From Lytechinus variegatus (lineage: Eukaryota; Echinodermata; Echinoidea; Temnopleuroida; Toxopneustidae): a DNA stretch of 64,000 nucleotides. The translations under genes were made by a program, and so were the position numbers. Of this stretch, positions 1-64,000 are shown piece after piece. Each line of letters begins with the position of its first letter. Within the stretch, counting starts at the first letter, position 1. The stretch is from positions 14,677,632 through 14,741,631 of the forward strand of contig NC_054742.1 in NCBI RefSeq assembly GCF_018143015.1. The letters run 5' to 3'. The notes below the pieces were generated by a model. The model worked only from the letters and a program-made list of their open reading frames with translations, was not told the DNA's origin and searched no databases.

Positions 1-1137
1 ATATCTGATTCTCTCTCTAAAAAAGAACACAATGTTGGGGTTTTTATGGACTTATCAAAAGCATTTGATACTATGGATCACCGCATTTTACTTTCTAAAT
101 TAAAGAGATATGGAATCAGGGGGGTTGTTTTCACTTGGTTCAAAGATTACTTAAGTAATCGACGCCATTATGTTTCTTTCAAATCAAACACATCCAATAT
201 TTGTACTATGAAATGTGGAGTACCACAAGGATCGATTTTAGGTCCCTTGCTATTTTTGATTTATATGAATGATATGGTAAATGCATCTCGAGAATTAAAA
301 TATGTTTTATTTGCAGACGATACAAATGTCTTCTATTCCCACAAAGACTTAAGTATACTCGTCCCGACACTTAATTTAGAATCAAAGAAATTATCAAAAT
401 GGTTTAAAGCTAATAAACTCTCCCTAAATATAAGCAAAACAAATTTTATGTATTTTAAACACATTCAAACTAAACATATGTTCCTTAATATATACATAGA
501 TGACATCCCTATCATTGAAAAACAAGAAACCAAATTTTTAGGTGTATGGATTGACTCAAATTTAACCTGGAACAGTCACATTCACAATATTTGCATGATG
601 GCATCCAGAGGAATAGGAATTCTGTTCAGATTAAAATATTATCTCTCCCAAAAATCATTATTTATGCTTTATAATTCGTTCGTTTTATCTCACTTATCTT
701 ACTGCAACTTAGTATGGGGGTATGGTAGTAAGGTAAAAATAGAAAGGATTTTCCGTCTCCAAAAGAAAGCACTCCGCATATGTACTCATTCACATTTCAT
801 TGCACATACTGATCCAATATTTCACAACTTAAAAACATTAAAAATTGAAGATATTAACATTTATCAAACGGCCATATTTATGTTTAAATTTTCATCCAAT
901 ACAATCCCGATTCCATTTCGCAATTTTTTTGTTTACAACAAAGACATTCACAATTATCCAACACGGCATTCAACAGATCTCCACTTAACCAACCCAAGAA
1001 TATTACTCGCTCATAAGACGATACGCCACCGTGGCCCAGACATTTGGAATGCATTGCCACATGATATAAAACAATGTACATCTCTCTATTCGTTTAAAGC
1101 TTCGTTGAAAAAATTTCTTATTTCTAAGTATACCTAA
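1..1137 (+). CDS. LINE reverse transcriptase, C-terminal part
   Basis: This is a partial retrotransposon polyprotein, open from base 1. The first in-frame ATG is at 46, but that residue (in FMDLSKAFDTMDH, palm motif A) is internal in the longer copy, so it is not a true start. Visible RT motifs: DLSKAFDT with the first catalytic Asp, GVPQGSILGPLLFLIY, and the FADD box, about 89-92 residues after the ATG. A C-terminal thumb follows, ending with the RRHG/DIWNALP pattern of CR1/L2/jockey-like LINEs. It reads through the spot near 924-930 where copy 2 is frameshifted, because this copy has seven T and copy 2 has six. Copy 1 therefore has the intact C-terminus. Confidence 0.9.
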   Translation: MSDSLSKKEHNVGVFMDLSKAFDTMDHRILLSKLKRYGIRGVVFTWFKDYLSNRRHYVSFKSNTSNICTMKCGVPQGSILGPLLFLIYMNDMVNASRELKYVLFADDTNVFYSHKDLSILVPTLNLESKKLSKWFKANKLSLNISKTNFMYFKHIQTKHMFLNIYIDDIPIIEKQETKFLGVWIDSNLTWNSHIHNICMMASRGIGILFRLKYYLSQKSLFMLYNSFVLSHLSYCNLVWGYGSKVKIERIFRLQKKALRICTHSHFIAHTDPIFHNLKTLKIEDINIYQTAIFMFKFSSNTIPIPFRNFFVYNKDIHNYPTRHSTDLHLTNPRILLAHKTIRHRGPDIWNALPHDIKQCTSLYSFKASLKKFLISKYT

Positions 1138-1207
1138 TTTAATTCACCTGCACTCACCCACGTGCACACACTTGCACTTCTTTTTACCATTTTTTTTTTA
1201 TATACCA

Positions 1208-1249
<42 letters not shown>

Positions 1250-1546
1250 CTTATATTTCGTGACGATCAGTTTATCAAATATAATTTATGATGGTTTTCA
1301 TGTAGCCCCCTCTCCTGGCTGCTATTGCTTCAAGCACCTCTGTGCTTATAATAGCTGGCCCCTGTATTTTACCGAACTATATCACATGCTTAGGTATGAT
1401 TTAATTACCAGTCTTGTTTGTATTATTTACATTGTATCTTTTAAATTGTCGCATTTAATTTGTATTCATTCAATTATGTGAACATGTTAATCTATCATTG
1501 ATTTCTGAATAAAATGCAGAAACTCCTGCAAAAAAAAAAAAAAAAA
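1..1546 (+). mobile_element. Non-LTR retrotransposon (LINE), 3' part, copy 1
   Basis: The window opens inside the reverse transcriptase of a LINE whose nearly full version lies at 43535-46984. After the stop codon at 1135-1137 comes a 3' UTR of about 390 bp. It includes a TA dinucleotide run (about 1210-1246), then AATAAA near 1508 and a terminal poly(A) tract ending at 1546. That 3' end is typical of target-primed retrotransposition. The 5' end is cut by the window, so no target-site duplication can be read. Confidence 0.9.
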
Positions 1547-4500
1547 TTTAGCAGCTCAAAACTCATATGGAAAACTAGCGGACAGAAGGTCCTCGCTGCA
1601 CGCGCGCACCCTTAATTTTATAACACGCAGAATTCCCTTGCATCATACCCTTTTTCACAAACAAATGTGTATCAAGGACAAGCGTTGATTCAGATAGAAT
1701 TTCCGCCCCCCCCCCCGGCCCCCTGAAATGAATGTTAATAACTTCTTCTATCAGATGACAATATTTTTTTTTTTACATTCAATTGGTGGGAAATATGGCA
1801 CTTTATTACATTAAAATCACTAAAAACCATCCATAGTCAGGAATATGTATTGGGATAATGGGTTAGGGGGACATTTTTATAGTACCCGGGTGGATTACAT
1901 CCGTCGTCACATCGTTGGGTGATGGTATCAAGAATTTCCGCCCAGATTATAATAAAGGGCACATTATAAGGCAAATTAATACTCATGAAAGAACCATGGA
2001 GATTGGTTAATAAGGAAATAGTGCACTTTTATCATCAAATCAGAGGAGATTTTCTTTGTGATACTGATGTCCGAAGAGCAAACCTACACTCGACGTGCAT
2101 TCAACACATAGGGCTGGACAGAGCTTTTGTGTACGTCGGTGTGTTGTTCGAGTCACAGCGGTTTTCTAGCTCTTTCCATTGCAGTGCTGAACATTTTATT
2201 AGGAATATATAAATATATATACCTTGTCAGTCCGAACTATGGATATAAATATATCAGATACCATTATTTTTGCCAACAAAAATCAATTTTATTCTCTGAA
2301 TTGGATATGTCTCTGAATGTTGTGACGGGTCCATTATGTATACGAGGGGTGCATCCTAGCTTATCACTGCATTGGTAAGTCTGAAATTTAAGTTTGCTTA
2401 TTCATTTCACTTTAAATGATGTTAAATGTAAGGATAATTTATGAAATCGACATAAGATATTGCGGATCAACGCTGAAACATTATTTGTGAAGACCTTTTA
2501 TCCCTCTGTAATGCTATTTCCCCCATAAAGCCGCAATGGAACATTCTGCACCACTAGTCATACGATGATCGCGAGGTCTGCAAACGTCGTCTGCTATGTT
2601 TTTATATGTCCGGTACACTGTATGCAAGTTTTCGATATACAAGAATACTGCCGTGCGCATTGATTGGTCATAGAAAACACACATGCACCCACGCAAATTC
2701 CAATGTTCCCCACACTGGGCCTCTGCAAGGTCACACTCACTATGTGGTAATCTCTTCAAATTACCCGCGCCTGTTGTTGTGAAAACAATATTCAGCCAAT
2801 CAGAACTCTGAATTTTATGTTACTCAGAAATTTTAGAAATCTCGTCTTGCATCTTTATGGAGAAAGCTGGCTGCTGACCCATCTAAAAGATGCCACATAT
2901 CAAGAGTGACATTGTAAGAAAGTATAGAGTTTGAGCTTTCTGATGATATAAATCATGTTTGTGCCTGAAACACAAAATATTTATGTTGCAGAATTTGCCA
3001 GTGAAAAACTTGAGAGGAAGAAAATTCTGTTTGATGCATCTTTTCAGGTAAAAAAATAACTTATTTATCAAAATATTTTATTTAAAAAAAATGACCAATA
3101 TAAAAGAGTACAAAAAGATGGTACAAAAATAATCAATTTTACTCAAGGAGAAAGTGGTTAAATTCTTTGAGAAAGAAAGTCTCACAATACGAGATTTTGC
3201 AGTTACATGAATTCAGCCACGAGAGGATAAATCTTGCTCATTATTCAGGGGCTTGCCGACTGACTGTACGGAATTTCACATTTTTGCTGAAGGAGTGTCA
3301 AAGTTACATGAACGGCGTATAGGAACAAATCACCTGGTCGGAACAAATCGGCTATGACGATCGCATCACACAACAAAACTAGGAACAAATCGGCGGATAA
3401 AAGAGCCGCAGATTAGTTCTTCCGGACTCGATTGGCTGCCCGATCCAATTATTATGACACCGGCCGGCCGCGGCCGTGCGTGTACCCACGTATGTGCACG
3501 AGATGGGAGAAGCGCTCGGGTAATGTATCTACAATGGCGCACAAGAGGGCGCGCATCCTAGTGAAGATCAAAAATTACTCACGCTCATTTTTACGACCAA
3601 GACTTCCGAGATTGCCCAAAGATTAATTCATATATAAAATCCCGAAATGGATTTCAACATCGTATAGCAATATAATATTTTCATTACAGACATATTTTAC
3701 CACCGTTAGAAGTAACAACATTCAATTCCACTAAACTATCTCTTGAGAAGCATTTTACCTCAGCCGTCCAAACTTCCGGTTTCGTGCGACTTTTTTTAAG
3801 TAAGCGAAATTTACCCCGAAAGTTATGGTTTATTCTTTTAAAACCATAGTTTTTCCAGATTAACAAATTAAATCAACGAAATGAGAGATTATTAGCTGAT
3901 ACAAATCAGATCTTAAATCCCATCCATCACTTTTTTCTTAAAAGGAATTCGTGTTCTTGCGTGACCCTGTAAGGCCTTGCTGCGCACAGTTGCAAGGCGT
4001 AATACACGCGGCTCTATGGAAGCACGTCGTCTGCTCTGGGCGTCCCATACGTGATTTTCTGTGTATGGTTTTAAGGGCGTAAATGGGCTGTGCGGGCTGA
4101 GCTCGGGGGCTGAGCTCAACTCTCAAGTTGAAGAATGAATCTGAGTCTGTATGCATGGTTATGGAATTAAAATAGCTAAAAGATATATTTAGAGCGTTGC
4201 ATGAATCAATAATTTCATTAGATTTAAGGTTTATTAAGATGTAATATTGTACATTTAATCAGATATCCACCATTCATCCCTCTCAATCCAGCCAAAACAG
4301 TCAATGTCTACTCCCGTATCACATTGACTGCACTCATCTGATGACTCTTAGGGCAACATGTGAACCAATGTCTTTGTCATAAATTTTTTACTTACTAATC
4401 ATTTTATTTATTCACTTTAATTTGTCTCATTACAATGAATAAATTTTATCTTCATCTGTACCAAATAATTCATTCATTCATTTATTACGTAACTTTCCCT

Positions 4501-5906
4501 ATAATGATTTGATGACAAATGTGTTAGTTTATTCTGTTCATTCATTGAATATTCAATTAATTAACCTGATCTTAATTAAATCATCTTTTGGCTTATACAT
4601 TGAAATAACTGAGGCGTTACGAGGGAGTAGGCAGGGGGCAAACGCACGCTGTGACTTTCCAATAGTGGGGCAGGGGGGGATGGAGAAGAACGGGGGGAAA
4701 TAATAGGATGAAGGGGATAAAAATAGATATTTGGGTAATGTACATGTAAATATATAACTAAGGTAATTGATTAAGGTTAATAATTTATATTTATTTGATA
4801 AAAATTGAAATTAAAATCATCTTGCTCATGGTCAGAAATAAAGGTGTACGTGATATACCCTCTCAAGGCCAAGGGTTGAATTTTCGCTGATGAAAAAAAA
4901 AATCCTCAAGATTTCATTGTCTGCATCTGTGAAGGGCCACACGTAAAAATATTTCCAATGTATTTTAATCCAACTTCATAGAACTGTCAACACACTCTTA
5001 CCAAACTGATCCTCATAAAATATCAGTATCATAAGCTACGTTGGCTCAATCTAGAGGCTACACCCACATAAAAAAAAATTTTAAAAAGAAGACAAGATCA
5101 CCATCTTGAGCAAAAAGCTGTAATTAGTTACACAACACGGTCTCAATGAACTGTTCACCCAGTTCTTGAATTGCAAAAATCTTAAGATTAAAAACCATGA
5201 CTCTAAGCAGAAGTAATATTTTTCTGAAGCCGGTGGATACAGGACACACGCAATTGTCAAAGAAACTCTTAAGGGGAGATGATACTGGGGCAGTTTTGCA
5301 TTTTGTTTCATTGAAGATTTTGTGAACATGTTTCGTGAATTTTGTGGTAATAACCCCCCCCCCTCGCACCCCTGTTGCGTACAGCCATGACAAAACAATT
5401 TATTTTTATCTTTAATTATTGTAAAAATTCTGTACCACTACGTGAATAGATAAACAGAGTCTTTGTACATCAATGAAGTAAAATGTAAAATAATTATATT
5501 TTTGATAATTAATAAATAAGGGGCACTATCCTGGTTTCACCACTCCATTCACTGGGCATTTCGTCAGCGGCGGTGACTTCTTTCCTCTCCCATTGACTTT
5601 GTACACAACGAGCACACACAAGAGAAGAAAGGTGACTTATTTCAGGATAATGTACCTATTTTCAATTTTTCATAATAATGAATGCCCCTGGGCCTACTGA
5701 TAGATTAATAGAACTAAAAAAAATAAAATATTCTCTTAATTTTTAAAGCCAAGGATTTTAAAATACATGTTTAAAAAGAACCCTCGAATAAACATTAGGG
5801 GCCTACTTGTCTGTATTTTTACAAGAAACGATTTAAAAAAAATTAATGACACCCCAGATTAGACCCCCCCCCTCAAAATAAAAAATAGAAATCAGAATTA
5901 CCATAC
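1547..5906. other. Duplicated noncoding stretch with one possible small exon
   Basis: I see no convincing long coding sequence here. One 56-bp block at 2992-3047 is bounded by a good acceptor (TTATGTTGCAG) and donor (CAG|GTAAAA). It has one open phase reading FASEKLERKKILFDASFQ; it could be a real small plus-strand exon, but nothing around it confirms this. A GC-rich patch with CCGGCCGGCCGCGGCCG lies at about 3460-3478. Poly(C) and poly(A) runs are frequent. The other short open frames have stops on both sides, no splice context and low-complexity composition. Confidence 0.5.
2992..3047 (+). CDS. Possible small internal exon (copy 1 of two)
   Basis: The 56-bp block sits between a pyrimidine-containing acceptor ending TTGCAG and a donor CAG|GTAAAA. 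In the third phase it reads an uninterrupted charged peptide, FASEKLERKKILFDASFQ. The same block occurs in the second copy at about 48429-48484. I could not identify a partner exon upstream or downstream, and the family is unknown. Length and sequence do not exclude chance. Confidence 0.22.
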
Positions 5907-6194
5907 CACCAAATAAAAAATCGATCTGGCTATTAAGTGGACTTCAGTAACTCCAGTCATATGAAAGTCATTTGGAACAAATACTACTAAACGTTTAAAA
6001 TAGCCAAGAAACATTGCAATCACATTGAAGATAATGTCAAATGCAGCAAAAGCAGCGAACACCATTCCACGTACTTCGATGCGGGACTGGGTTCGCATTG
6101 CCGACGACACCGGCAGTGCATTGGATGGCGTACCGCTGGAATTTGAATTTCGCTGCTCGGAACACTGGATACGAGCATAAATTCCAAAATCCAT
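5907..6194 (-). CDS. First coding exon of an unknown membrane protein (copy 1)
   Basis: This is a 96-codon exon on the minus strand. The start ATG (6194-6192) has a good context, TTCAAAATGG, just after an upstream in-frame ATG that is less well placed. The exon ends in phase 0 at a donor GTATGG (906-901 of the 5.9-kb block). The product begins MDFGIYARIQ, followed by a Ser/Asn-rich stretch to about residue 35. A hydrophobic helix follows at about 43-64 (VRGMVFAAFAAFDIIFNVIA), then a basic loop and the start of a second hydrophobic segment at about 85-96. This suggests an integral membrane protein with a cytosolic N-terminus. I do not recognise the family. Downstream exons should lie at lower coordinates or beyond the window; none was found. 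The same exon, unchanged in length, is present in copy 2 (52829-53116), where its donor region is altered by a foldback insertion. Confidence 0.62.
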
Positions 6195-6933
6195 TTTGAA
6201 GTTAAAATACAGTGAAGACACGTATCAAATCAAACAAATATTGATGATTTTTAATGTGAACTTATGATTACCGTCGATCAGCATGTGTCACGTAAATTTC
6301 ACATTCTCACTCTATCGTCGTTTTCCGGAGATGAAATGAGAATTTTGCCCTAAATTCCTCCAAATCAGAATATCACTGGCTATCAGAGAAAAAGTAGTGG
6401 AGAAGGTTTTTTGTTATGGTATGGTAATGAGGAACCTCGTTCGTATATTATAAAATACAGTTTTCAACCAAAATCTATGGTTAGAAAGTTGTGATAATTT
6501 TCCCAAACCCTGTATTTTTTTCTCAAAATACGCTATTTTATTGCAAAAACACGTCTCAAATTCGCCCTATGATTTGAGATATTTTCTCCTGAAAAAGCCG
6601 GCCTAAATAGGTTTATCGGAAAATATATGAATATTCATAAGGCCTGCGTAGGTATTTTTCTCGCGATTGCTTTCTTTTGATGTGATTGGTTGAAAGGGAA
6701 GAAGAGGTAAATTTTATCTGAATATTTATTTTGAGAACGGACCGTTTGCTCCATTTTCGATGACGTCACTATGGAAAATGGACGCACGCGTTAAATGAGC
6801 GCATATGAACATACCATACCAGCTAGGCGCATGCGCCACGGCTGTTTCAGAGTGAAAATAAGCTTAGCGCCCCCTCGCGGCCCAAGTGCGCATATGCATT
6901 TAACGTTGTTGTGCTGCAATCTCTACAGGGGCG

Positions 6934-7062
6934 ATGAAAAAATCTTTGGCGAATGTTGTGGCATCTGGCGCTGACACGACCAACTCTCTCTGTCTGTCCT
7001 CAACAGTTTATTTATTTCGCAAGAATTCCGTGGAGGAAACATTTTTTTCCATGTTTGAAGTC
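6934..7062 (+). CDS. Candidate first coding exon, plus strand, unknown protein
   Basis: A 43-codon exon runs from ATG at 6934 to a strong donor, GAAGTC|GTAAGTATGG, in phase 0. The peptide starts MKKSLANVVASGADTT, has a Cys/Ser/Leu stretch and ends with SVEETFFSMFEV. It lies about 740 bp upstream of, and divergent to, the minus-strand membrane-protein exon, with GC-richer DNA between (about 6770-6900). That arrangement resembles a shared bidirectional promoter. It starts 101 bp past the duplication breakpoint, so copy 2 lacks it. I do not recognise the product, and no second exon was found. Confidence 0.38.
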
Positions 7063-7334
7063 GTAAGTATGGCAATGGGATTATACGTTTTCTGTTTTTT
7101 TCCATTTTGTGATGTTGTTTGCGTTTGCATAATCCAATGTTAACTCGCAAATCTGGACCTAATTATGGAACTTTATAAGGTCCAAAATGTAAAAAGTCCG
7201 GTTTGTCAGCATTTCGTATTTATTTTAGTTTTGTTTTCATTGCACTTAAGATTCATCTGGCGCATTTTTTCGTGGGACCCAACATTAGAATTTACTTTAG
7301 GTTCATTTTTCGATACAGCACATTCTGTTTGTAC

Positions 7335-7515
7335 AGGATGTGGGCGCCGCTACCTCGGGTGAAGCCGGGCAGGGCCGGGTCGCGGGCCGCCTGGCTGTGT
7401 GGTCAGACACCGCTCATGTACACAGCAGCTCAGCTGCGCTTCGTGAGCTGAGGCAGAGCTAACCCAGGGACTCCCGTCCGCGTAGCGGGCGGGAGCCCAG
7501 GAGCTTACCGTGTAA
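7335..7515. other. Isolated GC-rich island
   Basis: About 170 bp of strongly GC-rich sequence (GGGCAGGGCCGGGTCGCGGG and GTCCGCGTAGCGGGCGGGAG among it) sits in otherwise AT-rich DNA. It contains a stem-forming GCAGCTCAGCTGC palindrome. No open frame is convincing. It could be a SINE head, a retrocopy fragment or a CpG-rich promoter remnant. Confidence 0.4.
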
Positions 7516-7911
7516 TTGACCATACTCAATGGTCTACAAGGGTAGATTATGGTCAAAATATCTAGCAAGATAAATTATGAAAACAGAAATTATGCACTTA
7601 CCACGATTATATGGATGATGGTCTAACGAGTGGCAGTTTTTCAGACATCTGGGCACAGACTGGAACCTCAAAAAAACGAAAAGTTTTCTCCTACCCCCGT
7701 CTCGATCGGCCATTTTTGTTATGATGCTGCTGAGTGCTAACTTTGACTCGTAAAAAAGGGTATTTCACAGTCTTGGTCTAGACTCTTATTTTCACAATCA
7801 TGACAACACTTGCAATATTTTTGGCCATTTGTTTTTTTTTTGCATACAAATTTACAGTCAGTGTTACCCATATCTGTGATACTGCGGCTATATTGACTAC
7901 ACCGCACTAGT

Positions 7912-8088
7912 GACTAGAATCAAGGCCAGCAGTGCTACTGCTAGTTAGCCTGGAGGACTCGGTGATCATATTTTTTATGATTTTGATATTGCCATTTGAT
8001 CAAATGACAATATTATCAAAATCATAAAAAATATCACTGAGTCCTCTCGGCTAAGTGGTAGTACTAGTAGGCCCTATAGATTCTAGAT
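7912..8088. mobile_element. Hairpin MITE (nearly complete inverted repeat)
   Basis: The two halves are imperfect reverse complements. The inner stem is ATTTTTTATGATTTTGATA paired with its complement around a CATTTGATCAAATG centre near 8003. The outer stem pairs ACTAGAATC with GATTCTAG. Arms are about 85 bp with a very small loop. No coding capacity. The target duplication is unclear. Confidence 0.7.
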
Positions 8089-8430
8089 TTTTTAATTGAT
8101 TTTTTTAGGGTGGGTTAGATTCTGCTTGAGGTTTGAGGTTTTTCCAGATACATGGGGGGGGGGGTATTGCAATAAAAATATGCTGTACTGCATAGAGTCT
8201 ATACGGCGGGTCCGGGATTGGGTTTGAAATGAAGGATTTTGTGTTTTTTTATTTCTTTAGATTTTTTAATTGATTTTTTTAGGGTTAAATTCTGCTTGAG
8301 GTTTTTTCAGATACATGGGGGGGGGGGGGGTATTGCATTAAAAATATGCTGTACTTCATAGAGTCTATACGGTGGGTCCGGGAATTGGGTCTGAAATGAA
8401 GGATTTTGTGTTTTTTTATTTCTTTGTTTT
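8083..8430 (+). repeat. Tandem duplication of about 174 bp
   Basis: Two adjacent copies begin with AGATTTTTTAATTGATTTTT at 8083 and 8257. Each carries an internal poly(G) run (about 8154-8164 and 8319-8330) followed by GTATTGCA. The second copy lacks a few bases (GGGTTAG and GTTTGAG). The first copy joins directly to the hairpin MITE. Confidence 0.85.
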
Positions 8431-9174
8431 CTCAATTTTTTAGTTTCAATGAATCAATCAATAACACACATTGCTACATTTATTCACAAGAAACTATACA
8501 CACATAGGTCAGGTAGGCCCTAAATTTTAATTTTCTATTGTATCAGACCAAAATATACATTTATTATTATAGTTCATACATGATAGTTTATCTCTGCCGC
8601 GCTTCTTTTGTGGCATTTCTTGTTTACTAAATTTCATCATAAGATGACTTTCATTTTTCAAAGATCCTTTTATCTTTAATATAACATGTCTTCTGTGTGC
8701 ACGTTTTGTACAGGGAAGATTAGCATAAATTCTGTTCGTCTTTTTTATCATCATGATAGTTGTTCTCTGGTGAAACATGTATTCATAGAATTTCTTCTTT
8801 TGTTGATTTGAGTGTTGATACGTCATATTTAACTAATGTCACCAACATAATCTGAAAAATCTAATTTCACACATGAAAATGACATTATTACAAATGTATT
8901 TATATGTTTTTTTATTTTATGTATCCTTTCAACTAGTTCCCCTAGTCTCAAAAACTGAAGGAAAAAATATGTATGTTACATCAGAAGTTAAATCTAAATC
9001 ATACCTATATTACATCAGATAAAATAAACATCTAAAACAACTGCCAGCTATTTTACTTTTTATATAAAAAATAAAAAATTATATCACACAATTTTCAGTA
9101 ATAATCTGCACATCTGTGACGTTACAAAATAGAATAATTTGAAATTTATGTCTCCAATATCCTGACTTCTACAT
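8431..9174. other. No supported feature
   Basis: AT-rich DNA with short open frames only; a 99-codon minus-strand frame at 8527-8826 is Lys-rich with no recognisable motif or splice context. I see nothing here that I can support. Confidence 0.5.
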
Positions 9175-9419
9175 TTAATCTTCTTCATTTGTCAGTTGCT
9201 TGGTGATGGAATGAGTCATTTTCTGAAGCAATGAGATGGAAGGAACCTTCATAGCATCCAACAAACAAGGATTTCTATGAGGCATTGTGTTTTCCACATT
9301 GCAGACCTCTGTATCACCAACTTAAATGAGCCTCCACCTGTCCACCATGATCTCCCCCAAACTTAATCCACACCTCTTCTTCAGGAATTGCCCCATCGTG
9401 AGTTGTGAGAAATCCATTC
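9175..9419 (-). pseudogene. GGDHGG-family exon, frameshifted
   Basis: On the minus strand an acceptor (TTTCCACAG) opens an exon reading NGFLTTHDGAIPEEEVWIKF followed by GGDHGG. I know the pattern 'dG-IP-eVW-KiGGDHGgGSFK' from uncharacterised invertebrate proteins, recalled from memory. Right after GGDHGG the frame is lost: GGSFKLVIQ, the expected continuation, is in the next frame. A Cys/Asn-rich stretch (VCNVENTMPHRNPCLLDAMK) up to a stop at 9175-9177 is in the third. Two small indels therefore break this copy. Its first base completes the codon left open by the exon at 10960-11112, so the two exons fit in phase. Function is unknown. Confidence 0.5.
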
Positions 9420-9970
9420 CTGTGGAAAGATGATGGAACATGAACATATGGGTAGGTTTTGATGATTTCTACCAATTAATAGCTTTAGCTATGAAAAAAA
9501 AGGCTGGCCTCAACATTTTTACAGATATTTCTATTACTCTTTTTCGTTTGAGTCTTCTGGTAATGCAAAATTTGAGGCCACACTGGTGACAATCGGCACA
9601 GTTTTTAAAAAATAATACAATTATGCAAGTGCATATCAGATCAAAATTTGCTCAAAAACTTGTTTTAGTACAAATCCAATGCTTTATTCTGTCTCCAGGA
9701 AAGATTTATGATTGTATATATTCTCACTTTTGATGAATTTAATCATGAATCTGGTGGCAGATTATAATATCTATTGTCATTTAAAGGTGCAAATGAAATG
9801 ATCATGAATAATCCTTTGTGGCAATGTCCTTGAGATGAATTTATTGATTTCACATTCTTTATGATCATTAAAACTATTCAAAATAAAGCAATATTCTGGT
9901 GCTAACTTTTCTTTCTGTTTCTGTTGTCTAACCACCTCCAGTCTGTGACTCTGCTATGGACCTAGTGAAT

Positions 9971-10248
9971 CACTGTTGACTGTCCATGGTTCAAGTGAGG
10001 ATTGGCAAACCTGGTCATTTCTTGATTACCTACAGAATGCAATTGCAACATATGCAAAATCTTATGCAGGAATGGGGCTATAGCAGTGATGGGACACTAC
10101 CTTTGACTGTGAAGATCAGACGATGCAATTCCCGTTGGTCAGCCCCCCCCCCCACCCCAAGGAGCCATGCACTGCCAGAGATCTTGAGCCAGGTCTTCAG
10201 TGGTTATCCATTGATAAGAAGAACGGAGATAATAAAGACAGTGAGGTC
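9971..10248 (+). pseudogene. Exon-like plus-strand block with in-frame stops
   Basis: One frame reads a protein-like stretch (ESLLTVHGSSEDWQTWSFLD, then YLQNAIATYAKSYAGMGL), then TAG-Gln-TGA. The same frame resumes with WDTTFDCEDQTMQFPLVSP and ends in LEPGLQWLSIDKKNGD near a good donor (AGTGAG|GTCAGT, 10248/10249). An acceptor-like CTAG lies just before 9971. Two closely spaced stops in an otherwise coherent frame suggest a decayed exon. It lies in the intron of the minus-strand GGDHGG-type gene. Family unknown. Confidence 0.3.
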
Positions 10249-10959
10249 AGTATGACATTAATTCTCAGTGAAAATTACCTATTCATCTGTCTGTACTGTG
10301 GACCAATTAAGGTGCCCATCATTCATCATGGCCAATGTCTTTGCTGCATCTTGTTATGTAAATCTCTTTGAATGACTATTAAACAAGAAGAAGCTTTCTT
10401 CACATGTATAAGCTCTAAAGCATATATACATAACAATTTTAATTTAATATTTTGATGGCCATTCATTAGAAGACACCCCCCCCCCCCGCAATTCAAATTT
10501 GGTGCTTTTAAATTCATCTGCCACTATACAGGTTGAAAGAAAATGCCCCCACTCACTTGCATGTACACACTGGTTCATGGCTCCCAAAATTTTCACCACA
10601 AAGAAAAGGGGATAAGAAAAGGAAAGTAAAAGGGTGAAACATATTACTTTCTGAATATTGTGTCAATTTCTATCACAGTTACTATTATTTTAAATGTAAA
10701 AATTAGTCAATATGGAAGAAAATGCTTGAAGATGAGAAATCAAAGTGATTTGGATATCATAAGGAAGGGGATATATATTTTTTTTCCAACTATAAGTAGA
10801 TCAACATCTATACTTGTAAACCATTCTTTAAAAAAATTATGTTTTATCTATATTTCAAAGAAATAAACAAGTAGTATGTTGCATTTGTACAGGTGATGAG
10901 CTTTGAATTAAGATAATTCTCTCATTTAATTCACAGTGCTAAGAATTTGCGTTACTTAC

Positions 10960-11112
10960 TGTTCCAGGTATCTTGTTGATTTCGACGTGACCATCTTCCT
11001 AACGCTTCTTCCAAACAATGAACTGGAGGCTCTTTCCACGAATGAATGTTTAGCTGCTTCAAGTGTGATTCCAGCTTTTTCAAGAGCTTCTTGTTGTTCT
11101 ACTTCTACTGGC
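10960..11112 (-). CDS. Upstream exon of the GGDHGG-family gene
   Basis: This minus-strand block is open for about 50 codons and ends in a strong donor, GGAACA|GTAAGT (10960/10959). The acceptor is either AATAAAG at 11113 or CCAG four bases further. It encodes an acidic, helix-rich peptide (VEVEQQEALEKAGITLEAAK) followed by SFVERASSSLFGRSVRKMV. The last codon is split CA|G, which the exon beginning at 9419 completes. I therefore read both as one minus-strand gene with a 1.5-kb intron. The downstream exon is frameshifted, so the gene as a whole is likely a pseudogene or a relic. Confidence 0.45.
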
Positions 11113-12330
11113 CTTTATTGTAGTTAACATGTCCTGTGAATGTTTTTAGGAGCCCAGTTTTGCTACAAACACAGTAAACCTCAAGTTCACATACAGTTAA
11201 AAAACGGTCTACTTGTAACATTATCTAGGAAAAAGTTCTACAAATTGGACATGGTGAAACTTTTCATTTATTATGTTTTCAGTATTTACTGAGGTACTCA
11301 CTACAAAAGGAAGTTGGGGTCAAAAGGTCAAGTTTTTGTTCAACTTGGTCACATTCCTTTATTTCTGCATCAATTATGTTCACACTACATCTGATCCTTG
11401 GGTAATACATGTACTTTCATTAGGAAAATGGGTCAAAGGCCTAATGTTAATAATCAACTGCCTAATGTTAATAATCAACTGAAAATTACTTAGTCAGAAA
11501 AGGTGGTTTATTGGATTCCCTATCTTTTGCTTATAATTATTTTTTTTCAAATTTAGTATTTCTCCATTAAATCTGACAAATTCATTATTTTTTTATCAAT
11601 AATTATTAAACGATGTCAGTAATAAGAGTTTTGAGAAACATGTGCAAGTATATGTACCAATATCCATGTGCAGAATATTTGCTGCAAGGGTAAATGCTAC
11701 AGTGAAATTTTAAAGTGCGCAACCATAGGATACGGGAAAAGAGTTCTTGCAGCCTTTGATGTACTTATAAAGATCAAGATAGAATTCACCCAAAACATCT
11801 ATTAGGTGTTAGTAGCTGAATATATCCTAGATTCAGAACTATTCATCTGGAAGAAGAGACAAGTCAAAGCATTTTAAACAATTTCAAAACTTACCTGCGC
11901 TATATTTGTTTTTAATTGATATGCAGTTAGAATTGATCAAATTCTGATTGCAAGCTGACAAATTTATTTAAAAGGAGGGTATTAACATGAATGTATTTCA
12001 ATACAAATAAGACATCTCTGGCAGTCTTGCCTGCATTATTATGCAATTCAATATGGTCAGAAGTTTGGTATGGAAATGGGTGGATAATGGAAAAAGTATT
12101 TGTCGAGTTAAATACCAATAATTGAATAATATCAAATTCAATTATCAATAAAAAAAAGAATTCTGGAATGTCTCTCTACAGTTATTATTCATGACATGTC
12201 TAATTAAACTACACTAGTAGGAAAATGTCATAGTAATATAATATTCAAATTGAAAAAAAAAATTTAGTTCCAATAATTTAGATATATTTCACTTCAAACT
12301 TTAATTCAAAGACTACAGGCATCACTTTTT
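11113..12330. other. No supported gene; small direct repeat
   Basis: AT-rich DNA. A 20-bp unit, CTAATGTTAATAATCAACTG, occurs twice in tandem at about 11441-11480. I see no gene or RNA that I can support. Confidence 0.5.
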
Positions 12331-12655
12331 ATACGCCCGTCTTGACGGGACGTATTATGGTATCATGCTCGGTGTCCGTCCGTCCGTTAACTTTTCCTTG
12401 TAAACGTGATAACTTCAGTTTAGAGCAATTTCAAAAAAGAGCTTGTAGAATCTAGGCTCATATAATTTGTTGCACGATACTAGCATGGATCCCAGGAAGC
12501 CTATTGATTTAGAGGTCAGAAGGTCAAAGGTGAAGTCACCATCTTTCACTTATCTTGTTTGACCAATAGCTCCATTTTCCATGTTACAGACAGCATATAT
12601 CTTGTGCCCGCCTTAGCAACACTCTTGTTCGATTTGAAGTGTATTGATTAAGAAG
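12331..12655 (+). repeat. Interspersed repeat (ACGCCCGTCTTGACGGGACG head) with LINE patch
   Basis: It begins with a short palindrome, CCGTCTTGACGGGACG, and a GTCCGTCCGTCCG run, a repeat type frequent in marine invertebrate genomes. At 12417-12452 it carries about 35 bp (AGTTTAGAGCAATTTCAAAA, continuing AAGAGCTTGTAGAATC). That matches the LINE sequence at 12899-12933 with one mismatch. The patch interrupts the usual run of the repeat. Confidence 0.5.
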
Positions 12656-12659
12656 TTAA

Positions 12660-13588
12660 TAACATGTAACAGTCTGTTAAAATTCTTGGTGTAATCGTCC
12701 AATCCAATCTAAAATGGGACCTACATATCATGGAAATCATCAAAAAATGTAACAGGAAGTTGTACATGTTTAGGCTTTCGAAGCAATATGGGCTGTCTCT
12801 ATCGGATCTGAAATTGGTATACATGGGCTACATTCGTCCTGTTATGGAATATTGCACCCCAGTTTTTAATGGTGGGCTTACAAAGAAATATGTAAGAAGT
12901 TTAGAGCAAATTCAAAAAAGAGCTTGTAGAATCATGTTGGGCCCAAACTACCCGGGCAAACTACACAGATTATGCCAGTGCTTGCCTATCATGTGAAATT
13001 CCTACTCTGGAATACAGAAGGGAGAAACTCGGCCTGGATTTCGCAATATCTGTAACCAAATATCCAACATTCAGTACCTGGTTACCTCCTCCAAAAAACT
13101 TACCCATCAATCTCCGACATACTCCTAGATATCAGCAATACAAATGTAGGACAAATCGATTTCGCAATAGCCCCATACCATATTTCATAGATCTCCTGAA
13201 TAAAGACATGCCCAATCAATAAACCCATTGCTCATTTGAAAGCAATACCAGCCTACTTGCAATATCAAGTTTTTTAATGAATGAGGAAATCAACTCTTTT
13301 TAATATCCATATATTTTTATTGATCTTTTACAAACGTTTACGTATTTTATTTTTTATTATTTTTAATTTACTATTTCCTCATTATCTTATGTACATGTAT
13401 ATAAATTTTCTTTGCCAAAGTATTCTTGCCTATACACATATTTCTCATGTCAGTTTTTACAAAGGTTACTGTTTTTTAATGTTTGAAATATGTAATGAGT
13501 CTTTTTATTGTTTTTACTTTGTATACATGAACAATTCAGCCATTTGGCTGCAACTCATGTTTCTAATAAACCTTGAATTGAATTGAAT
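12660..13588 (+). mobile_element. Degraded LINE 3' end (CR1/L2-like)
   Basis: Coding remnants start at about 12673 with VKILGVIVQSNLKWDLHI, then SDLKLVYMGYIRPVMEYCTP and LEQIQKRACRIMLGPNY, the C-terminal thumb region of CR1/L2-type reverse transcriptases. A frameshift near 12970 moves the frame to SCEIPTLEYRREKLGLDFAI, which runs to a stop at about 13221. The 3' UTR ends with AATAAACC and a TTGAATTGAATTGAA microsatellite, the L2-style terminus. It differs clearly from the LINE at 43535, which ends in poly(A). Strongly 5'-truncated and inactive. Confidence 0.75.
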
Positions 13589-14706
13589 GTTAAATAGTAG
13601 GTTAAAAACAACTGAAAATATGTATTATAATAGCAATGTATTATATTGTATCATATGAATTATGACTATGGTTTACATTTCTAGTCACTTAAAATGCAGA
13701 GAACAACGAGATTCAGATTATTTTTACAAATTCAATAATTTTGAGAATATAAAGGAATGAGCTACATGTGCATGTCATATCCAATCTAATCAATTACCAG
13801 TAGTCACTTATCTGATTTGTAATTTATATTTATTGTATTTTTAAGTCTTGTATCATTGCATAAAAAAATTTATCCACGGGGTACTGAATTTGCCAGGCAT
13901 GTGAAGGTGAAAGTATTTTTTCAGTGTTTTTTTTAATTGTTATGTACACTGTAATTGATATGCATACAACAATGATAGATAACCAATTTTTATGGCTGTG
14001 TGAGTGGTAGATCACATGAAATTTGCAAATATATTATGTTTTAAAATGACTGATTTTTTCATATTCATATTAATTCTTTTTTTGGGAGGGGGTATATAAT
14101 GCAGACCTGACAAGTGACCATTGTTTTCATTTAGGAGTTCAATCCCTTCTCCTTTCATCCATATTTTATAGCTTTTATAAAGTTACGAGGGTTTCATTAA
14201 CCCAACAGACATGTAGAGATTGAACTTTACCTCCTACCTCAGTTGTTATACATGCTTATTAAAATATTATTTTATTGGAAGGTTTCTTTCAAGTAAAATT
14301 ATTGTCTTGATGTTTATTTATATATATATCTGTGCATGTAATGTCACTGGAGGGCAAATTTTCAAATGTGGTTCAATAAATAGTTGAATGTGAATGAAAC
14401 TCTATCCGTATCTAAACTTCCTAAAATATGTAGTAATTCACTGCAATTTTATTGTAAATTTTGAATGAAATTCGTTTATATAATCTTACTCTTTTTATAA
14501 GCAAGGGATGACCTACCATGACTACTTGAGACATCTAACATTCTGCTGTATAATCAAGGATAAAGGCACAAGGGTGAGGCACATGTACTTGTATGCTGCC
14601 TGGCATGCTATATTTTGAGAATGACTCCTTGATTAGGCAGCCTTATCCAAATGAAAGGCCATTGTCATTAATACGCCACCCCTTCCTCAATTTTGCCTTC
14701 TCCAGT
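13589..14706. other. No supported feature
   Basis: AT-rich DNA without open frames of note, splice-bounded blocks or clear inverted repeats. Confidence 0.45.
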
Positions 14707-14859
14707 GCCCCAATTGCATAAAAGTTAGTATTATGGTAACCTTGTTATCAAATGGTAACTACCATGTTAACACTAATCAAAGCCAATCTAGATCAAGGAC
14801 TCCATACAAGTTGTATTTGCATGGTAAATCATAATTGTAACTTTTTTATGCAATGGGGC
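14707..14859. mobile_element. Short MITE, TIR GCCCCAATTGCATAAAA
   Basis: The left end GCCCCAATTGCATAAAAGTT pairs with the right end TAACTTTTTTATGCAATGGG plus GC. Element length is about 153 bp. A central TGGTAAC/GTTA palindrome (ATGGTAACTACCATG) adds to the foldback. I could not define the target duplication. Confidence 0.65.
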
Positions 14860-17288
14860 CGATGTATATTAAATCCTTGATCACTGACAACAAACAATTA
14901 ATGAAACGGGACAAAGGCAGTATTGATGAACTGAAAAAACAGTCAAAGGCAGGGTTGGAAGGGATGTCCCCCCCCCCCCTCCTCATTTTGAAAAAAAATC
15001 TCAATTGAACATACTGCTAATATAACTATAGGCCTATAGCCAGTTTTAGGAAATTGCATAGAAAATTGTCATCTGCACCCACTCAATTTTCAGTTTTGCT
15101 CTTTGCACCCTCTTGATTTTAAAAATACTGGACCTTCCTCTGAGGTATTGTGGGGTTGGATTGGCTTGGGTATTTATGACGGTGGGGGGGGGGGTAATAT
15201 TTCACCTCCACAATAAGAAAAAACATAGTTTCCATTTAAAAAATTTAACAAGTAAAGTTATTTTTAAAAAAATCAGTGACAATGATACTAGTCAACACCA
15301 GGGGCTGTGAGGGGGGGGGGGCTGTGAGGGCTTTCTAAAACCATGTACAAAAACATAAAAATTACCATATAAATATGATTATTGCATGGTCAGCCCCCAT
15401 TTTCAAAACTTCCACGGCACCTAACACCACTTTCCAGAAGGGGCGGGGGGGGACTGCCTTATCCTCAAAAGTAAGATGGCCCCGGGGTCGGCCCCTGTCT
15501 CTGGATCTGGTTCAGTATTAACAAGTCAGTGGCATACACAGGGGTGGGGGTTACAGGGGTTAAACCCCCTTCAATTTTTTTAACCCTCCCACCCCCCACC
15601 ACAATTAAAAAAAACACTATTTTTTATATTTAAGTTTTTATTGAAGTAAATCATAACAATCACAATATTTACAAATGATTAGCATGATGGAAAAGCATAA
15701 AATCATGAAACATTACAAATAAAAAAGGCAGATTTAAGATTAAAATGATCTATAAGTTTTCAAGAGGGAAGCGCCGAGATAGAAAAAAAAGACCGCCCTT
15801 ACTAAATTTTTTGAAAGACCCTTTTTTATTCAATTATTTATTTATTCATTTATTTCTTTTTATTTTATTTTTTTTTGGGGGGGTTAGGGACGACCAAAAA
15901 TTGGAGGCTAAGACTCTGTTTTTTTTTTTTTGGGGGGGGGTCATCAACATTTCAGCTTGACCCATATCCCTCTTAAATATTCCTACTTAGGCTACTATAA
16001 CAAGTTATTCATTTTTTTAATGAGAAAGAGTTTGCCTATTTTTTTAGAGGACCGCCAACTTAAGCAATTCATGCCATTGAAAAAATAGGCCAATGTACTC
16101 TCACGGCTTATATGATGACAGCTAGTTAGAAGAAATAATTTTTTTCCATGATCAATCATGATCCGTGGTACATGTACTTGGTATCGTCGACTCGATCTCC
16201 CATTCTAAAATAGGCTCTCCCCAGGATCAAGTCTAAAAAGGATCACAAAATGCTGTCAGACGAACGTGAATCGTTTTAGTTGCAACATTTCTCTCAAATT
16301 TTAATTATGAGAAGAGTAATGGAATAATTCAAGTAGAATTTTCCTCTAAAACAAATACATTTGTTCAAGTGGTCTCGCTGTGTTTGGTCCGGTCTTGGAC
16401 CTAACGTTAGATCTAGACCCATTTCCGCATTCAAAGTGTGATCGATGACGTCCAGATAGTTTTGTTTACAAATAAATCGTAAATCGTTAGCGGTGAAGGA
16501 TCGATTGCCAATTGGTATTTATAAATTTCAATGATTCAAATCTATATAAAGTAAATTCAACATATCGTCATAATTTTTCTGACAAAACTTAACAAAAAAT
16601 ATCTAAAACTTCTAACAAACTTATTTTTATTTGAATTTGTTACTTTATTCATGAAATATACACCTTCCAAATCTTATAATGAAACAATGATCGTGTTATA
16701 AGTTCCCAGAAGAAACTTGGCAACGTCAAAGACCGTATATGGTATTTGACGTGCATTAGTCGTACTGGGTAGCAAAAGTAGAATTAAAAGACAACTAATG
16801 ATGGGTTATTGATGCCGATCGGATATATTATTAAGCAAGACATTATATCTTTTGAGACGTTGAGAACACCAAATCGGAGTAGTGTTTTTCAAGATATTAT
16901 GCCTGAAATGGTCGCTCTCTGCAAATCCCCGGGGGCCAGGCTCATTCGCGATTGCACTGAAAATGTCACTAATAAGAGTGGAACTTTCAGGATTTATGTG
17001 AATATCATCAAAATGATAAGGATTTTCGAAATTTGGAATGTGATTTCTCGTGAAATTTTGGAGATACCATATGACGATGGAAAGGAATAACCTTAAAAGG
17101 TAAGGCAAACCTCCAAAAATGTAGCTTTTTAACACATGTTGAATTGAAATCTTACAGTTGATCGTCGAGTAGTGTAAAAGTTGAAATAGCATATCAGCTG
17201 GCTGGGCAGCGCGCGAGGATTTCGTGCGCGCGTACTTGAAAGGGCTTATTTTGTACATAGCCTATGGGAGTGAAACAGCCGTGCGCAT
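14860..17288. other. Low-complexity and repeat-like DNA up to the gap
   Basis: There are several poly(G)/poly(C) tracts (about 14970, 15186, 15311, 15440, 15890, 15931). A CAGTGGCATACACAGGGG motif near 15527 resembles a hAT-type MITE end. From 16806 to 17258 both strands are open (93 codons plus, 150 codons minus), but neither product shows a motif. The minus frame has no splice or start context that I trust. Confidence 0.4.
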
Positions 17289-17788
17289 NNNNNNNNNNNN
17301 NNNNNNNNNNNNNNNNNNNNNNNNNNNNNNNNNNNNNNNNNNNNNNNNNNNNNNNNNNNNNNNNNNNNNNNNNNNNNNNNNNNNNNNNNNNNNNNNNNNN
17401 NNNNNNNNNNNNNNNNNNNNNNNNNNNNNNNNNNNNNNNNNNNNNNNNNNNNNNNNNNNNNNNNNNNNNNNNNNNNNNNNNNNNNNNNNNNNNNNNNNNN
17501 NNNNNNNNNNNNNNNNNNNNNNNNNNNNNNNNNNNNNNNNNNNNNNNNNNNNNNNNNNNNNNNNNNNNNNNNNNNNNNNNNNNNNNNNNNNNNNNNNNNN
17601 NNNNNNNNNNNNNNNNNNNNNNNNNNNNNNNNNNNNNNNNNNNNNNNNNNNNNNNNNNNNNNNNNNNNNNNNNNNNNNNNNNNNNNNNNNNNNNNNNNNN
17701 NNNNNNNNNNNNNNNNNNNNNNNNNNNNNNNNNNNNNNNNNNNNNNNNNNNNNNNNNNNNNNNNNNNNNNNNNNNNNNNNNNNNNNNN
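17289..17788. other. Assembly gap (500 N)
   Basis: Exactly 500 undetermined bases. Upstream exons of the WD40 gene may be lost here. Open frames that span the gap are artefacts. Confidence 1.
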
Positions 17789-18634
17789 GTTTATAAAAAA
17801 TTGAAAATGATAAAAAATTTAATCAACACGAGACCGAAACTGTCATACTTTGTCATTTACGAGGAATGAATTTATGTCTGATTCTTTTTCTTTATTAATA
17901 CAAATGATTAGGTCCGATTACAATCACGATCGATTACGGCAATACGTTAATTACAACACACTTTTATACCGAGTTTAGCTTCAAAATGCCCCCTCATTTT
18001 ATCAGAAAAAATATATTTATGTTAAAAAATATTCTTAAGTTGATAACAGTTCAATTCAAAGACAAGATGGAAGCTATCATAGTGATTTTAAAAATATAAT
18101 GAGTGGATTCTCTTTGTGCACAATCACTAACCAATATATATTTTATGATTTTATACTTAAATCTATGTAGTCATCACCTTCACGCATTGCATTCAAACAT
18201 ACTTTTTTTTTACCGAACTTCCGAACCAGGCCTTTGAGTCGGTTCGGTTCGGTCCGGTTCGGAAGTGCCAAGTTTCGGCGAACTTCCGTTCGGTTCGGCG
18301 GTTCGGTTGAAGCACTACTCTGGCACTCTCGCAATTCGTAATTCAACATTGCAGCAGTAGCGACTTTGAAAAGAACTACATACAGTATAAGATGAAACAT
18401 CTTACTGAAACGAGAGAAAAACCCATTAATTTGATAACAAAATCATAAGTTCATTTACCCTACCGACCTTTGACCTAATAATAATGCATCGGTGATGGAT
18501 TCTGATTGATTCAGATAATTCTTTAATATATGGTTTTTGTATAAAAGTATTTTTCCTTTTTTATGCAGTCCTCTCTGTAAAATATAAAGTGTTAATTATT
18601 TTATTTTGGTGATGTTAATGTTTTCCTTTAAAAG
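17789..18634. other. Probable intron or upstream part of the WD40 gene
   Basis: AT-rich. At 18213-18309 there is a GGTTCGG-rich patch that can fold back (CCGAACTTCCGAACC against GGTTCGGAAGTGCC). No exon was recognised. Confidence 0.4.
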
Positions 18635-18765
18635 GTATTTTTGGAAAAGAAGAAGGACTTCAACAAGCCTCAGTAGATGTCTGTCATGATGATTGTCCAT
18701 TGGTTGTTGCAGGGGGCTATGATGGTTATATTCGTCTTTACACATATCCTTCTACTCATTCTGAG
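18635..18765 (+). CDS. WD40-repeat protein (EML-like), penultimate exon
   Basis: The exon follows an acceptor TTTCCTTTAAAAG and ends at donor GAG|GTCAGT. It encodes FGKEEGLQQASVDVCHDDCP, then LVVAGGYDGYIRLYTYPSTH. The last part is one WD blade with the layout of the penultimate blade of EML (echinoderm microtubule-associated protein-like) proteins, where '...GG..G.I.LY.YP' precedes a linker to the final GH-type blade. The following exon (19675-19815) fits in phase 0. WD proteins of this kind form beta-propellers that bind partners; EML members bind microtubules. The identity rests on pattern only. Upstream exons lie in or beyond the 500-N gap. Confidence 0.7.
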
Positions 18766-18964
18766 GTCAGTCAATGTTTTGCATACACAAGAATACATGT
18801 ACTTAAAAGCTGTCAATTTTTCAATGCTTCATGAAAATGTTGAGATGATTCATATAAATATTGCTGTGATAATTAGATAGTATTATAGCATGTATTCTGC
18901 TCATATTGTAATAAAAATAGTTATTTTCTTTCCATTTATAATATATCAGGAAACAGGTCTTATG

Positions 18965-19548
18965 AAAGGGGTACTCCAGGCTGTAAATGATTTTTGAACA
19001 GATAAAGAAATATCAAACAAGGAAAACACTGAAAATTTGATCAAAATCGGGCAAGGAATAACAAAGCTATGGCATTTTCAAGATTTGGATTATTCCTCTA
19101 AACAGTTCTCGGCATGTCTTCATGAATATTCAATGAGCAAACTATCCCCACTTGTTCTTTTATTATATGAAATTAGGTTCATTCAAATTTTTTTTCCTCC
19201 AAAAATTAGATTAGGAACTTATTTAGTGCATTAGATATTCATTGCTGCAACTTATTTGAATGTCAGGAAGACATATCATTCACATGTGTATGAAAAAATG
19301 ACACAATTAATATTTCATGTAATAATATAAGAAGGAAAGTGGGAATGTGACATCATCTGCCCACCGTACGAGTATTCATGACGATGCAAATATAACTGGT
19401 TTTACAAAATACTGGGTAAGTCTTGAAATTCAATAACTTCATTGTTTGTTATCAGATTTTGATGACTATTTCAGCATTTTGCTCTCTGAATTTTACTCTA
19501 TTTATATACAGTACATATATAGATGTTTTCAGTCCTGAGTACCCCTTT
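18965..19548. mobile_element. MITE with AAAGGGGTACTC ends in the last WD40-gene intron
   Basis: The left end AAAGGGGTACTCCAGG pairs with the right end CCTGAGTACCCCTTT; length about 584 bp. Subterminal blocks are also inverted copies: left CTGAAAATTTGATCAAAATC and the reverse complement of right CAGATTTTGATGACTATTTC. No coding capacity. The target duplication is unclear; inverted TCTTA/TAAGA flanks could be part of the ends. Confidence 0.72.
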
Positions 19549-19674
19549 AAGAGCATGATATGTAAACAGATGTTGAAAATATTTACATTTACACTGCTTT
19601 ACCTGAAATGTTCATGTTAATATATGTATTCTTAACTGGTAGATTTATGTGGTTTTTTGTAAAATTTCATATAG

Positions 19675-19815
19675 GCTCAGTTCAAGCAGTTTGCTGCCCA
19701 TCCTCATTGTGCAGTGTGTGTACGGTTCACAAGGTCTTCTCAACAATATCTCTTATCAGCTGGATCCAAAGACTATACTGTCTGCCAATGGAAAATTTTG
19801 TCTACCAAGGAGTGA
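19675..19815 (+). CDS. WD40-repeat protein (EML-like), terminal exon
   Basis: Acceptor TTTCATATAG, then 46 codons and TGA at 19813-19815. The peptide AQFKQFAAHPHCAVCVRFTR, then SSQQYLLSAGSKDYTVCQWK, has the 'H.........F......L.S.G.KD.....QW' signature of the last WD blade of EML-like proteins, ending six residues after QWK. Phase 0 matches the donor at 18765. The 909-bp intron between them holds a MITE (18965-19548). A possible poly(A) signal AATAAA lies at about 19930. Other WD40 families cannot be excluded from one and a half blades. Confidence 0.72.
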   Translation, partial: AQFKQFAAHPHCAVCVRFTRSSQQYLLSAGSKDYTVCQWKILSTKE

Positions 19816-20171
19816 CTTTCAATTTGCTCACCAATTTATTCCAGTCTTCTCTGCTCAAAGTCAGAACATGATGTTCCAGGGGCTAAGAGCTTTGGCCTTT
19901 TTTTTTAATTGCTTACAATAGGAAAATATGAATAAATTACAGGACGTATGTTGTTTTTATCACATTGTAAGTCATTGGGTGAGTAATAACGTAGGTAGAC
20001 CTGACAGACATAATCATTTTTTTTTTCTTGGCTGATGTGACAACAAATTAATTGTATACATTTATTTTATAGTTGCAATCAATATTTAAATGAAATTAAA
20101 CAGATGTAATATATATAGTGTTTAGAATATTACATAACTCATTACAATACATGACATATATTGGTAATACT

Positions 20172-20705
20172 CCGGGGGGGCACTTCCATTCACGAGTGGA
20201 TACCATGCGCGACCATGGGGTCTTGAAAAGCATCCTAAACATGTAATTTCCATATTCTGAAAATGCATCCCTTAACAAGTATTGGCGTGTGACCCTACCC
20301 TTAACAAGTATTGGAAACAAAACGATACTCTTAGCAAATATTCCCTGAAATGAACCCCTAAACAAGAACAGGAATGTTTTATTGTTACGGGTCCTTAGGT
20401 CGTCGACTTTACCTTATTTGGTTTAGTAAGACCCCACCTACACCTCACGCAAATAGGACTCTAAACACGTAGTGTTGGGGCAAAAGGACATCCTTTATAA
20501 AACATTTTAATTTTGTTTTATCATCCCGCAAATTCTACCCTAAACACATAATTTTCCTAGCGATATAGATACCCTTTTTTCATTATTTTTGTGTTTTTGA
20601 CACCCTATCACGTTACGTAGCATGCCCTATCGTGAAAAGGACATCCTTTTTACGTGTTTTTTGGTCGTGCATGGTATTCACTCGTCAAAGTAAGTGGCCC
20701 CCGGG
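20172..20705. mobile_element. MITE with CCGGGGGGGCACTTCCATT ends, 8-bp target duplication (copy 1)
   Basis: Inverted ends of about 44 bp: left CCGGGGGGGCACTTCCATTC, continuing ACGAGTGGATACCATGCGCG; right TGCATGGTATTCACTCGTCA, then AAGTAAGTGGCCCCCGGG. The 8-bp flank GTAATACT is repeated exactly on both sides (20164-20171 and 20706-20713). The inside is rich in short 'AACAAGTATTGG'/'CTAAACA' echoes. No open frame. An 8-bp duplication points to hAT or a related superfamily. Confidence 0.85.
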
Positions 20706-22404
20706 GTAATACTACAGTATGTTTATTTAGGTGTAGGGTTTTAGAGGTAACAATAATTTTGTAAGTCCATTGCAGTCATTGGTCCATATGAGGCATTGTA
20801 GCTCAGTCAGCAAGCGTGCCTGTGTATTCCAAGTGTGCACTAGATATTGTACTTCTTAAATATCCTTCCAACAGTGATAGCCTTAGCACACTGTAATACA
20901 TGTTACAGCTTGTTGTATTAGCAAGGCTATCAAGATATTTATGTGTAGTTTAAATCAGTACTGGAGATGGTAAGTTTTTCTGCAGTAAATCCCCACCGGC
21001 ATCTTCATGTAGACTTTCTGAATAATAATTGTGATATTGAATGATCATGTTCTTTATGTCATACTTGTTAATACTTTATATTGTAAATTATTTAGAAATA
21101 ATCAATATAAATATTTATAGTATCCATGTGAATGCCTTCCACTATCATTAAATATTTGAAGTTCTTTGCCAGCCTAATTCAAATCAAACCTGACAGTTCT
21201 AGGTGTGATTTCAGTCTTAGAATATTGTGAATAGTAGAAGCAAATGCATATTTTGAAACAGACTGATGATCTTGAAACATGATTAACAATGTTGTGAGTT
21301 TCAAGAGAAGTGCAATATTATCAACATCATGAATGCAAAAAGTGTTCACTGTAGAAAAATATAAAAAACAAGGAATATTTATAACAACATTTGTTAATTT
21401 GATGGTATAAGAATATTTTTGTTAGTTTGATGATCAGTGGAGATTTTGTGCTGTCTGTTTTAGGGTTAAATTTGTCATTGTCAGTTGTGTTCTATAATAT
21501 TCATGGTTATAAATGAGTTTGTACAAATGTGATTTCACTTATATTTTTTTCTCTCATAAAGCTCTAAATGCATTATTGGTTTAAAATAAAAATAGTATTA
21601 GTCTATTCTTGGTCTCTAGTATACTCTTTTAAGATCCCTTATACTGCGATGCGATAGGTATAAGTTTATTACAAATACTCTGAAATGATGACTTTGAAGC
21701 AAAGTTATCATGTCAAGTCATAAAAGAAGCTCAAAATAAGAAAAGTGCAATATTATATTACTTGAGTTTGTGTTTTACCAGAAAGGTTATAATTTCTTTA
21801 TTCTGTGCAAGTGTGAAAGTTGAAATCAAATGTTTCCAATGTCAATATGACCACATGTAGTTTCAGCTTTGTGTGATGTATTGAGTTTGTGTATCAAAAT
21901 GATATACAGGGTTTGCTCATTGGATGTTCATTGTTGACTTGATAACAAATTATTATGTATTCCTCATTTCTTATCCCCTTTCTTTCTGATTTGTAAATAT
22001 TGAAGTTCTATATGAAAGAATTTTGTAAAGTGGTTCACTGTGTCTGAATACTAAGGAATGTTACCAAGACTTTCTACTGCTTCATACATCCTTGATATTA
22101 TCATTATAGCATTTACCGGTGAACACTATTTCATTCAAAACTGGTTTTTGACTTGCTGCTAAGAACCGTATCTAATTTAATTAAATGTAGATGCATATTG
22201 TGGATTATATTTCTATTTTCAGATATATGCATTTAATCTTGGGTGACTTTTAAAACCATGAATATCATATATTAGGCTATACAGCTATATAACTGAATTG
22301 TTTGTGTAATTGTTCAATTTTGGAATACTCTTCCATACGTAGTATGTGTCTTATTTAACAATAAAGCCATCGGAAGTTTACAGATTTGATGGTTGCCTTG
22401 GTAG
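20706..22404. other. No supported feature
   Basis: AT-rich intergenic DNA or long 3' UTR of the WD40 gene. A tRNA-like 5' half at about 20792 is incomplete. Confidence 0.4.
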
Positions 22405-22758
22405 CTGGGGGGGGGCACTTCCATTGACGAATAGATACTATGTGGGACCAAAGAAACGTAAAAGGGTATTTTTTTCAAGATTGGGCATGTTGTTTAGTAA
22501 GGTAATAAGGGTGTCAAAAACACTAAAATACTGTAAAAAGGGTTTATATTTCGCGAGGAAAGCTATGTGATTATGGGAATGCTTGTCAAGAGTACTGTTT
22601 TGTTTTTAATACTTGTTAAGGGTAGGGTTTCACATGCGAATACTTGGTTAATTGGTGCATTTTCAGAACATGAAAAATAGTTGTTAAGAGTGCTTTTCGA
22701 AACCCCAATGTCATGAATAGTATTCACTCATCAATGGAAGTGCCCCCCCCCCCCCGGG
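22405..22758. mobile_element. MITE with CTGGGGGGGGGCACTTCCATT ends, 8-bp target duplication (copy 2)
   Basis: Same family as 20172-20705, shorter (354 bp). The left end GGGGGCACTTCCATTGACGA pairs with the right end TCATCAATGGAAGTGCCCCC. The flank CTTGGTAG is repeated exactly (22397-22404 and 22759-22766). Like copy 1, its internal motifs include TACTTGTTAAGGGTAGGG and a ...GGTATTTTTTTCAAG... block. Confidence 0.88.
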
Positions 22759-25700
22759 CTTGGTAGTATATCACTTTTATAACCTATGAAAGCTTGCAAA
22801 GTAAATGATTTATGAATTCATACTGAACAGGTCTACTGCATGGCTGAACTGAAATTTTATTAGTTTTCTATATGAATTGGTTACGAACATTTAATTTGTG
22901 CAGTACATGGGATTTTAAATATCGATATCATATTTCAATCCGACATTGTATGTGTTAATAGAAATCTTGTTTGACATGGTAGCTGTGTATGCACTGGCAA
23001 TTGATCAACCAATTTTTGCCAATAGTTACTGTCATTGTTTCATTTTTAGTTAATATTTCCCCCATCATTTTCTTCATTCTTACCTTCCTCTATCCCACTT
23101 TTCTTGTCATTTTCATTTTCTGTATAATCTCTGTAAAAAAATTGTGATAATTATTGATAAAATGAAAGTGTTAAGACTATGTCATAGACTCTTTGAGAAA
23201 ATGCACGGCAATCATTTCTTAGTATTTGATGTACTGTATTAAATACCTTGATTCTTTTTTTAACCAAAGTGAATTCCATTCTCAACATTGACTGCAAAGT
23301 GTGTGAAAACATTTTTCTAAATGAGATACATCCTGTATCATATTCCATGACTGTTCTATTCTATTCTGCATGTTATTACTGTGCCTCAATGTGGTTATTA
23401 TATATTCAACCATAGAAAAATACCGTCCTTAGAAACCAAATACTCATTGATCACTACCCAAGTGCTTTCAAGTATTATATGCAAATATGTAATCAAGTAC
23501 ATGTATTGTGAGTTATGAATGAATGAGATTAAATGTACTAGATATTTTTTTGTCTTAATCCATCTTAAACCACAATCAAAATATATGCAAATAGTATGTT
23601 ATGAATCTATAATACTCTAGATAATACAGTCATATATTTGTAAAATAAAAATGTTTCTTGTGAAGATTGTATGTTCTCATCTTACCATAGTTAGCAAACG
23701 ACTTGTAACAAAGAACACATTGCGTCTCGTAATAGTCTACTAGATAGATTGCATGTGTTAATAATCAATACAAACACTCTGGTCAAATTTATGAATGATA
23801 TAATATCAACTGCTAAGTTTACATCTATTCTACTTTTGGAAGATTGCTGAAAATTAAATGGGCTGGTGTATGTTAATACCAAGTGTTGTTGTGTATTTTG
23901 TCTGTTACATTCTGTTTCTGTCCATTATGAATTTAACATTCTAAAGCAGTCATCTGCGGAGATGATCCTCGACTTCATTATGATTTTATTTCATTTGAAA
24001 TTAATTCCTACTTCAAACTGAAAAGAACGGCAATGTTTAAGGTTTAAGTATAATGAATAACCACCCACTGAATATTAAAAACTGGGTAGATTAATGAACT
24101 ATTCAATAAATTGTCATTGCAAAAGTTTTGCTTTGCTCTATTTATCTAGAGCATTTGCTTTTACAGTCTGAAGGCTTCCCTAATGATCCACAATACAACA
24201 AAACAATTCAAATAAAATAGAGAATGGAGTTAGAAAAAGTATAGAGAAAAGTTCTTTAATACCGAGTGACAAAATTACATAAACTTTCCAAACCAAAAAG
24301 GAAAACAAAGAGATTGGATTAAAATCCACATGACATAAAACAGCAATTGGCATACAAATGCCCCCCAAAACCCATAATCTAATTCACTTTTATAATCTGA
24401 CTTTGATTATTTGCTAAAGCAGATATCATCCATTGAAGGCAATATTCCCCATTTTGATCTCAATAATATAGGTCCATCATATAAATAACATCTATTTGCA
24501 ACATTCAGATCACAATAGGATGATATGGAAATATACAGTAAATCTTACTTTTGTGTTTTCAAATAAATCAGATCAGAAGGCCATTGTAAAATGCACTCTA
24601 ATTGTTATTGTAATATCAAGAGGTATATGCGTTAAGACATGCTTTATCCCATGAAATCTACCAAGAGCAGTCTTTCTTTCATAAAGAACTTGTGGTTAGT
24701 TTTAATACACCTCTAAACTTTCTTGCATTATTTCAAACATTTCTGCAAGGTGCCTAGAAAGGCAGATCTTGTTTAAGACAATTTCTACAAATTAGTTTTG
24801 TAACAATAATAATGTTTGAAGAAGAAAACAAATAAATAGACAGAACAGAAATATATTGTAATTATTAAATTAAAGATAATATCTAAATGTATAATGATCT
24901 CATCTTGTTATTTACAGGTCAATCTTGCTTTTATACAAACTAGTCGTTTTTACAATTAATTCATATTACCTGATGAAATGAAAATACCCAAATTTCATAA
25001 GAAATTTAAATTGTATTTAACGTTTATCAATATTTTAGTCTAAATTCAAAGTGCCTTTTCAATAGCAAATGTGTAACCCCAGATAGTAATACAGGTGAAA
25101 AGTTAAGAAATATTCTTAAATAAAATAAAGAATAAAGACACTATTTCGGGACCTCATGTTAAAGGAGGGGGGGGGGGGGGGAAGAAAATTATTAAGGAAA
25201 TCCGATTCTATGTGAATGTGCATATGCGTACACTGGGAAGTCTACTATTCATCAAGTTAAATATGTCACAATTATTCCAACATCTCTTTGCTTCTTGTAC
25301 AAAATGTATCTGAATATCACATTTTAAACTGATTATAGCCATATGCAAAACTTAATATTAATACCAGAACTTTGATGGTATACTTCACTACTTCTGACCT
25401 GATAATCAAATGGAATATTTGTTTTGTCAGTATTTGATTCAACTTGTACATGTATCTACCAACAAAATATCAACAGACAAACAGCATGAAAACTTCTGAA
25501 ACACTGAAACTCCTCAAGCAAAGTGGTATTAGACAATAAATTTGCGACATACTTATTTGGCAAAATATTCTTGCTATGCACATGATGGAGGGAACTGCTC
25601 ACAGTACTCTTACAGAACTCCCACTCTCAGCATGCTTTAATTATTCACATCACTTCAGGATCAATTTACTGTCCATACATATATGTTGATGCTTTGCTTG

Positions 25701-26714
25701 AAATGTGATGTCACAAAGGATTAGAAGTTGTATTTTCTGAGTTATATCCACTTTGCAACATGGGGATAGAGTATGCATTCCATAACAAGTAAAATAGCAG
25801 GTCACAGATACATAACATCTAAACCTGCTAATTATCTAATACAAGAAAAAACAAACATTATGTGTTCAATATTGTGATAGTGACAGCAAGAAATAATACT
25901 CAATTACGTGTGTACATAATATTTACAACAGATAATGAAACAAATGTACATTTACCCAAACTTGAACAAGATGATAAAAAGGTAAAGCATTAGTGATGAA
26001 TCTTTTCCCATGATAAAAATTAAGACAAGCCCATAATACTACCAATATTTCAAAACTTATTCAGTCTAATTCCATTTACAGGAAACCAATCTTTGAAATC
26101 AAAGATAAGCAAATATTGAAATATCTGATTCAAAATATGGAAAAGCTAAAAATTGCAATAATCAAAATAGGCAAATCAAAATTAGTTAAATAGATTGCCA
26201 ATTTATTAAATGGCGAGACAACATTGAATTTATGTTTTAAAAACCCTTAAAATAAGCATATCACCCAAGGTTTTCTTCGCCCAAAGAACAAGTTCTTAAC
26301 ATATTTTTAGTAGTACAATTAAGGGAAAGAACTTTATGAAATAGGAAATTAATGTTGGCCCATTTCAAATCTCTGTTTTATGAATATGTATCATCAAAGA
26401 TAATTGAGCTCAAAGCTCAATTGACATTTGACTTAGTGACATAAAATAAACAGATGTAGTTGTGGGAACATCAAAGTCAAACAAAATAAAGACATGTGAT
26501 TTCAAAATTATTTTGATTACATTAAAATTTGGTTACATCTTCTCTTTATAAAGTTGATACAGGTATATTGACCATTAATGACCTTTGACCTTGGCTTAGG
26601 GACCTAAAACTATGTTGATCTATTTTTAAATCTTGATAATCATGTAAGTTTCATGGAATATTGACCTATATTTTAAGAATCACCTTGAAAATCCAAAATC
26701 CTAACTTTGGTTAA
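22759..26714. other. No supported gene
   Basis: Four kilobases of AT-rich DNA between two convergent genes. A 16-base poly(G) run occurs at about 25166. Short frames lack start, motif or splice support. Parts may be 3' UTR of either neighbour. Confidence 0.4.
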
Positions 26715-28761
26715 AGGTCAAGTCCACCCCAAGAAAATGCTGATTTGAATAAATATAGACAAATCAAACTAGCATAGTGCTGAAAATTTCATCAAAATCA
26801 GATGTAAAATAAGAAAGTTATGACATTTTAAAGTTTCGCTTATTTTTCACAAAACAGTGATATGCACAACTAGGTGAGCCGAACGATGATGTCTATCACT
26901 CACTATTTCCCCCTTTTTTTTGAATTATACAATATTTCTTTTTTTTAAAGGTTTGACAATAAGGACCAACTTGACTGAACCATATAGTATTAAACAATGC
27001 TAATTCCATATGTTCAGGGAAGAATTAATAGTTGTATCACTTGACAATGAGGAGAAAATTAGAATATTTCATATTTCATTCAATAAAATACAAAAGAAAT
27101 AGTGAGTCGATGACGTCAGTCTCCTCATTTGCATACCAGCCAGGATGTGCGTATAACTGTTTTGTGAAATTAACCGAAACTTTAAAATATCATAACTTTC
27201 TTATTTTACATCCGATTTTGATGAAATTTTCAGTGTTATGCTTGTTGGATTTTTCTCTTTTTATCCAAGGGTCATTCCATCTGGATTCACCCAGTGGTTG
27301 CACCCGACCGTCTCAGAATTCGTTGTAATTTGGTATACATAAAATTCACCATGGCTCAAGCACAAAACAAAAAAAATTAGTCCAATCGGTCCGTCGGTTC
27401 TCGCGCTACGGCCCGCCCTTTTCTCCTTGTTTTGACAAAAATGGGCGTGACCTTCAACTTTCAATGGCCACTGCGTCGTTACGTGTTGACCAATTTTCAT
27501 GAAACTGGTACCATTTGATAGGAAATTCAGAGAGGAATCCAAAACATGCATCGAATAATGTATTGGAGCAATTTATAAGGTCATGACCTTTGACCTTAAC
27601 TTTGACCTTGAGTTTGACCCCCGGACAAATAATTTTTTAACTTGATTTTCGTGTATGTTAATTATTGGTATGATATTGACAAAATATGTTAAAATCAATG
27701 ATGATATTTTATTTCTTCACCTTTAAAAACTCTTCCAAAGATACCATGAAATTTCACTCTAGTCCCACACACTGATATTCATGTTAGTAAAGTGTTTACC
27801 AGTTACATGATTTCTTCCAATCTTAAGTTACAGTATGCAAGCACATGGAAAGAAATTAAGCTTAATCAGTTCACAAATAAAAGATTAAACCTTTATGCTC
27901 ATGAATAGGTATCTGTTTAGGCATTTTGATGTTCATCAATATATATTCATTTTGATGTTCGGCAATATATATCATATATATTCATGGTAGTAAAGTCTTC
28001 ACTTTCATCATCAAAATATATACATGTATATATATGTATATGATATATATTGCTGAATCATAAAAGGCCTAAACAGATACCTATTCATGAGCATAAAGGT
28101 TTAATCTTTTATTTGTAAACTGATTAAGCTTAATTTCTTTTCATGTGTTTGCATGCTGTAACTTAAGATTGGAAGAAATCATGTAACTGGTGAACACTTT
28201 ACCAACATGAATATCAGTGTGTGGGACTAGAGTGAAATTTCATGGTTTCTTTGGAAGAGTTTTTAAAGGTGAAGAAATAAAATATCATTGATTTTAACAT
28301 ATTTTGTCAATATCATACCAATAATTAACATACACGAAAATCAAGTTAAAAAATTATTTGTCCGGGGGTCAAACTCAAGGTCAAAGTTAAGGTCAAAGGT
28401 CATGACCTTATAAATTGCTCCAATACATTATTCGATGCATGTTTTGGATTCCTCTCTGAATTTCCTATCAAATGGTACCACTTTCATGAAAATTGGTCAA
28501 CACGTAACAACGCAGTGGCCATTGAAAGTTGAAGGTCACGCCCATTTTTGTCAAAACAAGGAGAAAAGGACAGGCCGTAGCGCGAGAATTGACGGACCGA
28601 TTGGACTAATTTTTTTTGTTTTGTGCTTGGGCCATGGTGAATTTTATGTATACCAAATTACAACGAATTCTGAGACGGTCGGGTGCAAAATTGCACATTC
28701 ATTGGGTGAATTGGCATGGAATGACCCGCAAATAAACTTTTTGTTGGGGTGGACTTGTCTT
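26715..28761. mobile_element. TTAA-flanked MITE interrupted by a long foldback element
   Basis: The outer element starts AGGTCAAGTCCACCCC after TTAA (26711-26714) and ends GGGTGGACTTGTCTT before TTAA (28762-28765). It matches the uninterrupted copy at 37717-38345. Its right end is split by the 1.46-kb palindrome at 27269-28727. The TTAA duplication is the hallmark of piggyBac-type transposition, but no transposase is present. Confidence 0.82.
27269..28727. mobile_element. Long palindromic (foldback) element with about 650-bp arms
   Basis: The ends GGGTCATTCCATCTGGATTC and GAATTGGCATGGAATGACCC are inverted. The arms then stay nearly identical inward, for example ATGCATCGAATAATGTATTG pairs with its complement. 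The centre, at about 27925-28060, is AT-rich (ATATATACATGTATATATAT). Each arm holds 'GGTCATGACCTTTGACCTT' motifs. The two 96- and 129-codon frames starting MHVLDSSLNFLSNG are the same arm read twice and have no known motif. It is inserted in the right end of a TTAA MITE. Confidence 0.88.
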
Positions 28762-29424
28762 TTAAGTTTTGATTTTGATACCACAAATGGTCAACGTTCA
28801 TCATCGACCCTAAATGACCCTTGACCTTGATTATATGACCTAAAACCCATGCTACATAATTATTGAGACTTGATTATCCCTATCTTCATGTTTCATTATA
28901 TTTGTCCTTATACTTTTAAGGTTGTGATGACATTTCAAAAACTAAACCTTGGTGACAATCAATGTCATGCAGGCGAGATAAAAAAATGAGGACTGGACTT
29001 TCAACTTTTGATGTTAGGATTGCAAACTTTAGCAACAAATGTTAGATCTTAGATTGTGTCTTTCACACATTTGTTTTACATATGATACACTCATGATTTT
29101 CATTGACAATGAATTCAATCTTTGAAAATATACTAAAATATAAAGGACCAGACAGGCTTTGAACTTTAGCACTATACAAAGTAGTCTTTCAGGTTCTTGG
29201 TACACTTTAAGACTAGTTACAAGTGTTTCAAAGCACCAAGCAAGCAGTACAAACTGTTACAATCAGAAGACAGGAAGATGATGAACATAAATAAAAGCTA
29301 GATGGAAAATACTAAGGAGGTGTACTACAATCTAGACAGTACTCTACAAATGATGAAATCCATGAAGAAAGTTGTCTCAAAGATGAGGATAAGCTATGAT
29401 TGGCAAGAGTTCCTGGGAATGATG
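28762..29424. other. Probable 3' UTR side of SEC11
   Basis: No open frame or repeat of note; directly downstream (minus strand) of the SEC11 stop codon at 29425-29427. Confidence 0.4.
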
Positions 29425-32400
29425 TCATTCTCGATGTATCAACACAAATATGCCAAGGCCAGCTAGAATTATATACTGCAAAGAATGAAGGAAGAATATA
29501 AAAATAAACCCAATTAATATCATGGCATCTTGGAAGTAGAGTTTTCACCTAACAAAGCCATATTTTTCTTCCAACAGGATGGTAAAATGGTACATCAAGT
29601 GAGGAATGAACTCCCAATTCCCTGAACAAGGGGTGTTTTATAAGACTCAAAATGCATGTCATTAAATGTCATTAAAAATAACTTCAATATGATTGCCTAA
29701 TGGGATGTCTAAAATTTTTGTCTGACAACATATATATTTCTGATACAATATGGTAGAATACACACTGCTTTTCTGTTAGAAAACGTCTAGGAATAGAAAG
29801 GTCTTTAATATAAATCTTTAGATGTGCAACTAAAATGAGATTGCGAATCAAATTAGGCTTGGTATATTAAATGCCTAATATATCGCAGCCTGGATTCATA
29901 TTCATCGCATTAAACTGGATGAAAACAGAAAATGAAAAATAATTACTCTTGTGATGAGAAAATAAATAATTGTTTGTACACTTGTACACAAAAACAAAAA
30001 AAAAAAAATTCTTCACAGCAAAACAGTATTTCATGCTAAAAATAAAATTACAGGGGAATATCTTTTCAATCAATTTATGTATCTATGAAATAAGGTTACC
30101 TTTAATTTTGGATAATCATTCATCATTATTGTGACGTTGCCTATGTAGGGTACAAAACCTCTTGCTCTACCAACAACATCTTTTCTTTCAAGCCATAGTT
30201 GACCTTTGGCATATAGTCCCCTATCATCAACCATGTTATTGTCTCCTTTGGTTAAAAACTTCACCGTTCCATCTTCCCTGTGGATAAAATAATGACAAAC
30301 ACAAACATCAACTATCACAATCACTTATTACAATTGTACAATTCACAGCTGTTATGCTATATTCCTAGATGAAGTATTCTTCGAAGATGATGATAGCCAA
30401 ATCATGATTGGTTCATGATGATTAAGTGACTTTTGTTCCATTTTTTTTTACTTCAAAGATGAATGCATACAGTATGCATCCACAAGGTTAGGATATTAAA
30501 TAATAATCAATAGCCAAAACATTAAAAATTTCACTGGATAATGGAATAATTTGAAAAAGAGTCTGTTTGATTCATCGATTTGCAACGTATATGTGAAAAG
30601 GAAACAACTATGAATGATTTTCTCTTTAAGAAATCAAAGATGACTAAACCTTTGACAAAAAGGGAAATGAGATATATTTGAATGGGTAATTAAAAAGCTG
30701 TAAATATGATGAAAGAACACATACTTTTCATGTAGTCTCAGGACTCTGTGAACTATAGGAATGTCTCTGCCTTCAATCTTGAAAACAACTATCTCTCCAA
30801 CTCGAATTGGATCTTCTTGATAATTGGTTAAAAACAAAAGATCTCCTCTGTGAAAAGCTGGCTCCATGCTCCCACTGCAAAGGTAATAGAAGCAATATAG
30901 AAATGGCAATGAACTGACAATACAAAGTGTTCATAGTCCAAAGGTAATCATGATTTTTCCAATTAAGGTTTATTTCTGACTCAAGAATAAAAAAAAAGTA
31001 ATTGCAGTATGCACATAGTTCAACTTTGAGATAAATATGCATCTCTCGTTCCTTTACAACACACCTGTAATATTTATTATGGTAAGAGAGTATGTCAGCA
31101 ATACTAACATTCAATAATTGTGTATTATTTACCCTACCTTCAGTGATAAAGTATAGGTTTTGAATATCGTTAAAAGGCAATTATTTCCATGCTGTACTTC
31201 TTCCTCATTAGAAAAAATAAAATCAATGTAAGTGTAATATTGTCAATTACAAGACATCTTTACTATTAAAATCTGTGGTACTTTCAATGAACTTCTGATG
31301 ATCCATTTGCACATAATGTCTATTCTACCTTGTACTTACCTGAGTACAACTACAATTGGACTTTCACTCCCTGTGACAACCATAAGGCCTTTCCATATCA
31401 TAAGTGCAGATGACACTATCATACCAAAGTTAAGCACCTGGTAAAAGAGCTGTAATGTGAACAGATTTTTTTTAAATGATAAAATAGGTAGAAAATCAGA
31501 AATGTTAAATTTTCAAGAAAAGCATATATAATTGAATGACTCATTACTTCTATACACAGCAAAAAAGTAAGTCCCCCCTAAATCAAATTGCTGTAACTTT
31601 TAAACATAATTTTTTTTGAGATATGATATTTCATAGGTGGTTTTCTACACTCATTATGCAATTTCTGGGGGAAAATGAGATTGATTGATTGAGTCATGCA
31701 TGAGTAATTAAAGATTGAATAAAAATGACAATTTTTGAAAGTCACAAGAGTCGTTTTTCAGATTGTGCAAATACAAAGTTTGGCAAATATTGTTTTAGGT
31801 GAATTGTATGGTGTTAATAACTGTTTTACTATCCATCATTTAGCCACTCCACACACAATTTTGATATCATTTGTTCATGGTTGAGTGAGCACAATATTGC
31901 AGGGGCCGCGGAAGCGGGGGGGGGGGGGGGGGGGGGGGGGCAGCCCCCCCCCCCACTTTTTTCCAAGAGCATGTACAAAAATGTAAAATTTACCATACCA
32001 TTATGATATTTTTTTGCATGGTAACCCCCTCCTTTGAAAACCATTACGCGGCCCCTGCATTGTGACATATCATCACAGGGGTTTATGGTAGTATCCTCTA
32101 CAACTTGTTGGATCATGTTATTATTTGAAAATGTTGGTGGCTCCCCCCGATTATAGGCCCCTCTCCCATTTTAAAATTCTGGATCCACCACTGATTTGTC
32201 CATAAATTAAACTGATCATGAGAAATCGTTAGGAAAAGAATACATTTATGCAGTATTTTTTGTTTTCAATAAATGTCCATTGAACAGTGAAACAACGAGT
32301 ATTGTTGAAGATACTCTTCCAAAAAATAACTGTCATCATATTCTATCATTTTTATTGATGGAAATGTGTAAAAAATCCAATTATAGCAAATTTTGACCTG

Positions 32401-35034
32401 TGTTTATTCAACCGTGAAATTTAGCCAAAAAGTTGTATTGTTTTTTAGAAAGTACTTTTTACAAGCCTTCTGACTATTTTTCATAAGAATGTGGAATTAG
32501 TTCCAATAATATGGAAACAAAGTCATGATATTTGGCTTGTGACTTTTGAAAAGTGACATTTTTGCCTTTTGATGGTGCTCCCTGAAGCATGACGTAAAAT
32601 ATGTCCGTAACATTCACTCAGACGGTAGCTTATAAAATTACCTACACGCTCATGTAAAAATATATTAAAAACTCGCATTGGTTCAGAAATTATTGATGTT
32701 TGTTGAAGGGGGGTACTTACTTTTTTGTTGTGTATACTTGCTGATTTTTATCTAGAATGGGGGACAATTTTTCAAACAAGAACTACAAGTCTACATTCAA
32801 GTCTGCCTACATGTAATGGTGGAAGTCCAGACTGTGGATGCCAACTGCTGCTTATTCATACAAGCAATCACATTCACTGCCCTTCTCACTGACCCTGGAG
32901 ATTTATTATAGGATGGGGGGTCAGGTGTCCGGACACTTTATATTTTTGAAGCCTTCCTTTTCGTCTTTGGATTACACTAAAAATATGAATTCAATAATTG
33001 TAATCATCTTCTAGTTTGTTCTTTATAATATTTTCTAACATTTTGTACTAAAAAATGATGAAAATTTGTTTGTAAATCTTTCTAAATGACTTTCTAAAAT
33101 TGATCGTCCGGACACACAACAACTGGGTATACCTTTTTGTTTATATTTCCATTTCTGATGTAACATAGAAATATGGTGAAGTGACCTTGACCTAAATACA
33201 TTTATATTAATACATAATGCATATTGTTTGTCAGATTTTCTTAAATCTGCTTCTTTAACAGAATTGCTATTTTCTTTGAAAAATACTTTCCATTTTAGTT
33301 GAGTACCAATGAAAAGCAAATCACAATCTTATGCATAACTTATGTATACATGCCACATCTTTACATATATTTCTTATGCACTCAGTGAGTTCATCTCAAC
33401 AAATGATATCCTAAGATGTCCATGTCTAACAAAAAATTATATTTAGTAAAAAGAGAAAATCCAACTAGCATAATGCTGAAAATTTCATCAAAATCGGATG
33501 TTATGACATTTCCAAGTTTCGCTTAATTTCACATAAGTTATAAGTGATGTCATCATGGACTGATGACATCACTATTACTTTTGTGTTTTATTATATGAAA
33601 TATTTAACTTTCTACTCATTGTCATGTGGAATCTAGTTTATTCCTCCCTGAAAATGTGGAACTACCATTGTTTAAACTTTTTTTGGTTCAGTCAAGTTGA
33701 TCATTTATATTGTCAAATCTGAAAATATTGTGTAATTCAAACAATAAAAATCTAAAGAAATAGTGAGGGACATCACTGACTCTTTCATTTGCATATCACT
33801 GAGTTGTATGGTTGGAACTACCCCTTATCGACCACCTAATGTTCTAAGCATCGTATCTGCGAAAATATTCATCAATTTTACCCAGTTTTCGTCTCATTTG
33901 TGCAGAAAATTAAGCAGATCAGATTCCCATGTTTCGTACGGCGACTCCGATTCAATCCGCGTATATATCGACGAACAACGAATACGACGATTTTATATTT
34001 GCTCATTTGCACCCATCTTTTGAAACCGACCACCCGCGATACACTAAGTTTACGGCCGATTCTTGTCGCGGTGGCGAAGAATTTTAACTCTTCCAAATCA
34101 GTTCTATGATGTCAACATGCTAAATGATCGTCTCACTACTTCCATTGCGAGCTCCGGTACATGATTCGACGATTGACGACGGAAATTTGTTCTAAAGCCG
34201 GATTTCTTGGTTTTTCAGCGGGGTTTGGGTCTGGTCAATACAATTTTGATTAATTCTACTAAATTTATACTTTTTGTTGCTTCCTTTTTTCTCGTAAAAT
34301 CGATTCTTACCATTTCTATGGACACTGCGCCTACTCTCGATCTCCCGCGCGTATCATTTGTAATACGCAGTAATTTAAACGCGCGCAAGGTGGTCGGTTT
34401 CAAAAGAGGTGGTTGATATGTGGTAGTCTCACCATATATATATGTGAAAAATAAGCAAAAATCTAAAATGTCATAACTTTCTAATTTTACATCTAATTTT
34501 AGCTAAAAAAACCTGAGAAAAATGGGCCTATCATGACAAGACGGATGAGACTTGCCCGATGTTTACGCCGCCATCTTGGTTCCTATTGTTCTTCGCCAAT
34601 GTTACGCGACATTGCATTGGGGCTTTCTTGGAGCGGCTTTCTTTGTTCTTTTTCTCAACAAGGCAAAAATGCTATGCCTTGGAACGGAAATTTGAGTGTA
34701 AAAATGGGGGTCCCCTCCGCGGCACATACCCACTATGCAGTATATACTGAGTGCCCCCCCTCGGGAAGTAAGCTTACGTTAGTAAATGATTTTTACCCTC
34801 GAGAAGCCGCCTGGCTATTCCCGCTCCCTGTGTGTTAGCCATACCGGTACCGTACATCAATCTCTGCACATGGGACCACAACAAAGACAAGGCCCGCCGA
34901 TTTGAGGGTTCCGTTCAGTCAAATAAACAAACATATCCACAACTCTTCCCACACATCCATTTTCCAATTCACCAAAAACATACCTGCCGTTTATTCATAC
35001 GCTTCACTTCATCTAAAAACTCGAGAGACACCAT
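29425..35034 (-). CDS. SEC11: Signal peptidase complex catalytic subunit SEC11 (five exons)
   Basis: Joined exons on the minus strand: 35034-34984, 31449-31340, 30874-30725, 30277-30100, 29475-29425. Together they give 540 bp, 179 residues plus TGA, exactly the human SEC11A length. All junctions are AG/GT and in phase. The serine protease cleaves signal peptides from proteins entering the ER lumen, as part of the signal peptidase complex. Visible: N-terminus [17 protein letters not shown], a single membrane anchor at about residues 20-36 ([20 protein letters not shown]), and the nucleophile Ser56 in [12 protein letters not shown]. His96 is in IVHRV, and the acidic residues Asp116/Asp122 in KGDNN and [15 protein letters not shown] and the C-terminal [16 protein letters not shown] follow. 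The family uses a Ser-His-Asp arrangement in eukaryotes. The first intron (3534 bp) is packed with MITEs. It converges with the plus-strand WD40 gene. SEC11A and SEC11C cannot be told apart here. Confidence 0.97.
31555..32732. mobile_element. Tc1/mariner-type MITE in SEC11 intron 1
   Basis: The left end CACAGCAAAAAAGTAAGTCC and the right end (reverse complement CACAACAAAAAAGTAAGTAC) are flanked by TA (31553-31554 and 32733-32734). Subterminal sequence is also inverted for roughly 180 bp, for example GAAAGTCACAAG near 31737 against CTTGTGACTTTTGAAAAG near 32538. Length 1178 bp; no transposase. Inside is an unrelated G-rich repeat at about 31903-32060 with a run of roughly 24 G then 13 C. Confidence 0.82.
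31900..32060. repeat. GGGGCCGCGG...GCGGCCCC inverted repeat with long poly(G)/poly(C)
   Basis: Outer ends GCAGGGGCCGCGGAAGCGGG and ACGCGGCCCCTGC pair. Between them a G run and a C run can form a perfect stem. It looks like a small hAT-style MITE (CAGGGGC ends) nested inside the Tc1-type MITE. Homopolymer lengths are unlikely to be accurate. Confidence 0.55.
33450..34510. mobile_element. Relic of the TTAA MITE family split by another element
   Basis: GCTGAAAATTTCATCAAAAT at about 33474 and the inverted block AAAATGTCATAACTTTCTAA at about 34466 match the two arms of the MITE at 37717-38345. The terminal AGGTCAAGTCC ends are missing. Between them sits the 611-bp insertion at 33817-34427. It lies in SEC11 intron 1. 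Confidence 0.65.
33817..34427. mobile_element. Nested element with ACTACC...ACCACCT inverted ends
   Basis: The left ACTACCCCTTATCGACCACC and the reverse complement of the right end, ACTACCACATATCAACCACC, agree at most positions. A second inverted pair, TTTTGAAACCGACCACC (34017) and GGTGGTCGGTTTCAAAA (34389), lies just inside. It contains short GC-richer frames on both strands without recognisable motifs. Confidence 0.6.
34567..34579 (-). promoter_or_regulatory. Possible YY1-type site in SEC11 intron 1
   Basis: The minus strand reads CCAAGATGGCGGC, matching the AAGATGGCGGC core bound by YY1 near many animal transcription starts. It lies about 400 bp inside intron 1, in a GC-richer patch, so it could mark an internal or alternative promoter. 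Motif match only. Confidence 0.25.
34984..35034 (-). CDS. SEC11: SEC11 exon 1 (start exon)
   Basis: ATG at 35034-35032; 17 codons ending CGGCAG before donor GTATG. It encodes [17 protein letters not shown], the conserved cytosolic N-terminus. The boundary after RMNKRQ falls, as I recall, where the vertebrate gene also has an intron. Too short to be found by ORF length; placed by homology and phase. Confidence 0.9.
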
Positions 35035-35102
35035 GTTGCAATCGGGAATATGCTAGCATACGTCGAACAACTGCACAACTTCACATCGACGGTATGGTAT
35101 AG

Positions 35103-35861
35103 AGTCTACCCAATTAACACACACGCGCGCGCATGTCCAATTACCATGCATCATACAGAGTAGATCTCTAGTCTTACATTTTATTCTTAAATGTTTTTTT
35201 TAAGGAACATCCTATCAGCCCCAAAATTGCTTTGTTCAAAGATTAAATCGTATTCCATTATTTTTGCAGAAAAAAAATCGAATAATGGCCTGACTGCAGC
35301 GGTCTAATACTATAGCTAGGTATCTGTTCATGTCAGATCATTAAACCTCTGCCAATAAGACCGTGTTGAAAAGTGATTGGACAGAAGTTTTGAAGGCGGA
35401 AAGCTTTAAAAATCCTCAATGGCCAGTCCGTCACAAGAAAAATAAAACGAAACCAAGAATTGTCGATGATTACCATAACGTAATCACAAATACAACAGAA
35501 AGTAACATATCAATGTAAAGTTTAGAATCCCCTTTTTCAACTGTGTGGGGATGAGGGAGCAAAAAAATCGTAATTTGAAGGAAAAAAATACAAAGAAGTG
35601 ATTTAAACATGGAAATCACATGTTTAAAATTGTCCATGATATCTGCTCTTTGATTTTGGAGGACTGTATGCATGGCTGATTTGGGGGGAGGGGGCACATG
35701 AAGCCACTGTTGATACACCTCTTTGGGGTGTGCTGTATTCATGTTGTTTTACTTAGGCCTACTTACCTGCATACGTGCTTAGTACTTATGCTTACTTCAC
35801 TTGCTTGCTTACTAGCCCTATTACTAACTAACTGACATACTTACTTAAAGTTACTCACACC
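35103..35861. other. Upstream of SEC11; no supported gene
   Basis: Contains a short CACACGCGCGCGC run near 35121 and a CTTACT-rich simple stretch at about 35750-35860. The SEC11 promoter probably lies at 35035-35300, but I see no clear TATA box. Confidence 0.4.
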
Positions 35862-36085
35862 CGTGGCGTAATAGGCGGGGGCAGGGGGCCAGCTGTCCCC
35901 TTCCCCTGGCGAATTTCACCGGGAAAAAAAGGGAAAAACAGAAAAGGGGAAAGAGAGAAAGAATCACGCGATGAAGCTTGCCCTAATGCTCGGGGCACAA
36001 CTTTGTTTGTTGATCATACCATGATATGACCGGGAATTTTTGGCTCTTACCCCCCCTGGCCATATCGAACTCTATTACGCCCCTG
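35862..36085. mobile_element. hAT-like MITE with GGCGTAATAG ends
   Basis: The left CCGTGGCGTAATAGGCGGGG pairs with the right CTATTACGCCCCTG (reverse complement CAGGGGCGTAATAG). CAGGGGCG ends are typical of hAT MITEs. No clean 8-bp duplication was found. Confidence 0.5.
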
Positions 36086-37716
36086 ACCCACACTCACCAA
36101 CCCCCCCCCTCTTAACTCATGCACGTCTTACTAGTTTTTTCATTTACTACCTTGGTTTAATTTGAAAGTTTTTAGATCCAAAATAAACTTAGGTATGTTA
36201 TTTCGAATTTTCTCACTACTGGGTCCGAACTGCCATTAAGGTTTGTCATTCGAATGTTCGATAATCAGAAAGAAGAAGAAAAAAAAAGATTCGTCTGAAG
36301 GTTCGTTATTCCGAAAATGAAAAGTTTATGACAATGCAATGTTTTAAAACAGACGACCAAAATATTATTTTTTTGCCCGGGGGGGGGGGGCGGGATGGGC
36401 CTGTTTTGCAAGATTAAATAGATAATGATTTAATAGAAATAGAAAAGAAACCAAAAAAAAAACCAAAAACATAGACCCTACACAAAAAAGGAATTTGATC
36501 GGGGGGGGGGGGGGGTGGAGAAGGGGGTAACATGCAAAGAGTTGAATTTACCTATTAATGTAACAATTCAATAAAAATATTTTATATTTCCTTTTAAAGT
36601 TACTTAAGGTTGGGCATTGCTTCATATCTTGGTTCAAAGAATTCCATAAAACAGGTCCACTATATAATGATAACACATAGTACTTTGAGAAAATTGATAA
36701 CCCAGGAGGGGATATTCAGCTCATGAGAGTTAGACAATTATACCTATCAAAAAATATCTATACACCGAATAATCATTTAATATTTGAGGTAGGAGCTTCT
36801 ACATTGCTAAAAACACAAAACAAGCCGTTTGCAAATAGTACAAGTCGTGACTTTTAAGATTTTAAGTTTGTTAAAAAGAGGATCAGTATGAGTAAAATAA
36901 TGACTATCTGTAATATATATATATCGTTTTTTATTCAATTTGGTAATAGCGAACCCTATTTCACATTCAGATTTACAAACCTTCGATATAACCAAACAAA
37001 TATTTAAATTTCGGACTATAACAGGCCGCTGGAATTCCTAACTGGTGGTGAATACCTTTTAAGTATAGGACTATCGATCCTTTAAAATTCATATTCGGCT
37101 ATTATGAGCTGTCGGTATAACTAACTTGATTTTCATTTCGTATAAAGAAACCTTAATGTTCGGATTTAAGAACATTTCATGAGGTTCAATTTCGGACTAA
37201 CGAACAGATTGGTACACCATTTCACTTTTTTTACCATATCGATCCTGAATTACCAATACATAAATCAATATTATTGATTTCTCTTGCAAAAAGCACGAAA
37301 TCATATACTCTATTCATTTAAGACGAACCTTAAAAAATGTGATTATATCAATATATTCAATTTTCTTTATAAAGGCTTCTTCCTAATTCTTATATTATGA
37401 TTTGATTCTTAATCTAATTCTAATCACCATACTATCATCATTTTCATCTCCGTCATCATCATCATCTGCACCAGCACCATCATCATGACAAACCGGGGAC
37501 AAACCACCACTATCATCATCATCTCCACCACCAACACTACCATAGGCGGATCCAGGGGGCCGATGGCCCCCCCCCCCCCGTCCCCCCCCCCCCTATTGGC
37601 GGAGCAAAAAAAATGAAAAAGAAGGGGAAAGAAGGAAAAAAAGAAAGAGAATGGGAAAGAAAGGAGGGAAAAGAAGAGGAAAAATATAAGAGAAGGGAGA
37701 CAAGTGAATAACTTAA
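36086..37716. other. Low-complexity stretch
   Basis: Poly(G) runs at about 36379 and 36501, a CATCATCAT/ATC-rich microsatellite at about 37430-37545, a poly(C) pair at about 37568-37592 and a purine-rich run to 37710. A CGGATCCAGGGGGCC motif near 37548 looks like a fragment of a common MITE end. No gene. Confidence 0.5.
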
Positions 37717-38345
37717 AGGTCAAGTCCACCTCAGAGAAATGTTGATTTGAATCAATAGAGAAAAATCAGACAAGCACAATGCTGAAAATTTCATCAAAAT
37801 CGGATGTAAAATAAGAAAGTTATGACATTTCAAAGTTTCGCTTATTCGCTTATTTTCAACAAAATAGTTACTAGTATACGAATGAGCCAGTTACATCCAA
37901 ATGAGAGAGTCGATGATGTCACTCACTCACTATTTCTTTTGTTTTTTATTGTTTGAATTATACAATATTTCAATTTTTACGAATTTGACGATTAGGACCT
38001 CCTTGCCTGAAGCACAAAATGTTAAAATAATGGAATTCCACCTGTTCAGGGAGGAATGAAACTTCATTTCACATGACAATGACGAGAAAATAGAAATATT
38101 TCATATTTCATATAATAAAATACAAGTTCTAATACAAAAGAAATAGTGAGTGAGTGATGCCATCAACTCTCTCATTTGGATGTAACTGGCTCGTTCATAT
38201 AACTATTTTGTTGAAAAGAAGCGAAACTTTAAAATGCTATAGCTTTCTTATTTTACATCCGATTTTGATGAAATTTTCAGTGTTATGCTTGTTGAATTTT
38301 TCTCTTTTTATTCAAATCAAGTTTTTGTTGGGGTGGACTTGTCCT
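37717..38345. mobile_element. TTAA-flanked MITE, complete 629-bp copy
   Basis: Starts AGGTCAAGTCCACCTC after TTAA (37713-37716) and ends GGGGTGGACTTGTCCT before TTAA (38346-38349). The two halves are inverted: AAAATTTCATCAAAATCGGA on the left, TCCGATTTTGATGAAATTTT on the right. The centre near 38030 is not paired. No open frame. This copy defines the family also seen at 26715 and 33450. Confidence 0.88.
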
Positions 38346-39330
38346 TTAAATAAGGTCAGGGGAAGTCTTGGGAATTATTTTTTAAAAAATATTTCATGCC
38401 ACAATATTAAGTTTTAGCTTGCGCTTCGCGATCGCATTGCCTTTTAGTTGATTTACATATTTTGTTCTGTAGTTTTAAAGTCAATATACAAAGTATATTT
38501 CAGCTCAGACATCGAGTTTTCAATATTTTGTTTGATTTACAAATTGATTTTGTAAAGTGCAAGGTAAAATGTCCATTTTATGTATATCATTTGCAGCTGT
38601 TTTGCGCTGTGCGCTCGCATTATATGATTTGCCAAGTAGGCCTACATATTGTCTTTGTTTATTCCATAAGATTCTTTAAATATTAATTATATAACAGACT
38701 AGTTAAATTTCCCTTTTATGACAGTTTCTCGCAATTTGCGATCGCATTAATTTTTTACAAATATACCAACTCCTAAATCCTAATCATGATTACAAAAGTT
38801 AGTGCTTAAAATGTCCCCTCAATTAATATGACTCAACAATTTCTAATAACTAAATTGTCCCTTTTTCAAAAAGGAATATAGACAAGTTTCATATCGCATT
38901 CAGGAAGAGGAATAGGAAGATAGTCATCATTTCATATGATGACAAATTGTCCTTATAGGACCAGAATGTCCAGATCCTAGGTCAAAATAATAATAAACAT
39001 ATCAGCTCGCGCCAGGGCTCGCGCTTCGCACTCGCTATCCACATCCACATCCACTTCACAATGCGCCCCTACATAGTGCTTAAATTCATCCTTTTCATAC
39101 CGGATCAAACATTTTCCGCTCGCGCTTCGCGCTCGCATTATTGATGTTTATGATAAGAAATAAAATGTATTCAGAATGCCCAGAATCTGTCTAACTCTGA
39201 AACACGTGCTCACATGTTTATCGAAATATGCAGCTTGATCTTTATTCAAAACGTGCTAAAATTATCCAGTTTCAGATCAGAACATCAAAAATTTTCTGCT
39301 CGCGCTTTGCGCTTGCATTGTATTACCCAT
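38346..39330 (+). repeat. Series of GCTCGCGCTTCGCGCTCGCAT hairpin motifs
   Basis: Variants of CTCGCGCTTCGCGCTCGCAT occur near 38413, 38597, 38727, 39020, 39117 and 39298, spaced about 100-290 bp apart. Each is a short GC hairpin in AT-rich DNA, followed by CATT. Sequences between them share phrases such as 'AAAATGTCC' and 'GTCCTTATAGGACC'. It looks like an old tandem repeat of diverged units. Confidence 0.7.
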
Positions 39331-39433
39331 CCTTTTTCATGATTTACAAAAAAATGAATAGGGTGTTCCATTTTAATAGTGCCTTTATATACCCGGCTTT
39401 ACCCCCCCCCCCCACCCTCAGCACATCGGTGCC

Positions 39434-39575
39434 ATGTAAAATGGCAGAGGTAAAAATGGCAAAGGTAAAAATGGCAAAGGCAAAAATGGCAGAACAATGG
39501 AAGGGGTAAAATGGCGGAGTTAAACATTACAGAGGTAAAGATGGCAAAAGCAAAAATGATAGAGGTAAAGATGAC
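39434..39575 (+). repeat. 15-bp tandem repeat array GGTAAAAATGGCAGA (left)
   Basis: About nine copies of a 15-bp unit (GGTAAAAATGGCAGA and variants). An inverted array of the same unit lies at 42376-42528. The outer flanks are also similar when inverted (CAGCACATCGGTGCCATGTA here, and TGTGCTGGGCTCGGTGTAAA as reverse complement there). Confidence 0.85.
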
Positions 39576-40525
39576 ATGCTACTACAACAACAACAAGGAA
39601 GAGAGAGAGAGAGCATTTTGACCTTGAACGGACTCTTGTCGATGAAAGTGAGCTTTATATGAACTAATTACGTATTATTTGTCTTGTTTTTCATCATTAT
39701 ATTAGGTTTCTAATTTATTGTTGATATGATTAAACTCATTTTTTTTGCCAAAATTATTTCAATTAGTAAGTAAGGAAAGGATTTATCTTGGCCTGTTCGT
39801 AAGTAGAACAGCGCTTCAAAAGGCATGCAAACTCAACGATTTTTTTAATGTAAACAATATGCGCTGCCATTAACCCACTAAAATATTCAAGTTTGAGATT
39901 ACTTAGAACCACTTGCATAACAGAAAAATAATAAATATTCTGTAATAAAAGTAATTTTCTTTACTTCCACATCATAATGGATCATCGAATATATATGACT
40001 CATAGTTTAATGTAAATAATGCAATTGTAGCAATTATAGTGTTCAGTGTTTTAAGTAATAGCTCATCGCAGCTAGTCCAAGTGAATGTCAGGGTTTTAAA
40101 CAAGTTTAAACCGCATGAATTTGGAAATATGTAGTCACTGTTGGTTAAAACTTTATTCGATTCTGTGTAGTTTTAAACCAATAATGTGTGCTTTGTGTGA
40201 CTCTACACAGTATAGGCCTATTGGTGGAATGATTTTTTAACCAATTGTTGTGGACATAACGTTGCCTGACATTTTAGGAGTGAAGGTACCATTCTATCGA
40301 CCTCTTTTAAAGGGGAAGTTCGCTATTGGTGAAGGTTTTAAGAAATTTATTAGAAGTTAAAATTTTTGATCTGTGATATATATTATTTGTCTGTTAATAC
40401 ACCAAAGGACAATAAAAAAAACCCGTCTTCCTTTTTTTAAAGCAAAATAATGACATTTCATTGGGTTTTTTTTTAATCACACCCGGTAGAGCTTTCCCAT
40501 ACGGGAAAGCTGCTCGCAAATGACG

Positions 40526-40905
40526 TCACCATTTACATATAAATTTTAATAATTTCTTTAAAATCTTGGATGGATTTGCTAAAACCGTCACCATAATGAT
40601 TTTATTATTTTTTCCTGCTATTTTTACAATAAACTTTACGCAAGGGCAGGATGTCAAATTGTGCGGGAGTGGGGAGCACCGCTCCCAGGAAGCAACAGAA
40701 GAAATTGAGGAAATTGTGCCTTCATAATTATGAGAAAAAATAAAAATGGGAAAAAGGAGAAGAAAAAAAGAAGAGGAAAAAGAAGGAGAGGAAGAGGAAA
40801 AGAAAGAAAAGAGGAAGGCAAGAAAGGGGAAGAGGAGGAGGAGGAAAAAGAAGAAAAGAGAAAACTTAGAAAAAAGTGCCATATTTTCATTCATTTAGTT
40901 ACATC
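40526..40905. repeat. Purine-rich tract, strand-asymmetric
   Basis: From about 40732 to 40870 the plus strand is almost only A and G (AGGAAGAGGAGGAGGAGGAA among it). It opens long false frames on both strands (Lys/Glu-rich on plus, Ser/Phe-rich on minus). No gene. Confidence 0.8.
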
Positions 40906-41155
40906 TAGACTAGCTTGCAAAACGTATAGAGTAATTCAGTAATACTGAGCACACTTATTCTGGATTTTTTATACATATTTTACCTTGCACTTGCACAGTG
41001 CCAGTGAGACTTAGAAAAAAGTGCCATATTTTCATTCATTTAGTTACGTCTAGACTAGCTTGCAAAACGTAGCAGAGTAATTCAGTAATACTGAGCACAC
41101 TTATTCTGGATTTTTTATACATATTTTACCTTGCACTTGCACAGTGCCAGTGAGG
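40865..41155 (+). repeat. Tandem duplication, period 145 bp
   Basis: CTTAGAAAAAAGTGCCATAT begins at 40865 and again at 41010. The two copies differ at only a few places (ACATCTAGA/ACGTCTAGA, CGTATAGAG/CGTAGCAGAG). Both end GCACAGTGCCAGTGAG. Confidence 0.9.
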
Positions 41156-41360
41156 TGAGGACAGGTCTGAGTGAGGAAATTGAGTATAGGCGCAAAACAA
41201 TGTTATTTATCTATTAATTGATACTTAAGATTCTGATATATATATATATATCCGATATTATGTATCATGTAATAATAAGCATAAGCTAGTTTATATGACA
41301 TGTGCAAATGTATCATGTAAGGTAATTTGTGTTTGAATAAATACTGTAAGTTTGTATCAG

Positions 41361-41511
41361 TAAGAAGTCCTAACGTCCAGGCTGGAAAGGTGTATTGTAC
41401 CTCTAGGTCTAAACGACCCAACTCCATCATTAAACTTATAGTTTCTGATTGGGAATGGATCTTTCATCCATTTAGATGCTCATGCACTACCTGTAACAGT
41501 ACAAAGCCAAA
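41361..41511 (+). CDS. Candidate Cys-containing exon, unknown protein
   Basis: The block lies between an acceptor (TTTGTATCAG) and a donor (CCAAA|GTGAGT); alternatively it is a last exon ending at TGA 41513-41515. The peptide reads RSPNVQAGKVYCTSRSKRPN, then SIIKLIVSDWEWIFHPFRCS, ending CTTCNSTKP. Cys spacing (C...CSC..C) resembles the C-terminal strand of cystine-knot secreted ligands, but this is a weak pattern match. No partner exon found. Confidence 0.33.
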
Positions 41512-41802
41512 GTGAGTACTGAAAGTCTACACATAAGTTATCAAGTATTATTGGGGTGACTTTGTAACAGTACAACTATGTGAATATGTAACTCATGTTG
41601 TATCTTTCTTCACAATGCGCAAAAATGTAGACATTTCAGAATAATGTTGATTATGAAAAATCGACCACAATTGGTTGTTTTTTACCTGCTGATTGAGGAA
41701 GCTTTGAGCTTTAAAACTTGCTCCTGAGGAAGAAAAAATAATTTGACGCCCTGCATGCGCAAGGGTAAACTTCCCCTTTAATGAATAAAGTACAATACTT
41801 GG

Positions 41803-42120
41803 CAGGGGCGGATCCAGCTTTTTATAAAAGGGGGGAGTTAGGGTGGTATGCGAGGGAGCGTAGCGACCGAGTCCAAGCGAGCGGATCGAGCGAGCGAGGA
41901 GGGTGTGTCCCCCTCCCATAGTAATTTTTGAAAATCTGTGTGTGAAAATGGCGTTTTCTTGCATCTAAAACACCACTATTTTTGGTATAGAGGTCGTTGC
42001 CAAATTACCCCCATGAAAATTTGTAAAATTAAGTTTAAAAAAAAGATAAGATTTAAAAAAATGGTCCCCGGATTTTTTTTTTTTGGGGGGGTGCAACCCC
42101 CCTTTAGTTCCGCTTCTGCT
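41803..42120. mobile_element. hAT-like MITE with CAGGGGCGGATCCAG end
   Basis: The left CAGGGGCGGATCCAGCTTTT and the right end (reverse complement CAGAAGCGGAACTAAAGGGG) are similar. It contains a GCGAGCGGATCGAGCGAGCG run and, near the right end, poly(T) then poly(G). The shared flank is only CTTGG, so the target duplication is unclear. Confidence 0.5.
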
Positions 42121-42375
42121 TGGGATCCAAAGTGTTTCATATTTTAATATTAGAAGAGCAATTGACACGGGAAGGCCAAAGTAAGTTAAGTCCTGGACAA
42201 AACAACATACACTTACCCAAGGGTTGGGAATTTGGTGCAGACGATCTATCCATGATTTTAAAAATTAATGTTACCCTTTCCATTATTCCATTTTTTGTTG
42301 TCTTCTCACAACCTTTCCAATTTAATCTATATGTATATGCGGGGGCTTTTTGACAATTGCATGGGGGTTTAAGAC

Positions 42376-42528
42376 CGGCCATTTTTACCTTTGCCATATT
42401 TACCTCTGCCATTTTTACCTCTGCCATTTTTACCTTTGCCATTTTTACCTCTGCCATTTTTACCCCTGCCATATTTACCTCTGCCATATTTACCTCTGCT
42501 ATTTTTACCTCTGCCATTTTTACACCGA
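42376..42528 (-). repeat. 15-bp tandem repeat array (right, inverted)
   Basis: About ten copies of TCTGCCATTTTTACC, the reverse complement of the unit at 39434-39575. Together the two arrays form the ends of a 3.1-kb inverted arrangement. All three frames are open because the unit length is a multiple of three and has no stop. Confidence 0.88.
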
Positions 42529-42879
42529 GCCCAGCACACCCTGCAGTCGCCATTCCATCCTATTTCTTGCCCCGGTTTCTTACTTGAGTATGAAGACCTA
42601 TCTAAGTTCACACCCTTTTTTGTATAATTATATGTACATGTATATGATTGTTTTCAATTATGGATCACTTGTAAATATTTTGATTGATTTGAGATTGATT
42701 TTATACCAATAAATACATAAATATATATATAAAAAGTTACACCCCGAATAGCACAGGCGTACAAAGGCCGCACTTGATCGTGAATATAGCTTAGTGGCCC
42801 CACACAACTGTAGGCCTAATCAATAAATTGGAAGTGTGCTAAAATAATGCGTACCTGTAAATTATATATTTTGAAAACA

Positions 42880-43420
42880 TATACTCTGTGTCCCAATTAA
42901 AATAAGATTCTCGAATCGGCAACTGTAGGTCTACTGTTCTGTGGGTGTGGTTGATTTGGAATGGCCAATTGGTTGAAAAGGACTACGCAGTCAGTCGGCA
43001 AGCCCTGAAAAAGTGGCTTCTTTTATCCAAGTGATATTCATGACTAGAGGGTTTTTGCATTGTTAATGAGCTTGGTGCGAACCAAAACAGTCTTTTTATT
43101 CGGCCATTGCTAGCTGCTCTAAATATTGACCAAATTTCATGTTTTTGGTATCCTTGTAAAGAAGAATCATTCTTTTAGGTCATGTGTTTGGATTTTTAAA
43201 AGAATGTTGTAATATAGGGAAAACTTTTGATATAAAACATGAAACAAAATATTTGTTTTCATGCAACAAAATAAGTTGCTGTTTTCACACTTAATTTCTT
43301 AATAATGTTTAGATCATGATAAAGCTGAAGATCTAAGCTTTAATATGATATAATTTTTATAAGAAGATGTATTGGTCAGCAGCCAGCTTTTCATAGGCCA
43401 AGTACATTCATATAAAGATA
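42880..43420 (-). repeat. Diverged inverted copy of the segment at about 48295-48760
   Basis: GGTCAGCAGCCAGCTTTTCA (43375-43394) and GCAGTCAGTCGGCAAGCCCT (42987-43006) are reverse complements of AAAAGCTGGCTGCTGACC (about 48299) and AGGGGCTTGCCGACTGACTG (about 48696). The order is conserved and the sequence between is recognisably similar but clearly diverged. The LINE lies between the two arms. Confidence 0.6.
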
Positions 43421-43439
43421 TATCAATATCTTCAAAGAT

Positions 43440-46400
43440 CCACCTTATAACTTGTTTTAATGACAATGATGTAAGCACCAGCCCGAGTCTGTCAGATCGT
43501 CACACATAAGTGAACATGTATAACACTTTCTTCAATGCTTCTGGCATACACCCTTATTTGCACTCACATGCACCACGCACCTCGGATACTTCAACGATTG
43601 CAAACAGAATCTTATCTATTCTCTTTCAATAGAGCAGACGTACTAAACGGGGAAACCTTTTCACCCCAGTGCAAATATTATACAGCCAGTGAATTTAATA
43701 AGGCTTTTCATAAATTAGCTCAAAGTGATATTCCCGACTACTTTAGTTTAATGCATTTAAATATAAGAAGCTTACAAAAAAATTTTGATACTTTCTGCGA
43801 ATTTTTATCCACATTAAACACATTTCCATTTTCTATTATTGGTCTCACGGAGACATGGTTGCATCCAATGTCTCCTCCAATTTACAACATTGATAATTAC
43901 AATTTCCTCCATATAGATAGAAAAGTTGGTAAGGGAGGAGGTGTCGCTCTCTATGTACATAAAGATCTTAATTACAAAGTAAGACATGATATTGAACTTC
44001 AAAATGTGGAATCCTTATTCATTGAAATTTCTAACGCTAAAAATAAGAATAAAATAATCGGTGTAATCTATAGACCCCCAACCAATAATGCTGACATATT
44101 TTTAAATGAATTGGAATCTAGTCTTGAATCAGTTTCTCGAGAAAACAAAAAAATCTATATCATGGGCGACTTTAACATTGATTTGTCATTTCCCTATACT
44201 ACAATAGGTCAACATTTTACTAATTTATTATCATCATTTGGATTACAACATCTCGTTAATAAACCAACTAGAATTTCTAACATATCAAATACAATACTTG
44301 ATAATATTTTTTCTAATGCACTTGATAAAAGTGATAATGGAATAATATACTATGATATTTCAGACCATCTGCCTATTTTTGCAATGTATCCAAATGACAA
44401 ACGCCCTCACCAACCTAGGGACAAAGAAAACATAACCAGACGGAATGAAACCCAACGTAATATAGAATCCCTTAAGGTAGATTTGGCTGAAGAAGATTGG
44501 CATGATATTTACCTAGAACAAAATGCAAATGACTCTTATGTAATATTCTTAAACAAACTTCTTTATTATTATGATAAAAACGTGCCATTACTAAGAGTTA
44601 AATCGAGTAAAAAGAAGAACAAACAACCGTGGGTCACACAAGGTATAATTAAATCCATATTCACTCGGAATAGACTTTATAAAATATCCATTAAATCGCT
44701 TACAATTCAAAACATAAATAAATACAAAAAATTCCGCAACAAATTAACTTCAGTTATTCGCCGAGCTCGCAAATCTTACTTTTCTGATGAAATTGAAAAT
44801 AACAAAGATAATAAAAATTCATTATGGAATTCTGTAAATGAGATTTTAGGTAAGAAAAAAGAAAACTATGATAACATCAATTTCGTAGAAAATGGTCAAC
44901 ACTTGCGAAACCCAAATGATGTTGCTAATGCCTTTAATAACTTCTTCAATAATATCGGTCCAAATTTAGCTTCAAAAATAGTATCTAATGATAATGATTT
45001 TTCTGAATACTTAAACGACTTTCCGGAACATTCTTTATTTTTTAATCCGACTAACACTCATGAGATCTTAGAAATTGTTAGGTCTTTGAAACCAACTAAA
45101 TCTTTAGGGCATGATGGAATAAGTGTCTGTTTATTAAAACAAATAATTCACTTTATAGCTTCACCGCTCATGCATATTTTTAACCTCTCTCTGTATCATG
45201 GCATTGTTCCCGATTCACTTAAGATTGCAAAAATAATACCAATATATAAGAAAGATGACCCATGTCTCACTTCCAACTACCGACCAATATCTTTATTACC
45301 GAGTATCTCTAAAATTCTTGAAAAAGTAGTTTACAAACGATTGTATTCCTTTTTGAACAATAACAATATATTATTTCCAAATCAATATGGTTTCAGAGAG
45401 AATCACTCAACCAATTATGCAATTTTACAATTATTCGACAAAATATCTGATTCTCTCTCTAAAAAAGAACACAATGTTGGGGTTTTTATGGACTTATCAA
45501 AAGCATTTGATACTATGGATCACCGCATTTTACTTTCTAAATTAAAGAGATATGGAATCAGGGGGGTTGTTTTCACTTGGTTCAAAGATTACTTAAGTAA
45601 TCGACGCCATTATGTTTCTTTCAAATCAAACACATCCAATATTTGTACTATGAAATGTGGAGTACCACAAGGATCGATTTTAGGTCCCTTGCTATTTTTG
45701 ATTTATATGAATGATATGGTAAATGCATCTCGAGAATTAAAATATGTTTTATTTGCAGACGATACAAATGTCTTCTATTCCCACAAAGACTTAAGTATAC
45801 TCGTCCCGACACTTAATTTAGAATCAAAGAAATTATCAAAATGGTTTAAAGCTAATAAACTCTCCCTAAATATAAGCAAAACAAATTTTATGTATTTTAA
45901 ACACATTCAAACTAAACATATGTTCCTTAATATATACATAGATGACATCCCTATCATTGAAAAACAAGAAACCAAATTTTTAGGTGTATGGATTGACTCA
46001 AATTTAACCTGGAACAGTCACATTCACAATATTTGCATGATGGCATCCAGAGGAATAGGAATTCTGTTTAGATTAAAATATTATCTCTCCCAAAAATCAT
46101 TATTTATGCTTTATAATTCGTTCGTTTTATCTCACTTATCTTACTGCAACTTAGTATGGGGGTATGGTAGTAAGGTAAAAATAGAAAGGATTTTCCGTCT
46201 CCAAAAGAAAGCACTCCGCATATGTACTCATTCACATTTCATTGCACATACTGATCCAATATTTCACAACTTAAAAACATTAAAAATTGAAGATATTAAC
46301 ATTTATCAAACGGCCATATTTATGTTTAAATTTTCATCCAATACAATCCCGATTCCATTTCGCAATTTTTTGTTTACAACAAAGACATTCACAATTATCC

Positions 46401-46984
46401 AACACGGCATTCAACAGATCTCCACTTAACCAACCCAAGAATATTACTCGCTCATAAGACGATACGCCACCGTGGCCCAGACATTTGGAATGCATTGCCA
46501 CATGATATAAAACAATGTACATCTCTCTATTCGTTTAAAGCTTCGTTGAAAAAATTTCTTATTTCTAAGTATACCTAATTTAATTCACCTGCACTCACCC
46601 ACATGCACACACTTGCACTTCTTTTTACCATTTTTTTTTTATATACCAATATGTATATATATATTATATATATATATATATATAAATCTTATATTTCGTG
46701 ACGATCAGTTTATCAAATATAATTTATGATGGTTTTCATGTAGCCCCCTCTCCTGGCTGCTATTGCTTCAAGCACCTCTGTGCTTATAATAGCTGGCCCC
46801 TGTATTTTACCGAACTATATCACATGCTTAGGTATGATTTAATTACCAGTCTTGTTTGTATTATTTACATTGTATCTTTTAAATTGTCGCATTTAATTTG
46901 TATTCATTCAATTATGTGAACATGTTAATCTATCATTGATTTCTGAATAAAATGCAGAAACTCCTGCAAAAAAAAAAAAAAAAA
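43440..46984 (+). mobile_element. Near full-length LINE (CR1/L2/jockey-like), copy 2
   Basis: One large ORF (43535-46429), then a 3' UTR with an AT dinucleotide run, AATAAA near 46948 and poly(A) ending at 46984. No separate ORF1 is visible upstream, and the exact 5' end is not clear. Only the part from 45443 on lies inside the duplicated segment seen in this window. Confidence 0.88.
43535..46429 (+). CDS. LINE endonuclease-reverse transcriptase, C-terminal frameshift
   Basis: 964 residues from ATG at 43535. The N-terminal APE-type endonuclease shows HLNIRS (about 74-79), LTETWL (about 104-109), YRPP (about 178), GDFNID (about 208) and SDHLPI (about 274). A linker with basic RRARKSYF follows. 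The reverse transcriptase has SLGHDGIS, NYRPISLLPS, NQYGFR, DLSKAFDT (Asp about 653), GVPQGSILGP and the FADD box (about 740-743). The enzyme nicks DNA and copies its own RNA onto the target. At 46366-46371 there are six T where copy 1 has seven. The last part therefore shifts to FLFTTKTFTII and stops about 50 codons early, losing the conserved WNALP end. Otherwise intact. Confidence 0.93.
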   Translation: MLLAYTLICTHMHHAPRILQRLQTESYLFSFNRADVLNGETFSPQCKYYTASEFNKAFHKLAQSDIPDYFSLMHLNIRSLQKNFDTFCEFLSTLNTFPFSIIGLTETWLHPMSPPIYNIDNYNFLHIDRKVGKGGGVALYVHKDLNYKVRHDIELQNVESLFIEISNAKNKNKIIGVIYRPPTNNADIFLNELESSLESVSRENKKIYIMGDFNIDLSFPYTTIGQHFTNLLSSFGLQHLVNKPTRISNISNTILDNIFSNALDKSDNGIIYYDISDHLPIFAMYPNDKRPHQPRDKENITRRNETQRNIESLKVDLAEEDWHDIYLEQNANDSYVIFLNKLLYYYDKNVPLLRVKSSKKKNKQPWVTQGIIKSIFTRNRLYKISIKSLTIQNINKYKKFRNKLTSVIRRARKSYFSDEIENNKDNKNSLWNSVNEILGKKKENYDNINFVENGQHLRNPNDVANAFNNFFNNIGPNLASKIVSNDNDFSEYLNDFPEHSLFFNPTNTHEILEIVRSLKPTKSLGHDGISVCLLKQIIHFIASPLMHIFNLSLYHGIVPDSLKIAKIIPIYKKDDPCLTSNYRPISLLPSISKILEKVVYKRLYSFLNNNNILFPNQYGFRENHSTNYAILQLFDKISDSLSKKEHNVGVFMDLSKAFDTMDHRILLSKLKRYGIRGVVFTWFKDYLSNRRHYVSFKSNTSNICTMKCGVPQGSILGPLLFLIYMNDMVNASRELKYVLFADDTNVFYSHKDLSILVPTLNLESKKLSKWFKANKLSLNISKTNFMYFKHIQTKHMFLNIYIDDIPIIEKQETKFLGVWIDSNLTWNSHIHNICMMASRGIGILFRLKYYLSQKSLFMLYNSFVLSHLSYCNLVWGYGSKVKIERIFRLQKKALRICTHSHFIAHTDPIFHNLKTLKIEDINIYQTAIFMFKFSSNTIPIPFRNFLFTTKTFTIIQHGIQQIST

Positions 46985-49900
46985 TTTAGCAGCTCAAAAC
47001 TCATATGGAAAACTAGCGGACAGAAGGTCCTCGCTGCACGCGCGCACCCTTAATTTTATAACACGCAGAATTCCCTTGCATCATACCCTTTTTCACAAAC
47101 AAATGTGTATCAAGGACAAGCGTTGATTCAGATAGAATTTCCGCCCCCCCCCCCGGCCCCCTGAAATGAATGTTAATAACTTCTTCTATCAGATGACAAT
47201 ATTTTTTTTTTTACATTCAATTGGTGGGAAATATGGCACTTTATTACATTAAAATCACTAAAAACCATCCATAGTCAGGAATATGTATTGGGATAATGGG
47301 TTAGGGGGACATTTTTATAGTACCCGGGTGGATTACATCCGTCGTCACATCGTTGGGTGATGGTATCAAGAATTTCCGCCCAGATTATAATAAAGGGCAC
47401 ATTATAAGGCAAATACTCATGAAAGAACCATGGAGATTGGTTAATAAGGAAATAGTGCACTTTTATCATCAAATCAGAGGAGATTTTCTTTGTGATACTG
47501 ATGTCCGAAGAGCAAACCTACACTCGACGTGCATTCAACACATAGGGCTGGACAGAGCTTTTGTGTACGTCGGTGTGTTGTTCGAGTCACAGCGGTTTTC
47601 TAGCTCTTTCCATTGCAGTGCTGAACATTTTATTAGGAATATATAAATATATATACCTTGTCAGTCCGAACTATGGATATAAATATATCAGATACCATTA
47701 TTTTTGCCAACAAAAATCAATTTTATTCTCTGAATTGGATATGTCTCTGAATGTTGTGACGGGTCCATTATGTATACGAGGGGTGCATCTAGCTAGCTCA
47801 TCACTGCATTGGTAAGTCTGAAATTTAGGTTTGCTTATTCATTTCACTTTAAATGATGTTAAATGTAAGGATAATTTATGAAATCGACATAAGATATTGC
47901 GGATCAACGCTGAAACATTATTTGTGAAGACCTTTTATCCCTCTGTAATGCTATTTCCCCCATAAAGCCGCAATGGAACATTCTGCACCACTAGTCATAC
48001 GATGATCGCGAGGTCTGCAAACGTCGTCTGCTATGTTTTTATATGTCCGGTACACTGTATGCAAGTTTTCGATATGCAAGAATACTGCCGTGCGCATTGA
48101 TTGGTCATAGAAAACACACATGCACCCACGCAAATTCCAATGTTCCCCACACTGGGCCTCTGCAAGGTCACACTCACTATGTGGTAATCTCTTCAAATTA
48201 CCCGCGCCTGTTGTTGTGAAAACAATATTCAGCCAATCAGAACTCTGAATTTTATGTTACTCAGAAATTTTAGAAATCTCGTCTTGCATCTTTATGGAAA
48301 AAGCTGGCTGCTGACCCATCTAAAAGATGCCACATATCAAAAGTGACATTGTAAGAAAGTATAGAGTTTGAGCTTTCTGATGATATAAATCATGTTTGTG
48401 CCTGAAACACAAAATATTTATGTTGCAGAATTTGCCAGTGAAAAACTTGAGAGGAAGAAAATTCTGTTTGATGCATCTTTTCAGGTAAAAAAATAACTTA
48501 TTTATCAAAATATTTTATTTAAAAAAATGACCAATATAAAAGAGTAACATTTACTCTTCCCCCGTGATGGTACAAAAATAATCAATTTTACTCAAGGAGA
48601 AAGTGGTTAAATTCTTTGAGAAAGAAAGTCTCACAATACGAGATTTTGCAGTTACATGAATTCAGCCACGAGAGGATAAATCTTGCTCATTATTCAGGGG
48701 CTTGCCGACTGACTGTACGGAATTTCACATTTTTGCTGAAGGAGTGTCAAAGTTACATGAACGGCGTATAGGAACAAATCACCTGGTCGGAACAAATCGG
48801 CTATGACGATCGCATCACACAACAAAACTAGGAACAAATCGGCGGATAAAAGAGCCGCAGATTAGTTCTTCCGGACTCGATTGGCTGCCCGATCCAATTA
48901 TTATGACACCGGCCGGCCGCGGCCGTGCGTGTACCCACGTATGTGCACGAGATGGGAGAAGCGCTCGGGTAATGTATCTACAATGGCGCACAAGAGGGCG
49001 CGCATCCTAGTGAAGATCAAAAATTACTCACGCTCATTTTTACGACCAAGACTTCCGAGATTGCCCAAAGATTAATTCATATATAAAATCCCGAAATGGA
49101 TTTCAACATCGTATAGCAATATAATATTTTCATTACAGACATATTTTACCACCGTTAGAAGTAACAACATTCAATTCCACTAAACTATCTCTTGAGAAGC
49201 ATTTTACCTCAGCCGTCCAAACTTCCGGTTTCGTGCGACTTTTTTTAAGTAAGCGAAATTTACCCCGAAAGTTATGGTTTATTCTTTTAAAACCATAGTT
49301 TTTCCAGATTAACAAATTAAATCAACGAAATGAGAGATTATTAGCTGATACAAATCAGATCTTAAATCCCATCCATCACTTTTTTCTTAAAAGGAATTCG
49401 TGTTCTTGCGTGACCCTGTAAGGCCTTGCTGCGCACAGTTGCAAGGCGTAATACACGCGGCTCTATGGAAGCACGTCGTCTGCTCTGGGCGTCCCATACG
49501 TGATTTTCTGTGTATGGTTTTAAGGGCGTAAATGGGCTGTGCGGGCTGAGCTCGGGGGCTGAGCTCAACTCTCAAGTTGAAGAATGAATCTGAGTCTGTA
49601 TGCATGGTTATGGAATTAAAATAGCTAAAAGATATATTTAGAGCGTTGCATGAATCAATAATTTCATTAGATTTAAGGTTTATTAAGATGTAATATTGTA
49701 CATTTAATCAGATATCCACCATTCATCCCTCTCAATCCAGCCAAAACAGTCAATGTCTACTCCCGTACCACATTGACTGCACTCACCTCATAACTCTTAG
49801 GGCAACATGTGAACCAATGTCTTTGTCATAAATTTTTTTACTTACTAATCTATTTATTTATTCACTTTAATTTGTCTCATTACAATGAATAAATTTTATC

Positions 49901-51346
49901 TTCATCTGTACCAAATAATTTATTCATTCATTTATTACGTACCTTTCCCTATAATGATTTGATGACAAATGTGTTAGTTTTATTCTGTTCATTCATTGAA
50001 TATTCAATTAATTAACCTGATCTTAATTAAATCATCTTTTGGCTTATACATTGAAATAACTGAGGCGTTACGAGGGAGTAGGCAGGGGGCAAACGCACGC
50101 TATGACTTTCCAATAGTGGGGCAGGGGGGGATGGAGAAGAACGGGGGGAAATAATAGGATGAAGGGGATAAAAATAGATATTTGGGTAATGTACATGTAA
50201 ATATATAACTAAGGTAATTGATTAAGGTTAATAATTTATATTTATTTGATAAAAATTGAAATTAAAATCATCTTGCTCATGGTCAGAAATAAAGGTGTAC
50301 GTGATATACCCTCTCAAGGCCAAGGGTTGAAATTTCGCTGATGAAAAAAAAATCCTCAAGATTTCATTGTCTGCATCTGTGAAGGGCCACACGTAAAAAT
50401 ATTTCCAATGTATTTTAATCCAACTTCATAGAACTGTCAACACACTCTTACCAAACTGATCCTCATAAAATATCAGTATCATAAGCTACGTTGGCTCAAT
50501 CTAGAGGCTACACCCACATAAAAAATTTTAAAAAAGAAGACAAGATCACCATCTTGAGCAAAAAGCTGTAATTAGTTACACAACACAATCTCAATAAACT
50601 GTTCACCCAGTTCTTGAATTGCAAAAATCTTAAGATTAAAAACCATGACTCTAAGCAGAAGTAATATTTTTCTGAAGCCGGTGGATACAGGACACACGCA
50701 ATTGTCAAAGAAACTCTTAAGGGGAGATGATACTGGGGCAGTTTTGCATTTTGTTTCATTGAAGATTTTGTGAACATGTTTCGTGAATTTTGTGGTAATA
50801 ACCCCCCCCCCCCTCGCACCCCTGTTGCGTACAGCCATGACAAAACAATTTATTTTTATCTTTAATTATTGTAAAAATTCTGTACCACTACGTGAATAGA
50901 TAAACAGAGTCTTTGTACATCAATGAAGTAAAATAATTATATTTTTGATAATTAATAAATAAGGGGCACTATCCTGGTTTCACCACTCCATTCACTGGGC
51001 ATTTCGTCAGCGGCGGTGACTTCTTTCCTCTCCCATTGACTTTGTACACAACGAGCACACACAAGAGAAGAAAGGTGACTTATTTCAGGATAATGTACCT
51101 ATTTTCAATTTTTCATAATAATGAATGCCCCTGGGCCTACTGATAGATTAATAGAACTAAAAAAAATAAAATATTCTCTTAATTTTTAAAGCCAAGGATT
51201 TTAAAATACATGTTTAAAAAGAACCCTCGAATAAACATTAGGGGCCTACTTGTCTGTATTTTTACAAGAAACGATTTAAAAAAAAATTAATGACACCCAG
51301 ATTAGACCCCCCCCTCAAAATAAAAAATAGAAATCAGAATTACCAT
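46985..51346. other. Duplicated noncoding stretch (second copy of 1547-5896)
   Basis: Same content as in copy 1, including the possible small exon at about 48429-48484 and the GC-rich patch near 48909. No open frame gained or lost in a way that suggests coding function. Confidence 0.5.
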
Positions 51347-52824
51347 CCAGGACCAAAATCCAGTTAAAACCAATTAGAGCAAAACCAATTGAAACCAGTT
51401 GGCCAACTGGTTTCAATAGGGAAATTGGAACAACTGGTTCCAATTGAAAACCAGTTGCCAATTGGTTCCAGTTAAAACCAATTGGGCAACTGGAACCAGT
51501 TGGCAATTGGTTTCCAATTGGTTCCAGTTGTTCCAATTTCCCTATTGAAACCAGTTGAATCCAATTGGAGGTAACTGGTTTCAATTGGTTCCAGTTGAAA
51601 CCAATTGGAGGCAACTGGTTTCAACTGGAACCAGTTGAAACAATTGATTTCCAACTGGATCCAATTGGAACTTCCAGTTGGAATGAACTTAATTAGTTAC
51701 AAATTAATTAACACTTGCACTAACTATTGCTCATGTCAACACAGAAGCAGTGTTATGCCTGTATATACCAATGTAAAGGGCATTGATAAAATACAGACTT
51801 TCATTATGTACATATTTATGGAAGATCTTCAAATATATGTATTTTTATTTGATGCAATTTGGTAACAGTTAGTGGTGTACTAATTATCTTTTAATCTATT
51901 CTAATTATAATCTATAACATTTATGAACATGGTTTTCACTGCTAAGTATTCCAAACACTTATCTTAAAAAAGTGTGGTACTTCAAATTAACAAAAATCAA
52001 CAGATATATTGTAAATTATGATGAATCTCATAAAAACATTGATTTGTGCACACTGGCAGAAAATATGCAAATTAACTGGTTTCAATTGGATCCAGTTGGG
52101 TAACTGGAAAATTTCCAATTGGAAATCATTTCCAGTTACCCAACTGGATCCAGTTAGGATTTCCAGTTACCAAACTGGTTCCAGTTTTATTTACAGTTAC
52201 CAAACTGGTTCCAATTAGAATTCATTTCCAGTTACCCATCTTTCCAGTTAGAAGTCATCTCCAGTTACCCGATTGGTTCCATTTAGGATTTCCAGTTACC
52301 CAACTGGTTCCAGTTAGAAATCATTTCCAGTTGGAAGTCATTTCCAGTTACCCAACTGGTTCCAGTTAATTAGGAGAAGTTCCAGTTGCCCAACTGGTTC
52401 CAGTTAGGATTTCCAGTTACCCAACTGGTTCCAGTTAGAAATTCCAGTTGCCCAACTGGTTCCAGTTAGGATTTCCAGTTGCCCAACTGGTTCCAGTTAG
52501 GATTTCCAGTTGCCCAACTGGTTCCAGTTAGGATTTCCAGTTGCCCAACTGGTTCCAGTTAGGATTTCCAGTTACCCAACTGGTTCCAGTTAGGATTTCC
52601 AGTTGCCCAACTGGTTCCAGTTAGGATTTCCAGTTGCCCAACTGGTTCCAGTTAGGATTTCCAGTTACCCAACTGGTTCCAGTAAGGATTTCCAGTTGCC
52701 CAACTGGTTTCAACTGGAAATTGTTAAATTCCAGTTAAAACCAATTGAAACCAGTTGAAACCAATTGAAACCAATTGAAACCAGTTGGAAATCCAACTGG
52801 TTTCAATTGGATTTTGGTCCTGGG
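51347..52824. mobile_element. Foldback element built of AACTGG/CCAGTT words
   Basis: Absent from copy 1, so the boundaries are exact. Ends: CCAGGACCAAAATCCAGTT and, inverted, CCCAGGACCAAAATCCAATT, with the flanking AT duplicated (51345-51346 and 52825-52826). The left arm (about 51347-51690) and right arm (about 52073-52824) consist of CCAGTT, CCAATT, AACTGG and AATTGG in both orientations. The core (about 51691-52072) is ordinary AT-rich DNA. The right arm contains a 31-bp tandem array, CCAGTTGCCCAACTGG then TTCCAGTTAGGATTT, about 10 units at 52379-52690. No transposase. Confidence 0.9.
52379..52690 (+). repeat. 31-bp minisatellite inside the foldback element
   Basis: Units start CCAGTTGCCCAACTGG or the variant CCAGTTACCCAACTGG and continue TTCCAGTTAGGATTT. 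Each unit has a small hairpin (CCAGTT...AACTGG and AACTGGTTCCAGTT). Regular, but spacers do not vary, so it is not a CRISPR. Confidence 0.92.
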
Positions 52825-52828
52825 ATAC

Positions 52829-53116
52829 CACCAAATAAAAAATCGATCTGGCTATTAAGTGGACTTCAGTAACTCCAGTCATATGAAAGTCATTTGGAAC
52901 AAATACTACTAAACGTTTAAAATAGCCAAGAAACATTGCAATCACATTGAAGATAATGTCAAATGCAGCAAAAGCAGCGAACACCATTCCACGTACTTCG
53001 ATGCGGGACTGGGTTCGCATTGCCGACGACACCGGCAGTGCATTGGATGGCGTACCGCTGGAATTTGAATTTCGCTGCTCGGAACACTGGATACGAGCAT
53101 AAATTCCAAAATCCAT
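52829..53116 (-). CDS. First coding exon of the unknown membrane protein (copy 2)
   Basis: Same 96 codons as 5907-6194, with ATG at 53116-53114 and phase-0 end at 52829. The foldback insertion begins four bases into the intron. The donor changes from GTATGG to GTATCC, losing the G at +5 that pairs with U1. If the donor fails, the frame runs into the repeat (SQDQNPIETSWISNWFQ). Coding sequence itself appears unbroken. Confidence 0.6.
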
Positions 53117-53926
53117 TTTGAAGTTAAAATACAGTGAAGACACGTATCAAATCAAACAAATATTGATGATTTTTTAAGTGAACTTATGATTGCCGTCGAT
53201 CAGCATGTGTCACGTAAATTTCACATTCTCACTCTATCGTCGTTTTCCGGAGATGAAATGAGAATTTTGCCCTAAATTCCTCCAAATCAGAATATCACTG
53301 GCTATCAGAGAAAAAGTAGTGGAGAAGGTTTTTTGTTATGGTATGGTAATGAGGAACCTCGTTCGTATATTATAAAATACAGTTTTCAACCAAAATCTAT
53401 GGTTAGAAAGTTGTGATAATTTTCCAAACCCTGTATTTTTTTCTCAAAATACGCTATTTTATTGCAAAAACACGTCTCAAATTCGCCCTATGATTTGAGA
53501 TATTTTCTCCTGAAAAAGCCGGCCTAAATAGGTTTATCGGAAAATATATGAATATTCATAAGGCCTGCGTAGGTATTTTTCTCGCGATTGCTTTCTTTTG
53601 ATGTGATTGGTTGAAAGGGAAGAAGAGGTAAATTTTATCTGAATATTTATTTTGAGAACGGACCGTTTGCTCCATTTTCGATGACGTCACTATGGAAAAT
53701 GGACGCACGCGTTAAATGAGCGCATATGAACATACCATACCAGCTAGGCGCATGTACCGTACGCTGCCCAATCTCCGCTCACCCAGCTGAGGCGCTGTCG
53801 ATATTAAGATGACCTTCTAAATTCGTCCTAATTCCTTTACCGCGTAGTATACGCACATAAATGCGCGCACGACACGCGCCTGTTATATGAGCAAACGTTA
53901 TGTCGAAAAAACAACACCGACCCCCC

Positions 53927-53933
53927 TATAAAA
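53927..53933 (+). promoter_or_regulatory. TATA box
   Basis: TATAAAA in the context CCCCCCTATAAAACATC, with a GC- and CpG-richer stretch upstream (53755-53890). A start about 30 bp downstream (near 53957) would give a short 5' leader up to the ATG at 53994. Confidence 0.45.
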
Positions 53934-53993
53934 CATCAAGAAATATTCATTTGAAATGTTAGGTAGTCCTGAGTTGACTGTTGGAACTTCACC

Positions 53994-53996
53994 ATG
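53994..53996 (+). CDS. ATG placed directly on a splice donor
   Basis: CTTCACC ATG|GTAAGTTC: a good start context immediately followed by a consensus donor, 67 bp past a TATA box. Such one-codon first coding exons exist in animals. Read without splicing it gives five codons and a stop. The next acceptor could be any cassette of the array at 55319-57709, which in phase 0 would give a peptide starting MTYLPSTAVSFRL and a stop after 17 residues. Hypothetical. Confidence 0.3.
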
Positions 53997-54329
53997 GTAA
54001 GTTCTTTCTAACACAATAATATTGCCGAAAAACGGAGAAAAAAAAAAAAATTATGCAAGATGAGCGAAAATACATGACTTACGGATGCAGGAGGTCCGTA
54101 CGGATCGTCACGGAACTTTTTTCGAAGTGAACGATCTTTTGATTAAGTTCGTGTGGACGAATAATGAGACAAACTCGTGAGATGGCGCTATGCCCTAACT
54201 CCGCTCACCCCTAATTGATTGTCTCGGTGCGTGAGCTATACGTGTTCCGATATAGTTCCATGAATATATATATAGCATTATATTCTAGGTACTACATATC
54301 TAAGTGTAATTTTAATCTATATCGGGATC

Positions 54330-54800
54330 TTCGGCTGGATTATGATGATGTGATGATAAAAATGATTACGATAAGGAGAAGGAGGATTATGATGACGAAG
54401 CTGCTGATGATGCCTGATGTTGATGATGAAGAGAATGAATAGTAAGAAAACGGATAAAGAAAGATAAGAAAGAGAAAGGAAGAAAGACATTAAAGATATA
54501 AGAAGAAAATAATAAGATGGTGATGATGATGATAATGAAGATGATGATGATATATGATAGTTAGCGATAAAGATGATGATGATAATGAAGATGATGATGA
54601 TGATGAAGATGATGGTGATAATGAAGATGATGATGATATATGATAGGTATCGATGAAGATGATAATGATAGGTATCGATGAAGATGGTGATGATAATGAT
54701 AGGTATCGATGAAGATGGTGGTGATAATGATGATGGTAGTTTTCGATGAAGATGATGGTGAGGGTATATTGGTAAGGTGGTGGATGTTATGATGATGACG
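54330..54800 (+). repeat. GATGAT/GATAATGAAGATGATG microsatellite
   Basis: Irregular (GAT)n with an embedded 20-24-bp repeat, GATAGGTATCGATGAAGATG (about 54638-54730, roughly four times). No coding support. Confidence 0.85.
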
Positions 54801-55318
54801 ATAAATATTTATGGTTAAGATGATTAAGAACGATTATGACGATCTTGATCGTGGTAGTGGTGTTGGTGTAACTAGAACATCTCAAAGAGCCTTCCCCTTT
54901 CACCTTTTTCACTTACGAGTGGCGAGATCACCCCAAGAGTGAGGTGTGCAAAACTGTTTTGAAACTTTCTAAAATTCTTGTGCTGAGGAGGACGGCTAAG
55001 ATAATAGTAAATAAGAAGCAGGAGAAGGAAAAATTTGAAGATGAAGAAGGAGAGAGAGAAGAAGAGGATGAAGAATATTAAGAGGATATTATAATGGGGC
55101 CGCGGATCAGTTTTGAAAGTGAGGGATAGAGCCAAAAGTCGGGGGCTGACCATGCAAAATATCATGATCATGGTCATTTTTTCGTTTTTATACACGTTTT
55201 TTTTTAAAAAATTGGGGGGGGGGGGGCTGAAGCCCCTGGATGTTGATTGACGATAATAATTTATTTAATATAAAGCTATCATGTTTCTTTATTATAAAAC
55301 GATAATTTCCAATTTCAG
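54801..55318. other. Spacer with repeat fragment
   Basis: Purine-rich, then a GGGGCCGCGGATCAG...GGGGCTGAAGCCCC repeat with poly(T) and poly(G) at about 55095-55245. No gene. Confidence 0.5.
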
Positions 55319-57709
55319 ACATACCTTCAAAGTCCAGCAATTTCTTTCCGACTGCATGCCAGAGGGTAGATAATCTCCTTTTCTTCGTTTTTTGTTGTTG
55401 TATAGATTGAGGTGAGTGTTGTTGACTAAAATCACTACCATTAACTAGATGAATGTATATATGTAACTTTGTAATAAAGTTTTCAGGATGATTATGAGGG
55501 GATATTATGAAGAGGAAAAATAAATAAAAGGGGAAAAAAGAAATGAACGAACAAGAAGATGATAATGATTGATGATATATTAAAAATTTCAAATAAGTTT
55601 TGGTAGTTTTTATAACATTATGATAATAATTTCCTATTTCAGACATACCTTCCGAGTACCGCCGTTTCTGTCCGATTGCAAGTCAGACGCTAGATAATCT
55701 CCTGTTGTACAGTGAGGTGTGTATCGTCAACTAAAATCATTACCATTAACTAAATGAATAATTATATATATATAACTTTGTAATGAAAATTTCAAGATGA
55801 TGATGATGACAAGGATAATTATAAGCTGTATCGTTTATGATAATTTTCCCTTTCAGACATACCTTCCGAGTACAGCCGTTTCTTTCCGATTGCATGCCAG
55901 AGGGTAGATAATCTCATTTTCTTCGGTTTTTTTGTTGTATAGATTAAGGTGAGTGTTGTTGACTGAAATCACTACCATTAACTAGATGAATATATATATG
56001 TAACTTTGTAATAAAGTTTTCAGGATGATTATGAGGGGATATTATGAAGAGGAAAATAAATAAAAGGGGAAAAAAGAAATGAACGAACAAGAAGATGATA
56101 ATGATTGATGATATATTAAAAATTTCAAATAAGTTTTGGTAGTTTTTATAACATTATGATAATAATTTCCTATTTCAGACATACCTTCCGAGTACCGCCG
56201 TTTCTTTCCGATTGCAAGTCAGACGCTAGATAATCTCCTGTTGTACAGTGAGGTGTGTATCGTCAACTAAAATCATTACCATTAACTAAATGAATAATTA
56301 TATATATATAACTTTGTAATGAAAATTTCAAGATGATGATGATGACAAGGATAATTATAAGCTGTATCGTTTATGATAATTTTCCCTTTCAGACATACCT
56401 TCCGAGTACAGCCGTTTCTTTCCGATTGCATGCCAGAGGGTAGATAATCTCATTTTCTTCGTTTTTTTTGTTGTATAGATTAAGGTGAGTGTTGTTGACT
56501 GAAATCACTACCATTAACTAGATGAATATATATATGTAACTTTGTAATAAAGTTTTCAAGATGATTATGAGGGGATATTATGAAGAGGAAAAATAAATAA
56601 AAGGGGAAAAAAGAAATGAACGAACAAGAAGATGATAATGATTGATGATATATTAAAAATTTCAAATAAGTTTTGGTAGTTTTTATAACATTATGATAAT
56701 AATTTCCTATTTCAGACATACCTTCCGAGTACCGCCGTTTCTTTCCGATTGCAAGTCAGACGCTAGATAATCTCCTGTTGTACAGTGAGGTGTGTATCGT
56801 CAACTAAAATCATTACCATTAACTAAATGAATAATTATATATAACTTTGTAATGAAAATTTCAAGATGATGATGATGACAAGGATAATGGAAGAATAGAT
56901 ATAAGGGAAGAAAAAGAAGAAGAGAAAGATAAATACGAAGAATATGATAATATTAATACTTTCATAATTATAAGCTGTATCGTTTATGATAATTTTCCCT
57001 TTCAGACATACCTTCCGAGTACAGCCGTTTCTTTCCGATTGCATGCCAGAGGGTAGATAATCTCATTTTCTTCGGTTTTTTTGTTGTATAGATTAAGGTG
57101 AGTGTTGTTGACTGAAATCACTACCATGAACTAGATGAATATATGTATGTAACTTTGAAATAAAGTTTTCAGGATGATGATGAGGGGATATTATGAAGAG
57201 GAAAAATAAATAAAAGGGGAAAAAAAGAAATAAACGAACAAGAAGATGATAATGATTGATGATATATTAAAAATTTCAAATAAGTTTTGGTAGTTTTAAT
57301 AACATTATGATAATAATTTCCTATTTCAGACATACCTTCCGAGTACCGCCGTTTCTTTCCGATTGCAAGTCAGACGCTAGATAATCTCCTGTTGTACAGT
57401 GAGGTGTGTATCGTCAACTAAAATCATTACCATTAACTAAATGAATAATTATATATAACTTTGTAATGAAAATTTTAAGATGATGATGATGACAAGGATA
57501 ATGGAAGAATAGATATAAGAAGGGGAAGAAAAAGAAGAGAAAGATGAATACGAAGAAGATGATAATATTAATACTTACATAATTATAAGCTGTATCATTT
57601 TTATGATAACATTATAATGATAATTTCCTATTTCAGACATACCTTCGAGTACCGCCGTTTCTTTCCGACTGCAAGTCAGACGCTAGATAATCTCCTGTTG
57701 TACAGTGAG
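55319..57709 (+). repeat. Array of nine exon-like cassettes in A/B alternation
   Basis: Nine blocks, each preceded by TTTCAG and followed by a GT donor. A type (GTGAGT donor): 55319-55411, 55857-55948, 56393-56484, 57006-57097. B type (GAG|GTGTGT donor): 55643-55716, 56179-56252, 56716-56789, 57330-57403, 57637-57709. All begin ACATACCTTC. B blocks are 74 bp and open in one phase (IPSEYRRFFPIASQTLDNLL); A blocks share that start (IPSEYSRFFPIACQRVDNL) but run into a stop or change frame before the donor. The last B block lacks one base. Spacers are AT- and GAT-rich; the A-to-A period is about 537 bp, longer (613) at the third step because of an inserted stretch. This is either a satellite whose unit happens to contain an exon, or an amplified set of alternative exons. 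Confidence 0.8.
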
Positions 57710-58279
57710 GTGTGTATCGTCAACTAAAATCATTACCATTAAACATAACTATATCACTTTGTACTGAAAACATCACAGAATGATGTTGAGTGAATAAGTA
57801 GAGAAATACAAAATAATAATCAATACTAATAATACTGATTATAAGAGGCAAAGAAGAACAGAAGAGGAAGAAGAAGAAAAAGAGGAGGAAGAGGAAGAAT
57901 GAGATGTTATTAATATTTGACGATCTATCATAAATTCATATAATTTTGGCGTTCAACGATTAAAGGGATAGAGCCTCGTCGATCTGGCGCTGCACAGTGG
58001 CTGCCGGGCCTACGATCAATTTGGCAAAGCAAATTTTCGGAGTATATAATTTCATCTCTATTCGAACAATAAATTATGGAATTTCATTTTCATTTAAATC
58101 AACTGTTTTTGTGTATTGATAGATAATTTCCAATAATATTTTCCGAAAATCTGAACACAATTATAAACAGCGTCTGAAATACACTTAATTTCTGAATAAA
58201 AAAAACTATAACTTCTTTGAAAAAGCCTTGTTATTATAATCAATCAATCAATCAATCAATGTTTTTCTTCTTTTACCAG
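57710..58279. other. Spacer before the transposase gene
   Basis: A GA-rich run (about 57848-57900), a GC-richer piece GATCTGGCGCTGCACAGTGG (57981-58000), then AT-rich DNA with an AATCAATC run (58239-58260). The left end of the pogo element should lie here but I could not fix it. Confidence 0.4.
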
Positions 58280-58543
58280 ATGAAGGCTCAATGGAAACTT
58301 AATCATTTACAGGCAGCCCTGAGGAGAATAAAAATGGGAGAAATTTCATTCAGGGCTGCCTCTAAGCAGTATGGAGTTCCATTTTCCACTCTGAGAGACA
58401 AATACCACGGGAGAAGTTCAGTTTATGATGCCCGCCCTGGTCCCAAGACCTATCTTACCAGAGGGGAAGAAAATAAACTCGTAGAATGGGCTAAAGGAAT
58501 GGCTCGCATTGGATTTGGGCAAAACAAAGATGGAATCCAAGAT
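58280..58543 (+). CDS. Transposase exon 1: pipsqueak-type HTH
   Basis: ATG at 58280 lies directly after an acceptor-like TTCTTTTACCAG, which suggests a noncoding exon upstream. 88 codons end in phase 0 at donor GAT|GTAAGA. Residues about 10-55 (LQAALRRIKMGEISFRAASK, then QYGVPFSTLRDKYHG) form a pipsqueak/HTH fold that binds the transposon ends. PGPKTYLTRGEENKLVEWAK starts the second, CENP-B-like HTH that continues in exon 2. Confidence 0.88.
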
Positions 58544-58577
58544 GTAAGAAATAATTTAAACACGAATCATTTTTATA

Positions 58578-59540
58578 CAGTGCGTATCAAAAAAAGTTTA
58601 AACTTTGAAAAAGCCCTGGGAATTACAAAATATACAACATGTGGATAATCTTTTCACATATTATTTGGGGTTTGGGTCTAATGTGTCCAATGAAAGTGAA
58701 AGTTTTGACAGAATGGCACTTGAGTGAGCACTGTCCATTTTTGTAAAGCTCACAGAAATCTGTTTGCGCAGAAATGCCCGTTTTCACGCTGTGTCAAGGG
58801 GAAAGGGCGAAATCAAACTTACCCTGCAAAACATTTCTCATATATATCCCTTGCACTTTTAGTCAATTGAAACAAAATGGATACATTCAAGCATTTTGTA
58901 AAAATTTTGCCACCCAAATTGAAATTTCTACACCTAGTAAGCACAACCTTTTGTGCCGACTGGATCTGCGGACATAACTGATTCTGAACAAAAGTTTACA
59001 TATATCAGACATATCCAGCATTTTTTTTTCAATAAGTTTTTTTTTTGGTCATTCAAAGTGGGTTTCCATTTCATTCTTCATTTAATACACTTTACCCAAG
59101 CTGAGTATGATTACCAAAATGTCACTCAAGTAAATTACAGCTCAGTGCAAACCAAACATCGTCACGATGGCCTCGGTGTGTTGGGAGTGGGGTGGGGCTC
59201 AATGCACTTTTCGAAGTTTTATGGGCAAGGAAACAGTTAAAAAAGGTAAAAGATATCTTCAAATTAGTTGACTGGCTAAATTCTACATGTTCTTCATGAT
59301 TAAGGACTACTTTTATTCGCATAACTATTTCAAAGTTCTTCGCAAATCATTTTTCACTAACTTTTCAAAAGTAAGTGGTGCTCACTCAAGCGGAATATTT
59401 TTGACAGTTATATCGTCATTATTTTGCTTAAATGGATCTGTACCAAATTTGAAATGTGAAGAAAAAAAATCATCAGGATACTACAAATTTATAATTTTAC
59501 AGGATTTTTTCTAAGTGTTAACTTTCTTTTATACGCACTG
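58578..59540. mobile_element. Tc1/mariner-type MITE in the transposase intron
   Basis: The ends CAGTGCGTATCAAAAAAAGT and ACTTTCTTTTATACGCACTG are inverted and flanked by TA (58576-58577, 59541-59542). Further inside, CACTTGAGTGAGCAC (58718) and GTGCTCACTCAAG (59378) are also inverted, so the arms are about 180-200 bp. Length 963 bp. No transposase. Confidence 0.9.
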
Positions 59541-59763
59541 TAGTAGCTGTGTATACAGGTAACCTAATTGTGCCGAAATCATTCTAAACAACAATTTTAT
59601 ATATCTAGACATGTTGCATCCTTATAAATTTATAAGGAAGCTAAGGTTTTTCTTCTGTATTGATTCTTCGCTCATTTTACATGAAATTATAATTTCAAAT
59701 TAAATCAATCAACCACAAACAACAAGGGCCGGGCAAAGCGGGAGGGTGCTTCAGCCCCGTACC

Positions 59764-60152
59764 CAGTGGCCAAACTACGGGTGGGCACGTGCCCCCCCAT
59801 CGGCTAGCAAAAAAAGACGGGGAAATAGGAGTAAATAGGGAGGAAAAACAGAGGCATAGTAAATTTTGTTGATGGCCTATGACATTGTGTTCATCCTGGT
59901 GCTCACAATTTCTGTTTAATAAATATATAATCCTGTTGTATTAAAACATTGTTTATCTCTTTTTTTTTGTAGGTCTGAATGTAAAAAAAGTTCAGCTCGC
60001 GCTTCGCGCTCGCATCTGTTTAATGACACAGTCCTTAAAATGCTTCTATTAGGTCGCTATACCTGGCAATTGAGAGCGCTTCGCGCGCCCAATAAGTGAC
60101 TCAAAACTTGTGGTGGTGCCCCCTTAATGCCATGACCCACGGTACGCCACTG
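59764..60152. mobile_element. hAT-type MITE in the transposase intron
   Basis: The left CAGTGGCCAAACTACGGGTG and the right end (reverse complement CAGTGGCGTACCGTGGGTCA) match. Flanks CCCGTACC (59756-59763) and CCCCTACC (60153-60160) agree at seven of eight positions, the size expected for hAT. Contains the GCTCGCGCTTCGCGCTCGCAT hairpin (59996-60015) and GAGCGCTTCGCGCGC (60079). Confidence 0.85.
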
Positions 60153-60248
60153 CCCCTACCCACTATTGACATGACAAATATCTTCCCGATTGTCAACATC
60201 AATTATTGTAATAAAATGACCATTCCTCCTTGACTGTGTTCTTTGTAG

Positions 60249-61190
60249 GCTGTGAAGAAATTTCTGGACAAGGAAGGACGCAAAACACCATTCATTGGAA
60301 ACAGGCCAGGAGAAAAGTGGTGGAGGGGCTTTAAGAGGAGACACAAAGATCTCGTCTTTAGAAGACCTCAGGTCATTGGGAAGGAAAGGGCCGTCGTGTC
60401 AAACGCTCGCATCATTAAGTGGTTCGACGAATTCAAACAATATATAAAGGATCAGAATGCGGAATCGATTCTGTCGGAGCCGAGGAGGATATTCAACACA
60501 GACGAAAGTGGTTTCGCCCTTGGCGGCCGCCAAAGAGATCGCGTCTTGGCAGGAAGAGGGGAGAAGAGAATAGCTGAATTCAAAAACTCCGACAAGACTC
60601 AAGTCACAGTGTTGGCGGCAGTATCTGCAGATGGCGAATACCTTCCTCCAATGATAGTTTTGCCTGGACGGCAACACGTGGACAGGGACTATCAAGGAGC
60701 ACCAAAGGGAACCCTCTTTGCAAGAACGCAAAACGGATGGATAGACGCCGGGAGTTTCTTCAGTTACGTTGCGAATGTATTTCATCCTTACGTACTCCAA
60801 AAAAGGATACCTAGGCCGGTGCTCCTATTAGTCGACGGTCTCGCAGCACACCAGACCTTGCAAGTTGCTAGTTTTTGTAGAGAGAATGATATAATCCTGT
60901 ATCGCTTTCCACCTCACGCAACCCACATCCTACAGCCTTGCGACTTAACGGTTTTCCGATCCCTTAAAACGGAGTGGTATAAGGCAGAAAGAGCATATCG
61001 GTTTGAAAATCCTGGAGATTATGTCACGAAATCTACCTTTGCAAGGGTCTTCAAGAAAGCTTGGAGTGAAGTCACAAGAAAGCCCCACGTTGCCAAGAAT
61101 GGGTTTAAGGTGGCTGGACTGTATCCATTCACAACACAATACAACACCGACATGGTGAGACCTGCCACGATCTTCAGCTTTCCCGTGATT
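60249..61190 (+). CDS. Transposase exon 2: CENP-B-like HTH and DDE core
   Basis: Acceptor TTCTTTGTAG; phase 0 with exon 1. AVKKFLDKEGRKTPF and GEKWWRGFKRRHKDLVFRRP complete the CENP-B-like HTH (about residues 89-128 of the joined protein). The DDE_1 nuclease follows. The first Asp is in FNTDESGF (about 173), the second in LLLVDGLAAH, and the third in HILQPCD, 35 residues between the last two (DD35D, pogo-like). All three acidic residues are present, and GLYPF marks the end of the core. The enzyme would cut and paste the element at TA sites. The frame is uninterrupted through 61190; about there the coding sense moves to another frame. Confidence 0.92.
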
Positions 61191-61337
61191 CCGAACAGGA
61201 GAGCTCAGCTGCAAACTCCCAGCAACCGGCAGCTCCTCTTAATCAACCATCAATCGACGGCCCATCACATGAGAGGAGTTCTCTTCACCAAACAATGTGT
61301 GATGACTCGCAAAGCTCGAGTCCTCGACCTCCGTCTT

Positions 61338-61741
61338 CTCCACCTACATTTGCTGGTCCATCGTGTCCTAGCACGTCTCCATCGCCTCCACCTACATTTG
61401 CTGGTCCATCGTGTAGCACGTCTCCATCGCCTCCACCTACATTTGCTGGTCCATCGTGTAGCACGTCTCCATCGCCTCCACCTACATTTGCTGGTCCATC
61501 GTGTCCTAGCACGTCTCCATCGCCTCCACCTACATTTGCTGGTCCATCGTGTCCTAGCACGTCTCCATCGCCTCCACCTACATTTGCTGGTCCATCGTGT
61601 CCTTGCACGTCTCCATCGCCTCCACCTACATTTGCTGGTCCATCGTGTCCTTGCACGTCTTCATCGCCTCCACCTACATTTGCTGGTCCATCGTTTCCTA
61701 GCACGTCTCCATCGCCTCTACCTACATTTGCTGGTCCATCG
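61338..61741 (+). repeat. Coding minisatellite, 48/45-bp units
   Basis: Nine copies of a unit encoding PPPTFAGPSCPSTSPS in the tail frame; two copies lack one codon. All length changes are multiples of three. Because no frame of the unit contains a stop, the other plus frame and the minus strand are also open; those are shadows. Confidence 0.92.
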
Positions 61742-62232
61742 GCTGGCTGTTGCCCTCGGACTCACTCACCTGTACAACCAGCACCACGACCGACGAACGA
61801 AGATTTTGTAAGTCCAACCTTGGATCAGTTTATCCAGTTTCCTGTCATCGAGGTTTCGGGTGATAGGAAAAGGCGATTAATACTACCAGAACCCATATCA
61901 TGGGATGGTACAATCGAACAATTACGTGCGAAACAGCAGAAAAAAGAAGATGACGAAGAAAGGAAAAGGAAAAACAAGGAAGAGCAGATGAGGAGAAGAC
62001 TTGAACGAGAGCAAGAAAGGGAAGAAAGGAGAAGGCTGGCAGAGGAAAGAAGAAAGGAAAGGCTGAAGAAATTAGAGCAAGATAGGCTAAAGAGGGAAGA
62101 ACGTATCAAAAAGATAGAGGAGAAAAAACGAGTGAAAGAAGAAAAGCGCCAAGCAGAAGAAAAAGGAAAAGGGAACAGGAAATAGAAAGAAAGAAGAAAG
62201 AAGAGGAGAATAAGAGGATTGAAGAACCCGTC

Positions 62233-62547
62233 ATGAAGAGGAAGAAGAAAAGGAAAAATAAGTTGAATAAACGCCAAGCAGAGCAAAGAAGCGTTCAGCA
62301 AGAGGATGGTAAAAAGAAACAAGATAAAGAATCCGTCATGAAGAGGAAGGAGAAGAGGAAAAATAAATTGAAGAAACGCCAAGCAGAGCAAAGAAGCGTT
62401 CAGCAAGAGGATGGTAAGAAGAAAAACGATAAAGAATCCATCATGAAGCGGAAGAAGAAAAGGAAAAGTAAATTGAAGAAACGCCAAGCAGAGCAAAGAG
62501 CCGTCCAGCAAGAGAATAGTAAGAAGGGAAGAGAAGAAATGAGACCG
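62233..62547 (+). repeat. Coding tandem repeat, period 105 bp
   Basis: Three copies starting at 62233, 62338 and 62443, each encoding MKRKKKRKNKLNKRQAEQRS, then VQQEDGKKK and variants. Highly basic; likely nuclear localisation or nucleic-acid contact in the transposase tail. Confidence 0.9.
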
Positions 62548-62846
62548 GAAAATCAACAGACACTACAAAAGATAGAAAAGACAAGCGAGAAGAGAAACGA
62601 AAAGGAAATAATAAAAGAAAAAAGAAGGTAACAGGAGGAAAGGTTAAAACCAAGACCAGACATACAAATGAATACGAATACATTTGTCCAGAATGTTTGT
62701 CACCAGGAGAAAGAAATCAAAGATGGATCGGATGTGACGTCTGTTTCAGATGGATACATTCATCATGCACAAGATTGCATCTGCTAAACGATGAAGATAT
62801 TTCAAACATCTATTATCAATGTAGATTTTGCGCATCGGAACCGTGA

Positions 62847-64000
62847 TTGCATTGATCTTTTATACAGAATCTCAAATTTACACAACACAATAAACCACAT
62901 GGTCATTGAAGCTAAAATGATGATTGAGGTTAATCCGAAATAATCGATTATTATCCCTGTCATATTTAAAACAAATTCAAGTACATGGATCACAATATTC
63001 TGTAAATCATCTTCTGATCAATATTAATTCTAGCCGTTACTGATTCAGATATATCGTTAAAAAACTTATTTAACACTATTTACAGAAATATATCTTCTAT
63101 ATACCACTTGACAGAAGACCTGAAAGTGAAATTGATCATTTAACTAGTGAGATTATGTCGACGATTGACATTCCGTTTTCTCTGTTTCTTGTATTTTTTT
63201 TATTACTAATGGTAGATCGATGAATCTATACTGCAACTGATTTTGGATATGAATACTCCCATCAATATCAACCTTTGTGGTAAATGATATCACTTGCTTT
63301 AATATCATAATAATTATCAAAGGAGCGTAGTATACTTTACGGAACAAAAATAAGAGGACAAGGATTATTTGGAATGTATAGCATATGGAATACATGTATT
63401 TTTCAACGTTAAGGCATACATACAGTAAGAACATAATTATTTCATCAAAGTAAAATCAGTTAAGTCGTAATTTCTATAGGCTTATTTAGTTCTTTACATG
63501 ATTTGTAAATGTGTCGACATTTATTTTTGAGAAAAATTGACATGTTTTAACTTTTCAATTGGCGGACAACATCATGTCTGCATCCATTTTGAAAATTGTG
63601 TGTAAAACGATTCCGTAGTTTGCATTTTTAAACTTGTTTTATCAATTCTGATTTAATGAAATTGCATCTTCCACTTTGTGATGACATGATTGAAATGTGT
63701 TAACAAACGTGTTTAAGCAATGTTTTTCCTCTGACAAACATGTAGAACGTAAAAGTGGTTTTCCTAAATAAAATCAGATTGGTTCATACGGAGCAATTAA
63801 GGACCATGAAGCATATTAATGTTGTCAATAATTAACGTCCTTTATCAATATTACTATTGTTTATTATATTATATATCATATATACCTATATTTTGACATG
63901 CATTTCTTAATGAAATATGTTATAAATACATTTCCTGCCCGTATAAGCAGGGTAAAGGGAGTTTCCCTTCCCCAGAAAGTTTTGAAAACTGTTTAATCTT
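62847..64000. other. No supported feature
   Basis: AT-rich DNA downstream of the transposase. The right end of the pogo element should lie in this stretch, but no inverted partner could be identified. No open frame of note. Confidence 0.45.

Follow-up and report, generated by a model that had tools for sequence, protein, structure and literature searches.

How should a row of nine exon-like units, each bounded by splice-like signals, be read: as a set of alternative exons, or as a satellite whose founding unit happened to carry such signals? An earlier note on this Lytechinus variegatus locus entertained both. We analyzed the whole stretch of 64,000 nucleotides, referred to here as the window (G000:C3:14677632-14741631 of an 869.6-Mb assembly). 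The mitochondrial code of this assembly points to an echinoderm, probably a sea urchin: in the COX1 gene on contig C33, AAA corresponds to Asn at the PRMNNM stretch and ATA fits Ile well, and the next gene encodes tRNA-Arg. The array itself was as the note had described it, with nine units in the order A-B-A-B-A-B-A-B-B between 55319 and 57709 (Table 1). TTTCAG directly precedes all nine units, and a donor-like sequence closes each of them, GTGAGT in the four A units and GTGTGT in the five B units. The claims about length and reading frame required qualification. A length of 74 bp and an open phase, both ascribed to type B, apply to four of the five B units; unit 9 is one base shorter owing to a deletion and has lost the frame. 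The A units measure 93 bp (one unit) or 92 bp (three units). The predicted peptide, MTYLPSTAVSFRL plus four residues and a stop, is encoded by units 3 to 8 (six of nine), with substitutions in units 1 and 2, which nonetheless keep the stop common to both types, and with a shift to another stop in unit 9. One internal ATG is present in every A unit, and none is present in any of the five B units.

Table 1. Positions of the array, its units and the parts of the host element, numbered from the first letter of the window
Feature	Position	Strand	Remarks
Cassette array, A-B-A-B-A-B-A-B-B, with A+B dimers of about 536 bp	55274..57750	+	outer limits approximate
Unit 1, type A, 93 bp	55319..55411	+	
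Unit 2, type B, 74 bp	55643..55716	+	
Unit 3, type A, 92 bp	55857..55948	+	
Unit 4, type B, 74 bp	56179..56252	+	
Unit 5, type A, 92 bp	56393..56484	+	
Unit 6, type B, 74 bp	56716..56789	+	
Unit 7, type A, 92 bp	57006..57097	+	
Unit 8, type B, 74 bp	57330..57403	+	
Unit 9, type B, 73 bp	57637..57709	+	1-base deletion
Pogo-like DNA transposon, 12,278 bp	53755..66032 (window part 53755..64000; G000:C3:14731386-14743663)	+	TIRs, TA ends
TATA box and exon 1 ending in ATG, then donor GTAAGT	53927..53996	+	exon start placed from the TATA box
Intron 1 of the transposase gene, 4,283 bp, with GAT-rich stretch and array	53997..58279	+	predicted from sequence
GAT-rich minisatellite of intron 1	54330..54880	+	TRF rows within 54457-54735; outer limits by eye
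Exon 2, HTH_psq	58280..58543	+	ATG straight after acceptor TTTTACCAG; donor candidate GAT/GTAAGA at 58544
Exon with DDE_1	60249..61244	+	acceptor in top 0.55%; alignment with L040 extends to 61244
C-terminal region with charged coil and PHD finger (62685-62831), in other frames	61763..62846	+	PHD match in 62523-62846

The internal organization of the array is that of a repeat. Its copies run head to tail with high identity, as in any tandem repeat, and TRF assigned a 306-bp period to the 3′ part (56685-57742) with a score of 1245, far above chance. Types A and B show about 75% similarity across 200 bp and are combined into multimers that are nearly identical, which is the arrangement of a higher-order repeat. 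Of 536 sites compared between the neighboring dimers 1 and 2, 3 differ, as do 7 of 532 between dimers 1 and 3; the last dimer (B8-B9) is distinguished from the others by 43-51 sites. Because the dimers are so nearly identical, the amplification must be recent. Moreover, the units are copies of one founder, and the nine splice-site pairs therefore do not amount to nine independent observations. Judged by its sequence, the array is a recently amplified higher-order repeat, with splice-like pairs that descend from a single founder pair.

A search of the rest of the genome, which the earlier note had proposed as a check, placed the array at one locus. The 17-base core of the cassettes had seven exact matches in the assembly, all inside the array. 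A looser pattern allowing up to 3 mismatches recovered eight of the nine units and one place on contig C9, and the reversed control of this pattern gave 4 chance matches. The 537-bp dimer and unit 9, used as queries, had no match in the genome beyond the array itself. Unit 1 with its flank produced an extra 52-bp match on C9, to 55256-55306, ahead of the exon-like block. We considered a second array at C9:8877931 and rejected it, as the match is isolated and the surrounding 10 kb (L027) lacks significant transposase similarity. Copies at many genomic sites, as in a large satellite family, were thus not found in these searches, and we therefore regard the repeat as a local intronic array.

The array resides in a DNA transposon. 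A 15-bp terminal inverted repeat, TACCGTACGCTGCCC, begins at 53755 and has its exact inverse at 66018-66032, and TA flanks both ends of this one occupied site. The element encodes both the helix-turn-helix and the DDE domains of a transposase (HTH_psq, E=5e-07; DDE_1, E=1.6e-21), followed by a PHD finger (E=1.3e-06). From these domains, we take it to be a pogo-like member of the IS630-Tc1-mariner group.

The TATA box (53927) and the ATG sitting on a splice donor (53994-53996, with GT at 53997), which had been pointed out upstream of the array, were found in place and turned out to be parts of a gene that runs in the same direction as the array and contains it in its first intron. Among GT sites, the donor of exon 1 ranks in the top 0.44%, and among AG sites, the exon 2 acceptor ranks in the top 0.40%; these ranks, like those given below, come from simple weight matrices. 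Because both sites are strong, intron 1 most plausibly spans 53997-58279, and its position matches that of a GAT-rich intron 1 in five relatives of the element (L040-L044). The candidate donor of exon 2 ranks lower (top 4.8%). Joined to exon 2, the ATG of exon 1 would give ATG/ATGAAG, in frame, and start the transposase. Both the TATA box and ATG/GTAAGTTCTTTC are kept in another copy, L047, which is 77% identical over 338 columns; among the copies found, this fragment is the only close counterpart of the 5′ end, a 67% match on contig C3 being weak. At the other end of the gene, the homology from DDE_1 to the PHD finger forms a single 535-codon frame in L040, whereas in the window copy it is split into blocks in different frames. 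The C-terminal coding part of the window copy is probably broken or frameshifted, extra introns being the alternative.

Further repeats occur within this gene and its surroundings. A repeat in intron 2 (58574-59542) has an 83% identical copy at 72974-73956 of the extended sequence and an 82% identical one in L047. Tandem repeats of 48 bp (61338-61741, Pro/Ser-rich in one frame) and of 105 bp (62222-62526, Lys-rich) lie further downstream in the gene, and part of the DDE exon is tandemly repeated five times in L047 (7952-9493).

On its upstream side, the element borders a tandem duplication of more than 26 kb with 99.2% identity (1-6833 versus 45443-53754 in the window; -19999 to 5904 versus 25432-51346 in the extended sequence). 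The second copy of the duplication ends at 53754, one base before the transposon TIR, and the first copy runs on into sequence that, as judged by eye, has no match in the element or in its 3′ flank. This edge may be due to an assembly effect or to a break where the transposon ends. The second copy also contains a patchwork of CCAGTTGG/CCAATTGG minisatellites (51347-52824) that is missing at the matching point of the first copy (5904). Elsewhere, the window holds a LINE-type element with a 971-aa open frame for endonuclease and reverse transcriptase domains (43514-46429, + strand), a signal peptidase exon (Peptidase_S26; 30634-30930, − strand), which we take to be probably of the SEC11 type, and an assembly gap of exactly 500 N (17289-17788).

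Comparison with related elements separated what is shared from what is peculiar to this copy. A protein search with the DDE part returned at least 61 matching stretches in the genome, and 10 kb was taken around each of the seven next-best matches among those listed. In five of the seven (L040-L044), the transposase is 57-58% identical to that of the window copy, and the order of parts is exon 1 with its donor, a GAGATGGCGCT motif, a GAT-rich stretch, an acceptor and the HTH exon (read by eye except in L042). Among the five, L040, L041 and L043 yielded a 5′ TIR. By eye, the five form two near-identical groups, L040/L043 and L041/L042/L044, and with the window copy they make up three lineages. 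The PHD finger scores above the Pfam cut-off in the window copy and below it in L040 and L042 (18.7 and 19.1 bits versus 24), both of which align to the PHD region of the window copy.

The densest 500 bp of intron 1 contain 115-169 GAT hexamers on the sense strand in L040-L044; the densest 500 bp of the window intron, starting at 54342, contain 73, a weaker enrichment than in these relatives. None of 518 control strand-bins of 500 bp, drawn from sequence that includes the relatives L045-L047, reached 30 GAT hexamers (maximum 22). The stretch is absent from L045 and L046, which are 43% and 41% identical, and L047 shows neither a GAT stretch nor an HTH domain within its 10 kb. It was also not found within about 1.5 kb in L056, L057 and L060; the GAT comparison was made without L059 and L061. 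L057 is part of a close though degraded copy, with 54% identity in its HTH and 61% across 141 DDE residues; since it shows no GAT stretch within this range, even close copies need not have a GAT-rich intron. A GAT-rich intron 1 common to three lineages of one element is nevertheless an unexpected architecture. The cassettes are not shared in this way: they are absent from L040-L044, the closest full relatives among the matches listed.

With the setting defined, the exon readings can be weighed. The earlier note had proposed mutually exclusive coding exons on the plus strand, and the splice-like ends, together with one frame that stays open in four of the five B units, fit this proposal. It fails on the coding side. 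All four A units contain stops in all three frames, the lengths of 93, 92, 74 and 73 bp are unequal modulo 3, the last unit is frameshifted, and a by-eye comparison of units 3 and 4 in the open B frame shows four differing codons, all of which alter the amino acid. We give such exons almost no credence. Exons belonging to a minus-strand gene are hardly more credible, even though a donor-like GGTATGT occurs in all nine units (top 1%), the five B units have a fair acceptor (top 3.5%), and one frame stays open through the core (in B, for example, DYLASDLQSERNGGTRK), since the acceptors of all four A units are very poor (bottom 7%) and the listed open reading frames, such as 55188-55682 and 56480-56755, merely run through the repeats.

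The strength of the plus-strand splice sites deserves closer consideration. Cassette donors rank in the top 0.1% (A) and 0.7% (B), and cassette acceptors in the top 2.1% for A, except unit 1 at 14.6%, and in the top 6.5% for B. In 104 kb outside the array, we counted 4 plus-strand and 17 minus-strand site pairs of B strength (0.101 per kb per strand); those of A strength numbered none on the plus strand and 2 on the minus strand (0.010 per kb per strand). At these rates, a 4.3-kb intron would be expected to contain about 0.4 pairs of B strength and 0.04 of A strength. Since pairs of A strength are so rare outside the array (2 in 104 kb), the founder seems somewhat better than a random sequence; its splice-site pair would appear mildly unusual, not extraordinary. 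Under lenient thresholds, the window intron contains 12 acceptor-donor pairs spaced 50-150 nt apart, compared with none in L040, L041, L042 or L043 and one in L044, the latter in a non-GAT stretch.

These sites could serve a function outside the coding sequence, with the cassettes acting as alternative poison exons of the 5′ UTR whose inclusion lowers transposase synthesis. Following this logic, the ATG of exon 1 would be joined to a cassette and open a short upstream frame ended by a stop, and a larger number of cassettes would make inclusion likelier. Several features agree with this: the cassettes are located downstream of exon 1 and upstream of exon 2, in the sense orientation, their predicted sites are on the strand of the gene, with strong donors and, apart from the weak one of unit 1, fair acceptors, the TATA box and ATG/donor are conserved in L047, and reading from the exon 1 ATG meets a stop in all nine cassettes, after 17 residues in eight units and 18 in unit 9. 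However, the cassettes occur in one copy of the element and in none of the five relatives of 57-58% identity, the ATG at the exon 1 donor is absent from the four of these relatives that were read (L040, L041, L043 and L044), and the C-terminal coding part of the window copy is itself probably broken.

The divergence of exon-like blocks and spacers, a comparison suggested in the earlier note, was assessed in four A-B pairs. In three A-B pairs, 5 sites differ in the 59-bp core, compared with 14-19 of 81 in the downstream intron (Fisher P 0.14, 0.21 and 0.023); between units 1 and 9, 10 of 58 core sites and 19 of 73 downstream sites differ (Fisher P 0.29), few sites being available in each case. 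Extra constraint on the core is thus not significant in three of the four comparisons and clear in one, at an uncorrected P of 0.023. Over all pairs, the A-B core differs by 11.6%, as opposed to 29-51% in the surrounding blocks, the ends of which may not be homologous. These figures fall short of demonstrating constraint, which may nonetheless exist. Overall, we consider poison exons unlikely, and still less likely the more ambitious proposal in which the pogo clade would maintain a GAT-filled intron 1 as a control element, with the nine poison 5′ exons as a dimmer of transposition set by the number of cassettes.

The array might instead consist of binding sites on DNA, recognized for example by a host factor or by the HTH_psq transposase; the core would then be the putative binding element and the splice-like ends incidental. 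The core is indeed the part in which A and B are most alike, long GAT arrays are kept at the same place in L040-L044, and a subterminal motif, CTCCGCTCACCC, occurs twice near the element's 5′ end, at 53773 and 54199. Set against this, plus-strand comparisons of the cassettes with the 5′ regions of the five relatives and of the element itself gave P values of 0.06-0.99 (12 comparisons), and the cassettes were not found in the relatives; we regard such an array as very improbable. A derivation of the cassettes from exon 1 of the element was also considered, as 12 of 13 bases match exon 1 of L041 by eye, and was rejected after alignment against shuffles (P 0.06-0.99, 12 comparisons). At the RNA level, an Rfam scan of 53800-58200 identified no family at the gathering score, with three weak snoRNA matches outside the array, and the folding z-scores, computed on both strands for one unit of each type (0.34, -0.23, 0.61 and -0.30), gave no sign of a structured RNA.

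We therefore return to the second possibility raised in the earlier note, a satellite with an exon-like stretch in its founding unit, which the tandem, near-identical dimers within intron 1 support. In our assessment, the array is probably a young satellite in intron 1 of a single, likewise probably decaying pogo-like transposon, and its resemblance to exons would result from incidental splice-like signals. We propose that an intronic segment of less than 200 bp, containing acceptor-like and donor-like sequences by chance, was duplicated, that the duplicates diverged into the A and B forms, and that slippage or unequal crossing-over subsequently multiplied the A+B dimer, a process perhaps favored by the surrounding GAT repeats. 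The cassettes would mostly or always be spliced away together with intron 1, and a cassette included by error would contribute no protein domain, just a 5′ leader containing a stop. A counterpoint is that both acceptor and donor are kept in all nine units despite the divergence between A and B. Nevertheless, a splicing switch would need to have evolved in what seems to be a single, decaying copy, which is evidence against it. A seemingly exotic exon array thus becomes readable as a transposon intron hosting repeat growth. More generally, satellites can bear complete exon-like signals and may thereby mislead gene finders. The locus also raises the question of whether such repeats serve the control of splicing or translation or are merely tolerated.

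How does this locus compare with known systems? Similar to other pogo-like transposons, the element combines HTH_psq and DDE_1 with short TIRs and TA at its ends, but it differs from them in its C-terminal PHD finger, its introns and its GAT-rich intron 1. In insect Dscam, an array of mutually exclusive exons is located between constant exons. The exon-like units described here are likewise arrayed between constant exons; unlike those of Dscam, they have no common reading frame, no common length and no shown coding constraint. Our literature search yielded no direct precedent, either for a PHD finger in a pogo element or for an exon-like satellite within an intron, and the following systems offer partial parallels. 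Ginger1 DNA transposons include transposase genes with introns and, in one family, a PHD finger (PMC2836005), and in both respects they resemble the present element. However, the Ginger1 transposase is of the Gypsy-integrase type rather than HTH_psq/DDE_1, and the cited passages of that report mention no repeat-filled intron (PMC2836005). Minisatellites and satellites born inside transposable elements have been reviewed, and, as in the cases covered by the cited part of that review, the present array lies in a mobile element and can be explained by slippage and unequal crossing-over (PMC6947457). It departs from those cases in its dimer of about 536 bp, its splice-like ends and its location in an intron of a DNA transposon gene (PMC6947457). 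Finally, GAT microsatellites bound the tandem duplicated segments of the Sp185/333 (SpTransformer) genes in the purple sea urchin, and the relevant section of that work proposes that they promoted the duplication (PMC3091723). Whole immune genes are duplicated in that family, in contrast to an intronic segment of a transposon here; in both echinoid systems, GAT repeats are found beside a recent tandem duplication (PMC3091723).
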